Positions 1 through 64,000 of a DNA stretch of 64,000 nt are shown piece after piece. A program made the translations under genes and the position numbers. Position 1 is the first letter of the stretch; every line of letters starts with the position of its first letter. Below the pieces are notes generated by a model, which was not told the DNA's origin, did no database searches, and worked only from the letters and a program-made list of their open reading frames with translations. Source of the DNA: Platerodrilus igneus (Eukaryota; Arthropoda; Insecta; Coleoptera; Lycidae); assembly GCA_036346225.1 (NCBI GenBank), contig JARFIW010000139.1, forward strand, positions 2,852,001-2,916,000, read 5' to 3'.

Positions 1-160
1 TGACGAAATAAACAAAGGATGGATTACTGGTTCAGAAGCATCCGAAATCTACAATGTTCCAAAAGCTACACTCTATACGAAACTCAGATCAAAAGAAAAT
101 CGTGTGCAAAATTTGGATATGTATACTACACATTTGCCAATTAAAAGGAGGAAAAAGTGA
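1..160 (+). CDS. Pipsqueak-type HTH protein, C-terminal part (copy 1, cut by window edge)
   Basis: The open frame starts at the window edge and ends at TGA 158-160, giving the last 52 residues. It matches the C-terminus of the complete minus-strand copy at 10034-10468. It holds the second half of an HTH_psq-like domain (GWITGSEASEIYNVPKATLY) and a basic tail ending KRRKK. HTH_psq domains bind DNA in pipsqueak and CENP-B-like proteins and are common in transposable elements. Here it may regulate the element or bind its termini, which is inference. The rest of the gene lies left of the window. Confidence 0.75.
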   Translation, partial: DEINKGWITGSEASEIYNVPKATLYTKLRSKENRVQNLDMYTTHLPIKRRKK

Positions 161-164
161 CTTT

Positions 165-183
165 TGTGTGTGTGTGTGTGTGT
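165..183. repeat. (TG)n microsatellite in 3' UTR
   Basis: A short TG run lies directly after the stop codon of the HTH gene. The same run, as (CA)n, follows the stop of the mirror copy at about 10013-10028. Confidence 0.9.
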
Positions 184-624
184 ATTAGTTTTAATGAATA
201 AAAATATATTTCTATGTGAAGTGTACCTGTTAAGTATTTGAATTGAAATATAAATATTGTTTCAAACGTTTTGGGTTTTATTTATATATAATGGTATTGT
301 TAGGATACAATTACTCGGAAGCAGTAGCAGAATCTTGGTTTATGTAATATCATAGAAGTTGAAAAAAAACAAAAAACTAAAAGGTATGTTTCAAACACGT
401 AGTTGTACTCATTTCTATTAAAATTAAATGTAGCGCTCTTTGTTATAATTCTTTTCATAAGAACTTAGATACCCATTTCAGTTGCGTGGACATTTGAAAA
501 ATTAAACAATACCAATGTATGCTTTATATTTTAAAACATAAACAAGCTAATATATACAAAAATAATTTCTAAATTCACATCATTCATTTCTTATGATAAC
601 AGTTGTTGTGGTTAAATTTTTATT
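184..624. other. AT-rich intergenic region between convergent genes (copy 1)
   Basis: The HTH gene (+) and the small CxxC gene (-) converge here. The stretch holds AATAAA-like signals (AATAAA near 197) but no ORF or other structure I can support. It is duplicated at about 9573-10010. Confidence 0.5.
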
Positions 625-885
625 TTAAAACTTACAATTTAGTATATATTCCATTTGAATATCTGCCAACAGTTTTATAAACCCCATCTCCTCGATTATT
701 TCCATAAAATCATCCAGATCCTCAGGCATTGCTAACACAGCAGTACAGTGCCGTATTGCTTCCTCGTATGACTGACACATAAGACATTTTTCTCCTTCTA
801 TCGAAAAGCATTGCCCACATTCTGCTTTTTTTACTCGTAGAGCATTGCGAAATCTTCGAATAACCTCTCCAAAGTCTTTATACAT
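625..885 (-). CDS. Small CxxC...CxxC putative zinc-binding protein (copy 1, better preserved)
   Basis: This is an 86-residue ORF with an ATG start at 885-883. Residues 23-26 and 34-37 are two CxxC pairs (CGQC and CLMC), the usual spacing of a small zinc ribbon or knuckle. A largely acidic, leucine-rich C-terminal half follows. A TATA box lies about 65 nt upstream at 949-957. I do not recognise the family. In the mirror copy (9315-9572) run-length changes shift the frame across the first CxxC pair, so only this copy keeps both. A short zinc protein near a packaging ATPase would suit a virus-like element, but its role is unknown. Confidence 0.55.
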   Translation of the reverse strand: MYKDFGEVIRRFRNALRVKKAECGQCFSIEGEKCLMCQSYEEAIRHCTAVLAMPEDLDDFMEIIEEMGFIKLLADIQMEYILNCKF

Positions 886-948
886 ATTTGTTATATTGTC
901 TCTTTAAACCGTACAATCAACAAATAATAACTTCTACGCGAACAGTCC

Positions 949-957
949 TTTTATATG
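949..957 (-). promoter_or_regulatory. TATA box of the small CxxC gene (copy 1)
   Basis: The minus strand reads CATATAAAAGG about 65 nt before the start codon. The mirror copy has CATATAAAGG, one A shorter. Confidence 0.6.
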
Positions 958-1212
958 AGCTACTCCTATTCGGATATGTACCGATTGCACCCGATTTGTG
1001 TGCACGCACGAAGCAACAGGTAGGGAATGTATTCTATGAACAAAATCATTACATTTCTTAAGAAAAATGCTAAGGACTTTAAAAATAATTATAACTCTTG
1101 TTAGACCTCTAGCCTCCGGATAAACGTTATTATTTTAGGTTGTGTCACTGTTTTCTGAATCAACTTCCTACACACTTTTCCTAAACTATGCGTATCAATT
1201 GGGGGTTATACT

Positions 1213-1560
1213 TTACTCCATAACCGACTTGTATATATCTTCGTATTCGTCTCTAGCTAACACGTCCGTATAATAAAGATGTACAGGCTCGTCGTCAACT
1301 GGTAACTTAATCTTTTTTTAAAAAACTAGTCTTTGTTTTCAAGTTTAACCCTTGTTGTACGTGTAAGGATTCTTTCCGCTATTCCTTGTGACTAGGAATC
1401 GGTAATTTTGCAAGGGATCAATCAATTGTTTGTGCACCTCTTCGATTTGTAGAGATGTAGCGTCTCCCTTTTTGTATACCGCAAAGTTCTTTCGTACAGA
1501 ATCCTGCATAAAATGAAGCTTACGTTTATTTACAATAAAATTGTTAACGTTCGTCATCAT
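1213..1560 (-). pseudogene. Unidentified short gene downstream of the ATPase (copy 1, broken)
   Basis: An open stretch from 1560 to 1345 (71 residues, basic, with a KQLIDPL motif near the middle) is followed in another frame by a short acidic C-terminal stretch ending at 1213-1215. The two may be one gene broken by a frameshift in a T/A run near 1313-1321. It follows the ATPase in the same orientation, so the two may share a transcript. I do not recognise the family. The position beside the ATPase suggests a structural or assembly protein in Polinton-like elements, by inference only. Confidence 0.4.
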
Positions 1561-1595
1561 GAAACTTTGGATGAGAACTAACTTTTTGAATAATG

Positions 1596-2472
1596 TTAAA
1601 CATTTATATACTCGTCGAAATTCTTCCTATATCGACCATTATCCAAATCAAAATCTTTCACAACAGTTATAAAATTATGTTTTGAGTCACCCCAACACTG
1701 TAAACACATTTCTTTAAATTTCGGATATGTCATGTCACCACTTATATGATCCGAAAAGATATGTCCGAGATTGGTTTCATCCTGTTTCCATAATGCGATT
1801 ACATTGGCGTTATCTCTGAGTCTATGTTTTAAGGCACTAGCGTAAGTTTGACATAGATAGAACGAATCTATTGCTTTATGTCGACCGAACGAGAAAAACT
1901 GTGTGATTTTACTTTGCTCGTTTGCAGGTATATCATCGAAAACCATAATTGAATCTTCTTTGGTATCTCCGGGTTCAATCAAATCATCGTAATTTTCAAA
2001 CTCATGGTACCCAATTTCTTCTTTTAATGGTGTAAAACGTTTCTTAACAATTCGTATTTCGGTTGATACAAACTCTTCGAAAATACATAGACATTTTGAA
2101 ATCTAAGACCGTTCTCGTGCAAGATCAGAGATATTAAAGCGTTGGTCTTCCCACAACTCGATGGTCCCACGAATATAGCTCGTATGTTAGACGGGAACAA
2201 AGGACCATGTTTACCATCCTCTTTTGCATTAGCAATAGCAAAGTTATCATAATTCTGTATAGGTATTTTAACTTCTGGTATAACATCTCTGGATGCATCG
2301 TTGGAATTATGTAATTTCTTCACGTTCTGCAACCTTTAACATATCTGCATAACGTTGTTCTAGGTACATTATATTTTTTACTAGCAGCGTAGAAACTCGA
2401 GCCATACAGGATATCCTCTGCTGCTTTTGTAATAGATTGTTTGGAGCACCACTGATTGCTTGAATGCGACAT
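1596..2472 (-). pseudogene. HTH + FtsK/A32-type packaging ATPase (copy 1, broken)
   Basis: This is the mirror copy of 7727-8604; see that entry for domains. The start codon is at 2472-2470. It has two breaks. A 3-A run near 2336 (4 A in the right copy) shifts the frame just after the HTH domain. A second break near 2015-2024, shared with the right copy, separates the Walker A part (2332-2024) from the Walker B part (1982-1596). Sharing the second break means it predates the duplication, or that the frame is read through in some way. The HTH break is unique to this copy. Confidence 0.7.
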
Positions 2473-2519
2473 CTTTTGAAAAATGTCTTACTATAACTAA
2501 GCTCAACCCAAAACTAGTT

Positions 2520-2529
2520 CCTTATATAC
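2520..2529 (-). promoter_or_regulatory. TATA box of ATPase gene (copy 1)
   Basis: The minus strand reads GGTATATAAG about 50 nt upstream of the ATPase start. It lies between the start and the E-box array, as in the right copy. Confidence 0.6.
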
Positions 2530-2548
2530 CAAATTTAATCTCCCTGCT

Positions 2549-2741
2549 CACATAACCACATGACCATATGACCATATGACCACATGACCACATGACCATA
2601 TGACCACATGACCACATGACCATATGACCACATGACCACATGACCATATGACCACATGACCATATGACCACATGACCACATGACCATATGACCACATGAC
2701 CACATGACCATATGACCACATGACCACATGACCATATGACC
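2549..2741. repeat. 24 x 8-bp tandem array of E-box-like sites (copy 1)
   Basis: This 193-bp array is built from 8-bp units TCATATGG and TCATGTGG (complement on this strand), mostly in a 24-bp higher-order pattern. Each unit contains CATATG or CATGTG, which fit the CANNTG E-box. It lies between the terminal hairpin and the ATPase TATA box and is the same length as the right-hand array. Confidence 0.9.
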
Positions 2742-2848
2742 TAATTGCTTTTTAATGAGTTTTCTCATTAAAAACCCGTTAGCACTAATTGCTTTTTAAT
2801 GAGTTTTTCCATTGAAAACCAAGTGTGGACCTAGGTTAGATAAAAGGA

Positions 2849-2900
2849 AAAATTAATAGGTTAGGTCAGCGCCGCGGCGCTGACCTAACCTATTAATTTT
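2849..2900. repeat. Terminal palindrome (hairpin) of virus-like element, copy 1
   Basis: A 52-bp perfect palindrome is centred at 2874/2875 with the GC-rich core GCGCCGCGGCGC. The copy-2 hairpin is 70 bp, so 9 bp of the inner side are missing here, where the MULE remnant abuts. The flanks contain GGTTAGG, reminiscent of the insect TTAGG telomere unit, which may be chance. Confidence 0.9.
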
Positions 2901-3810
2901 GAGTCATTTGGGTTTCCTTCTACACCTTGGCTTTTATAATATAACATTGGGCAGTCGCTTCCTAAGTTCATCATCTCCTGTACCCAGAGCCGTACGCTAA
3001 TTGCATCATTTAGGTGACGTTTCACACCATACTCAATATTGAAGTCCCTAAAAATATTGTGCATATCTTTTGTTTCTAACAACAAAATGCAATTTCTGCT
3101 TTACTCTCTTTACTTAAAAAAACTCAACCAATATCGTTGGTATGTCCAACATGAGTTGTCCAGAAGTCTACTGCAACAGACCCATCGTTCTTTATCGTCG
3201 CTTCCATTCTTGAGGGACAAACACTTCCAATTTTATTAGTGCCTGTGCTTTTTAAGCTTCTAAAACCCTTGCCTTTTGGAATGTAGTTGTACGATCGATG
3301 GCAATTATAGTACTCCTTTTTGGTGCCATCAGACAATAATTTAGTTGAAGTGTTAAGTATATACATTGCCAAAGATTATTCATGTTCTTGGTTTTTCCAG
3401 TTTTTGAACTCTGTTGAACAGAATAAAATTAGTATATAATTAACACTTTGCATAATAATCTTCAAACCTAATTGTGAATTAAAATGTAGTTGATCAAGTT
3501 TAGTTTCAATTTGATGTTCATTTGCCAAATGTTGTCGAAGTTTTTTATATCCCTTTAGATGTGTTGTACAATTTTCATAAAAGCACTTAATTCTTGACGA
3601 GTTGAGAATTATTGAAATACTTTTATGAACAGTTCTGCAACGACGACGTAAAGTTGCTTTACTGGTCAAGGATTTGCCACATGTATCACACAAAAATTTA
3701 CTAGTTAAAGTAACTGGTTTCCTATATTCAAAATTATGAATCTTTCTTAAATGGGCATACAAATTCTTCTTTTGTGTAAACTCAAAACCACAATCTTCGC
3801 AAGAATTCAT
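2901..3810 (-). pseudogene. MULE-like (C2H2 + FAR1-type) transposase, N-terminal remnant
   Basis: Reading leftward from ATG 3810, a 144-residue ORF carries C2H2-like fingers (CEDCGFEF near residue 4, CDTCGKS near 42, CFYENC near 76; the middle one lacks a normal first His). A TAA at 3378-3376 interrupts the frame. The same frame then continues with a FAR1-like block (YYNCHRSY, KSTGTNKIG, HVGHTND), and after another break with RDFNIEYG and KRHLNDAISV. This order matches insect MULE-type transposase or SWIM-zinc-finger ORFs, from memory of the family. The DDE and SWIM parts are absent because the gene stops at the left hairpin. It is non-functional. Confidence 0.7.
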
Positions 3811-4729
3811 TTTTACACCTCGTTTACAACTAACACGATAAACAAAATTAATAGGTAATTTCCATGGATCTCATTCACTATATGTAAACAAAAAAAATTA
3901 CGTAACCTCAATCTGTTAACAACTGTCATTACAGCCGCGTTATTTCTACCGCGAGACGCTCGTTTAATTAAAGTTACCGTTTAAAAATTTTGTATGTTGG
4001 CAGTTTGAGTTCTGGTAAATAGTTATTAACCAGACATATGAACTACTGAGGTTATATTCTTCTTCTTCGTTCTTGTTGGCCTTCAGCTGGGAAGCAAGCA
4101 GCTACCGTGATTTAGTTGGATTTCAGTGGTATGTACAGGAAAGGGTGTACCTTTAATGAGTGCGTCTAGTTCATCTCATGCCCTCGCTTTTCTTCACTAG
4201 TTGTATTTCCTGGATGCTCAGGGTGTGGGAATGTATAAGATCTTAAGGGTAGTAAATAAGGAATCTGCAAACGGATTAAATTTTTAGATTACTTGCTCTT
4301 ACAAACGCCATAACTATTTTAATTACAGTTCATGCGGTTGGACTGTTACTGCAAGCAGGTATATGGGTTCATTAGGAAAATTTACAAGGTGATCGTATAA
4401 AACCCTACAGTGAATTATGTTGTTAGAACATGCAAATAATATGATTTAAATAACCCACTTCTCCGCAGGAGTACTTGTTCAAAATGCCAATCTTGCGAGG
4501 TGGCTTGGTGTACACTACAGCAATGTTGTGACTTGATCCAGCATATTGTTGCGAGTTACTATTAGGCAACCCGTCAAACACACAAGCGCCGTAGGTTCTG
4601 CATAGTCTCCAGGATTCGAGAATTCTTCTAGCAATCAAACACACAAAACGCCGCCAGCACTGTTTATTCTCAATGGACCGGGAAGCTTCTCGTAATTACT
4701 GGAGGATGAGTCGTATCTTTTATTCAGAG
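3811..4729. other. Spacer without recognisable genes
   Basis: Nothing supportable was found. The 4075-4250 part is less AT-rich and looks like decayed repeat. The minus-strand ORF 4423-4644 has no recognisable motif. Confidence 0.4.
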
Positions 4730-4777
<48 letters not shown>

Positions 4778-4787
4778 TATATATATA
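4730..4787. repeat. (TA)n tract
   Basis: An impure AT/TA dinucleotide run of about 58 nt with occasional AAA interruptions. The LTR-like sequence starts directly after it. Confidence 0.95.
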
Positions 4788-4994
4788 AGACCGCTAATAA
4801 ATGCAAGGGTCAGTCGATACCAGAATGACTAATATAAATTATATCGTGTAACGTTCAATAGTATACATAAATGTTATATTAAGTGCACGTGTCTAATGTA
4901 CATGCAGCTTGTAGAATACATAAATAGAAGTGTAATAAATAAATAGTTGTGTTAGTGTTGTTAATAAACCTATGGTTAAGAAGTTAGTTTAAGA

Positions 4995-5166
4995 AGATAT
5001 TAGTGCTTGTAAATTCATTAGTGTAATAGTGCTTCATTGTTAAGTGGACTGAAACATCTACAAATAAGGCATATACTGTTAATTAGACTTGTGAACAGTG
5101 AGTAATAAAGACTCTTGTTATTACTTGTTTAAAATTAGAAAAACGCGGTAGTAGTAGCCCGCTTCA
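4995..5166 (+). repeat. Direct repeat: end of 5' LTR
   Basis: 172 bp, about 97% identical to 5439-5611 by eye. The differences are small indels and A/G changes near the GAAAC and AGAAAAAC stretches. It ends immediately before the PBS-like CTGGTGTCAG. Confidence 0.85.
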
Positions 5167-5243
5167 CTGGTGTCAGTTGTGTGATTAATTTAAAAGAAAA
5201 ACAAAACAAAATACAAGTCCAAAGACATTTAAGTAGTTTATAT

Positions 5244-5447
5244 ATGCCAGTTACAAGAAGTCAAAGTAAGATGGACGCAGAAACGTTAATGAATCACCTA
5301 AAGGATTTTAAATCCAGTATGGAAGAGAGGTCGGCTAAACTGGAGGTGACACTAAATAAAAACGTAGTGAGGGCAGTTGAACTGGAATCAAACCTTACCG
5401 AAAAGTTTAGTGAAAATGTTAAGAAAATGGAAAAGTTGAGATATTAG
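5244..5447 (+). pseudogene. Gag-like N-terminal fragment
   Basis: An ORF from ATG 5244 begins MPVTRSQSK, a start often seen in gag proteins of insect LTR elements. A charged, coiled-coil-like stretch of about 55 residues follows. It runs into LTR sequence at 5439 and stops, so it is a truncated, non-functional fragment. Confidence 0.5.
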
Positions 5448-5611
5448 TGCTTGTAAATTCATTAGTGTAATAGTGCTTCATTGTTAAGTGGACTGAAAAC
5501 TTCTACAAATAAGGCATATACTGTTAATTAGACTTGTGAACAGTGAGTAATAAAGACTCTTGTTATTACTTGTTTTAAATTAGAGAAACGCGGTAGTAGT
5601 AGCCCGCTTCA
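5439..5611 (+). repeat. Direct repeat: end of 3' LTR
   Basis: Second copy of 4995-5166. It begins at the internal-deletion junction and ends ...GCTTCA, followed by ATATAG. Confidence 0.85.
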
Positions 5612-6253
5612 ATATAGTAGTCATATTACCTCTTGTTAAATTTTTGATGTTTTTAAACCATGGAGTTTGTAGAGGCTCGTTGGACCCTTTTTAGTTTGTT
5701 TGTGCTTTCCATTTCTCAATCCACATTTTGCTGATTTGCTTTTTCGAAAGTAGCGTTAGTTCATGGTGTTCAACTTTAGGGTTCACGGAGAAAAGGTTGT
5801 GTATTGGGTTTTTTGCTAGGGCTATTGTATTGCCCCCAATTGAAGTGTGGCTTGGGGTTCACATTAAGACGATTTTAAACCTTTCCTCTTTAATTGATTA
5901 AACAACTTAGTGAAAGATGTTCTTACAGATCTGCTTTTCTGACACTTCTCCATATTGAATGTTACGAAAAAAAACCGTTCTGTCACGGTCGTCAAATGTG
6001 AGAACTGCTTCGCTTTGTCTTCAATGTTCCAGTGTAAGAAACGATCGATGTAAATAAGAATCTTTATTAACTCAAAACACAATACCAATATCCTCTTTAC
6101 AATGGAAAAGCAAAAGCATAAACTGACTGACAAATAGCAAACTTGACAACTTTTTATTATGAGATACTAAACCTACTCTCATTTTAAAATAGACAATTTG
6201 AATAAGTGTTTTTCACAGTAGCAACTGCAGTCTTGCATAATATTGCAATAGAC
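5612..6253. other. No recognised gene
   Basis: A minus-strand open stretch at 5864-6133 has a serine- and lysine-rich C-terminus that could be a retroelement gag relic, but no diagnostic motif is visible. Confidence 0.3.
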
Positions 6254-6843
6254 ATGAATGAAAGTATACCTCATAAATGGTTAGAGGATGATTTACCAGA
6301 ATTGCACAACAAAGACGGTGTTAATTTAGGACCGCAATTTAGATAATTATTAATTAAGCAACACTTTGCATGTCTAATGTGATGTATTATGGAAAGGTTT
6401 CATTTCAAAAAAAGAAATCAACAATTATGTATTATATAAAAGATATAATGTATGAATCAACGGATCTAGGATCCTATGTGGTTATGATTGAAAAAGGATA
6501 AAACACTGAAAAATATCATCCAATGGCAATGGGAGAAACTTTAGCTAACGCCAACATAGAAGGAATTAGAAAGATAAAAACAAGGCATTAACAAAATCTC
6601 CAGCGAATTTATAACTTCAGAAGCAGCAAACACATTCTTAAAAAACGAACAAATGCAAAAAATAGAATATAAACGCATTATTCCGGTGAATATGATTACA
6701 TGTAAGGGTCTTGGAAGGGGAATTTATAAGGACATAACGAAAAAAAAACTCCTTAAATACACTAAATCTAAATATCAAATACTGGCTGCCAGAAGGTCTT
6801 ACGGTTTCCCGCGTTTCATAATATTGCGCAATCGTTTACTATA
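6254..6843 (+). pseudogene. Jockey-type LINE ORF1 (nucleic-acid-binding) remnant
   Basis: Starting near ATG 6254, broken frames contain LGSYVVMIEKG, YHPMAMGETLANANIEGI, NKISSEFITSEAANTFL and IIPVNMITCKGLGRGI, in that order. This series resembles the RRM-like ORF1 protein of insect jockey/X-element-type LINEs, which coats the retrotransposon RNA. The last part (6653-6841) is open. There are several stops and shifts, and no zinc knuckles or ORF2 follow. The sequence ends before 6850, so it is an old truncated copy. Confidence 0.6.
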
Positions 6844-7289
6844 ACATGATTACGCGGCAAATTACGCGACAATTGTATCAAATACCAAACACGTTAAAAT
6901 GATACAATTCTCAATTTACAATATAAATAAAGCAATGTACTCACTTAAATCGCAACTTAGATATATCCCAGGGCCATCTCTTTGTGGATCCATCACGCCG
7001 TCGTTGAGCCAGATTTATTCGTCCATTCTCCTTTCTTGCTCGTAGGTAGGGCAAGAAAGATACAGGCAGAGGTACGATTAGGCAAGATAAAATACGGGTA
7101 CCTACATCTTAAAAAAAGAGAAAAGATACACCACGACACAGGTAGCTGTTCTCGGCTTCAGGCCTCGTAATCTAATCGCTAATGACGTCGTATCACACAC
7201 CACACACTTGCGCCATTCACTCCGCGTCTGCGCATTTTTTTGCGCAAACGCAACTGTCCGGAATAACGGAAATTAACACGTTTATTTGA
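6844..7289. other. Spacer between LINE remnant and right hairpin
   Basis: No gene is seen. A GC-richer part at 7175-7260 contains GCGCATTTTTTTGCGC, a short hairpin. Confidence 0.4.
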
Positions 7290-7359
7290 ATAAAAGGAAA
7301 AATTAATAGGTTAGGTCAGCGCCGCGGCGCTGACCTAACCTATTAATTTTTCCTTTTAT
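7290..7359. repeat. Terminal palindrome (hairpin), copy 2
   Basis: A perfect 70-bp palindrome (35-bp arms, no loop) is centred at 7324/7325. The core is GCGCCGCGGCGC, the flanks are TGACCTAACC and its complement, and the outer part is AT-rich. I checked base pairing position by position; it fails first at 7289/7360. Self-complementary ends of this kind are typical of hairpin-ended linear genomes such as parvoviruses and bidnaviruses and are not what I expect at a Polinton terminus. Confidence 0.95.
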
Positions 7360-7391
7360 CTAACCTAGGTCCACACTTGGTTTTCAATGGA

Positions 7392-7457
7392 AAAACTCAT
7401 TAAAAAGCAATTAGTGCTAACGGGTTTTTAATGAGAAAACTCATTAAAAAGCAATTA
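7392..7457. repeat. 22-bp direct repeats with embedded stem-loop next to the terminus
   Basis: AAAACTCATTAAAAAGCAAT plus TA occurs at 7392-7413 and 7436-7457. The interval forms a stem-loop with an 11-bp stem (TTTTTAATGAG, 7425-7435, with 7440-7450) and an AAAA loop. The position between hairpin and iterons would suit a replication or packaging signal, by inference. The left arm has the same structure at about 2742-2808. Confidence 0.8.
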
Positions 7458-7650
7458 GGTCATATGGTCATGTGGTCATGTGGTCATATGGTCATGTGGT
7501 CATGTGGTCATATGGTCATGTGGTCATGTGGTCATATGGTCATGTGGTCATATGGTCATGTGGTCATGTGGTCATATGGTCATGTGGTCATGTGGTCATA
7601 TGGTCATGTGGTCATGTGGTCATATGGTCATATGGTCATGTGGTTATGTG
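7458..7650. repeat. 24 x 8-bp tandem array of E-box-like sites (copy 2)
   Basis: Units are GGTCATAT and GGTCATGT, largely in the order AT, GT, GT (24 bp). Each unit border creates CATATG or CATGTG. The array ends 20 bp before the TATA box of the ATPase gene. It opens a spurious repetitive reading frame, which I do not treat as coding. Confidence 0.9.
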
Positions 7651-7668
7651 AGCAGGGAGATTAAATTT

Positions 7669-7680
7669 GGTATATAAGGA
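7669..7680 (+). promoter_or_regulatory. TATA box of ATPase gene (copy 2)
   Basis: GGTATATAAGGA lies 47 nt before ATG 7727, directly downstream of the E-box array. Confidence 0.65.
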
Positions 7681-7726
7681 ACTAGTTTTGGGTTGAGCTT
7701 AGTTATAGTAAGACATTTTTCAAAAG

Positions 7727-8604
7727 ATGTCGCATTCAAGCAATCAGTGGTGCTCCAAACAATCTATTACAAAAGCAGCAGAGGATATCCTGTATGGCTC
7801 GAGTTTCTACGCTGCTAGTAAAAAATATAATGTACCTAGAACAACGTTATGCAGATATGTTAAAAGGTTGCAGAACGTGAAGAAATTACATAATTCCAAC
7901 GATGCATCCAGAGATGTTATACCAGAAGTTAAAATACCTATACAGAATTATGATAACTTTGCTATTGCTAATGCAAAAGAGGATGGTAAACATGGTCCTT
8001 TGTTCCCGTCTAACATACGAGCTATATTCGTGGGACCATCGAGTTGTGGGAAGACCAACGCTTTAATATCTCTGATCTTGCACGAGAACGGTCTTAGATT
8101 TCAAAATGTCTATGTATTTTCGAAGAGTTTGTATCAACCGAAATACGAATTGTTAAGAAACGTTTTACACCATTAAAAGAAGAAATTGGGTACCATGAGT
8201 TTGAAAATTACGATGATTTGATTGAACCCGGAGATACCAAAGAAGATTCAATTATGGTTTTCGATGATATACCTGCAAACGAGCAAAGTAAAATCACACA
8301 GTTTTTCTCGTTCGGTCGACATAAAGCAATAGATTCGTTCTATCTATGTCAAACTTACGCTAGTGCCTTAAAACATAGACTCAGAGATAACGCCAATGTA
8401 ATCGCATTATGGAAACAGGATGAAACCAATCTCGGACATATCTTTTCGGATCATATAAGTGGTGACATGACATATCCGAAATTTAAAGAAATGTGTTTAC
8501 AGTGTTGGGGTGACTCAAAACATAATTTTATAACTGTTGTGAAAGATTTTGATTTGGATAATGGTCGATATAGGAAGAATTTCGACGAGTATATAAATGT
8601 TTAA
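7727..8604 (+). pseudogene. Pipsqueak-like HTH fused to FtsK/A32-type packaging ATPase (copy 2)
   Basis: The first open part (7727-8176) has an HTH at residues 13-50 (ITKAAEDIL, NVPRTTLCRYVKR), then an acidic linker, then Walker A GPSSCGKT at about residues 109-116. The second part (open to 8604) is in another frame and has Walker B SIMVFDDI, FSFGRHK, and a C-terminal WKQDETNLGHIF...MTYPKFKEMC...GRYRKNF series. Together they match the genome-packaging ATPases of Polintons, adintoviruses and related DNA viruses (HerA/FtsK superfamily). The break lies near 8150-8165, in ...TTGTTAAGAAACG, and is present in both arms. The N-terminal HTH keeps its frame only in this copy. Packaging ATPases normally lack such a domain. 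Confidence 0.75.
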
Positions 8605-8641
8605 CATTATTCAAAAAAAGTTAGTTCTCATCCAAAGTTTC

Positions 8642-8989
8642 ATGATGACGAACGTTAACAATTTTATTGTAAATAAACGTAAGCTTCATTTTATGCAGGA
8701 TTCTGTACGAAAGAACTTTGCGGTATACAAAAAGGGAGACGCTACATCTCTACAAATCGAAGAGGTGCACAAACAATTGATTGATCCCTTGCAAAATTAC
8801 CGATTCCTAGTCACAAGGAATAGCGGAAAGAATCCTTACACGTACAACAAGGGTTAAACTTGAAAACAAAGACTAGTTTTTTAAAAAAAGATTAAGTTAC
8901 CAGTTGACGACGAGCCTGTACATCTTTATTATACGGACGTGTTAGCTAGAGACGAATACGAAGATATATACAAGTCGGTTATGGAGTAA
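8642..8989 (+). pseudogene. Unidentified short gene downstream of the ATPase (copy 2, broken)
   Basis: The ORF from ATG 8642 to 8857 codes for 71 residues, basic at the N-terminus. An acidic C-terminal piece (VDDEPVHLYYTDVLARDEY) is open in another frame up to TAA 8987. A 7-A run at 8880-8890 lies between them. Upstream, an alternative in-frame start at 8597 overlaps the ATPase end; it depends on a run of 7 A (5 in the left arm), so the true N-terminus is uncertain. Family not recognised. The place next to the ATPase suggests a virion-assembly or structural role, by inference. Confidence 0.4.
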
Positions 8990-9243
8990 AGTATAACCCC
9001 CAATTGATACGCATAGTTTAGGAAAAGTGTGTAGGAAGTTGATTCAGAAAACAGTGACACAACCTAAAATAATAACGTTTATCCGGAGGCTAGAGGTCTA
9101 ACAAGAGTTATAATTATTTTTAAAGTCCTTAGCATTTTCTTAAGAAATGTAATGATTTTGTTCATAGAATACATTCCCTACCTGTTGCTTCGTGCGTGCA
9201 CACAAATCGGGTGCAATCGGTACATATCCGAATAGGAGTAGCT
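8990..9243. other. Intergenic region upstream of small CxxC gene
   Basis: No ORF is seen. The 9180-9240 part is richer in G+C (GCGTGCACAC, ATCGGGTGCAATCGG) and may hold promoter elements. Confidence 0.4.
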
Positions 9244-9253
9244 CATATAAAGG
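9244..9253 (+). promoter_or_regulatory. TATA box of the small CxxC gene (copy 2)
   Basis: CATATAAAGG lies 62 nt before ATG 9315, followed by the purine-rich leader AAAGAGACAATATAACAA. Confidence 0.65.
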
Positions 9254-9314
9254 ACTGTTCGCGTAGAAGTTATTATTTGTTGATTGTACGGTTTAAAGAG
9301 ACAATATAACAAAT

Positions 9315-9572
9315 ATGTATAAAGACTTTGGAGAGGTTATTCGAAGATTTCGCAATGCTCTACGAGTAAAAAGCAGAATGTGGGCAATGCTTTTCGATAG
9401 AAGGAGAAAATGTCTTATGTGTCAGTCATACGAGGAAGCAATACGGCACTGTACTGCTGTGTTAGCAATGCCTGAGGATCTGGATGATTTTATGGAAATA
9501 ATCGAGGAGATGGGGTTTATAAAACTGTTGGCAGATATTCAAATGGAATATATACTAAATTGTAAGTTTTAA
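9315..9572 (+). pseudogene. Small CxxC protein (copy 2, frame disturbed inside zinc motif)
   Basis: 85 residues. It is identical to copy 1 (625-885) except in residues about 20-32. Two A-run length changes (5 versus 7 A at 9367, 4 versus 5 A at 9406) put this stretch in another frame, removing the first CxxC while keeping the second. The net change is one codon, so the ORF stays open. It is probably a damaged copy, or one carrying sequencing errors in homopolymers. Confidence 0.5.
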
Positions 9573-10033
9573 AATAAAAATTTAACCACAACAACTGTTA
9601 TCATAAGAAATGAATGATGTGAATTTAGAAATTATTTTGTATATATTAGCTTGTTTATGTTTTAAAATATAAAGCATACATTGGTATTGTTTAATTTTTC
9701 AAATGTCCACGCAACTGAAATGGGTATCTAAGTTCTTATGAAAAGAATTATAACAAAGAGCGCTACATTTAATTTTAATAGAAATGAGTACAACTACGTG
9801 TTTGAAACATACCTTTTAGTTTTTTGTTTTTTTTCAACTTCTATGATATTACATAAACCAAGATTCTGCTACTGCTTCCGAGTAATTGTATCCTAACAAT
9901 ACCATTATATATAAATAAAACCCAAAACGTTTGAAACAATATTTATATTTCAATTCAAATACTTAACAGGTACACTTCACATAGAAATATATTTTTATTC
10001 ATTAAAACTAATACACACACACACACACAAAAG
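9573..10033. other. Intergenic region between convergent genes (copy 2)
   Basis: Mirror of 160-624. AT-rich, with a (CA)n run at about 10013-10028. No gene is seen. Confidence 0.5.
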
Positions 10034-10468
10034 TCACTTTTTCCTCCTTTTAATTGGCAAATGTGTAGTATACATATCCAAATTTTGCACACGATTTTCT
10101 TTTGATCTGAGTTTCGTATAGAGTGTAGCTTTTGGAACATTGTAGATTTCGGATGCTTCTGAACCAGTAATCCATCCTTTGTTTATTTCGTCAAGGGCTT
10201 TATTTAAATCCTCTTTAGTATACGATTTAAGTTGTCTCTTTCTTTTTCTGTCAGAAACGTCTGACTTGGAGTCTATGTTCTGATCTTTCGCATCAACATT
10301 ATCATGTGTAGGTTTATCTTGCACTATTTTAGTATTTACCAGAGATTCATTAGACATACCATTCAAATGTTGGCTAGTTGAATTGTTTGATAAACTTGTT
10401 TTCATCTCCTTGACAACTTCTTCTAAAATTTTTATAGCATCTAAGGATATAATTCTTTCCCCGCTCAT
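10034..10468 (-). CDS. Pipsqueak-type HTH DNA-binding protein (copy 2, complete)
   Basis: This is an intact 144-residue ORF from ATG 10468-10466 to a stop at 10034. Residues 1-75 are polar and probably disordered (Ser/Asn/Asp-rich, with a KRKR cluster near 75-80 that could act as a nuclear localisation signal). Residues 83-125 form an HTH_psq-like domain (SYTKEDLNKALDEINKG, then EASEIYNVPKATLY). The tail ends in KRRKK. Pipsqueak HTH domains bind DNA. A TATA-like TATTTATACAT lies about 70 nt upstream at 10536-10546. It is divergent from the polymerase region to its right and convergent with the CxxC gene. It is probably a DNA-binding regulator of the element. Confidence 0.75.
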   Translation of the reverse strand: MSGERIISLDAIKILEEVVKEMKTSLSNNSTSQHLNGMSNESLVNTKIVQDKPTHDNVDAKDQNIDSKSDVSDRKRKRQLKSYTKEDLNKALDEINKGWITGSEASEIYNVPKATLYTKLRSKENRVQNLDMYTTHLPIKRRKK

Positions 10469-10535
10469 TTTTATTACGATGTTTACTTATCAAAATGCAA
10501 ATGCAGACTATTCCAATTTCACAATTTCGAAAAAT

Positions 10536-10546
10536 ATGTATAAATA
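10536..10546 (-). promoter_or_regulatory. TATA-like box of HTH gene
   Basis: The minus strand reads TATTTATACAT about 70 nt before the start codon, a spacing like that of the element's other genes. Confidence 0.45.
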
Positions 10547-10911
10547 TTTACCCCGTCTAACTTTGTTCTCGTTTGATACATCCGATAATTATAGATGTAG
10601 CGCGTAAGCAAGAAGTTAATTGATTTTCACCGACGTGAATAGACTGGTATGAAATGTTACTCAAGGTTAAACGACGCTGGGTTTCTCCTAATTTAAAAGT
10701 AAACTACCTAATTAGTGGCTACACCAAGATGGACAGTGTAGAGGATGTTAAATCTTTCAACACTGAAATGTTGTGCTCACCTCCTCCAGTAACCTAGGGA
10801 GATCTACAATTCCTTTGTGGAGAGGATGTTAGCTAAGTCAGAGGAGTTCCAAGAACGAGATTCTGGTTAGTTTCTACAATAATTTATTTTTCTAATTTTT
10901 AAATTTTAGGA
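10547..10911. other. Region between HTH gene and polymerase remnant
   Basis: No intact ORF is seen. A polypyrimidine tract ending TTTTAG (about 10895-10908) immediately precedes the polymerase-like frame and could be a splice acceptor or simply decayed coding sequence. Confidence 0.35.
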
Positions 10912-11303
10912 TGGACTCTGAAACAGGCGTTGTACTTGGAGATTAATGTAAACAAGTACAACCCTTTGCGTGGATCCTCATACATCGAGCTCCCCAAATG
11001 GGTTCGAAACACCAGAGCTGTTATTAATATACAAAATGACGACAACGCATGCTTTGCCTGGTGCGTGATAGCTGCGCTCTACTCAGTGCTCACAATCCGC
11101 AAAGGGTCGGTAGCTACCCCCATTACAGCACCATTCTCAATTTGACAGGACTGCAGTTCCCGATATCCATAAAGGATATACACCGGTTCGAGGAATTAAA
11201 CAACATCAGTGTCAACGTGTTTGGGGTGGAAAGGAAGTCGATTGTGGGACACACCAGGGATTTATCTCAAAAGACAGAGCGATACGGTTTAGAAATAGAT
11301 TAA
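10912..11303 (+). pseudogene. Polinton-type DNA polymerase B, N-terminal region remnant
   Basis: Two overlapping frames hold successive blocks: NPLRGSSYIELPKWV, RAVINIQNDDNACFAWCV, then in a second frame FPISIKDIHRFEELNNISVN. This series is the hallmark N-terminal part of the large insect ORFs that continue into a protein-primed DNA polymerase B (Polinton/adintovirus type), from memory of that family. A frameshift near 11090-11110 divides it. No exonuclease or polymerase catalytic motifs follow; the frame ends at 11303. A C-terminal block appears at 12653. The central polymerase is absent from this copy. Confidence 0.65.
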
Positions 11304-11305
11304 AG

Positions 11306-11533
11306 ATGAATTATATACGGTGCTTGCAAAAGGTTATTCTGCAAATCAGTAAGGTGTCATTCGATTTGGAAAAATTCCGAGGATTTGAAAACCTGAGGAA
11401 AAACACAATAATAATTGAAATCTTACACGATGGTATATTAAAAATACTGCTAAGAGTAATTTTGTTTAATAATTCTAAAATGGCGTTGGTGGTTAAATAC
11501 ATACAGGTAAAACCCACTATAAAACAATTATAG
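11306..11533 (+). CDS. Unrecognised small ORF
   Basis: A 75-residue open frame, rich in Ile, Leu and Lys, following directly on the polymerase N-terminal remnant. No motif or homology is recognised. It could be decayed polymerase sequence or chance in AT-rich DNA. Confidence 0.2.
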   Translation: MNYIRCLQKVILQISKVSFDLEKFRGFENLRKNTIIIEILHDGILKILLRVILFNNSKMALVVKYIQVKPTIKQL

Positions 11534-11608
11534 ACGTCACTTTTCCAGTCAAGACTTGCATATAACGCCAACTAATATAATAAGGAGCTGCGCACGCTCG
11601 ACCATCGG

Positions 11609-11645
11609 CATAAAAGGCGAGAGCCATGTTCCAGTGCATTAGTCG
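11609..11645 (+). promoter_or_regulatory. Promoter of the 11686 gene (TATA + initiator-like)
   Basis: CATAAAAGGCG at 11609 is followed about 27 nt later by GCATTAGTCG, close to an arthropod initiator. The ATG of the next ORF is at 11686. Confidence 0.5.
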
Positions 11646-11685
11646 TCAAAGTATCATCGAGTTTGATTAAAATTATAAATAAAAG

Positions 11686-12087
11686 ATGGATTTTTCTTGT
11701 GTTGACGTTACAAGTGATGTGCGAGTACCACAATTAAATATCAACCAACTAGTTGGTAAGTCAACCTATAGGTTAGGCGAATTTCCTCCAAATTATCACC
11801 ACCATATATTAGAAGTTGGTTTTGATTTATATGGTGGTCTTCAACCTGCCATCCAAGTGATTTGCTGTAGTGGTATGTGTGCTGATTCTACGATAACATT
11901 CTCTTACTTCGATTGGAAGAAATTGTGTACTTTTCAATTGGAATTTCAAATTCACCAATTTGCTCAAGACTCAAAACAAGTACGATTAAATGATCTGACT
12001 ACTGGAAACGATGTTGTTGACATACAATTGGATCAAGATTTCAAATTGCAGCTGAGCACAGCCTTTAATAGAAGTATATGGTTTTAG
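11686..12087 (+). CDS. Unknown small protein of the virus-like element
   Basis: An intact 133-residue ORF with a clear promoter upstream and an AATAAAAG leader just before ATG 11686. It has several aromatic and Cys residues (ICCSGMC near residue 63), HHH near residue 43, and alternating hydrophobic stretches suggesting a beta-rich fold. There is no signal peptide or membrane segment. The family is not recognised. It lies between the N- and C-terminal pieces of the polymerase, the place of a missing core, and is one of the few unbroken genes here. Confidence 0.5.
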   Translation: MDFSCVDVTSDVRVPQLNINQLVGKSTYRLGEFPPNYHHHILEVGFDLYGGLQPAIQVICCSGMCADSTITFSYFDWKKLCTFQLEFQIHQFAQDSKQVRLNDLTTGNDVVDIQLDQDFKLQLSTAFNRSIWF

Positions 12088-12116
12088 AACAATTTTGAAA
12101 AGAGAATTTATATAAT

Positions 12117-12512
12117 ATGGAGATTACGAAAGATGGGAATGTTATTGTGCTACCTGCGTACGAGTGCATCAAGCTATTAAATTTGCGAGAATTGATCTGT
12201 TTTATAATGGTTGAGTTAAGGTGTTGAAACTTTCCAGAATTTTACGAAAAATTTGTTGGTGATATAAAAAAAGTATGTGGAAATACGACGGAGGAAGAAA
12301 GGGTTCAAACGTTATTAGAGGGAGAGAGCAGTGCCAGTATTTCTCTGTCAAATGATTGCAGCAATTTAAATTACTTGACAGTGTTGGAACTTATTAAATG
12401 TTTCCCCATTCAGTACTTAAAAGATGCAACTGCAAGGCAATCGGTTGCGCAAATGTTTAGAGATTTGGATATCCCAGATTCGCCAGACTCTGGTTACCAC
12501 AGCGGTTTATAG
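12117..12512 (+). pseudogene. Unknown small protein with an in-frame TGA
   Basis: ATG 12117 opens a frame that reads through 36 codons to TGA 12225-12227, then stays open in the same frame for another 94 codons to TAG 12510. The part after TGA has a coherent composition (NFPEFYEKFVGDIKK..., a Ser/Asp-rich middle, SPDSGYHSG near the end), so this looks like one 131-codon gene with a single stop. TGA could replace TGG (Trp). It starts 30 nt after the preceding ORF, so the two may be co-transcribed. Family not recognised. Confidence 0.5.
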
Positions 12513-12652
12513 ATGTTATCAATACATGTATGTATTCTATTAAAACATATTTCTTGATAAAGTTTGTTTTTACATATTTGTATCGCCAACATTACCATAA
12601 ATTATTAATAGACGTATTAAACTATCCTGTTTTTATTTTTTAGGTTTAAAGT

Positions 12653-13103
12653 GGTGTACGCGGAAATAATAAACACAATATACCGCATGTTAACAAAAAG
12701 TTGTGGGGGAAATTTAAAGACGAGTTTAACGGTGACTTGGTGTTAGAATTTGTAGGTAGTAAGGCTAAGTCCTACTGTATTGTACGCGAGAAGGACACGA
12801 TTAAAAAGATTAAAGGGATCTCTCAAAGTGTAGTTAAGTAAAACCGTGGGTGCTACAACCTATAACGAGCATATACCTCAAAAGGAATGGACATGCAACT
12901 ACGTAGCAGTGCGTGGGAGAATAAGAATTCTCTCTAATAAGAAATTAAAGTCATTGGGAAATGGTCGAAATGTGGAACCTATAAAGGCGATTATTAATTA
13001 TGGTTTACTGACCGCGTTTGTGCACTCTTCGAGTGTCTTCGGTAATCTTCGATTGTTTCCAAAGCATGCCATTTTCGAAAAATATGGCGTAGAAGTTATT
13101 TAA
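12653..13103 (+). pseudogene. Polinton-type DNA polymerase B, C-terminal region remnant
   Basis: The frame from 12653 to TAA 12839 contains LWGKFKDEFNGD, LEFVGSKAKSY and IKGISQSVVK, matching the conserved C-terminal block (FKDE.....EFVGLR.K.Y......KGV...VVK) of Polinton and insect-virus polymerase B proteins. A different frame (12846-13103) carries TYNEHI and further sequence that may be the true C-terminus. Catalytic motifs A to C are missing upstream. Together with 10912-11303 this shows a polymerase gene that has lost its middle, or had other genes inserted into it. Confidence 0.65.
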
Positions 13104-13735
13104 AATTAAATTGCTTTATTAGTAAGTATTCTGTATACAACAAGTTCGGTGTTCCCTTAGCAAAGTGTTTATTTAAAATTTGTATCCTGCAATTATTAAT
13201 CAATTTCTAATACACAAACATAATTAATAGAAAGTCCAAGAAAAGAAATTATATACAGTTTTCACATGTGATTCACATGCTCGTTAAGAAATTGATTTGA
13301 AACGACTTGTATTTTCCAAGCATTTAGCATTGAGCATATCTATTGTATTTTTCAAATCACATAGCTGCTAATTAATAAAAAGAAAGGCTACTTTCACTTT
13401 ACGTAACATAATTGTAAAGCAATTAGTTTGTCCTCTATACTACTTTCACTATACGTCACATAATTGTAAAGCGATTAGTTTGTTCTTGTCTATGTATTTT
13501 CCAACAATTTAGCATTGTACATGTAATTATGTTAAAACCAGAAAAAATTTTAAGTCATGGGTTTTTGCGACATTCTGAGAGAAGCACATTACTGTTTGAA
13601 AAAATGATTTTAAATACTAAGCACTTATGGCTTATAAAGGACTCGTTTCTAAAATCCTTGCGGTTTTAGATTTCTAGGGAAATAGTTGGTTAAAGCATAT
13701 GTCATAGACGAGCAAAACAATTTAAAGTGGTTTGG
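13104..13735. other. AT-rich region with no gene
   Basis: A partial internal repeat is visible: CTACTTTCACTTTACGTAAC near 13388 and CTACTTTCACTATACGTCAC near 13439, each followed by ATAATTGTAAAGC. The right end of the virus-like element may lie here but I cannot see a second hairpin. Confidence 0.4.
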
Positions 13736-13823
13736 GGCCTTTAAAGGGTAACTTTGCAGGGCGTGATCCGATTTCCAATCTGTTTACAGATTTGGATTCT
13801 GCATAAAATTCTAAGCTAACAAG

Positions 13824-14067
13824 ATGTATCGCGTGACTAAAAAAGTTTATAAGAACGCTCAAAAGTCGCTACAGGTAAGAAATCTTAAAATGAGGGTAGC
13901 TCCCTTGGGGGTGATGCAATCATAAAAATTCCTGGAGATTCGGGTAGCTGAGAAAATTCTAATATTGATTGATACCAAACAAGATAGGTTTATCTCGAAA
14001 GATGCATTGGCTAGACAAAGAAAACTATTTGTTAGTTTTGCTTATAAAGCAAAGAGTAAAATTTAGA
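13824..14067 (+). pseudogene. Array ORF, copy 1 (stop at codon 34)
   Basis: Same as copy 2 except that TCAGAA has become TCATAA at about 13920, which stops the frame. Otherwise it stays in frame to the same terminal TAG. Confidence 0.6.
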
Positions 14068-14164
14068 AGATCAGGACTTTAAAGGGGTATAACTTTGCAG
14101 GGCGTGGTCCGATTTCAAATCAGTTTGCAGATTCAGATTCTGCATAAAATTCTAAGCTAACAAG

Positions 14165-14407
14165 ATGTATCGCGTGACTAAAAAAGTTTATAAGAACGCT
14201 CAAAAGTCGCTACAGGTAAGAAATCTTAAAATGAGGGTAGCTCCCTTGGGGGTGATGCAATCAGAAAAATTCCTAGAGATTCGGGTAGCTGAGAAAATTC
14301 TAATATTGATTGATACCAAACAAGATAGGTTTATCTCGAAAGATGCATTGGCTAGACAAAGAAAACTATTTGTTAGTTTTGCTTATAAAGCAAAGAGTAA
14401 AATTTAG
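14165..14407 (+). CDS. Array ORF, copy 2 (intact 80-residue basic protein)
   Basis: A Lys/Arg-rich protein starting MYRVTKKVYKNAQKS, with a central hydrophobic stretch (EKILILIDTKQDRF) and a basic C-terminus (KAKSKI). No family is recognised. Because the array is exact and the frame is kept in copies 2 and 3, it may have been coding, but it could also be repeated U3-type sequence of an LTR element. The nearby TATA and PBS-like motifs at 14968 and 15366 would fit that. Confidence 0.35.
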   Translation: MYRVTKKVYKNAQKSLQVRNLKMRVAPLGVMQSEKFLEIRVAEKILILIDTKQDRFISKDALARQRKLFVSFAYKAKSKI

Positions 14408-14505
14408 AAGATCAGGACTTTAAAGGGGTATAACTTTGCAAGGCGTGGCCCGATTTTAAATCAGTTTGCAGATTCGGATTCTGTGTAAAATTTTAGACTA
14501 ATTTA

Positions 14506-14730
14506 ATGTATCGCATGACTAAAAAAGTTTATAAGAATGCTCAAAAGTCGCTACAGGTAAGAAATCTTAAAATTGGGGTAGCTCCCTTGGGGGTGATGCA
14601 ATCAGAAAAATTCTTAGAGATTCGGGTAGCTGAGAAAATTCTAATATTGATTGATACCAAACAAGATAGGTTTATCTCGAAAGATGCAATGGCTAGACAA
14701 AGAAAACTATTTGGTTCAGATGAAAGATAA
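14506..14730 (+). CDS. Array ORF, copy 3 (diverged C-terminus)
   Basis: 74 residues, begins MYRMTKKVYKN. The last part changes to LFGSDER by a shift relative to copy 2. Degenerate RRKLFGSD repeats follow at 14740-14880. Confidence 0.3.
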   Translation: MYRMTKKVYKNAQKSLQVRNLKIGVAPLGVMQSEKFLEIRVAEKILILIDTKQDRFISKDAMARQRKLFGSDER

Positions 14731-14967
14731 AAAAATAGCTAGTCGAAGAAAACTTTTTGGTTCAGATGTGGGAGGAAATGAGGATGCTCATTTATCTCGA
14801 AACATAAAAAATTTAAGATATATTTATCTCGAAAGATGAAAAATGGTTAGTCGAAGAAAACTTTTTGGTCCAGATGTGTGGGGAAATGAGGGATTCTGGG
14901 GGAAATGAGGGGGCAGGATGCCTGATTTTACCCTACTAGTATTGCCTAAATGTATAGTTTTACATCA

Positions 14968-15374
14968 GTATAAATAAGACCTGGATATTGCAAGTTTAAT
15001 TGCAACTGAACGTGATATTTAATTATAAAGGTTTTGGGGAATTAAGAATGAACTAAAATTTAATTTTACCATTTTTGTTTGCTGTATGTATTTTGTTAAG
15101 TCATTTCTTAGGTCACTAACCTGAATATTAGTGTAAATAACTTTAAAATTGTTATATGCATACTTGTTCACGGAAATGCTCAAATAATGTTATTTTAGAA
15201 TAGCTTTAAGCAAGGTGAGTTGAGATTTGTGTTCTATTTGTTCAAACATACAGGTGACATTTTGTAAAGAAAATTCATTTCATTAAGAGGATACCTCGTA
15301 ATTAAAATTCTCTGTGATACGGGTTACTCGTTATCCAGAAAGTATCTTACTAGAGTAGCTGTAGTTGGCGCCCA
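14968..15374 (+). promoter_or_regulatory. Possible LTR-type promoter and primer-binding-site-like motif
   Basis: GTATAAATAAGACC occurs near 14968, and TGGCGCCCA at 15366-15374, the first 9 nt of a tRNA-Lys-type PBS. About 30 nt further on lies a donor-like AAG/GTAAGT (15400). These could mark the end of a decayed LTR, with the 341-bp array as its upstream repeats. No internal coding region follows. Confidence 0.25.
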
Positions 15375-17130
15375 CAAATTTGACAGCTTGAAAACCTTGC
15401 AAGGTAAGTTTTGTTAGTAACGTACCGTAAAACTACACCTAGGTAAACTTTTTATCATTATTTGATTTTGCTCTATTTTCTTACACTTATTGCTATAACA
15501 AAATACTCCCCACCACTGTAATTAGCCGGTGCATTTTTATTTTGATTCGAGATTCCCACCCCTTTTGGGCAATTCTAAATTTAGTAGTTTAACGCTTTAA
15601 ACACCCATAACACTTTACAGTATCGTCCTACTCCTTGGAGAAAGTAGTGCATTTCGTACTTAACTGAGGTCGGTTCTTGCCAGACTAACTGTGCTTAAAA
15701 CTTATCGTTGTATCAATTATCATGCCTTTGTTTCGTTTGATCTGGTTGACCTGGCAAACTTATTTTCGTTTTCCACAAGCCTATTGGGTTGATTCCAAAT
15801 AAAGTGGTTGCAACAAACGGTGAGAATTTCAACATCGGAGACGGTATATTTCCAACTGCTTTAATATAATATTGTACGTTCTCGAGATGATACGGACACC
15901 ACTTGCTGTTCCTATTTGGCTAGTACCTTAGTCGATTTTTGAACCGTAGGCAAACCGGTCTTATCAATATTGCAAAACTTTAAAGTTTGAAATAAACGTA
16001 TTTCAAAAACAGCCGATAGTTTATTAAAGTTTATTGCTAATGATGGGTTGATGTCTTGAAACGTGCATCATATTGAACTTCAATGACATTTATGGAATGC
16101 AGTAAGTCAATATTTACTTACAATTTTAACCATTTTGAGGAATAAATACGATTGTTATCACTTCTAACTGATAGGTTAATTTAGAAGTCTGTAGATTTAT
16201 GGCGTTTTTGCTATATTACAAGGAGTAGACTTCTACTTTGCAGTAAAACTTTATTGTTAGTGGTTGAAAACAACCATATACTGTAAGTTGTTATGGAATC
16301 CGTGCATCTTACTTAATATAACATGCCACGTACTATAGTCTTAGACACCTTTTCTGTTTCTTGATTGTAATTTGCTCATTATTTTTCTCCCTGTTTCTTT
16401 ACAAACTTTTTTCTGAACTTACCCACACTGTGTTTGTTACTTAAAAAATGAACCTAAATTTTGAAATAAAGAAAATTGTTGAAATGAACCCGAAATTATG
16501 GAGGTTGTAGCACCTTATAGTCGATACTACTGTGAAGATATGCTGATAGAGAATCACCACTAAACATTTTCAGTAAATTAAAAGCTTCTCGTGCATAAAA
16601 TTTTATTCCTTTATAAAATTCAGTGACGATAGCTTTACTAAAAAACGAGTTATTAAGAAAGCAATTGTAACAATTTTTTTTTGACGACTGCAAATCACCT
16701 AGAACTTATTTGTTAAATACGCCTTTTTGTCTATTCGATTAAACAAGTAAATATCGTCATTCAAATAAATATTCGAATTGGGATCATATAGCCCAATCAT
16801 AATATAGAGATGCTAGTTTGGTTGCTAACAACAGGCGTTGGCTGTTTGAATAAATACTTCAATGTCAAACGACTTTGAAATATGCGCAGCGTGCCAACCA
16901 GTTACTCTGGCTGGGGCACCTGTTACGAGCACATCATGGAGAACATTAGAGTTCTAGCCAGTAATTTGCGTGTGGCCTTACGCCAATGTGTTTAATTCAA
17001 GTGTATCATGCACTTGAATAAGTGTTTTTAATAATGGTATGCATATAGATTTAATCACTTACACAAACTAAATAATTTTGTTATAGCGCTCTTACCTTAT
17101 CTTTTCTTCTCTTCAATTGTACTATTTAAT
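15375..17130. other. No recognised gene
   Basis: AT-rich sequence with scattered non-repetitive stretches. The minus-strand ORF 16496-16693 has no motif. The 16870-16990 part is less AT-rich but not identified. Confidence 0.4.
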
Positions 17131-17410
17131 AAGAACGTTTTTCAATTTGATTGTAATACCTTTGATATAATTTGAACGTCCTTCAATTCGACTGTAATAT
17201 TCTAAATTTAATACGAACGTTCTTCAATGTGACGATAATAATTTTTGATATAATATGAACGTCCTTCAACTTGACCGTAATATTTGAGATTTAATAAAAA
17301 CGTTCTTTAATGAGGCCGTAATACTTGTGATTTAACATGAATGTTCTTCAATTTAATAGCAATTCTTTTGTTTTAATCTAAACGTCCTATAATTAACATT
17401 TACGATAATC
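17131..17410. repeat. 41-bp minisatellite, about 7 units
   Basis: The GAACGTTCTTCAAT-like core recurs at 17133, 17174, 17215, 17257, 17298, 17339 and 17380 (steps of 41-42). Each is followed by TTGACTGTAATA and a TTGATTTAATAT-like part. Units are diverged. Confidence 0.85.
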
Positions 17411-18748
17411 CTTTAATTGCTATGATGTATTTACAAGTAATAATTTGGATAATTACACTCAAGATAAATGTTTGGTAACGAACGAAATGCCGTAATAGAA
17501 GGAAGCATTGCATTTTTTGATAACTGTTGGATTGGATTTTGGTTTTTTCATTTTTGCGTAGAAGAAATACACTTCAAGTTTGCATAATTGGGTCCAAGAG
17601 GCACACTTGTTTGGCTGCATCACAACATGTGGACAGCGACGTCATTTGTTTGTCGAGGCATAGTATGTATGCACATCTGGTTTAATACAATGTAACACTG
17701 TCACATAAACAAGAACCTGACTATACAAGGTAAGCGTTCTTTATTATTTTCGCATGACGTCCGCATTTGGCCAACATTGATACAAGGCAACATATGAAAA
17801 GTAACATTGTAATGACCTATAATTATTATTTTGCTTAACAAACTATAAAGCACTTTGATGTTTTGTAATTGTTAATATTTAAATCAAGGTTATAACTGTT
17901 ATTACTACAAACAAACTTAAACACCTTAATTGAGTTCTGATTAAAGTTTTCATTTATGTGTAATTATAGCTAAAGAATTTAAAAGTTAAATTATTAGATT
18001 TTTGATATTTCCATATAAACTGGTAAGCCTAATAACAGATTTGATACTTTGGGTATTGATTTGAGATAATTTTGTAACAAAAAGAAATGCTTAACATATC
18101 TGATATTTTATTTGAATTTATTATTCTACATCTATGTAGAAGAAATTAAAGTACTATTTTTGATATGTAAATTTTGTACAACTTTTTATCATAAAGCAAC
18201 ATTTAATTAAAGAATCATCATCTAATTCATTTAATTAAATGTTTTATTTTGAACAAGTGAGTTCAAAAAGAGGGTAATTGGCTCAAGGAATAAAAGGCAT
18301 AAGTACCTTCAATATAATGATATTTGTAGCTTCCATTTGACGAAGGAGCACAGATAGCACTTTCAAAATTTGATGCCTAATATTTGTGTCTATAAAAGTG
18401 TGGGCATAATTGATATTTATAGCTTTTCTTATTATGAGGTAGCAAGAGTATACCTCTTGTGTCCTCCTTTGTTAATTTTATTAAATTTTCTTTACAGCTC
18501 CTACGTAAGCAGTTAATACAATATTCCTTTCTAAGGACTTTCAAGTCCTCCTTAGGGAAACTCTGTGTTTAAAACTTAATGACTTGGTAGCGCCCTCCCA
18601 TACCCCTATTTTGGTTCAAATTGAGTCAGTAAGTAAATAATGTTTTGTAAAAAGAACGACGACCAACCCTCATAAGCTCTACCCGAGGAATAGACCCCTA
18701 GCATAGTCGGAAGATAGTTGCGTTACATCATTTTAAGGAAATCCTTCC
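17411..18748. other. No recognised gene
   Basis: AT-rich, with no ORF or repeat that I can assign. Confidence 0.4.
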
Positions 18749-19029
18749 TTAACCCATTAGTGCCCAGATTACATTTTTTTCTTATCAAACATGCTTATGT
18801 ATATATAAATAAAGTATAAGCAGCACAAGAATATATGTATTATATTTCAACATCCCGTTAAGCCCCGTGCCATAAATGGTGCGCTAGGCACTAATAAGAG
18901 CAAAACAATATTTCTGACTAATCTTAAGAAAACCTACAATATAATTTGGAAAACTAAATAGAATACAAATAAAATCGTTTCTAATTTGCTTACAAGGACT
19001 ACAATTCATATAATGCAATAATTTATTGT

Positions 19030-20906
19030 CTATTGCCTGTGGTAAGTCATGAAGCAACCTACACATAATTCAATGTTGCATTTTTTGCACTCCGTTCTTG
19101 CTTTTGTGTTGCACTTCGCACCTCCACATCGTCTTCTTTTTTGATCTGAAATCTTTTGAATGAAATGATCCAGCCGATCAAAACGCAAATCATCTGTATT
19201 TGTAAGCGAAGGATTTTTACCAGGACCCTTTGGTGGTGCAGCATATCTTCTAAGATAAACCTGAACTATTTTTCTGCGAAAATTTAGCTGTGTGATGTCT
19301 TGATTCTGTAATCGGTAAAGTTGCCATGCATTATTTATCGCTACATCTAAAAGCCATGTAAGTAGAGGCCAGTACCACTTTCTGTAACGAATATTTATGC
19401 GATATTGACTTACATTTTGGTCCATTCTGTCAGTGCCTCCCATGTAATTGTTGTACTCTGTAAGGACCGTTGGACGGGGAACATGGATGTGTTTTTTCGC
19501 TTGTTGAGAATACCGTTTTACGTTCGCAACAGGATTTATACCATAAAAATTAGATGCAGCACACACCACAGAATTATCATTCCACTTGCAAACAAGCAAC
19601 CCATCATCTTTGTCAATAACTGAATGAATAGTTCCTCTTCCTTTTTTTGACAATACAGTTTTTTTGGGTAGTGGACAGTTTCTGGGAATTTGATTTTCCC
19701 GTATTGTTCCGGTTCCGCCCTAGCCATGATTACGTAAGTGAATTAGCAAATTAAAACTTGTAAAGAGGTTATCAAAGTAGAAATGAAATGGTAAGCGCTT
19801 TATTTCAGGTGGCATATTGTCTATCATCTCCACAAGTGAAAATGTTGCTTTCCCAAAAGCCTTGCTTTTCTGAGAATTGTCTGTCGTAGATTTTCCCTGG
19901 TAAACATCAAAGTTCACTAAGTATCCACTGGAAGTGTTTAAAGACTACACTTTGTATCCAAAACGAATCGGTTTACCTCGAATAAATTGTTTGAGACTAT
20001 GCCTGCCAAAATATCGTACCATACTTTATCATAAGATAAATTCCTTTCAGGTTGAAAATTTTGTATAAATTTAGATTGCATATGGTGTATTAGAGGTCTG
20101 ATCTTCAACAGTTTATCTTTGTTGGTGGCACTGAAATTATTATTGTCGACACAGTGAAGAAATCGTAGAATAAGTTCAAATCTGTTTCTACGCATTGAAT
20201 TATAAACTATGTCATTGTGAGTGTCGCTGCAATTCTCCCAATAGTTTCTTTTTGAGGGCACCTGATTATAACCACTAAGAATTAGAATACCAATAAAATA
20301 TCTAATTTTGTCTTCGGTTATATTAGGATCAGGACAATTTGTGCATACTTGTTGGACTCAACAGCAAATAAACGGATGAGATTGTTATCGACAAATAATT
20401 GAAAAAATCTACTGCACTTAGAGCACCATGCGCAGGAATTTGTGGAAGAAAAACTGTTGTTTAAATGATTTAATATCTTCATCTATCCATACAAGTAGTT
20501 TTTCATGTTGAGGGTATGACACATTTGACTCTACCGTAGGTAATACTAAAATTGGTATTTTTTCTGAATTTGGAGTTGGATTAGCCTCTGGTTCAGGTAT
20601 CATTTCTTCACCATTTACAAATCTTATTTCTGCATCTGCAAGTAATTGTCGTTTGCTAAAATTGTCTGGAACTCCACCATCATCTTCATCACCAGAATCT
20701 TCGTCCGTCAAAAAATCAGAATCTGGTGGGGCAATATAAACACTATCTACATTATGCTCATCTTCCAATAAAATATCAAGAGCTTCTTGTACAGTAAACC
20801 CTGGAGCAAGACAATCTTGAAGTTCCTTCACGTCTCTGAAAAATGAATAGTGCAATAATAATAATACATAGGTCGTTTGTTGCGCTGTAGTATCTTGCAT
20901 CATCAT
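19030..20906 (-). pseudogene. piggyBac transposase, frameshifted
   Basis: Successive minus-strand frames cover the whole protein: an acidic N-terminus (20906-20418, DEDSGDEDDGG), the DDE_Tnp_1_7 core (20261-19938, MRRNRFELILRFLH, ending near the first catalytic Asp in LSYDK), FYFDNLFTS with the second Asp (about 19760), NNYMGGTDRMDQ with the third Asp (about 19430), and a C-terminal Cys-rich zinc domain (CGGAKC, CKKC, CVGC). Breaks: a run-length frameshift after LSYDK, an in-frame TAG shortly after, a shift near 19720, and gaps between the N-terminus and core. All three Asp are still visible, so it is a fairly recent pseudogene, or one whose homopolymer breaks are sequencing errors. Confidence 0.85.
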
Positions 20907-21036
20907 AATAATGCAAAGCTTTCACAATTAATTATCTATTTTACGTTTTTGTTCAGTACAGCAATTGAAAATAATATGTTTTTTAGGTAAGTAATCGAAT
21001 AATAAAGATGGTCAGAAATGCTGTTATTAGAGCTTA

Positions 21037-21056
21037 GTGTACCATTAATGGTACAC
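21037..21056. repeat. 20-bp perfect palindrome inside piggyBac
   Basis: GTGTACCATTAATGGTACAC is fully self-complementary. It lies about 375 bp inside the right end and may be a transposase- or host-protein-binding site, by inference. Confidence 0.8.
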
Positions 21057-21433
21057 AACAATTTACGGCTGAGTCAGCTGTAAGACAACCACTTCTGGAC
21101 CATGATTCAAATATAATTATGATTATTTGCTTATGCTGCATGTAGTGGCCAAATATAAATATCATATCTCCAAAATTTCTAAAGTTATACTTACATGAAA
21201 TCCATATTGCATAAAAAATAGACACAAAAAAATGTTTTTACACTTGAAATAATAAATCCTGCTATGCAGCAAAGAGCTTCACTACTACTGAAGTAAAGGT
21301 AAATTCCTGGTTTATTTAGAAGAGAATGATAGAAAAAGCGTGTTGAAACCTGCAAATTCCTGAATCTGCGCATGATAAATATAAACTCTTGTTTTGCGTA
21401 CCATTTATGTACCGCTAGGCACTAATGGGTTAA

Positions 21434-24261
21434 AGTTCACTGGTTTTGTCAGAGAATATTAAAGAATATTAATTATTTAATTAAACAAACAAATCAGTAA
21501 CGATAAAAGGTAAGACAATTCTCAAAATTGATCAAGTCAAGACACTTGAATATAATATAAAAGCTTTCGCAGAATAATTTAATTGCGACGTTTCACACAC
21601 TCGATATTACAATTGATGTCACATATCCTAAAAGAACATTACTTATAATTTTGTACATATTAGATGATATCTCAAAATGTTATCAATTAGCAGTATTGCT
21701 GAAACAGTTGAAATACTAACGTTCACCTCAAGAAGTTTCTTTAAAAAGCAGATATATTTTTCTGCAACTTGTATGACACGCTAAAGGGTTAAAACAATTT
21801 CTGGTTGAGTTTACGATAGTATTTTAATATGTGTTAAAATAATAGCTCTAAAATCTAGCCTTGTTTTATTTACAGCAATTACAATACACACCTGTCTTCC
21901 TTCATCTTCCAAATCATTCTTATATTAGTGTATTTTAAGAATGGACTTAATTCTTGGGTTTCCAGCTTGATTTTCAATGTTTATAATTCTTATCGGTAGG
22001 TATAAGTGTATTGACTTAGTTTGCTTAGAACCTGGCCTCCGATTTTGCAAGAACATGAAACTGAAAAACCAAGGTTTTTAAACTAATTTTCCCAGTGGTT
22101 TTTAATTTTCTTTCATTCATCGATAGGTATATTTCTTAATAATAAATAATTTGTGAAGAGTTAATACAAAGGCGTCCAGCCACATTGGACTAATATCATC
22201 AAATCCTTCTAGCCATCGCTTTTCTCTTTGAGATTTCGAAACAAAAGTTTTTATTACAGAAATCTATTTGTTCCAGTAACTGTTCTTCGTTCCACAACCC
22301 GAATATCCACACGGCACAAAATTGCGTTGATAGATCTACGCGAGCTTTTACTCAAGCGTAATATGTAATAACAGCGATTCCTTCCTTGTGAAGAATTTCT
22401 GATACTTTCACGAAATGTTCGTCATGCAGTACTTGCTGCCGGATCCATTATTAAATGGTCTGCTGACTGACATAGACACTATCGAACATTCGCTATGTAC
22501 TCTTTAATTTTCCGACTTATATAAGATTATACATTTTACTACCTTTTCTGCTTTTGAAAACACTTCATACCGTTTTTCTGAATCTTTTGGATTACACATT
22601 GTTCAAAATTAAGTTACTAATGATAAGCTTTAAAGCAATTTATATCCCTATCTGAAGTAATTGGAACATTTCGGATTGATATTGCAGTTGCACAGCAATA
22701 TTCTCTTTATGTTAAACAGAAATTACGCAAGCGAAAGCAACTAAATTCTTTTTGAAAGTACACTTTCTCAACTGTTTATAAAATTTTGTAGTGCGTTATT
22801 ATGAAACCTTTAAAAATGAATGAAAGCAAACGTGTTTCATTGAAGACTCGTAGGTATCTCATGTAGGTGTTAAAATGTAAAATATATAATCTTTTCTCTT
22901 ATAGAAAATAATTATACCCTCCCCAATATAGACTAAGAAACTCGCAGAGAAAACTATGTAGACTCTTATTACACGTGAGATGTAAATTTTCCGTCAAAAG
23001 TCCTTTATGGGGTCCTCGGCCTAACTCTGAACTCTAACTTCAGCGGATTTTGATGAGACATAGGGGGTTCGGTAAAAGGACGGAATTGTCAGGCGCCACT
23101 GCACCTTTAAATATAACATTTGTGATAGAAAAACCTGAAAGGAAAGTGAAGAAACCTATCGGTGTAATAACACATCGGTTGTTACTTGCGTAACAGTTAG
23201 TACCTGTAATAAATGCATAAATATATTAAACAAATTAATGGAGACAGCTGTTTGCGTCTCAAAACCAAATAAGGATATTTATGTTAAGAAATTCACTGGA
23301 TCTTAGCATCATACTACATTCATCTCTTTAAATCATTCTCATTAAATAAAAATGACCAAACTGGTTCATCATTTATAATAAATTTAAATAAAAATTCTCT
23401 TGGTTTCATAAGACAGATAGATATGTACAAAAATATTTTATCCTGAGTAATTTTCAAAGTTATAATTAATTATCTACTTTTTAAATAGTCAAAAATTAAG
23501 TTTCTTTTTATAAATTAACAACTAATAATTTCAAATTCCTCAAGAATCAAATCTGACAAATTGGTTCACATATGTTTCTATTAATTATATGGTTTTTAGT
23601 TGAAACGACAAGCTGCTAAATATATGCAACATTGAACAACTAAAAATTCAGGTCATTAAAGGATTAATTATTTCAAATCTGTCAACAACACATGTAACTT
23701 GTGTGTTAGACAAACAAGCTTTTAGATTTATTCATTTAAGTTTCATTCTTGGTTTCCTTTTTGTATAATTGACATTTATGATAACGGTCGAACAAGTATT
23801 AAATTTATAATTTAAATCTTTACTCAAGAAAATTTCCTTAATGAAATACTCTAGCAATATTTTTCAAAATTATCTACTGAACGTATTAAAAAGAGATATT
23901 AAATTTTTAAGCTAACCAACATCAATACAAACATTATCGTACGTGACATTTTTAAAATTAAAAATAATTTCATCATCATTGTACGTTACCAATACAAAAA
24001 AATCCTCGGCAGATGTTTATACTTGGCACGTCATCCTAATAAAATGTTAACTAACCATCGACATTAAATTCAATATTCAAGTTTTTTCAAACGAATCCAT
24101 AAACAGCTTTTGCCATCTTGCATTTTGATACCTCGTGTGAATCGCCTAATATGATTTCGCCATATTGCGTTGCTAAAGTAGATCTTCTTTAATTTCGGAA
24201 TTTTTGCATTTTGTTACCCAAGTTTATTCTATTTTAATTTAACATTTGATGATTTTCTTTC
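21434..24261. other. No recognised gene
   Basis: Long AT-rich stretch. Only the 22990-23110 part is G+C-richer (GTCCTCGGCC, CAGGCGCCACTGC) and may be a repeat fragment. No supportable feature. Confidence 0.4.
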
Positions 24262-24322
24262 TTATTTATTTTGCTAATTTATTTTTTTTGCTAATTTATT
24301 TTTTGCTAATTTATTTTTTGCG
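24262..24322. repeat. Short tandem repeat TTGCTAATTTATTTTT
   Basis: About three to four units of 14-18 bp with varying T-run lengths. Confidence 0.8.
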
Positions 24323-25399
24323 CATTGATAAAATTCTGTAACTGGAGACCCTGCAACAAGCACTTAAGATATGTGAAAGTCACATCGCTTACTCTTTCCA
24401 GACATGCTTGTTTCTTTCGTGTAACGACGTGACGATCTTTGTTCGACCGGAAATCGTTGGGCATCAGTGACGATCTCGAGCAAACTCTATTGTATTAATA
24501 TCGATGCGTTTGGAATTACGTTTTGGTTACAAAATACTTGTTACATTTATATTTAACTGTGAGAATATTCTCTCAATTTAATTTCGCACCAATAAAATTA
24601 TAACTATTTACTTTAAACTATATTAAATATGGCATTTAGACTTTATTTTATAAAACGGCAAAAAATTATGTTACAGTGTCTCAAGCCCAAGTGGTTGTGT
24701 TCTACGTTAGCGTTTCAAATTTGAGAATTCTTATTGACGATTTTTAACACGTTTAGGAACAGGAATCTTATAAGCAGGTGATATTTGTTACGTCACAGTT
24801 TCAAAATAAAGGATTTTTTATTTTTGGAAATCTTTAATTAATTTTTTATTTCTTGATTAAGTGTTTTTTAAAATTAATTCATGACGATTTCGTCAACGAT
24901 GACATTAAAAAATACAGCGATCTTGTAGTTACGTGACGCTCCATACATACCACGTCACGGTTTCAAAATAAAGATCTTATTTCTATTATCCTTCTATTTA
25001 TGTTACAGTAGGTACATCAATACCAAGACGATCTGTTGGCGTATGAGGAAAGGGTGGGCACGCCGTGTATGCATATACTACATTTCTCAATCAATCAAAT
25101 ACGAGAGGTAAGCCTAGACTGAACCATTTCTCTTGAACAAAACCAAATCTTGAATGCGTGGCAACAAATAATGGCTTATTAAAACGGTTATTGTAAAATC
25201 TTACTTCAAAAAGAAGAGGCATCGCCGTGCAGTAAATTTTGAAAGAAAACATATTGCATGCAAATATGAAAATCGATAAATTATGGTATTGAGCTATTGA
25301 GCTATTGAGCTATTAAACACTTGTATTTGAAGGGGTTAAATGGTAAGGAGATTTACGACATATGCTTAATACACTTGGCAATTAGTGCCCATCATATGC
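24323..25399. other. AT-rich region with dispersed short repeat
   Basis: Two copies of a CGTCAC(A/G)GTTTCAAAAT motif followed by AAAG lie at 24791 and 24953; a third, diverged one is beyond the mariner at about 26587. GAGCTATT is repeated three times at 25290-25315. No gene. Confidence 0.45.
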
Positions 25400-26310
25400 G
25401 ACTGTGAACTATTGAATTGCGTTATTCAAAAGAGGAAAACTTCCTCTTGAAGATGAAAAGCGACCAGGAAAGACCGATTTTGGTGTCTACACTCGAAGAT
25501 ATTGACTCAGTTCATGGTATAATATTACCAAACCGTCGAATTAAGTTCAAACATATAGCTAAGATACTAACGATTTCATATGAACGTGTCCATAATATAG
25601 GTTGCGTCGATTTATATGTGAAAAAAAATTTACAAAATGGATTTCAAAATACTTGAACGATGAACACAAACTGGTAAGAGTAGAAGCACCACGGCCAATC
25701 TGTGCCCGCTTTGTTGAAGATCCAGATTTTTTTAACTATGTTAGATCTACGGATGGAGCATGGGTCCATCTTTATGATCCAAAAACAATGGAGCAATCGA
25801 TGGAGTGGAACCATCATGGTTCTCCGAGGCCTAAGAAATTTTGAGTTCGAAAATCCGCTGGAAAAGCTTTTGGTTCAGGTTTGTTTAATATCCTTGGAAT
25901 AATTACTATCGAATACTTAAAAAATGGTCAAACCATCTCTAGAGATTATTATTCTAATTACTAACCACCCTGAGAAAAAAAATTAAAGAAATAATATGTG
26001 GCATGTTAGCGAAAGCTGTGTTGTTTTTGCACATAAATCGCGCATTGCTATGAATTCAATTCATAATCTCCGATTCGAATTACTGTAACACCCATGCTAT
26101 TCCCCAGATTTAGCCCTCTCGAGCTATTCCCTGATCAATCGATTGAAATAAGTTTAAAATAACATAGAGATAATAGAAGATGTGAAAGGCTGATTTTTAG
26201 ACCAAGAAGAATTTTTTTAAAAGGATTTAAGGCTTCGAAGGATCGTTGTAATAAGTATATTAATTTAAGAGGAGACTATGTTGTACAATAAAATATTCTA
26301 AGTTCCAACT
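25400..26310 (+). pseudogene. mariner (IS630/Tc1-mariner) transposase relic
   Basis: Blocks appear in order but in shifting frames. Near 25500-25610 is the N-terminal HTH region (LEDIDSVHGIILPNRRIKF, ISYERVH). At 25660-25850 lie RVEAPRPICARF, TDGAWVHLYDP (normally TGDETWVH, so the first catalytic Asp region is changed) and EWNHHGSPRPKKF. Next comes EYLKNGQTIS, then PCYSPDLAL near 26100, and a degenerate C-terminus with LRRI near 26240. This order is diagnostic of mariner transposases. Many stops and shifts are present. I could not find the terminal inverted repeats, so the element limits are unknown. Confidence 0.8.
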
Positions 26311-27785
26311 TTTGCTCGTTCGAATAGTAGATTAAGAATATATCAATCCCCAACGTATATTTTGAATCCTTATTTCTACAATTTTTGACTTATTAAAAAA
26401 CCGAGAATCTTACAGCCACATGATACATATATCATCAGCTTGTTGCATCACAGATTCGTTATATAGAATTCTTGTTTCTGTTAATTCTTCATTAGATCAT
26501 TTACTTTTTTTAAATGGCTGACACTGAGAATTTTTGACATATACTGAAACGCGAAAATTCAGCAGCTACCTGATGCAGGCATACTACGTCATTGTTTCAG
26601 AATAAAAATTCTTGTTTATGATTTTTAGCATTTAAAATGCTAAAATTTGATAGCCCGCACTTAAAAATGGCGCCACTGAAAACGCCCTCCTGACGGTAAA
26701 CATAAGGGTTCAGGTTTCACTGCTTTCTGATCAAAAATAAACCGACGCGTTCTAATAATGCTTCTCCTTACTACATATCAATGTTAGACATCTTCCATTA
26801 ATACACCTCGGGGAATTGGCAATTATAGATATTCCACTTATAGGATTATGGCAAAGAACAAAATATTTAATCAAATTGATTCAGTCTAAAAATAAAATTA
26901 ATACTAGATCTAAAACATTATTGAAATACTTTGTATATCTCATATAATTCCACTTTCTTAATTATCTATAAAACAAAACATAAATAACGACGTATTCCAT
27001 TACTTAACTACAATAAATTTTTGCATTCTGTGTACTACCAACTTCTCTATTTCAACTTTCACACATGCCTATTCTACAACATACTGCGCGTTCGATAAAT
27101 ATATTTGCAGACTTGTAACAATTTTTTTGTTATGTAAAAAATTGATTTTCCAAACAACATAGAGGGATTAAGACAAGAAAAAAAAATTAAAAAATTCCCC
27201 AAGAATATTTATTTCCAATTTTGGATAGTTTTTCAAATTTTTAACAAGTCCTTGATCCCATATGGAAATCAGCATGCGCCTTGTTATTTTCTAGTTAAAT
27301 TACAAAGCTAGGTTCAACATTTTGTACCCACAATCATGTAGGAAACAATTCAGCTGTTTTGAAACCTAGCTTGTAAAGTCGTAAATAGCAATATAATCTT
27401 TCAAAAGTCCGTGTAAACACCTTATAGTTTAGAACATACCTCAAGATTTTCAACCTGCTTCATACACACGGCACGTGGGCTTAAACATTTGTTCTGATAA
27501 GATTTCCCCCGGTTGGACTGTCTTTGCAAGTAATTTTATGAATCCCGTTATTTCCACATCATCTTCGAGTCAAGCAGGTTGGGTGGTCGTTGATGTGCAA
27601 AACCATGAAGGGCCACAAAATTATATAGGGCCAACAAAATCCTGTTTCCCAAAATGTAGTGAACCATGCTAACAGATACATCGGTCTTACTTGCAATTTC
27701 ACTAACCGATGTTTGTGATATTTCTTTGACACATAGCAACAAGTCCGATTCTAAATTTTTATTTTGGATGCAATTATTTCCTCCC
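26311..27785. other. No recognised gene
   Basis: AT-rich. A minus-strand open stretch at 27548-27742 contains an HTH-like SEIASKTDVSVSMVHYIL and may be a transposase N-terminal relic, but I cannot name the family. Confidence 0.35.
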
Positions 27786-27865
27786 GATATTGTGGGAGGC
27801 TTTCACGGCCGGAGTCATGATAAATATTTATGGTTCCCGGTTAGGACCGTGTTATTTTATAGACT

Positions 27866-27910
27866 AAGATCGACGTTTCGCCCACTTTTGTAAGGGGCTT
27901 ATCAGAACAA
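27866..27910 (-). ncRNA. Hammerhead-ribozyme-like motif, mutated core
   Basis: The minus strand reads CTGATAA, then a perfect stem II (GCCC...GGGC, 27880-27898), then GAAA and CGTC. The core CUGAUGA has changed to CUGAUAA. Position 8 of the core is tolerant in hammerheads but stem I pairing here is weak, so activity is doubtful. Confidence 0.6.
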
Positions 27911-28040
27911 GAAAAGAAGATAAATAATAAAAACATTAATAAAGTTATGAATGATAATATTAAGTACACAAGTTAAAGTGTAAAGAGTATGTAAAGCTAC
28001 GTCTGAACTAGCAGACTCATCAGTCCATCTAAGCCAAAAG

Positions 28041-28081
28041 GTGTCTTGTGGCAAAGTAACTGTTACTTTGCCACAAGACAC
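28041..28081. repeat. 41-nt hairpin at centre of the palindrome
   Basis: 20-bp arms (GTGTCTTGTGGCAAAGTAAC and its complement) are separated by a single T. This is the turning point of the larger inverted repeat. Confidence 0.9.
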
Positions 28082-28117
28082 GTTCTGGCTTAAATGGGCT
28101 GGTGAGCCTGCTAGCCT

Positions 28118-28160
28118 TGTCCTGATGAAGTCCCTTACAAAAATGAGTGAAACGTCGACA
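28118..28160 (+). ncRNA. Hammerhead-ribozyme-like motif, partly decayed
   Basis: TGTC, then CTGATGA (28122-28128), an imperfect stem II, GAAAC (28149-28153), GTC and GACA. Stem I TGTC/GACA pairs over 4 bp and the ACGT-type stem III is self-complementary, as in minimal hammerheads of Penelope-like elements. Stem II has one mismatch. Confidence 0.6.
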
Positions 28161-28230
28161 TTAGTTTATAAAATGACACGGTCTCTACCCGGAACCATAA
28201 ATATTTATACTTCCTCTCGCTTTTAATAAC

Positions 28231-30151
28231 GACCCAGTACCTGTTAAACGTTGGTTTAATTTCCCGAACTTCCGACAATTGGGAACAATTCTGTCGGGAA
28301 TCCGAACAACATACAACCTCCACGCTTGAACGCTATTTTTGTGACACTTAAAATAAACTAGTGATATATCTGCTGGTTCATTAATAATATTTTCCATTTT
28401 ATGATTATTAAATAAATATAAAAATAATGAACATATTTCTGCAGTATAAAACGTCAAACAATTGACTCAGTTGAAGTAAACGTCTTTGATTGTTTTTATT
28501 ATTAGGTTTTTACAGAAGAATCGATTTCATGGCCTACCTGCTTAAATCAATTTTTTGCATTTTTTTGCAAAAAATTCATGCAACCTTATTACAAGTCTAA
28601 ACTCCTGAATAGCATAGAAAATTCTCTTCAAGAATACACACACACACACACACATATATTGCTGTGGCTAGACTGCCTCCCGTTGGAGCGCCGATAATTT
28701 TGCTGTGAACCGTTTGATATGTGGGAAAGCACAAATTAATGCTGTGCGTTATTTACAGCGAATTGTATTAATGAGGATGCAAATATGAAATTACTATCTT
28801 GCATTATGCTTTCTTTTGCCCGGCTAGCTCAACAGAAAATATGCTGTGAAATTTACGGAAAAAATGAAACACCGAAATCTCAAGAAAGATGTATGTATTC
28901 AAAAATATTTTTCCTTCATACAAAAGAATCTCCAGCTTTTATAAAACAGTTCACAACTTAAGCTTACACGTAAAATTTTTCCTAAAAATTACTTAAAATA
29001 ATCCTCACTTGTATCCTTGTTAACAATCACAGAGATCAAACCTCTTCTCTGTGAGTTACAAAAATTCACTTTAATTTTCCTATAGATAATTTACTTATCT
29101 TTTATTACGACGCTGCACAGATAATTGAGTAGAGGTCACAATGCTTCGAACTCGGACTCAAAATTTGCTGTAAATTATCCCTTTACCAAACAAATTTTTA
29201 TAGGATGAAGAACTTATTCTAGATTATGTTACAAATATTTAAATATTCTTATAAGTTACAAACCAAGAATCAAAACTTAAACGTACGGTTCTTATTGTTA
29301 AATAACGCCTATCAAAACCTCACTTCCATTATCTTCAAAGGTATTAAATACTTTCTGGTTTTATTTCAAATCTCCACTTGACGTTAAAATATTATCCTGC
29401 AAAGTACATTTTATTTCTAATCAATTAAAATCAGCAGCAGTTCTTTTATCAGGATTATTTGTCGAAAATCGTTTAATTTTCCTAGTATTTACAAAAAACG
29501 TATACTTAATAATTATGCAAAGTTCTGTTACTTATTGCTTGTTGTAAAATGCATTATAAATTACCCCAACTTAGACTTACGATGTATTAAAGAATTAATC
29601 TCTACTAAAAACTTTCATGTTCGATGTCGTGAAATAAATGAATTTTGAATCTAAACTACTACAGTTTATATACAAAAATTTTAATTACATCATTTTCTTC
29701 CATTTGATTTCTGAGTTGTATCAAAACATTAGTCATTAGTGATTAGAATGATGTAATCTTTATGAGAACGTCTTTTAATGAGCTAATTGAGTGTAACGTT
29801 ATAACATTATTGTAATTGTCTATTGTAAAATGTCGTCCATCCTTTGTTAATAACGAACTCAATGTTTGCTATCTTCTCTCAGTATTACGTAAAGCTATTA
29901 AATTTTCTTATCTTATCTATTTTATGGCTTTTTGATAGGCGCGCGTTTCTTTGAATCGAAGCGTTTATTCACTGACTTAAAATAACTAACTTTTGAAACA
30001 TTTCTAATAAAATAAATAACCGAAGATTCTAGAATTAGCACATTTTATTTAAAACTTTAAAATAAATTTAAATGATATATCTACACACAGAATTTATTTT
30101 TGTTTTTCGAATACGTTAAACTGACACTATATTATGTAATTTACCTTTCAG
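28231..30151. other. No recognised gene; (CA)n at 28635-28654
   Basis: AT-rich. Directly after the CA run is TATATTGCTGTGG, matching the module-start motif of the 35-58 kb chain. The minus strand of 28674-28694 reads GGCGCTCCAACGGGAGG, PBS-like. No ORF. Confidence 0.4.
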
Positions 30152-30198
30152 GTAAGCAAACCCCTCCAAAAGAAGGTGCTGTGATGAAGTTACTGATG
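30152..30198 (+). other. Possible host micro-exon
   Basis: 47 nt flanked by a pyrimidine-rich TTACCTTTCAG and a strong donor GTAAGT. One frame reads KQTPPKEGAVMKLLM without a stop. This is the only candidate host exon I noticed, and short matches of this kind occur by chance. Confidence 0.2.
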
Positions 30199-32219
30199 GT
30201 AAGTTTCTGTTCGTTAGGAGTATGCAGGTAATTCCTTAATAGGTTGAAGGTTCCTACGTTATTTGGTTAGTTTGTACATGAATGAAGTGTGCTTGCACTG
30301 AGATACTATTTTCAGATAAATAAGTTTTTTTATTAGTAGTATAAAACAATCGTATTTCAGTAGCTACTCTAAATGTCGTAAGGACGAATTATCAATTGCT
30401 TTTAGGGGATGTTTTATCAAGATAAGTTTATTAAGCTTACAGATATTTTTCACTTATAGTTTGCACCGGATTTGAACAGACAGCACATTTATTTGAATGC
30501 ATTTTCATTTGAAAAGCAAACGTATGCGAAATCTTAAATGCATTATGTGGGAACACTATATTTGCTATAAAACTGCCTTAATATCCTCTTTCACTCTTTA
30601 TATAATACTTCAAACAATAATTTTATGAGCATAACACGATATTTCCATTATAAACAATAAAGAAAGCAGTAAATTCACCAAGCCTTGACTTACCGATGCT
30701 ATATTTCAGAATAGCTGCTGTCGCTATCTTTTATAAAATCGCTTCCATATTTTTCTTTTAATAAGACATATGTTACAAGTATAAAATTGTAACGGACTTC
30801 TCTACGTTGGGTTTTTCATTTTTTTGGTTTGCACATGATAGAATATTCTATTTTATGACGGTTTAAAAACCAATTTTAGAAGGTGCCACACGAATAAAAA
30901 AATGCGCTTGAAAAAGGCTGCTGTGAGAATACGATAAGCTTTAGAAAAAGTTCGATGGCAAAAACAAATACTCATTGGCAATGAGCAGACGTCTGCTCAG
31001 AGTTAGTTCACTTTCGTTACAAATGGATGCACTTATTATGTGGCAGCTAGCTGAAATAGAATATACTTTCGTATTCAAGTACAGCTGTAAGGAATTCCTT
31101 ACGGGCAATATATATCTAACATGGACTCAAACGTTGAGTTTTAAATTAGATGCGCGAATAAAAAGGACCCAATCAGCTATTTCGTACTTATGTATCAGCT
31201 ATAAAGAGATGTTTAAACTCAACGCTACGCTACATTTCCCTGATATTGGCTGTATTTGTCACTTTGTCTATTGCGTTGTTGAGTGCAACATGAGTAGATA
31301 AAGACGGGAAACTATACCAGCTTTCAATTTGAGGAATTTCGCAAAGCGACAACTTTCATATAAGAATTTATATTTTTTCTTAAGTGGATTATAAAGCACC
31401 GTACTTGAATAGTGTTATTATCAACTTGTTTGACAAGCATGCTCTGTGGAATTCCAGGGTGCTAAAGAACAAGATATCACCTGGACTTGTATAAGCTATA
31501 TAAGATTTTCGATGAAAATTAAGGATAGCTTGAAGTACAAGGATTGACACTTGGAAGAGTTCTTACGTAATTTCAATACCGAAATCTAATAATCTCCTTG
31601 AATGCAAACACTAAAGACCAAACAGTTGATACGGTCTCCTTGACTCTTGATTAATTTTTAATGCTCAATTGCGCAAATTTTTATGTACAATATTATAAAG
31701 TTAATAAGAGTTACAGTTCAATGCCTCCAAGAATGAGCTCCTTTCATGGTTTTGGTGGTTTAGGTTTCTAAAATTCCCATACGTTGTTGCCTCCTGCCCT
31801 AAAAGAAAAATGTAGGAAAATAGGAACGAGAAACTCGAGCATAACATCAAAACACGCGGAAATACACACTTCGATAACACATTCGCTTCCGTAAATTCGG
31901 GTACTGAAGTGTTCATTTTTAGTTCATGTAATAGCCCGTCGTCGTCTCACCACTTTTTTGTCCTTGCCGGAATTGTTTTATTAAAACTGACTGATATCTT
32001 ACAACTAATTGGGATAGAGAAAACTTCATCACTTCAATAGCGTATGTTCACATAATTTTCATGAAAGCAATAAAAGTCCCCAGAGAGATGTCTTAACATA
32101 TTTATGCTAACCCGTTTATACTTAGAATGTATATAATACAAAATACAATAGATTTAATAAATACAAGAGATGGAAACTTGAATATCCAATAAATGAAAAG
32201 GCATGCTACCAGTTAATTC
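30199..32219. other. No recognised gene
   Basis: AT-rich. The plus-strand ORF at 30975-31301 (108 residues, TLSFKLDARIKRTQS in the middle) is the longest here but matches nothing I know. The rest is featureless. Confidence 0.35.
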
Positions 32220-33375
32220 ACTTAACACGTAACACAATATATTGCCGGTACTATCAAAATTGCTACAAAGTGTATTAACCGCCAATAGCGTGATCAACCA
32301 AAAACGATATATTTCTAGATTGCCAATCAGGTTTCAAACCTTCATTGAATTGTACCACAGCGTTAATGAAAGTAAACGACGATATACTAACGTCGTAGGA
32401 TATATAACAACTGATTTACAGTATCAATTCTATTAGATGTTAGTATAGCATTTGATACTATCAACATGAAAACCGTTAGCTATACTCCGTTGTATTGGCC
32501 TTGAAGCAAATGCTATTAAAATAAAAGATGTCACCTCACCAATAGGAGTTTACATGTTGTAACAGCGGGTGATGCGTCAAGCTCTGTTCTTCAAAGGTCT
32601 ACGTTGGGGACTTCGTTGTTTGCTATTTGACTTGCGGTTTCCATAATTTTGTAGCTACTTACAGCTATTCACATATTTGCTGATAACATAAATGCACTGC
32701 TCGTTCAGAATCGGCAATGAATTCAGCCCAGATAAATTAAATGGCATATTGATGGGAAAAAACTTCAATAATTTTAGTTTCAATATATCTTCCATAAAAA
32801 TAAACCATGTCAAAATACGTTTGGTTAAGCACAAAAAAGGTTTGAAACGTTCTATAGATAACTCCGTTAGGTATAGAATACATATTTTTAAAAATATTAA
32901 AAAGACTGTATGCAGCTTAATGCGTTTATTTTTTCGAACATAAAACTAAGATATTGCTTTATGACGCTTTTGTCTAAAGTCTTATCGTAGTTCAACTAAT
33001 TTGCGACAATTTGTGATCGATGTCCCTATTATGGCACTTCTCAACGTATTCAAAATTCTTTGGAGAACAACTGTTGCTGTGGCGTATAACACTAGATCGT
33101 TTTGCTACGATTTGATGTTACTTAGAATACTGTCAATTATTCCAAATGGTTTGTAAATGTTGCGGGTATATTGTAAATTTTGAAATTTGATACTGATCCG
33201 AAGAAAACAGACCACATCAATAAATTTTTTTAACGTACGCAAATTTGTTCAACAAGTTCATTATGTTTACGATGACTTATTTTTAACTGTTTATAAAAAC
33301 TTTTTTTATATAAGGTCCACAAGCTTTCAAAAAGTAAAGAGAACGTTAAGTGAAATAACAACCAACAAAAATTAA
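32220..33375 (+). pseudogene. Jockey/CR1-type LINE reverse transcriptase relic
   Basis: Translated in shifting frames, blocks appear in RT order: ILPVLSKLLQSVL (32240), FQTF, a degenerate AFDTIN (32455), HVVTAGDASSSVLQRSTLG, the counterpart of VTSGVPQGSILG (32550-32610), FADN.NALL near 32680 (YADD box region), then INHVKIRLVKHKKGLKR and a C-terminal F..YK.HKLSKSK near 33290-33330. This is the order of jockey/CR1-clade LINE RT domains. The catalytic YADD is degraded. No ORF1 or endonuclease is seen upstream. Confidence 0.65.
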
Positions 33376-33676
33376 TAATTCAAATCTTTATTGGTTACAA
33401 GAATCGAAAACCAGCAAGAAATAATGACAACTAGCCAATAAAAGAAATGAAGTTTCATGTGAGTTTATTAAATTTCGGAACAATAATAATAATGTTAAAT
33501 CAGATTAGCATGCAATACAATAAAGAGATTGCAAGTATATAAGTCATATTGGGCTATAATTGATTTATAACTACGCTGTCAGTTGCGACAACTATAGATG
33601 AATTTGTTACAGAATCCTCGCAGAACCGAAAACTTGACTGCTCAAATTACCGATACACAAAGAAAGAGGAAAAAAG

Positions 33677-33967
33677 GTGCAATGGCTAACAGCAGTCTTA
33701 GATTGGGGTGTGGAGAATAAGAATCCCAAAAAACAACAATTCGACCAGCTGAAAAGAAAATTATTAGTACCCAAACATATAAAATTATTACGGAACATTA
33801 ATCTGCACAACCAAAGAATAAATCAAGTAATAAAACAATTACGACAACAAAAAATATCTGTTATTGAAGATCAGATTTCTTTTGGCTTTCCAACTCGTAG
33901 AAATGGACATATGTCTTCTCGTCCGGTAATGCTAAAGAAGGTAATCTGTATACCTTTTAATCATTAA
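33677..33967 (+). CDS. Unrecognised ORF with coiled-coil-like part
   Basis: A 96-residue open frame with a Lys/Gln/Leu-rich middle (QLKRKLL, INQVIKQLRQQ) that could form a coiled coil like those of P-element/THAP-type transposases. No zinc motif precedes it. It ends near a donor-like AAG/GTAATC. Identity is uncertain. Confidence 0.2.
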   Translation: MQWLTAVLDWGVENKNPKKQQFDQLKRKLLVPKHIKLLRNINLHNQRINQVIKQLRQQKISVIEDQISFGFPTRRNGHMSSRPVMLKKVICIPFNH

Positions 33968-35012
33968 ATTTATTCGATTTGCTATTTAAAACCTTTGAAT
34001 CAAAGTGAAATAAACACTTAATTTGCTCTTTACAAAATTATAACTCCTTTTTAAGGAACTAAAGCCAGCAAAATGAATTATGTAATATATCGAATGCTTC
34101 GTTGAACGTTCAATCAACCTTTTCTCTTAACGTATTTTCTACGTTTTAACAAAAATCTTTTTGATGACTCTTTACACAAAATATCTAGGTACATGTAAGT
34201 TTCAAATATTCAAAAATAAGATTTATGCTATTAGTTGAAACATAAATGCCAATCTGGTATTCTTTCGATTGATTTCCTGGTTCGAATCAGTTGCTAGATT
34301 ATTGGATTCCAGGTTGTGACCCCGTAGCTCTGCGTGCTCCCCAATGCTTCTAACTGCCTCTCCACAGCGTATTGCTAACCTGTGACTTCGTGTTACTTTA
34401 AGCTTTAGTTTAGAATTTTCCCATTTATCGTATCAATACTTAGAGTATTGTAGTTTTACGTTCGTATTTAGTTAGATTTCTTATTTAATTGCTTAGTGTC
34501 TTCATTAATAAACTGTAAAGATTTGTTTATTAATAAATTAAATTTAGACTTACAGTTTAAGCCAACGGCGGATTCTTATACACTCGAATGTTTGAACGCG
34601 CACTTGACTATATTCTTCACTTGAAATTTTAATTACTGTAACTTCCACTTATAAATTTTTGTTTAACTTTACAATTGAACTTTGCGTAATACTTTTATTA
34701 CAGTTGGATAAGCCTAATTTGTATTTGTTTAAAGTTTATGAATGTAATAATGTTTCTAAAATGAATTGGGATGCGCCCAGCGTTATCTATTTTACTAAAT
34801 GTGATTAAATTATTAAATAATGAGCTTCCTTCCATTGACTGTAGTTAATTGTTGATTTTATACAGGGTGTCTGGTATTTGCTTTATGTATATTAAACGAA
34901 TTTTCAACTTTTTGTGGTTTAAATGTTTAGTTTTCTTGATTTTTGTGTTGTTTACATGAAGTATTCCTCCCTTGTGATTTTATATACCGTTTAATAACCC
35001 TATTACCATAGC
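33968..35012. other. No recognised gene
   Basis: AT-rich. It ends CCATAGCAA just before the first TA tract of the chain, resembling the other module ends. Confidence 0.4.
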
Positions 35013-35030
35013 AATATATATATATATATA
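35013..35030. repeat. (TA)n tract 1 of the chain
   Basis: GCAA-(TA)n-TTGTTGTGG; first of eleven TA tracts that separate modules up to 57.9 kb. Confidence 0.9.
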
Positions 35031-37378
35031 TTGTTGTGGATTCAAAGGGTTAAATTTAGGGTAAACAGTACAGTTTCGACCACCCTGTATAGAGAAAAGA
35101 ACAAATTATTTACGCGCAAAATTTATTTAATTCATTTAGGGAGAACGGACAAGTATTGACGTATTTTTATAATTAATGATTGAAAAGTTAAAAATACATT
35201 AAAAAAACAGTTTTAAAACAAATAGAATACGCATAATTAATTTTAATTTATTTTAATTCAAGGCGTAAAAGCATAAGAACACCCACTAGAGTAAGGAAAA
35301 TCGATAATTTCGAGGCAAAAGTTCTTTGTAACAAGCAGATGTCAGATTTATACAAATTCAACGAAGTATAAACTCCAAGAATTGTTGTGCTAAACGGTCT
35401 ATAATTGACAAACACCTGCATTTTTGAAAGGTTACATTCGTCGAAATTATGAGCATAGTAAGACAGGACTTCATAGAAAATATTTTCAACCGTCGGTTGG
35501 TTCGAACAATAAGCTAACAAATTTCTTAAAGAGCAAGGGAAATGCACGATAGGTTATATACTACAGAGAGACAGATATGAAAGCGTTGATATTGGAAACG
35601 CACGTACTAATACACGTGGAGTGGAGATGAGCTGTCAGCAATATCGATTTTCTATAACTCAAGTGGGGTTTTGAACGCGACAGCAAAGATGCATAAGACA
35701 GAGATAAAAATATTACAGGCGGGGTTTTATGACGACACAGAATAGTATAATTAGTTAAGAACAGACAGTTTTCCAAACGTTGACAAACGCGGCAGGTCCA
35801 CGAAGTAAATTTCACGAACTTTTAACACGGTTGTATCAAAATTTGCAGAATTTTAATTTGAAAATAAGCTTTTCGCGTAAAGTGTGTCCGGGAGGTAGCA
35901 TTTTGAAATGATATAAATACTCTAGCTAAATTATTACGGTTTTCTTTGTCTTTTTTCGTCGCTTTTATACTACTTTACTACAGTAGACCAACATTATAGT
36001 AGAGGTTTTGGTTATTTGAGTATTAGATATGTTCATGACACAGTAAATATAGTGCTTGCACATGTAAATTATTAGTAGTAGCTTTCTATTTATTAACGCG
36101 AAATACGAGTAGTGTAAATTAAATTAATAGAGGTCTGGCTACTATTATACTAAGCTACAAAATCAATAAATGGAAGTATAATATATGTGGGGTAAGCATC
36201 ACAACAACCAGGATTGTATGCTGTTATGGAGTAGTACTATGAAACGAGACGCTTGCTTGCAAATGGGTTATCGTCTGTAAATCCGTTGTGTATCACAGCG
36301 CATGGTCACGTAGCAAAGGGATTCTGGTGATCGTCGTCAAAGGAATGGAAGCCTGAAGCATTCTCCAGGTAATTTATTTCAAATTTCTGATGTCTGATAA
36401 ACTTTTGGGACTTTTTTTGCTGTGTGAGTAAATTGAGGCGGCTCCGTGGCGTAGTGGTATGTGTGTGACTACTACGCCCAAGGTCCCGGGTTCGAATCCC
36501 TACACGGTCCGCTTGAAAAATGTTAGGTGAGCATTTTTCACAAAAATACACCCTCGTTCGGATGAGAGGTAAAATGGAGGTCCCGTGTGTGAGTGTTGTC
36601 ACGCACGTTAAAGATCCCTACCTTGCTTGGAACAGCAAGGGTTCGGCAAAATTCCAAATTTTCCGGGTAAAAAAAACTCGCTTCCTGGCCAATGTAGTAC
36701 CTTCGGGTGGAGCATTGGAAAATAAAATGTAATGTGTGAGTAAATTTTGGGGTTTATTTATGGTTATATAAACTTATGGGAAAAAATACATGTACTGGAC
36801 AATTTATCGCGGTTATTTAAATATTGAAAAGAGGTGTATTTAAAACTTACTAAATTTTATTATGAATATAAATTAGATTGTAAAGAGTAAACGGGTCTAT
36901 CAATTTTGTATTAATCTATGCAAGGTAAAAGGCATATACTAAATAAACTGGGTTATTATGAGCTCACCATACTCCAGTGTATAGTTAATGTAGGGTAATA
37001 TGTGGGGCCCTTCTACTCATATCTCATTAAGTTTGTTTGCAAATAATTAGAAACGCAAGGACTTTAAAAACATATCACATTTTGAGTTGGTAATTAGTGT
37101 ACCAAACTGTTTTTATAAATGTGAATAATTTCTCTGTAAATAGCGGTAAATAAAAGATTGTATGATTGTTGTATTACTTGGTGATTTTATTTAATGGTGT
37201 GCGAGTGTGACGGAAAAATGGTTGTATATTTAGGTATCCGAGAAGAGGCACAGCTGGGATAGCCAGGGAAGCTGCCGAAGATTCTTGATACAGAATTTTT
37301 TTTTTAAGTTGTGCATTTTTGAAAATTATTGGATGGCACTGCCTCGATGTTAAAAACTTAAAATCCTCGCGAACACAG

Positions 37379-37380
<2 letters not shown>
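35031..37380 (+). mobile_element. Family A LTR-like module, copy 1 (with SINE insertion)
   Basis: It begins TTGTTGTGGATTCAAAGGG and ends ACACAGCA before a TA tract, so the ends fit TG...CA with imperfect inverted repeats (TGTTGTGG / CACAGCA), as in solo LTRs. A diverged second copy lies at 49867-51929, sharing GGGTTAAATTT, a run ending ACACCTGCAT, ATGAGCTCACCATACTCCAG and GTATGATTGTT. A TATA box is at 35910 (GATATAAATACTC) and a donor-like CCAG/GTAATT at 36370. It has no coding region. Length without the SINE and its target duplication is about 2.04 kb. Confidence 0.6.
36435..36732 (+). mobile_element. tRNA-derived SINE with 14-bp target duplication
   Basis: 298 bp. The RNA polymerase III box A (TGGCGTAGTGG, 36447-36457) and box B (GGTTCGAATCC, 36489-36499) lie in a tRNA-like head. 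A body with CACGCACGTTAAAGATCC and a 3' part with CTGGCCAATGTAGTACCTT follow. The flanking TGTGTGAGTAAATT at 36421-36434 and 36733-36746 is a perfect target duplication. Further copies are at 63621 and 63868. Confidence 0.92.

Positions 37381-37406
<26 letters not shown>
37381..37406. repeat. (TA)n tract 2
   Basis: Follows CACAGCA; leads into TAAAGTAAAAAAAAACTATTGG. Confidence 0.95.
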
Positions 37407-37411
<5 letters not shown>

Positions 37412-37743
37412 AAAAAAAAACTATTGGCAAGTGACTCAAATTCAGCCACGAGGGCATCCTGTCGACGCGTTTCGCCCTAATTGGGGCTCATCAGGACAGG
37501 AGCAGCAAAGTTGTAAAATTTAACACAGACACCTTATGGGAAGTACAGCATCACCTAGCTCACAATTTGTGTCTTCGTGTCGTTTCACCTGACATCGCAA
37601 GTTTTAACAACAGTCAACACGGAGGAGATCCGGCCCAACTGCCTTTTTCCATAGCCAAAAGTTATATTTAGTAGAAAAGTAGGTTTAATGAGTCTTAAAT
37701 TAAACAAAGTAAAAAGAATTATTGGCAAGTGACTCAAATTCAG

Positions 37744-37745
<2 letters not shown>
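37407..37745 (-). mobile_element. Hammerhead-bearing unit with 298-bp periodicity
   Basis: ATTGGCAAGTGACTCAAATT, preceded by AAAGTAAAAA, occurs at 37423 and again at 37721, exactly 298 bp apart. The sequence between, plus the partial second copy, therefore looks like a tandem 1.1-mer. A canonical hammerhead ribozyme lies on the minus strand. No ORF. This fits a non-autonomous ribozyme retroelement (retrozyme-like) or a Penelope-like element end. TA tracts flank both sides. Confidence 0.7.
37458..37500 (-). ncRNA. Hammerhead ribozyme (canonical core)
   Basis: On the minus strand: stem I strand CCTGTC (37495-37500), core CTGATGA (37488-37494), stem II GCCC...GGGC (37474-37487), GAAA (37470-37473), CGCGTC and cleavage after GTC, then GACAGG (37458-37463), which pairs perfectly with CCTGTC. 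Stem III is only the self-complementary ACGCGT, as in the minimal hammerheads of Penelope-like elements that are thought to act as dimers. All conserved core bases are present. Confidence 0.9.

Positions 37746-37790
<45 letters not shown>
37746..37790. repeat. (TA)n tract 3
   Basis: Between TTCAGCA and the hAT end CAGTGGCGG. Confidence 0.95.
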
Positions 37791-37791
<1 letters not shown>

Positions 37792-37794
<3 letters not shown>

Positions 37795-38843
37795 TGGCGG
37801 CTACTCTATAAGTGCTTCAGAGCTGCAGAACCACCAAGAACCAGCAACGAACAAACACATTCAATAGTATAAAAGAGATCGATAACCATCCACTAAAAGT
37901 ATTATGAATTGCTAAGTTAGATGTCCATAACAGTCGGTCAATAATACAGTAAACATGCAACTCTAAACGACAAGGAAAATCCATAAAATCACTGTCAAAC
38001 TACGTTTGTTTGCAGATCTTATTTGCAAGTTCGAATAAATATTGGAACATTTCGCGCAAATACGATCATAGTAAGAAACGGCCTTGTTAAGCCAATCTCG
38101 AGCTGCGTAAATTACAGCGCATTTGTCTATTGCTATTCGAATCGTTCACAAGTTTTGTGTGCTTTCTGGTTCTTGTAGACATCGCGTCACGCATTTCATC
38201 TTTCGTTATCTTTATAAATTTCATATCCGCTATTTTAATATCATATTAACCCATCACCAGTTATTCACACATTAAAAACCGAATAAACATTGCGTTTGAA
38301 ATTTTTGTGTCTAGGTAGTAAGTTTGCATATTAGTGTAATTATAATTAGGTTCACCAACAATAAACTTTTACACTGCTCCCTGAGGACGTTTGCTACATT
38401 AATCGTTCCTAAAATGGATGTTATTTTTAATTTAAGTGAATAATGGTTCTCTCAGCTTATTTTTCAAGAACAATTAGCTATTAAAGATCAGGGTCGTCCT
38501 TTACCAAAACTGAACATTGAAATTCCTGGTACAAGTCGTGGTAAAAGGCAGTTCAATACAGATATTTATCAAATGACCACTGTTGAAACCGAACGCAGTT
38601 TTCTACTCTAAACCGTGTAAAAACTTTTTTAAGAGACTCGATGTGTGAAAATAAGTTAACGGCCATTTCAATGCTGTCAATTGAAAAAAATTATAACTTC
38701 AATTCCCGATTTTAATAAAAAAGTGATTGACCAATGTGCTACAAAGAAAGGTAGACGTTTTCCACTCATATTTAAGAAAAAACAATAAAATATTTTTACA
38801 TTAGCGATACAGCACTACCAAATATATGCGGTACGAGCCGCCA

Positions 38844-38846
<3 letters not shown>
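37792..38846 (+). mobile_element. hAT transposon inserted in a TA tract
   Basis: 1055 bp. The terminal inverted repeats are CAGTGGCGGCT at the left and AGCCGCCACTG at the right. The flanks are TATATATAT on both sides, which can hold the 8-bp hAT target duplication. It carries a relic of the transposase C-terminus. Confidence 0.85.
38465..38787 (+). pseudogene. hAT transposase C-terminal (dimerisation domain) relic
   Basis: Broken frames read PLPKLNIEIPGTSRGKRQF, then TTVETERSFLL (hATC motif T...ERSFS.LK), and after shifts ISIPDFNKKVIDQCATKK. This is the order of the hAT family C-terminal dimerisation domain. The catalytic part and BED finger are absent, so the element is internally deleted. 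Confidence 0.7.

Positions 38847-38898
<52 letters not shown>
38847..38898. repeat. (TA)n tract 4
   Basis: About 52 nt; follows the right end of the hAT. Confidence 0.95.
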
Positions 38899-38900
<2 letters not shown>

Positions 38901-40863
38901 AAATGTTTGACGGAGCTACCAAAGGTTCTAAGGGTTGTTTAGTACAAGGTAGTGTATGCCAAGTAAAATAATCCATATATTTGATCACATAATCTAAAAA
39001 TGTATGTTTGCCGTATTTTACATATGCTAAAGTACAATTCAAAATGGTAGTTGAAACATAAGTGCCAAAAGGTAAATTAAAATGACTAAATGACGTAGTA
39101 AGATGTACAGTGCTCAAGGGTTTATACCGAGTTTGAATTTTATAGGCCATTGGAAGTACATTTGCCGTCCAAAAACCGGATGCGTCTATGGATGTTCACT
39201 ATCAACCACGCATCCAGGTTCAAGTGTGATTTATTTTGGCTTTTTATTTTAAATAAAATCAACTTTTGGACAAAATTTGTAAGCTCAAAATTATTAGTTA
39301 TAAAAATGTCAAATGTGATTGAAGGACTGTAAATATTTAGGACCAATACTAGAATTTTATGTGAATTATGAAAGTGTAAAAAGACATGAATTATGGTATG
39401 TGCGACACAAACGTAGTGTTTAGATATTATTGGACGATTTTAGTTATGTAATTTTATAATTTAGTAGGCAAGAAATGTTATAATGGTCGTCTTGGAAAGA
39501 AAACAAAGGGAGATTTTTTCGAACTTTTTTTGTATAAAGACGTGTTTTCATAGAACTGCGCTAATTTGTGTACGATTTAAAAGGAGATTATTTCGAAATT
39601 TTTTTGTAAAAAGACGTGTTTTTATAGAACTGCGCTAATTTGTGTACGATTTTTAAAAGTTAATAAACGTGTTTGATTTTTGAATAGTTTTTTTTGATTG
39701 AATAAAGAAGGGTAAAGAGCATCGGCGAAAGATAAATAAGCAACGACGACGATAATAAAAAGTGTAAAGATTGGTAATAGTGAGACGGCGAAGCGACGAA
39801 TACTTGAATAGATTTGGAACGATATTGGGAAAGGCGGAAGGAAAATCGAGTGGTCATACATAGGGACGAAGTTGGATTTGGATAGAGATTAAAAGGCGGA
39901 AGGATATAGAGTGGTTATATAAGCGACGGCGAAGCGACGAATATTTAAATAGATTTGGGATTGACTTGGATAGCGATTTAAAGGCAGAAGGACATAGGGT
40001 GGTTATTTAAAGGAACGAAGATCGATTTGGATAGAGATTTATAGGTAGCAGGACATCGAGTGGGTAGATATAGAAACGAAGATTGATTTGGATATGGATT
40101 TATAGCGGGGCATTGAGTAATTTGAAACAGGACGGCGATTAGATTTGGATAAAATAAGAAAAGGCGGACGGATTAAAATAGAACACGAGGAGCGAAATTA
40201 GGAGAGCAACAATTGGTAGTGGAGGATTCAAAGCAGAAATTAGGACAGAAGAATTAGCGCAGGGGAAGTAACATAACCGGGTATTCCAAATTCTAAATTA
40301 GGGTTATTTATTTCAGATATTGGGGAGCAACTAAAATTTAAAAACGACACCTGGAGGCGATACGAAAATTCTATCAAATAGTACCACCGTGTAAAGACGC
40401 ATACGGCGACGAGGATCTTGAGCCAGCAGTTAGAGAGGCCGAGAACGCAGTATAATCCAGGTGAGTGCTGAAATATCTTAAAACGTCTGAAAAGTCATAA
40501 ATTTGTGGTAGTAATTTAATTTGGCACAAGGCAACGTTGATCGTAATAAAAATTTTGGCATATACAAAAGTAGATTAAAAATTTAGTACTAAAACAAAAG
40601 AGTGTGCAGTTTGGTTGGGCATTGCACATCTACTTATAACGGAACTCACTATAAGTAGGTGAACACCCTGAGAATTAAGAGCTTAAATAGTCGAGGCATT
40701 GTAATAAACAGTTTAATTAAAGAACCAACCAAACGTTGCAAGTATGGGGCGTGCATTAGGTGTGCACATTACATAAAAGGCGCGACAAAAAAGTGTAAAA
40801 TAAAATAAAATAAAGAATTAAAGTAAAGAAAGAAAGGGGGGGGGGTAGAGAGAGTAGATCAGT

Positions 40864-40866
<3 letters not shown>
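38899..40866. mobile_element. TA-bounded module E (unclassified)
   Basis: No coding frame. The 39480-39660 part has a repeated block (GGAGATT.TTTCGAA.TTTTTTGTA, then AAAGACGTGTTTT.ATAGAACTG, about 70 bp apart). 39700-40160 contains degenerate repeats of GATTTGGATAGAGATT and GGCGGAAGGA.AT with AGCGACGAAT. A donor-like CCAG/GTGAGT is at 40460 and a G(10) run at about 40840. It may be an LTR-like module like A and B, but the ends are not diagnostic. Confidence 0.4.

Positions 40867-40900
<34 letters not shown>
40867..40900. repeat. (TA)n tract 5
   Basis: Leads into TGCTGTGATACC. Confidence 0.95.
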
Positions 40901-40902
<2 letters not shown>

Positions 40903-43043
40903 CTGTGATACCACCAAAATCCGGGTACTCCTCTTTTCGAATCGAGCCCCTACGAATTGGATGTCCAGAATGCTGTGAATCCTACGAAAAGCTATTCATT
41001 ACTTTAACTGTGTTGGTCCATTGACTTTCTTCTGTTAATCGCCTCGGCTGCTCCCCTAGATAACTTTCATCCTCATTCATAAAAAAAACAAACACATTCC
41101 TACCACAAACACGAACGTTAACTCTATTTACATCAATATTCACAATACATTAAAATTTCAAAATTAAATTTTGGCATAAATTTCAGTATCAGAAATTTTC
41201 AAGATTACATTTATTATCATTTAAATGTGCATCCTGAATTAAAGTCCTTGTTGGATGCCTACTAATTAATATAACAATATATGCAGACCGGAGTCTGAGT
41301 ACAAAGGGAGCATCTACCCACCCCTTTACGTTAATTAACCAGGTTCGTCTAATTGAGCTCAAAGACATACCCAAATTTTCATCATAATCCAGAACATCAA
41401 TACTAAATACCCCTTTCTACTTAAACAAGCAAATTTCACCTTAACATTAAAATTTTATGGTTAGTACAATTTCACTAATGTCCATTTAAAGTAAATCAAT
41501 TATAAAGTAATTCAACACACACAAAAATATCAAAGTTCAAACAAAATAGTATAAATTACCTGAAGGTTACTGCACTCGTAGCTTCAATGTACATCGTCCC
41601 TTTTGTTAATCACACCATTCCAACTGGGTTATATTTACAGCTTCTGATTCTCAACGCTTTTCAAATTTTCTTTATCACCATTTATTTAAAGTTGTCTCTG
41701 GGCTTTTCCAGAACTCATCTGTGTATATCTGACCCTTGTTTTGTGGATCCAGACACATTTATGAACCATTTAATCATTAACACCCCCGAAAAATAGCAAA
41801 GAAATTCATACTTCTTTCACCAATATACGCCAAAACTGCCTACTTTTGGTGTATTCATTTGTCGTTGTAAATTTTACTAATTGGTACAGTGATACTAAAT
41901 TTTATTACCTTGTATCTAAGTGCACTCAAGTACATTCATGTTAGCACGCAAATAACAAACTGTTTTAAATCACCAAAATATACGAGCAAACTTTAAATTA
42001 TTCTATCAAACTAAAATGCACTGTTTAACGTCTTGAATCAACTCGCGGATGTAAGAGAGCTTGTTCATATTCCCCTGGGTATATATAGAAGTTAGCCCGT
42101 CTGTCGGTCGAGTCCCCAAAACGGACCATTCTAAAGAATTTCGCATTCTCGGTTCCCATTCCGTAGCCCGCGCGTGGGTTTTTACGAATTTTGTACTCGC
42201 CTCAGTTAAATCTCAGAAATTCTCACACGGCACGCAAACATGTCCAAGAATAACTAATTAAATTTTATACAGAAATCGTTGTTTCTACCTCTGATATTTG
42301 CATCCTATTTTCAACCAATTGTGACCCTCGTGACGTTGCTTAAATCACGCCTTTTACTATATGTGTCTCGGTCTTGTGCATATTATCTGTCTCTATCTAA
42401 CCTGTTCTTATTGATGCAAATTGATATTCTTTATTATCGATTATTTTAGTCCATGTGGAGTGTGAAATATCCCACCTTTAGCATTTCTCGTAACTATTAT
42501 GCGATGGTTTCTCCAAGATTCTTTGAACCATTAATTATCTGCAAAATTTACGCCGAATGAGCTTTTTAAACTACGCAGGTGTTCAAACATACTATTAATT
42601 CTCAGAGCCTTATTCCGTGGTATTTTAATCTTGGATTTTCACAGGCTTTTATGCTTATTATTAATAATGGTTTAATTAACTCCAATTAAAATTGACTTCT
42701 ATCCTTTCATTTTTAGCGAATACAAGTTAAATATTAATTATTATGTGTACACTTTGTTTAATACCGGTTACTTAAAATAGGGTTAATTAATATAAATTTT
42801 GCACGTAATTTCCATTTGTTTCTTTCCTCGGAATAAATACATTACACGTAGAGCTTGTTAATACTGTTTCTTTTTATATAAAGCGTCTTGTACATGATTT
42901 AAATCTCTTATTTTTACTGAAACTAATAAATTTTTATGCTTCACGGTTTTAATAACGCGTATTATCTAATAATATTCATTATACACGGTGATTAAAATTA
43001 TTTGATGTGATTATTTAATTTTCTACCCTGGTCTAAATATGAG

Positions 43044-43045
<2 letters not shown>
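40901..43045 (-). mobile_element. Family B LTR-like module, copy 1
   Basis: It begins TGCTGTG and ends CTACCCTGGTCTAAATATGA before the TA tract. It is about 90% identical to 51963-54032 by eye over most of its length, with about 100 extra bp near its start. A TATATATAG box occurs near 42080. Read in reverse, the left end carries CCAATTCGTAGGGGCTCGA, like the PBS-like sequence near the 3' end of family A copy 2, so B is probably inverted relative to A. No coding frame. Confidence 0.55.

Positions 43046-43082
<37 letters not shown>
43046..43082. repeat. (TA)n tract 6
   Basis: Between family B copy 1 and module C. Confidence 0.95.
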
Positions 43083-43088
<6 letters not shown>

Positions 43089-45502
43089 CAAAGTTTAGGG
43101 TTCTATGAACTCAAGCCCCCCCAATTTGAGTTTTATTCTGCACTAAAAAACAAAAACTCCTATTAACTTACTTTCCACTACAATACTTATTTTATCCTCT
43201 GAAGATACTGCTCTTTTTGTACGCCAAAACTTTTAGATTTTTACACTGCTTCAAATTGTGCTGCCTCAGGGATATACACCACGGCTTCTCAGCGGCTTTC
43301 TGAAATTACTGCCCTATTATTTGAAAAAAAAAGCTCGACTTACACAAAATTATCACCATTTATTCCAATAGAAAATTCAATATCAAAAAAATATTCCTCC
43401 TATTATTATTGTTTCTCCCGTGGATTTAATAACAATCATCCTCACTTTAGAATAATTCCTTTTAAAACACATTTACTAGATTTAATAATTATTGAAAGTA
43501 ACTGGGCTTAATCATAATTTTACTTTAAAACCCTGGTCTAATAAGAGCTCATAGTAAACCTTTTTGTACTAGTGCTAAACCTTATTTTGCACTGAAAATC
43601 ACCTAAAACCCATTTACCTTTTACATAAGCAGTTAATACACAAATATTTTATAACACAAATTTCGACCTCAACATATTTTTAAATAATTCATTATACATA
43701 TATTAAATACTCAATTTCTATGTCCAGAGAATTCACCAAAATACACCCCCAAAAGCACAGAATGCCATAACACCAAAAAATCACAAAAATTAATGTTTTG
43801 CAAAAATATCAGTTGTCTGGAATGTAGCATAAACAGGTATCTGCCATTGAACCATTGCTGACCTCAACGACTGGACGTACTGGAATCACCCTAAGTTGAC
43901 TCACACCATTTGGGACAGCAATCATCTATCCAAATTTTTATTTCTCCAATCTACAAAACTCCAATCTTCCACACATCAGCTAAGTTTCATTTACATCCAT
44001 TATTTCATCTGAGTGCTCAATAAGCATCAGTCACTAAATTAAGAAAGTAATTTCTACTTATAGTTCGATTTTTCAAAATATATTTAAAAAAATTTTAAAC
44101 TGTTATTTCTACAGTACAGCAACTCGTGTACGTTGAAATGATTTCAATAAAATATTAAAAACTCACTAGTCGCTTGACTCATGTAATAAAGTTGTTCGAA
44201 GCTTGAAAGAAATTTATCAGAGAGCGACTTACCGTTTCCCGGTGGTTTATTTAGACCAAAATTGCCTCCCCCCCCCCGACTAGGTTCTTTCCTAAAACAT
44301 ACCATTACTACCAACAAACTTTCACAGTAAATTTGTACAGCGGTTCACAATTCTCAAAAACAATCCGTACAAACAATGCGCAACCGTTGTCGATTGTGAA
44401 AATTATATCGTTAACTTTCAACAGTTCAGTGAAAAACTGACAACTGCATGCCAACCGTCTCGAAAATCTCAGAGTTTTGAATACAAAATAAACGTCTTAC
44501 TTCGAAAATCTAATTAAATTTTTCAACGGCTGTCGAATTCGTTGAACTCCCTCTTCAACTGACACAGACACGCCTCACGAATACACGTATATACAGTCAC
44601 CTCGCTCTATCTTACCAACAAAAATATTCTATCTTCTATGTTGTACCCTTCCTATTTTCCTCATGCCAGTTAACAGATTATGTCCTTGTCTAACTCGTAT
44701 TTTATATCTCTTTTCCCAAGTTTACAAGTTTAATAATATTCTAACAATATCTACCCTCTCTCGAATATTATCAATCTCCTTCCTATATGTGTATTCCTGC
44801 CAACTATCTCTGTTTCCCATATGTTCATTATATTAGTCCTTATCTCCCCTAGTCATTTCAAAGTCAATGCACACCTAAACTTTGCCTTCAACACCCTACC
44901 TCAAATACTTGTTGTTCGTTTGTTTATAACGATCCTGAGCGTTTAACTAGACATCCTTGAAATAAACTATCTTCCCGCTTTTTAAATTAATACCAGGAAC
45001 ATTTTCAACGTTCACTTTTACTAGAAATGAATTGTTTGTTTGCACGTTCTTTCTTAGACAATTTAGCCGTTTATAAGTTGTGTATCGACAACACTTTCCT
45101 ATTTACGCTACATCTTTGCATGGTTAACTAATATTAAAGCTCTACACTATTCTAAACTTATGTGCACTTTATGCAATTAGGCAATGCACCCTCCTAAATT
45201 GTCGATTTTTACTATACACAGAAATTGAAAGCTTTCATATTGCTAAACCTACAAGCTACTTCTTAAAAATGCAAGCCTTTACCCTACGCTTTACAAAACT
45301 ACGTTTCCTACCTGATATCCATATTTACAGTTATGTTATAACTTCGCAAAATTAACCCTAAAGTTAAATGTAAATGGTAAATTCCTATATTATTGTTTAG
45401 AGAAACGTTTTAAATTCTAATTGATTTTTGTAGTAATGATTTACCCTGCCATAAATAATTATCAGACCTATCTAACCTCCATTGTACCTTGTAAATCCAC
45501 AG

Positions 45503-45504
<2 letters not shown>
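43083..45504 (-). mobile_element. TA-bounded module C (LTR-like, inverted)
   Basis: It starts TTGTTGCAAAG and ends TAAATCCACAGTAA. Its reverse complement therefore starts TTACTGTGGATTTACAAGG, much like the start of family A (TTGTAGTGGATTTAAAGGG). AT-rich with a C(9) run at about 44269. No coding region. Probably another LTR-like repeat in minus orientation. Confidence 0.45.

Positions 45505-45546
<42 letters not shown>
45505..45546. repeat. (TA)n tract 7
   Basis: Leads into TTTTCGTGG. Confidence 0.95.
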
Positions 45547-45549
<3 letters not shown>

Positions 45550-45644
45550 CGTGGTATAACGACCTTGCAATTATAAAATATAATATATATAGTAACAGGC
45601 TTTTTGGTCTGCTGGTTAATAAAATATACTCTTTATTATAAACT

Positions 45645-45677
45645 AAGCTTTCGGTTTATTTTTAAACCATTATCAAA
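45645..45677 (-). ncRNA. Degenerate hammerhead-like motif in PLE 3' end (copy 1)
   Basis: The minus strand reads TTGATAA, then the stem-loop GGTTT-AAAAAT-AAACC, then GAAA and GCTTAG. The layout matches a hammerhead except that the first core C is T. It may be a decayed ribozyme or just a hairpin. Confidence 0.4.
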
Positions 45678-46366
45678 GATACTAAAAATTAAGAAACGTT
45701 AGTATGGGTATAAAATAGTTAAAAACTTACTTACTAATGTGAGGTTTTACAATGAAATCGTTGATATATATAAATTTTGAATATAAGTTGAAAGTGTGGT
45801 AAAAAGCTTTTAAAAGAAAACAGTAATGTGGTTTGTTAATTACATTTGAATGTTATAATGACAATTCCTTTATAATTTTGACACTGTTCGAGATAACTTT
45901 CTAGATTGTAATTAATTTCTTTTATGGTCTGACTGAAATTTAGATATTTTTAGTATGTATGTATGTTTATATATGTATGTTGATGTATGTCTATTTGTTT
46001 ACGTATGTATTTTAGTGTGTTTATGTTGTTTGTGTGAATGTATGTATGTCTGTGTATGTGTGTGTGGGTGCATGTGGATGTTTGAATGTGTGAATGAATG
46101 CGTGTGTTTGTTTGTGCATGTATGTATGTTTATGTTGTGTTTTATTAAGTGATTTGATCAGTTATGTTGAATTTGTTTTGGATTTAAAATGAAGTAGATA
46201 GGTGTATATAGAGCTTAGTGTGTTAATGTCAGTTTTTATTAATAGTGTTTAGGTTTTAAATATGTAACACATTTCTAGGAATTCTCTTTTGGATTTTTAT
46301 TTTCAATTTGTAATATTATAGGATTAACAAAATCTATTTTATGTTTGTTTGCGTTTGCGTGTAAGG

Positions 46367-47307
46367 TCAAAGCACAAGCGTTTGGCTTAACACGGATGTC
46401 GCTTTATGTTGAGTTAAGCGTTGTTTTAATTGTTGTGAGGTTTGACCAATGTAGGTAAGATTGCAGCCTGAACAATTTATTTGGTATATAATATTCCGTT
46501 GTAGAAGAGTTGGAGTTTTATCTTTTAATTTAGAAAAAGAGTGTTTAACGTTAAAGGTTTCGTTTAGCAATATTGATGTTGAATTTTTGAAGACTTTTTG
46601 AATTTTGTACTTAAATTTTCAATGTAAGGAATTACATGGTATGTAGGTATATTTGCAGAAAGTTCACTATTGTTATTTAAGTTTTTATTAGAAAGGTCAG
46701 CGTTTAAAGGAGCTTTATGATTGTATAAAAGGCTTTTTATTAGTTTTGGTGGATAGTTATTGTTTTTAGAATAATAAATAGTTTTCTAGATTTTTGAGTA
46801 TAGTGAAGGATGGCATAATTTTTTGATCCTATGTTTTAGGCCTAGAATGAAATTTATTTTATTTTATATTGATGGTATGAATGATAATTTAGATATCTAC
46901 CAGAATTGGTTGGTTTTGATACCAGTCTAAAATAATAGTATTATCATTTTTCTAATTAGTAGAGTGTCAAGAAATGGGATGGATCTGTTGTTTTCTAATT
47001 CTACGGTAAATTTAATTTTATCATCGTAACTATTGAAAATTTTAAGAGTTTCGTTAATTTTGTCTTCTGGTACAGATGTTATGATATCGTCTGCAAATTT
47101 TTTAATGAATGGAATTGTGAAGTTTAGTTTGGGTATAACTTCATCTAATAAATCGTCCATAACAATTCTGGCAAGTATAGGACTTAAATTAGATCCCATT
47201 GGACAACCAAAAGTTTGTAGAAAAAATTCATTATTAAAACTAAAATAACTTGTATTGAAAACTAACTCTATGATATCTGTAAAAACACATTTTGGAATAG
47301 TGCAATT
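46367..47307 (-). pseudogene. PLE reverse transcriptase + GIY-YIG (minus copy, 5'-truncated)
   Basis: Reading leftward, 47250-46927 encodes the RT palm region with GSNLSPILARIVMDD and KKFADDIITSV, where ADD is the catalytic box, and LENNRSIPFLDTLL. After frame breaks, 46570-46367 encodes IIYQINCSGCNLTYIGQTSQ, the GIY-YIG nuclease core with its Cys pair (CSGC), which is the endonuclease PLEs use for integration. A 3-A run in the QHK region (4 A in the plus copy) cuts the nuclease C-terminus. The N-terminal RT is missing because the copy is truncated at 47307. Confidence 0.8.
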
Positions 47308-47442
47308 AGTAGTGATTGTAATTAATTTCTTTTATGGTCTGACTGAAATTTAGATATTTTTAGTATGTATGTATGTTTATATATGTATGTTGATGTATGT
47401 CTATTTGTTTACGTATGTATTTTAGTGTGTTTATGTTGTTTG

Positions 47443-49149
47443 GAAAATATAAATGATGAAGAAAGGAATCTATGTAGAGCTTACACCACCAACATTATAA
47501 CAAACTTTATACACAAAAATTCTAAATGCAACTCGAGATTTACGATGGAATTTAATAAATGCAAAAATTTTAAAGAGAAACAAAATCTACTTATAATCAG
47601 AGCCGACAAAGGTAACGTAAGTGTAGGTATATCTAAAATCAATATATGTAAAAAATGTACGAATTACTAAACGACTCTGCAGTATACAAAAAGCTTGATA
47701 AAGATCCAACTCCACGTTTCCAAAATTCAACAATAAATATGATAAAAAAATTAAAACAAGAAAAATACATCACTAAAGAACAAGCAAAACCTTAACTAAT
47801 TATAGCTCTACAAGTCCAAAACTATATGGTCTACCCAAAATCCATAAAGCAGAATATCCTTTAAGACCCATAGTTGCTTCAAACAACAATCCTACAGAAA
47901 ATCTTTCAAAATTTATAGCAGGTATATTACAAAAATCCATTAATACTAATAATTACAACGTATGTGATTCTTTTGAATTCTCTAACTTTATACAAAGTTT
48001 TCAACTACCAAATGATCATGTACTAATAAGCCTAGATGCAATCTCGCTCTATACCAATATTTCAAAATTTCTAGTCCTAAAAAGTATCGAAAAGCTATGG
48101 TATAAGATCACTACTAATTGCACTATTCCAAAATGTGTTTTTACAGATATCATAGAGTTAGTTTTCAATACAAGTTATTTTAGTTTTAATAATGAATTTT
48201 TTCTACAAACTTTTGGTTGTCCAATGGGATCTAATTTAAGTCCTATACTTGCCAGAATTGTTATGGACGATTTATTAGATGAAGTTATACCCAAACTAAA
48301 CTTCACAATTCCATTCATTAAAAATTTGCAGACGATATCATAACATCTGTACCAGAAGACAAAATTAACGAAACTCTTAAAATTTTCAATAGTTACGATG
48401 ATAAAATTAAATTTACCGTAGAATTAGAAAACAACAGATCCATCCCATTTCTTGACACTCTACTAATTAGAAAAATGATAATACTATTATTTTAGACTGG
48501 TATCAAAACCAACCAATTCTGGTAGATATCTAAATTATCATTCATACCATCAATATAAAATAAAAATAAATTTCATTCTAGGCCTAAAACATAGGATCAA
48601 AAAATTATGCCATCCTTCACTATACTCAAAAATCTAGAAAAACTATTTATTATTCTAAAAACAATAACTATCCACCAAAACTAATAAAAGCCTTTTATAC
48701 AATCATAAAGCTCCTTTAAACGCTGACCTTTCTAATAAAAACTTAAATAACAATAGTGAACTTTCTGCAAATATACCTACATACCATGTAATTCCTTACA
48801 TTGAAAATTTAAGTACAAAATTCAAAAAGTCTTCAAAAATTCAACATCAATATTGCTAAACGAAACCTTTAACGTTAAACACTCTTTTTCTAAATTAAAA
48901 GATAAAACTCCAACTCTTCTACAACGGAATATTATATACCAAATAAATTGTTCAGGCTGCAATCTTACCTACATTGGTCAAACCTCACAACAATTAAAAC
49001 AACGCTTAACTCAACATAAAAGCGACATCCGTGTTAAGCCAAACGCTTGTGCTTTGACCTTACACGCAAACGCAAACAAACATAAAATAGATTTTGTTAA
49101 TCCTATAATATTACAAATTGAAAATAAAAATCCAAAAGAGAATTCCTAG
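47443..49149 (+). pseudogene. PLE reverse transcriptase + GIY-YIG (plus copy)
   Basis: The longer copy. RT blocks appear in order: LLIIRADKGNVSVG (47580-47620), YKKLDKDPTPR (47672), KLYGLPKIHKAEYPLRPIV (47818-47870), HVLISLDAISLYTNI (48018-48060), FGCPMGSNLSPILARIVM (48207-48265). A missing A near 48321 shifts the frame just before the ADD box. The nuclease ORF 48853-49149 has TLLQRNIIYQINCSGC, TYIGQTSQQLKQRLTQH and continues past the minus copy's break to ...NPKENS. Frame breaks also occur at about 47668, 47790 and 48495. This is the RT-GIY-YIG order of Penelope/Poseidon/Neptune-type PLEs. Confidence 0.82.
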
Positions 49150-49747
49150 AAATGTGTTACATATTTAAAACCTAAACACTATTAATAAAAACTGACATTA
49201 ACACACTAAGCTCTATATACACCTATCTACTTCATTTTAAATCCAAAACAAATTCAACATAACTGATCAAATCACTTAATAAAACACAACATAAACATAC
49301 ATACATGCACAAACAAACACACGCATTCATTCACACATTCAAACATCCACATGCACCCACACACACATACACAGACATACATACATTCACACAAACAACA
49401 TAAACACACTAAAATACATACGTAAACAAATAGACATACATCAACATACATATATAAACATACATACATACTAAAAATATCTAAATTTCAGTCAGACCAT
49501 AAAAGAAATTAATTACAATCTAGAAAGTTATCTCGAACAGTGTCAAAATTATAAAGGAATTGTCATTATAACATTCAAATGTAATTAACAAACCACATTA
49601 CTGTTTTCTTTTTAAAAGCTTTTTACCACACTTTCAACTTATATTCAAAATTTATATATATCAACGATTTCATTGTAAAACCTCACATTAGTAAGTAAGT
49701 TTTTAACTATTTTATACCCATACTAACGTTTCTTAATTTTTAGTATC

Positions 49748-49780
49748 TTTGATAATGGTTTAAAAATAAACCGAAAGCTT
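49748..49780 (+). ncRNA. Degenerate hammerhead-like motif in PLE 3' end (copy 2)
   Basis: Mirror of 45645-45677 with the same TTGATAA...GAAA layout and the same C-to-T change, so the change predates the pairing of the copies. Confidence 0.4.
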
Positions 49781-49830
49781 AGTTTATAATAAAGAGTATA
49801 TTTTATTAACCAGCAGACCAAAAAGCCTGT

Positions 49831-49833
<3 letters not shown>

Positions 49834-49866
<33 letters not shown>
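49834..49866. repeat. (TA)n tract 8
   Basis: Between the PLE 3' end and family A copy 2. Confidence 0.95.
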
Positions 49867-49869
<3 letters not shown>

Positions 49870-51927
49870 AGTGGATTTAAAGGGTTAAATTTGGGTATAA
49901 ACAATACAATTTGAAACACCCTATATAGAGGAAACAACCATAATTTACGTGCGAAATTTATTCCAGTTCATTTAATTTAAAGTAACAAGTATTACCATAA
50001 CTTTATAAGAAGGGATTAAAAATTCGTAAGTTCGTAAAGAAAATAAATTGTATAAGCCGATGGAAACTATTAATTAATTTAATTTAGTTTAATTCAAATG
50101 GTTATAACGTCAGAAAACGCCTCAAAGCATGAAAAATCGATAATTCCAAGGCGAATCGCGTTACTAACAAACAAACAGACGTCGAATATTGGAAATACCT
50201 TGAAATGCAATCTCCTAGAAATGTTATTTTAAAACGATCGTTAATTGAACACCTGCATGTTTTGGAAAGGTCATGTTCCCCTTATTTTTGTAGATCACAA
50301 GCAAGTTTCGAGAAATATTGGTCAACGGACAGTCGCAAGGCACGTATACAACTCCACGTGGGGTAGATAGCACGCGGACAGTAATATCGATTTTCTACCA
50401 CTCAAACAAGGTTAGAAGGAAACATCCAATATGCGAAAGAGAGGAATAGAGTTAATACAGGCGGGGTTTTAGACGTCACTGAAATATATCATTGGTCTAA
50501 ATAGCTAGTTTTACGACAGACAAACACGGGACAGATAAATGCTGGTTTGTCGGAAAATAGCGTAGCGACGAGCTAAATTTCGTGGAGTTTGAAATGGTTA
50601 TACCAAAATTTGAAGAAAGAGTTACTTTGCAATTAGGATTTCGGGTAAAGTGTGGCCGAGAGGGGCCTGGCTTATAATATAAATAAGCTAGCAAAATCGA
50701 TAGCTTTCTCTTTGACTTGTTTAATTTGCATCGCTTACGACGTACAAAAATCTACTAACGAGCCTGTAAGTATTAAAATTTATAATTTAAATAGTACATT
50801 GTTAGATGGTTGTGACCTTATACTTTGAACGCGGATAGTGTCGAGTTTATTTATATTTAAATAAGGTACAACGTATACAGTAATAAGCTAGTAACGTAAA
50901 TTAAATTATGCAATAATAAAAAAGCGTAATATACTTGGATTTGGATATGGGATGGATCTTGAATGAGTAGCATGCAGCGCAACGTAGATGTTGTTCATCT
51001 ATAAATAGCTGGGGGCGGCAAGCAGCGCATAATCACTAGACCGAGGGTTCAGGAACATAATACATCGTCAATAGAGATGGAATCTTCAAGTTTTTCCAGG
51101 TAACGCATTAGAATTTGCTGTTTTTTATGAACTGTGGAATTTATTTGTGATGCGTGAAAGTGAGCTTTGATGGTATTTTTTGTTATTTTGCGTATTGAAA
51201 AGAATATGTATGACTAACTTTTATTTTGGTATTTGAATATAAATCTAAATGTGTACGTAAAGCTTATTAACGTTCCTCATGAAGTTAATTTTTATTGTTA
51301 AGAGTACATGGGTTTTTTGTGTTTGTAGTAAGAGTATGCAAAGTAAAAAGCATACATTAAAAAATAAACTGGGTTATCATGAGCTCACCATACTCCAGAG
51401 TGTACTAATTAGAAATAATTATAAATAAAAAAAGAAGGTATTATTCAGGGCCCATTTACTCCTGTTACATTAAATGTGTTTAATATTTCAATTTAAAATT
51501 CAGGACTTTACAAAGATAGAATTTATTGAGGTGTAACTTGAGCACCGAAATGTACACAATCTTGAATTATTATTTGTAAATAGTGGTAAATAAATATTGT
51601 ATGATTGTTTCATTATTTTGTGGTTTTATTAAGAGTGTGCGTGAACAGTAAAGAGTATGATAGTAAATCTAGGTATCCAAGAGGAGACCCAACTGAGCTA
51701 GCTAGGGAGCGGTTGAAGAAATCAAAATTGATGGTAGCAAAATCCGGGTAAGAATTTTTTTTTGGAAATTTTTCTATTTGGTGAAATTTTCGATTTTGGT
51801 AAATTAATCATTTTCGAATAAACTGAGCCAGAGCGAAGTTACACGGCAATTTATGACGCCCAATTCGTGGGGTTCGAATGTTTTTTTGAAATTACTAGTT
51901 CCTGTGACTAAAAGGCACATTCCACGG

Positions 51928-51929
<2 letters not shown>
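49867..51929 (+). mobile_element. Family A LTR-like module, copy 2
   Basis: It begins TTGTAGTGGATTTAAAGGG and ends CCACGGCA. A TATA box is at about 50674 (TTATAATATAAATAAGC) and a donor-like CCAG/GTAACG at about 51098. TGACGCCCAATTCGTGGGG at 51854-51872 resembles a tRNA-Lys-type PBS about 60 nt inside the right end. Diverged from copy 1. No coding region. Confidence 0.6.

Positions 51930-51962
<33 letters not shown>
51930..51962. repeat. (TA)n tract 9
   Basis: CACGGCAA-(TA)n-TTGCTGTG. Confidence 0.95.
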
Positions 51963-51965
<3 letters not shown>

Positions 51966-54030
51966 CTGTGAAACCTTTTAAATCACCTGGTCCGTTGATT
52001 CCTTCTGTTAATCGCCTCGGCTGCTCCTCTAGATAACTTCCATCCTCAATCATAAAAATTAAACAACACATACCTACCACAAACATCAACGTTAACTCTA
52101 TTTACATCAATATTCAGAATACATTAAATTTTCAAATTAAATTTCAGCATAAAATTCAGTTTTAAAAAAGAATTTCAGGATTAATTTTATTATCATTTTA
52201 CTGTGCATCCAAAATTAAAGTCCTTGTTGGATGCCTACTAATTAATATAACAATATAAGCAGACCGGAGTCTGAGTATAAAGGAGCATCTACCACCCTTT
52301 ACGTTAATTAACCAGGTTTGTCTAATTGAGCTCAAAGACATACCCAAAGTTTCATCATATTCCCGAACATCAAAACAAAATACCCCTTTTACCTAAACAA
52401 GCAAATTTCATCTTAAAATTAAACTTTTATGGTTAGAACAATTTCACTAATGTCCATTTAAAGTAAATCAATTATAAAGTCATTCAATACACACAAAAAA
52501 TGTCAAACAAAATAGTATAATTTACCTGAAGGTTACTGTCCTCGTAGCTTCAAAGTATCGTTTCTTTAGTTAATCACACCATTCACCAGGATTATATTTA
52601 CGGCTTCTGATTCTCTACGCTTTTAAATTTTCTCCATCACCATCCATTCAAAGTCGTTTCTGGGCCTTTCCGGAACTCATCTGTGTTTATCTGACCCTTG
52701 TTTCATGGATCCAGACACGTATTTGAACCATTTAATTATTAACACCCCCAAAAATAGCAAAGAAATTCATGCTTCAGTCACAAATATACACCAAAACTGC
52801 CTACTTTTGTGTATACATTCGTCGTTGTAAATTTTGCTGATTGGTACAGTGAAACTAAATTTTATTACCTTGTATCTAAGTGCACTGAAGTACATTCATG
52901 TTAGCACGTAAATAACAAGCTATTTTGAATCACTAAAATATACTAGCAAACTTTAAATTATTTAATCAAACTAAAATGCACGGTTTACCATCTTTAATCA
53001 AGTCGCGTATGTACGAGCTTTTAACGCATCGAATCGTCAAAAGTCTAAGAGAGCTTGTTTATATTCATCTCGGTATATATAGCAAAAAGCCTGTCTGCCG
53101 GTCGGTTCCCCAAAACGGGTAATTCTAAAGAATTCCTCATTCTATGTTCCCAGTCTGTTGCTCGCACGTCGATTTTACGAATTTTCACTCGCCCCATTCA
53201 AATCTCAGAAAATTTCCACACGGCACGCAAGCATGTCCGAGAAAAACTAATTGATTTTGTACAGAAATTGTTGTTCTACCTCTGATATTTGCATCCTATT
53301 TTTAACCAATTGTGACCCCGTGACGTTGCTTAAATCCCGCCTTCTACAATATGTGTCTTTGCTTGACGCATTTTCTCTTTCCTTCTCTACCGTGTTCTTA
53401 TTGGTGCAACTTGATATTCTTTATTATCGATTATTTTAGTCCACATGGAGTGTGAAATAACCAGCTTTAGCAATTCTCGTAACTATTATGCGACGTTTTC
53501 CCCAAGATTCTTTGAAACATTAATTATCTGCAAAATTTACGCCGAATGTGATATTTAAACTACGCAGGTGTTCAAAATAATATTAATTCTCAGAGCTTTA
53601 TTCCGTGGTATTTTAATCTTGGGTTTTTACAAGTTTCTATAGGTATTATATGTTATTAACGGTTTAATTAACTCCAATTAAAATTGATTTCTATCCTTTT
53701 ATTTTAGCGAATACAACTTAAATATTAATTATTATACGTACACTTTGTTTTACTACCGGTTACTTAAAATAGGGTTAATTAATATAAACTTTGCACGTAA
53801 TTTCTCTTTGTTTAGGAATAATTACATTACACGCAGAGCTTTTCAATACTGCTTCTTTTGATATAGAGCGTCTTATAAATAATTTAAATTTCTTATTTTT
53901 ACTGAAACAACCGAGTTTATTTATGCTTCATGGTTTTAATAACGCGTATTATTTAATGAAATTCCTTATACACGGTGATTAAAATTATTTGATGTGATTA
54001 TTTAATTTTCTACCCTGGTCTAAATATGAG

Positions 54031-54032
<2 letters not shown>
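51963..54032 (-). mobile_element. Family B LTR-like module, copy 2
   Basis: Same ends as copy 1 (TTGCTGTGAAACC ... CTACCCTGGTCTAAATATGA). It shares TCCTTGTTGGATGCCTAC, CAGACCGGAGTCTGAGTA and CTGACCCTTGTTT with copy 1. A TATATATAG box is at about 53074. The A-then-B order recurs: A2-TA-B2, while A1 is separated from B1 by the hammerhead, hAT and E modules. Confidence 0.55.

Positions 54033-54072
<40 letters not shown>
54033..54072. repeat. (TA)n tract 10
   Basis: Leads into TTATTGTGG. Confidence 0.95.
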
Positions 54073-54078
<6 letters not shown>

Positions 54079-55602
54079 GGTTAGCGGTGATAGCAAGGTC
54101 ACATATAGCGATTGACGCATGTTTCATTTATATAAACCAAGAATATACGGAAAAAAGGAGGCAATTTATTTTCTTTTTATATGCACTACATTTGGCGGAT
54201 TTCACGTCGTTTTTATTAATACTATTGGTTTGGCCTTCGCTCAGTTAGTGAAGCACATTTTGTGATATTTGTTATATTCTACCCACATTGTTATGTGGTA
54301 AGTAATTGCTTTGTAGCACTTCTTGTTCTATGTGTTACATGAATGTTAGGGTTCAAATTTAAGTTCAAATTTACGCCTAGGTCCAAATTTACGTCTAAGA
54401 CTACGACTAAGTCTATGTCTACGTCTGCGTGCGAGTCCAAGAGTAATTACATATTTTAGGTTTAGCGGTTCCAATTTAAGTAGATGCACATTTGTGAAGA
54501 TTTGTTTAAGTAATCGTTCTGGTGGTATTACGATTACCCAGACTCGACAACTTACTGGAATAGATGGTATTGAAGCTCCCGACAAAGAACTAATTATTGA
54601 TACCATAAGTTCCATCTGCTGGACTACCGAAATATTAATCGAAACCTGTTGGAGTTATCCATGGATGAATATTACACCTGAAGCGATTTTGTGTGACCAT
54701 CTGTAATTGCTGTAATCCCATTAAGTTGGATTTGGAATCCTTGACTGCTACTGGTGCATTGGAATTACTTCTTGAGGTCGTATACTTCCTTATTTAAGTG
54801 TGTTGTGTATGTTCTGTTGAGATTATTGGATTAATACTTTTGTGTATAAAACCTTATATTCACCCTCTTATTATTTTGCTTTGCATGCAACCATACTTAC
54901 ACCTGTGTTGTCAGGTGGGTTGCGATAATTAACGTAAAATCTGTATTTATGATAAAATTATTTAGGTATTAATGTTTGAATGCTTCCTTAGTAAGTGCTA
55001 TGTTCTTATGAGTAATGCTAACAACTAGTGAATGCGTTTCAGTGATTTATACATATTGATTGTAAATCTAGTCACGAGCTTAGACCCTTGGTTAAATTAT
55101 TACTCACTTGAGTTATGCGGTTATAGCGTACTTAGTGGCCACCAAGTCTGCGTACCCGATTATTACTTAGTACGAATTATTTTTGCGTATGGGCTCGTGC
55201 CCGGATATTCTGAACACCATTGCGTTATTACTGTTAAATATTATTTATACAATCCCCTGGAGTAAACACATATTTGCTTATTGTGAGCACTTAGCTTGGT
55301 TAATTTTCTCTTGAATCATTTAGGTTTGAATCTTGTAAGTATGATTATTTGTAGAATTATTTTTTCTAGTGAAATTTATATTTATGTGTTTGATTTCATA
55401 TTTGGCATTGTAGTTACTTCAATAAATTCAGGTTTAATTCTGTGCCCTGGTAATTTATTGATACAGTGAGTTACCTTGGGTTTCGCCCGAGAATAGTGGA
55501 ACAGTTCTCGTTGATTCTGCTTGCTCCTGTTCCTGGCGCCCATTAATAAAATAGTTAGTTTTGACTTATTGGACCTTTCTAGTGGTTCCTTATGGTCCCT
55601 GA

Positions 55603-55863
55603 ATGCGATCCTTTACCCACCGCTCTGATGGGTCTTCTCTGAGCTATTCCGGAGCACTACTTGTCATCGTAACGTTAAGGAACCCATTATATCGAATAGA
55701 TATCGAATTTTTACCGTGGCAAAATATAAGTGAAACATTAACGTTAGGTTTAAAAAACACCAATAAAATAACAGTGGAAATGAAGTTCGACATTAGAGGT
55801 GACGTGGTGCAAATTCTGGACATTATAGATGATGTCAAAGAGCAATTTCTGCTGATTATCTGA
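55603..55863 (+). CDS. Unrecognised small ORF after the PBS-like site
   Basis: An 86-residue open frame from ATG 55603 with a patterned C-terminal half (IDIEFLPWQNISETLTL, VEMKFDIRGDVVQIL). It lies 60 nt after the PBS-like motif, where a gag would start, but I recognise no gag feature. Confidence 0.3.
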   Translation: MRSFTHRSDGSSLSYSGALLVIVTLRNPLYRIDIEFLPWQNISETLTLGLKNTNKITVEMKFDIRGDVVQILDIIDDVKEQFLLII

Positions 55864-57059
55864 AATCAGGAATTGTGCGAAAACGAGATTAATGGTAAAA
55901 TTTTCTTTACAAGTTTCACGTGAGTGCGGTATAATCGCCTTATCAGTTATTTAAAGTAAAAAAAGAAAATTGAACCATCTATCAATTTGCCATTTAAAGT
56001 TTTTTATTAAATTAATTGACGTTTTACAAAATTGTGAAAACCAAAACTTAGGAAAGTTGTAGGTTATTTCTAATAAAATATAATAGTTCCACGTGGAACA
56101 GTCGATTCCTCTCTAAAGCACGTTCCTATTTACATTGAGAAAACTCTCTTCCTATTCTTGAAGGTTTGAGTGACTATTCAACTTTCTTCCCTCATATTCT
56201 ATTTGTCACACACAATTGTGAAGTATGCAATCTCAAATAGCATTTGTATGAAACGCAGTTTCCCGAGTTTTAAACGACAAAGGAAACGCGTTTTAAAAAT
56301 ATGCCTAAATATATTTCAGAAACCCTCGAAAGATAAATGCGAATGATGCTGGAGGCTGAATGCATAATTTACCCTAAATTATAGATGTAATGCGATACAC
56401 GTCTGGGTTCTAATCGCATTTTATCGGTGTGTTTTTTTATTTTTATCTATTTACTGCTGAAGTTTAATTAGGAGACCGAGGCTTAATATATCATTGTGGT
56501 ATGTTAAATTTGAACATTATTCAAAAAGAGTAGATTATGTAGAAAGTAGTTACTTTAATGACATACAAACAGATGTCCCGTCGATTTTAACATTTGAAAG
56601 ATCTTGCAAACGACTGAATTTGCATTTGCTGTAACTGCACTTTATAATTTCTAAGGACGTTCAAACTAATATAAACATTTTGTTTTTGTTGAGAATCTAC
56701 GATCAAGATCATTTTTAATATCCTGGTATTAAAATGCACTTATAAAGTCGAGTTAAACAAATTGAGCAAGTCTTTTCAGATATTCCTTAGTAGATTTTTA
56801 TTAGATTCCATAGATATATGTATGGCGTACAATAAAAATATATTTATTTCTATTAGATAAAGTAGGCTTGAAATCAGAAGAGTAATATTTTTAGCATTTA
56901 ATGCTATGGTGTGAAAAAAGATAGCAATTAATACAATTCCCTACGTTCACTGGACTAGCAGAGAGTTCTGCATCTGTAGCATTTAATTTTTGGAAGATCT
57001 TATTTGTAGCATTTGTAACACAATTAATGCGTTCCTTAAAGAGAATTTGCATCCACTTG
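55864..57059. other. No recognised gene
   Basis: AT-rich. TTCCACGTGGAA, a 12-bp palindrome, is at about 56088. Nothing else assigned. Confidence 0.4.
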
Positions 57060-57831
57060 CTCCACCCTCAGGCTTCATCTGTGATACATAAAGCAAAAGG
57101 GTGAAACAGGAATGTGCCTTATCCCCCATTAAGTTTTAACTTGTACATAAAAGAGGCAATGAATACTCTCAAATGCAGGAAGACATTTGGAATTACTATG
57201 CAGGGACAAAAGATTGATAAGCTTTTGAAATGATGAAGATATCATGGATAGACAAAGTTAAGAACAAAGAGGTACTAGAAATGGTAGAGGCAGAAAGAAA
57301 TATGTAGAAAACAGTAAACAATAGGGCGCATATTAAGACATGAAGGAATAGTGCGGAATATATTAGAAACAGAGATAGGAAAAAAGAGAAGCAGAGGTAC
57401 ACTTACGTTTGCACACAGATAGTGAAAGATGTAGGGTGTGAGAATTTCAGGGAAGTGTGTAGGCTAGCTCAGAATAGAAATCAATGGAGGTATTGTATCC
57501 AACCAGTCCCAAGATAAAAAAACTAATGACGAAAAAAATAACTGTACCTAAATATGATGATTATTATAAACAACTACAGGTATTGGTCTTGCAATATTCT
57601 CAACTGATGTTAATACAGCAAATATCTAAGTGTTGAGGGATTCCTGGGCAGCCACAGGCTGCTTAACCCCCTTCACATACCACTGAATCTCGGTCAAATA
57701 GGACGTATAATTAGGATGTCGACCTAGATTAGATAGTGATAGATGCAGACTGTGCCAATTTCAGGGTAATGTGAAGGTCAGTTTAGAATAGAAAATAATG
57801 AGGGTACGCGAGTTATGTATCCCCCAATTTA

Positions 57832-57832
<1 letters not shown>
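57060..57832 (+). pseudogene. LINE 3' end relic (plus strand)
   Basis: The start contains CP.PPLSFNLYIKEAMNTLKC, the RT block usually read as ALSPLLFN.Y..., then GITMQGQKIDKL. After a deletion of the ADD region it has WIDKVKNKEVLEMV, a degenerate stretch and FREVCRLAQNRNQWRY, the typical C-terminal end of jockey-type insect LINEs. 57560-57720 resembles, in opposite orientation, the repeated tail units at 59.4-61.6 kb (GGCAGCC.CAGGCTGCTTAA, CCCCTTCACATA). Confidence 0.65.

Positions 57833-57877
<45 letters not shown>
57833..57877. repeat. (TA)n tract 11 (end of chain)
   Basis: About 45 nt, followed by TTTCAAATTG. Confidence 0.95.
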
Positions 57878-57878
<1 letters not shown>

Positions 57879-58367
57879 CAAATTGTTAAATAAAGTATAA
57901 GTTCATTGCAACAATGTAATACAAGGATAACCCAGATAAGTTATTAACAGTTCATGAGAACGGATATGCAACTTTGTATCCGAGAGGGCAGTGATACTGC
58001 AGATGGCAGGTCACAGACGGTTAACATACCGCAATTACCTAGAAATAAGATTGTTACAATGTAATAAAGTGTGGAATTAAGAGAAAAGCAGACATGAGGT
58101 CTGCAAGTTCCCACAGCCATGTGAGGGGCAGGTTATTAAAAAAAGCCCGGGAGCTCAAGGCCCGGCAGTCAGTCTTCGAACTCCATACTTCGTTGTTCAA
58201 GCTACTCACCCTAATATTAAGATAAATAAATTTGTTAAAGTTTGAAAACGTTTTTTAAAAACACCGCTCCAAGGGCCCGAACCTTAACTCGCCTCAAACC
58301 ATTTCCAGGACTGAGGAACTAATGATGATGATTATGATGAAGCAAATTTTGTACAAATGTAAATATA
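57878..58367. other. Possible LTR-like stretch
   Basis: G+C-richer sequence 57960-58310 with AGCCCGGGAGCTCAAGGCCC, AATAAATTTG (polyA-like) at about 58225, and CCAAGGGCCCGAACC at about 58268. It could be an R-U5 end, but no partner repeat is seen. Confidence 0.25.
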
Positions 58368-58583
58368 ATGCAAAAATATGTAATACTCTACGAAATTGCT
58401 CAGTCATTTATGTTAGCGCTTCCAAGTTTCTACGTGCTTGAAACCGGTTTCTGTCACATAAATTCAATCTTAACTAAGTACAGAAATAAATTAAATGTGG
58501 AGTTTCCAGGAGATTTAAGATTCAAATTAACCAATTTCGAACCCAATATAGTGAACCTTGCAAAAAAATACCAGAAGCAATAA
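58368..58583 (+). pseudogene. hAT transposase C-terminus (ZBED/SCAND3-like type)
   Basis: A 71-codon open frame contains SFYVLETGFCHINSILTKYR, then LNVEFPGDLRFKLTNFEPNI and LAKKYQ. This is the hATC dimerisation end of the ZBED5/SCAND3-like transposases (consensus ...VE.GFS.V..LL.K.RN.L.I...GDLRL.LT...P.I..L...HQ), from memory of that family. Upstream catalytic parts are missing. The element's right terminus follows at 58867. Confidence 0.75.
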
Positions 58584-58867
58584 GTCTGCAGTTACTTTAC
58601 TTATTATTTTTACTTATTTATAATTAATTATTTAAGAAATATTAAGGTATTTAAATTTCAACATTAAGATATTTTTCATAAAACTATTATTACACAATGT
58701 AAAATTACTTTGATAAACGTTTGAAATAATAAAATAAATGTACAAACACACTGCCATATCTAATAAATAGTTTTATTTTCATTTTCTGAAAATTACTTTA
58801 TGGGTGTCGATGGAGTTTTTGAAAAATTATATAGGTGTCGGTGATCAAAAAAGTTTGCAGATCCCTG
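58584..58867 (+). mobile_element. 3' end of the hAT element with terminal inverted repeat
   Basis: An untranslated tail ends GGTGTCGGTGATCAAAAAAG, then TTTGCAGATCCCTG (58867). In reverse this is CAGGGATCTGCAAACTTTTT, a typical hAT terminus of this subgroup. The next 8 nt (CTTTAGAC) would be the target duplication. The left end is lost. Confidence 0.7.
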
Positions 58868-59389
58868 CTTTAGACTAACAACACTAAGTATCATTTAACA
58901 ATTATAATTTAAAACATTTTGCATTGGCACAGCACACTACTAATTAATTACATAACGGTTAAAAACCACATGATGAATTCAGATTGCGCCTAGCAAACTC
59001 AAAAATCTATCGTAAACATAACGACAAACGTAAAGCAATTTCAAATTCTAAATACATCAATGAACGTAGAAAATTATAAAAATAATTATACCCAGGGCAC
59101 GAACGTAAGTATAAACATCGCCCGCATATTGTTTAATTACTGACGATTTCAGCCCAAACAGAAGCTAGTAAAACATAAAACAAACAAATAGATATTTACT
59201 ATAGTACAATAATAATTCAACAAAGCTTATAGCATTAAATAATCAACACTGATTTACTCATCAAGTAACCTACGTACCGAACAAGATCAAGCAAGCGATA
59301 ACTGTTGGCCAAAGTATTTCCTTACGCAAGCTGTGAAGGGTTTGGGTAACTTTTCAGAAAGTAAGGAACAGTTTTACCTAAAGAAAATA
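58868..59389. other. No recognised gene
   Basis: AT-rich sequence, no feature assigned. Confidence 0.4.
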
Positions 59390-61565
59390 CAAAGTATTAA
59401 TTATCATCATTAAGTCTTTAGTTCTGTAACTGGTTAGACGCGTTGTTTTTTATTCCGACCTAACCCACACATTTTCCCGAATTTCCAGTCTGCATCATTC
59501 ACTATCAGCGTGAAATAGTATGATCTAGGTCTTACATCTACCCTCTGTTTTTTCCTATATCTGCTTGTAATATAGTCCCCACATTTCACGAACATTCAGT
59601 GATATGTGAAGGGGTTATGCAGCCTGTGAATGCCAAGATTCCCCTAACTCTTGAACCTTTGCCGAATTAATAGTTCTCCAATAAATACTTTCGCGCATTC
59701 AGAATTAGTTGAAAATATTGCAAAAGCCATACCTGTAATTGTTTCTTGTACTCATCAGGTTTAAGTACAATTAGTTTTTCGTCATTAAGTTTTCCACCTT
59801 GGAACAGCTTGGACGCGTCCTCCACAGATTTATATTCTGACCTAGCTCAAATAGTTTCCTGAAATTCCTACAGCATATATACCGCTCTATTCCCTTTCTA
59901 TTGTTATCTACATATATGCCCTTTTTACCGATATTCAGTGGTATGTCAAGGCAGTTAAGCAGCCAATGGTTACCAAGATCCCCCAACACTTGAACATTTG
60001 CCAAATTAATAGTTTTCCAATAAATCCTTTTGCACGATCAAGATTAGTTGAAAATATTGCAAAACCAACGTCTGTAGTTGTGTATAATAATCATCAGGTT
60101 TATGTGCAATTATTTTTTCGTCATTAGGAATTTCGTCTTAGAACTGGTTGAACGCGTACTTCCACAGATTTCTATTATAAGCTAACCTATACAGCTCCCT
60201 GACATTCCCACTGCCTGGATACAGCTCGGTTCCCCTTTTATTGGTTTGTAAATTTATACCCTATTTCACCGATATTCAGTGATATATGAGGAGGGTTAAG
60301 TAGCCTGTGGTTACCAAGATCCCCCAACTCTTGAACATTGGCCGAATTAATAGTTTTTCAATATATCTTTTCGCACAATCAGGATTGGTCCAAATTCTTC
60401 CAAAACCAATATCTATATTGTTACTAGTACTCCTCAGGTTTAAGTGTTATTAGTTTTTCGTCATTAGGTATTCGTCTTAGAACTTGTTGAACTTAAACGC
60501 GTACCTCCACTGATTTCTATTCTGAGCCCCTACACAGTTCCCTAGCATTCCCACTACCTGGATACAGCTCGGTTCTCCTTCTATTATTTTGTAAATCTGT
60601 ACCTTATTTGATAGATATTAAGTGATATGCGAAGGGGGTTAAGTAGCCTGTGTTTACCAAGATCATCCAACTCTTGAACATTTGCCGAATTAATAGTTTT
60701 CCAATAAATTCTTTCGCACAATCAGGATTGGTCCAAATGTTTGCAAAATCAACACCTGTATTTGTTACTTATACTCATCAGGTTTAGGTGATATTAGTTT
60801 TTCGTCATTAGGTTTCCGTCTTGGAACAGCTTGGACGCGTACCTCCACTAATTTCTATTCTGAGCTCGCCTACATAGTTCCCTGACATACTTATAGCCTA
60901 GATATAACTCGATTCCCTATTGTAACAGGTACAATGCTGTACAGGATGAACAGGTGTGGCGCAGTCCGCTTCACGAGGCAGTCGAGTTTAAGCCATTGAA
61001 AGTAGCAGACCTGTTGATAAATTAAGCGGTATTCAATTATTAATTTATAAGTTAGGTTTATGTGCTTAGCGGTCTTGGCCGTTGCCAGTATCCGTATTGT
61101 ATCAGAATTATGCGCGTCAAGTTTGTGTTACTAAGTGATTCTCATTAATTTTTAAGTACTATCAGTTACTTTCATAATTACAGGAAGCTACCCCTAACAA
61201 ATAATTTACAGTGGTGTTTTGTTCATTTCAACAACACATTATATGATACCCAATAATGAGAATAAATAAGTTACACTTTCTATTATTTTCTAAATATTTG
61301 CTCTATTTCACAATATTTAGTCGCCTACGGCTACCAAAATCTCTAACACAAACATTTGCCAAATGAATAGTTCTTTCACAATTAATGTTCGTCGAGAATA
61401 TTGCAAAGTCAACACTTGTATTTGCTTACATTCATCAGGTTTAAGTATAATTATTTTGTTTTTTTTATAAGGTTTTCTGTCTTGGAACTGGTTGGACGCG
61501 TACCTCCATTGATTTTTATTCTGTGTTAGCCTACACATTTACCTGAAATTCCCACAGCCTACTTC
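59390..61565 (-). repeat. Tandem array of about 340-bp units (LINE 3' tail)
   Basis: The TCATCAGGTTTAAG-like start recurs at 59752, 60091, 60431, 60775 and 61432 (steps 339, 340, 344, then about two units). Each unit contains TTTTTCGTCATTA, GACGCGTACCTCCA, ATTCAGTGATATG, GTTAAGTAGCCTGTGG and CTTGAACATTTGCCGAATTA. An earlier partial unit starts near 59405. A different sequence (60925-61260) interrupts the array. The LINE coding relic on the minus strand directly abuts at the right, so the array is probably a multiplied 3' tail. Confidence 0.85.
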
Positions 61566-62260
61566 TTTGACTATCTGTGTGTAATAGTCAAATCTAAGTC
61601 AACCTCTACCTCTCTTTTTTCCTATCTGCTTCTAATATATTCCGCACTATACCTTCATGCTTTAGTATGTGACCTATCATCCTATCTTTCCTGTTTTTTA
61701 CTGTTCTCCACATATTTCTTTCTTTCCCTACCATTTCTAAACCTCTTTGTTCTTAACACGATATCTTTATCATACGTCAGTCTACATTTCAAAGGCTTTC
61801 CTGTCCGCTTCTCTTACTGTCCAAGTTTTGCAGCCGTACAGTGCTGTGCTCCACACATGTGCTTTCAGCAATATTTTCCTTGTTCCAATGTTTGTTGTCT
61901 TTGAACACATGTTTTATATTTTATGTGCTTTTCCCATCTTGCGATATTTGGCTTCCTAGGTAGCAGAAATCCTTAACCTCTTGTAAGTTCTCGTTTCCTA
62001 TTTGTATTCTAGTTTTTTATTTATTCTCCTCTCCTTTGCATATTCGTACTTTAGTTTTATTTTTGTTAATTTTCATACCGTATCTCTGTTAAAACTATTT
62101 CCATTTCATTAAGAGCAGCATCTAACTTTTCCTTGCGAGATACTAAAGCCGGCTTATCATCCTGCATTTAACAGTATTCATTGTCTCTTCGATGTACAAG
62201 TTAAAAGTCAACGGGGATAGGGCACATCACTGTCTTACTCTTTTCCTAATATCTACTTCT
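61540..62260 (-). pseudogene. Jockey-type LINE RT C-terminal relic (minus strand)
   Basis: Reading leftward from 62260, fragments include SPLTFNLYIEE (RT), KINKNKTKV, then HVWSTALYGCKTWTVREADR near 61830, VKNKEV near 61745, and the end NQWRY near 61520. This is the usual insect LINE order: RT palm, YGC.TWT.R, NEEVL, LA.DR..WR. Many frameshifts. It is the same family as the plus-strand piece at 57060. Confidence 0.7.
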
Positions 62261-63105
62261 TGAAGAAGTGTATCGCAATGTGAAATCAACAAACGACAAC
62301 CACTAAGTCTAGTCCAGATACCGGTACCTGATAACACGGCGCACTATCACTATCACATTTTATTCAAAATAAAGTCTACCAAATTGAAGAATTTAAGTAT
62401 AAGGTACACCTTCAAATGTACCAGGTCGATTTGAAAACTACATTCGTAACAGCACTTGTTGTGCAGCACTCGACACAGTTACTACGCGGTAGTGCTAACT
62501 GCGGTTGAATTGGCCAGTCGAATACATCGATATGCAGATATAAACAGATCACATATTCCTCGATGATATATTCGCAACCAACATGGATTAGTTCTAGGAG
62601 GAGTTTTATTTAATTGTGAAGAATATTCTATTACCGCTATGTACCAGCAATAAATCAAATACGAAGGATAAACTAACCTATATAAATATGAGAACCATTT
62701 GCGAGTATCGCAACATACTAAGTGAGGTTTTGTGATATCGTGTTCCGCGTGCTTTCGGAGGAGCGTTGAAAAATAAAGATATCGACTTCATTGACTTACC
62801 TATATTGTGACGGCGCTTCGTAATAGAAATCTATTACACAATTATATTTTTTTATTTTAGAGGTATTACATGTTACGGATTACGTATTACACGGAGTCCT
62901 TTATCGTCCAGGGCTAGATATAGCTGTATCCGTGGTCCCTCCGCCGTTTTCGCCAGGCCAGGGGGGTTATTCTGTTTAACGTGAGTAAATGCGGCATTCC
63001 ATCGAGGTACACAAGAAATAGAATTAATAATCAATGTGTGTATAGTGTCAGTATCTGAGTCTTATCTTCAACTTTCTAGCCGCACTACTTCTCTCCCATA
63101 AACAT
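62261..63105. other. No gene; possible promoter-like part
   Basis: TATATAAATATGAG at about 62678 followed by GAGTATCGCAAC may be a TATA-driven retroelement promoter. 62900-62965 is G+C-rich (GTGGTCCCTCCGCCG). No ORF. Confidence 0.3.
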
Positions 63106-63265
63106 ATGCGTAAGCGAACAGACAAATGCGCGCGCCCGCACACACCCACGCTTCCGAATACGTTCAATCAAACAGACACGCACAAGCACAGCCACACGTA
63201 CGCACACACACACTCGCACGCACGCTTACACCCACACACATACACACACTACACGCACATGCACC
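63106..63265. repeat. CA-rich low-complexity tract
   Basis: An imperfect CACA/CACG run that keeps a frame open for 64 codons (His/Thr-rich). Not considered a gene. Confidence 0.85.
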
Positions 63266-63620
63266 CCCCTCCACCCCGCACTTTCATGAATAAATCTTAG
63301 CTTACATTTCACGCAATCTTCTACCGTTTCAACCGGCAATCTACTTCTTCAATGCTTTATAGTATTTCTTGCCTGCTATTTTTCTTTATACTCAAAAATG
63401 ATACATTCAGATTTTAGTTTTTAACATATAAAAAGCAAAATCTTAGTAATTTAATTGTTGGTAATATTTTTGCTATTATATAACCTAGTAAAAGGCAAAG
63501 TCCAAATTATTCGATTCATTTTTAGTACTCTACCTCCATACGACATTTTGCATTCAGTGCAACCACCGAACGCTTAAATTTTGATACAGCTTTGCAAAAC
63601 ATTTTATAAATAAACATCGA
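63266..63620. other. No recognised gene
   Basis: AT-rich, nothing assigned. Confidence 0.4.
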
Positions 63621-63850
63621 CACACGGTCCGCTTCAAAAATGTTAGGCGAGCATTTTTCACAAAAATACGCCCTCGTTCGGATGAGAGGTAAAATGGAGG
63701 TCCTGTGTGAGTGTTGTCACGCACGTTAAAGATACCTACCTTGCTTGTAAGAGCATGGGTTCGGCAAAATTCAAAATTTTTCAGGTAGAAAAAACTCGCT
63801 TCCTGGCCAATGTAGTACCTTCAAGTAGAACATTGGAAAATCACATGTAA
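63621..63850 (+). mobile_element. SINE copy, 5'-truncated
   Basis: Matches 36505-36732, beginning inside the tRNA-like head just after box B (CACGGTCCGCTT) and ending CATTGGAAAATCACATGTAA. The central CACGCACGTTAAAGAT block is present. Confidence 0.9.
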
Positions 63851-63867
63851 GGTTTATAGTAGGCTGG

Positions 63868-64000
63868 GGCGGCTTCGTGGTGTAGTTTGTATGCGTGTGA
63901 CTACTATGCCCAAGGTCCCGGGTTCAAATCCGGATCCGCTCTGCTTGATAAATGTTAGGCGAGCATTTTTCACAAAAATATGCCATCGTTCGGAAGAGAG
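63868..64000 (+). mobile_element. SINE copy, cut by window edge
   Basis: It starts with a complete tRNA-like head (box A TGGTGTAGTTTG, box B GGTTCAAATCC) and runs through CATTTTTCACAAAAATATGCC to the window end. It lies 17 bp after the previous SINE copy. Confidence 0.88.

What the first reader, a model, noticed from the sequence alone, without database searches (positions are those of the whole stretch)
1..13103. Two head-to-head copies of a virus-like DNA element ending in perfect palindromes
A packaging-type ATPase, polymerase B pieces and HTH genes place this element near Polintons/adintoviruses. Its inner termini, however, are perfect palindromes (70 bp at 7290-7359, 52 bp at 2849-2900) with a GC-rich core, like hairpin-ended linear genomes. 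Facing hairpins 4.4 kb apart could be two insertions, or the trace of a head-to-head replication intermediate. No integrase or capsid gene was recognised, and the polymerase is incomplete. A hairpin-ended Polinton-like element would be unusual.
Basis: partly seen in the sequence, partly recalled or inferred. Interest (0 to 1): 0.9.

Follow-up and report, generated by a model that had tools for sequence, protein, structure and literature searches.

The report
Paired half-Polintons joined at hairpin-like ends
An arthropod-like genome carries many copies of a shrunken virus-like DNA element with one normal Polinton end and one palindromic, hairpin-like end, and nearly every copy examined sits as two copies joined palindrome end to palindrome end, twice with a piece of other host DNA caught between them.

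Summary
Copies A and B are an inverted repeat (2.9 kb within the window, 0 substitutions), each ending in a perfect palindrome (52 and 70 bp). They are not two insertions. Copy A runs out of the window, and the whole 19.7-kb unit A + 4.4 kb + B has Polinton-type ends and one 6-bp target duplication, AGTATT. Nine of nine units whose two outer ends were read have such duplications. The 4.4 kb is host DNA: a 99% copy without element flanks lies on another contig. A second unit holds 2.0 kb from another locus. In 32 of 41 L-side ends examined, the end is joined instead to a truncated inverted copy of the same family, usually after a short palindromic arm; the 31 break positions that could be placed differ. 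A capsid- and PolB-bearing Polinton here shares the outer end, but the part of it read lacks the palindromic end. Best reading: a non-autonomous half-Polinton with one Polinton end (R) and one hairpin end (L), integrated as head-to-head pairs after hairpin opening and microhomology joining. Free hairpin molecules were not observed; that step is inferred.

The parts
1..2874 (-). copy A (inner 2.9 kb of 7,623 bp; the rest lies left of the window, to C139:2847252)
2849..2900 (.). perfect 52-bp palindrome = L end of copy A; centre 2874/2875; outer arm 2875-2900 (26 bp)
2901..7289 (.). captured host DNA (4,389 bp), 99% copy of C1442:93891-98298(-), whose flanks (about 700 bp read on each side) lack the element
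7290..7359 (.). perfect 70-bp palindrome = L end of copy B; centre 7324/7325; outer arm 7290-7324 (35 bp)
7325..14937 (+). copy B, from L centre to R end (7,613 bp)
2549..2741 (-). 8-bp (CACATGAC) tandem array beside L end of copy A
7458..7650 (+). 8-bp tandem array beside L end of copy B
7727..8604 (+). HTH_psq / A32-type packaging ATPase gene, frame broken here in both copies (uninterrupted frames exist in other units)
10034..10468 (-). second HTH_psq gene (cargo region that differs between subfamilies)
10736..11250 (+). polymerase-region remnant, 78% identical to a stretch upstream of the PolB domain of C1357
11686..12423 (+). pieces of an unknown gene (one 249-aa frame in unit C1096; end approximate; no relatives found)
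12668..12817 (+). second polymerase-region remnant, 79% identical to a stretch downstream of the PolB domain of C1357
13749..14713 (+). 341-bp tandem repeat (2.8 copies) near R end, related sequence in C1357
14912..14937 (+). R terminus, ...TTTTACCCTACT (Polinton-type end)
14938..14943 (+). target-site duplication AGTATT (partner just left of copy A's R end, outside the window)

Best explanation
The window holds one insertion of a paired 'half-Polinton'. The repeating unit is a ~7.6-kb non-autonomous Polinton derivative with two unlike ends: R, the same end as in a capsid-bearing Polinton of this genome, and L, a palindromic end with a fixed centre beside an 8-bp tandem array. SHOWN: the unit is bounded by R ends and one 6-bp duplication; two L ends face each other inside; each carries a short palindromic outer arm and is then joined to host DNA (window, C1209) or, in most other units, to a truncated inverted copy; the break positions that could be placed differ. 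INFERRED: the free form is a linear molecule closed by a hairpin at L (or its head-to-head dimer). Protein-primed synthesis from R, with polymerase and integrase supplied by full Polintons, would run round the hairpin to give an R...L|L...R duplex; a displaced single strand of that dimer would fold back into the hairpin form, so no resolvase is needed. Integrase joins two R ends to one target. The hairpins (or the palindromic centre) are opened off-centre, often 29-35 nt from the tip, and joined by microhomology to a resected second half or to a captured host fragment.
For: Perfect 6-bp duplications in 9 of 9 units of this family whose two ends were read. R ends match between family members and the capsid/PolB-bearing C1357, which has its own duplication GATGTA and 382-bp identical TIRs. 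L end (body 1-588) without a match in the six pieces of C1357 read, including the matching place. One palindrome core: 18 matches at 11 loci (the search asked for that core, so this alone is partly circular) and 49 mixed plus 43 C/C places genome-wide, reversed control 0. Outer arms 0 to at least 130 bp, 13 of 33 at 29-35. 32 of 41 L-side ends joined to an inverted copy of the family; 31 placed break positions differ. Arms within a unit nearly identical in 6 of 7 units (mismatches 0/1395, 3/2136, 0/1484, 5/1151, 8/1907, 0/1033). Junction overlap mean 2.1 nt in 7 clean junctions against 0.75 expected, P 0.003; 1.7 and P 0.014 if the other two are scored 0. Two units with fillers have a full-length 99% donor elsewhere without element flanks: C1442 and C884. 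Window halves differ by 9% over the last 1.6 kb, so two molecules took part. All 4 L ends of the two host-capture units carry palindromic arms: 26, 35, 17 and 51 bp. C1128, centre read only, is a nearly symmetric head-to-head pair lacking about 18 and 118 bp.
Against: No free hairpin molecule, reads or virions were seen. Off-centre opening could equally happen to a perfect palindrome after integration. C1608's outer side runs almost collinearly with the body as far as read (250 bases), so a near-perfect pair may exist there. The seventh unit, C1366, has unlike arms (13 mismatches in 131). 9 of 41 L-side ends showed no inverted partner: 4 are the host captures; C998 meets ~2.1 kb of unexplained sequence and then a wrongly oriented R end; C39, C824, C381 and C89 are unclear. 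Several ends have little or no outer arm (0-8 bp in C1034, C771, C156, C1310, C1006, C1010, C39), and some L-side ends are truncated before the centre (C581, C170, C381, C89). In C1209l, C99, C1658, C1667 and C965 the centre differs by a base or two. The sample is the 40 scored of 3,233 candidate places plus copy A, so it favours complete copies. A helper is inferred from a shared end; no integrase was searched for.
Confidence: 0.6

Rival explanations
1. Inverted-dimer genome, broken after integration: the element integrates as a perfect ~15-kb palindrome, and each chromosomal palindrome is later broken at its centre and healed with asymmetric loss or host DNA. No hairpin monomer exists.
For: Fixed centre, differing break positions and microhomology fit centre-break repair; C1128 has only a small central loss; C1608 may be nearly perfect; arms nearly identical in 6 of 7 units.
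Against: Window halves differ by 9% over the last 1.6 kb and the R ends of C1366 differ, so those halves are not one self-templated dimer.
Confidence: 0.25
2. Snap-back synthesis: the polymerase switches template near the L end and copies back to R, giving asymmetric snap-back genomes as in AAV, which then integrate.
For: One break near a fixed place, the other free, with microhomology; AAV populations hold symmetric and asymmetric snap-back genomes (PMC8235507, abstract and section 3.1).
Against: Does not by itself explain two L ends around host DNA, in the window from two distinguishable molecules, nor the fixed palindrome centre.
Confidence: 0.09
3. Ordinary Polinton with unusually long, variable terminal inverted repeats; the palindrome is just an internal sequence.
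For: Polinton ends, 6-bp duplications.
Against: Repeat length differs in every unit placed; DNA from other loci lies inside two units; C1357 has ordinary 382-bp TIRs.
Confidence: 0.04
4. Assembly artefact or chimeric reads.
For: Indels in homopolymers suggest raw long-read errors.
Against: Paired duplications at 9 of 9 units; one core at many loci; donors with unrelated flanks.
Confidence: 0.02

Closest known systems
Polinton/Maverick elements (Eupolintoviridae, adintoviruses)
   Same: Outer end AGTAGGG.../...CCCTACT, 6-bp duplication, A32-type ATPase, polymerase-region remnants; vertebrate Mavericks have AGT-type ends and 6-bp duplications (PMC8097293, passages seen)
   Different: One Polinton end per half, no capsid or integrase gene recognised in the frames scanned, second end palindromic, integrated as head-to-head pairs
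AAV snap-back and hairpin-ended parvovirus genomes
   Same: Palindromic end and asymmetric fold-back molecules (PMC8235507, abstract and section 3.1 seen; hairpin ends partly recalled)
   Different: No parvovirus gene matched in the frames scanned; Polinton-related; integrates with a 6-bp duplication at the non-palindromic end
Hairpin-capped intermediates of inverted amplification (ODIRA)
   Same: Hairpin-capped DNA giving inverted copies (PMC10766183, passages seen)
   Different: Those arise from chromosomal loci; here a mobile element carries a fixed centre
Foldback-type transposons with long variable inverted repeats (recalled, no call)
   Same: Variable-length inverted arms
   Different: Here the breaks placed all differ and one side usually keeps a fixed palindromic end

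Membership tests
Polinton/Maverick | 6-bp target-site duplication | tested here: met
   9 of 9 units plus C1357
Polinton/Maverick | AGT-type terminus in inverted repeats | tested here: met
   AGTAGGG...CCCTACT at the outer ends, with variation (CTCTACT in C1051, C1209 and one end of C1366)
Polinton/Maverick | protein-primed PolB gene | tested here: not met
   only remnants in the window element
Polinton/Maverick | integrase gene | tested here: inconclusive
   no match in the frames scanned with Pfam; no dedicated search, and not every frame was scanned
Polinton/Maverick | double jelly-roll capsid gene | tested here: inconclusive
   no Pfam match in the frames scanned, but no fold was predicted for the unknown 249-aa frame; present in C1357
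Polinton/Maverick | A32-type packaging ATPase | tested here: met
hairpin-ended linear replicon | palindromic terminus at a fixed centre | tested here: met
   with small variations in some copies
hairpin-ended linear replicon | covalently closed free ends | not testable with these tools
   needs DNA from the animal
parvovirus/AAV | Rep-type nickase or parvovirus capsid gene | tested here: inconclusive
   no Pfam match in the frames scanned; not every frame was scanned

The most novel reading that the evidence does not exclude
A mobile DNA element with two unlike telomeres, one Polinton-type (protein-primed, integrase-recognised) and one hairpin, for which a single Polinton end suffices because the hairpin makes each strand self-complementary, so that integration needs two molecules, leaves hairpin-capped breaks, and captures host DNA.
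Probability: 0.48. Interest if true: 0.88.

Novelty: new variant of a known kind. Interest (0 to 1): 0.78.

Why it matters
It would link Polintons (TIR-ended, protein-primed) to hairpin-ended genomes (parvovirus-like) inside one young, multicopy element family. It would show a minimal way to halve a linear replicon's end requirement, and a natural route by which virus-like elements pick up host DNA: end joining at opened hairpins. It makes hairpin opening and palindrome repair in an animal genome readable from dozens of junctions.

Tried and rejected
Rejected: two separate insertions (one duplication spans both); assembly artefact; simple long-TIR Polinton. Led nowhere: IMG/VR scans with the ATPase piece, the unknown protein, the palindrome and two polymerase pieces (none confirmed); homolog searches for the unknown protein (none with E <= 0.001); PHROGs (only weak matches). 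My first automatic junction scoring mis-scored four of nine junctions because of mismatches and indels; I used BLAST values instead. Literature: searches combined Polinton, Maverick, adintovirus or protein-primed with hairpin, palindrome, snap-back, copy-back, foldback or inverted-duplication words; no title or abstract start in the lists shown (capped at 10-20 rows; totals 9, 1,831, 47, 37, 71, 5 and 6 papers) describes this arrangement. The library holds open papers only, so this is not proof of absence. Not obtained: the T/T centre count (so pairing of the two centre variants was not tested), the genome-wide search with the unknown protein, the empty-site test (not run). Not done: any structure prediction.
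Full report
Check of the observation. The two palindromes are at the stated coordinates and perfect, and their core is far above chance. Copies A and B match over 2,903 bp without a substitution; the 11 gap bases lie mostly in homopolymers, which suggests sequence error in part. Both copies continue beyond the stated coordinates.

One insertion, not two. The window lies at C139:2852001-2916000 of a 2.71-Gb, 1,723-contig genome. PiggyBac-like and reverse-transcriptase-like frames (named by eye) and a beetle and a fly among the few named ATPase relatives suggest an arthropod; the species is unknown. Comparing copies showed that the element ends at window 14937 with ...TTTTACCCTACT, and that copy A ends likewise at C139:2847252. 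The six bases outside, AGTATT, are repeated on both sides. So A, the 4.4 kb and B entered as one 19.7-kb piece. Nine of nine units of the family with both ends read have perfect 6-bp duplications: C139, C1366, C1051, C1096, C766, C935, C1253, C1588 and C1209 (read by eye). Six-bp duplications and AGT-type ends are Maverick/Polinton traits (PMC8097293, passages seen).

What lies between the L ends. The 4,389-bp filler has one other full-length match among the 40 places scored (of 14,870 candidates), 99% identical, at C1442:93891-98298; about 700 bp read on each side there do not match the element. The filler of unit C1209 likewise has one full-length 99% match among 40 scored (of 2,080), at C884:1354076-1356109, with about 300 bp of non-element flank on each side. 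Both are therefore taken as captured host DNA, joined with short overlaps (TTTT and A; T and AGG, read by eye). In most other units the L-side end is joined directly to an inverted copy of the same family cut at an internal point: 32 of 41 (33 ends plus 8, scored together). The 41 are the 40 scored places (of 3,233 candidates) plus copy A. In C1608 the outer side runs almost collinearly as far as read and gives no break point; the other 31 give 31 different positions, measured on several reference bodies; the closest two (C1253 and C170) lie about 7 bp apart after allowing for the references. The remaining nine are the four host-capture ends, C998 (unexplained), and C39, C824, C381 and C89 (unclear).

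The L end. Where the centre is kept it is the same base step, apart from a base or two lost in five copies; outer arms run from 0 to at least 130 bp, of which 13 of 33 fall at 29-35 bp. One position near the centre is T or C: genome-wide, 49 centres are mixed and 43 are C/C (the T/T count did not complete). Seven clean junctions show more overlap than random joins. The two arms of a unit are nearly identical in 6 of 7 units; the exception is C1366 with 13 mismatches in 131. The window's halves differ by 9% over the last 1.6 kb, so at least here two molecules were paired. C1128, of which only the centre was read, is a nearly symmetric pair lacking roughly 18 and 118 bp there.

The relative. Among the 40 scored R ends (of 2,124 candidates), eight outward-facing pairs lie 12.8-15.9 kb apart. 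The centres of five were read. C1357 is a full-type Polinton: duplication GATGTA, 382-bp identical TIRs, two stretches matching the double jelly-roll capsid model (8.8e-9; 1.4e-19), PolB (3.5e-18), an HTH_psq/ATPase gene, and weak protease-like and core-protein-like matches below cut-off. Its DNA is 96% and then 87% identical to the ATPase part of the half-element, 78-79% to the polymerase-region remnants, and 93-97% in the R-end region. The first 588 bp of the half-element, with palindrome and 8-bp array, has no match in the six pieces read (about 12 of 15.4 kb). The centre of C1151 matches the body over 138 bp only. C1528 and C791 are rearranged pairs; the two C89 pairs and C1616 were not read. 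PolB genes are common here: 115 matches from 87 scored of 6,269 candidates, more than a dozen in uninterrupted frames over 1,000 aa.

How it probably works. The half-element keeps one end that integrase and the protein-primed polymerase can use, and replaces the other by a hairpin. Synthesis from R round the hairpin yields a head-to-head dimer, and strand displacement regenerates the hairpin by self-annealing. Integrase needs two R ends: either those of a dimer or of two hairpin molecules. In the second case the chromosome would be left with two hairpin-capped ends; opening them off-centre explains the short outer arms, and end joining explains the differing, microhomologous junctions and the host captures. 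Shown: structure, duplications, donors, junctions. Inferred: the free hairpin, the helper, and the order of events. The main rival, breakage of an integrated perfect dimer, shares most predictions, and C1608 may be such a near-perfect pair.

Genes. An uninterrupted HTH_psq/ATPase frame stands in C1096, C766 and C1253, and an uninterrupted 249-aa frame of unknown function in C1096; no relative of the latter was found (its window piece). The ATPase search gave 621 relatives. The HTH/ATPase fusion is not special to the half-element: C1357 has it too.

Noticed in passing
window 19030-20921 (-): piggyBac-like transposase frames, named by eye
   Followed up: no
window 46927-48343: Penelope-like reverse-transcriptase frames in both orientations, named by eye
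   Followed up: no
G000:C998:906051-909450 (L057, L060): L end with a 29-bp arm, then about 2.1 kb of non-element sequence, then the R end of another copy facing the wrong way
   Followed up: partly
window 9759-11251 and matching region in L019, L022, L025, L027: a cargo region that differs between subfamilies: psq gene in the window, other frames in C766, C935 and C1253
   Followed up: partly
window 3088-3964 (filler): the captured host piece contains a very common ~0.9-kb repeat (14,870 first-look candidates for the whole filler) and a C2H2 zinc-finger frame at 3376-3810
   Followed up: no
L072 (C1151): a RING-finger frame (Sina_RING, 3.2e-12) inside a 15.3-kb unit bounded by the same R ends
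   Followed up: no
G000:C1261:415379 and 415747: two mixed-type palindrome centres only 368 bp apart
   Followed up: no
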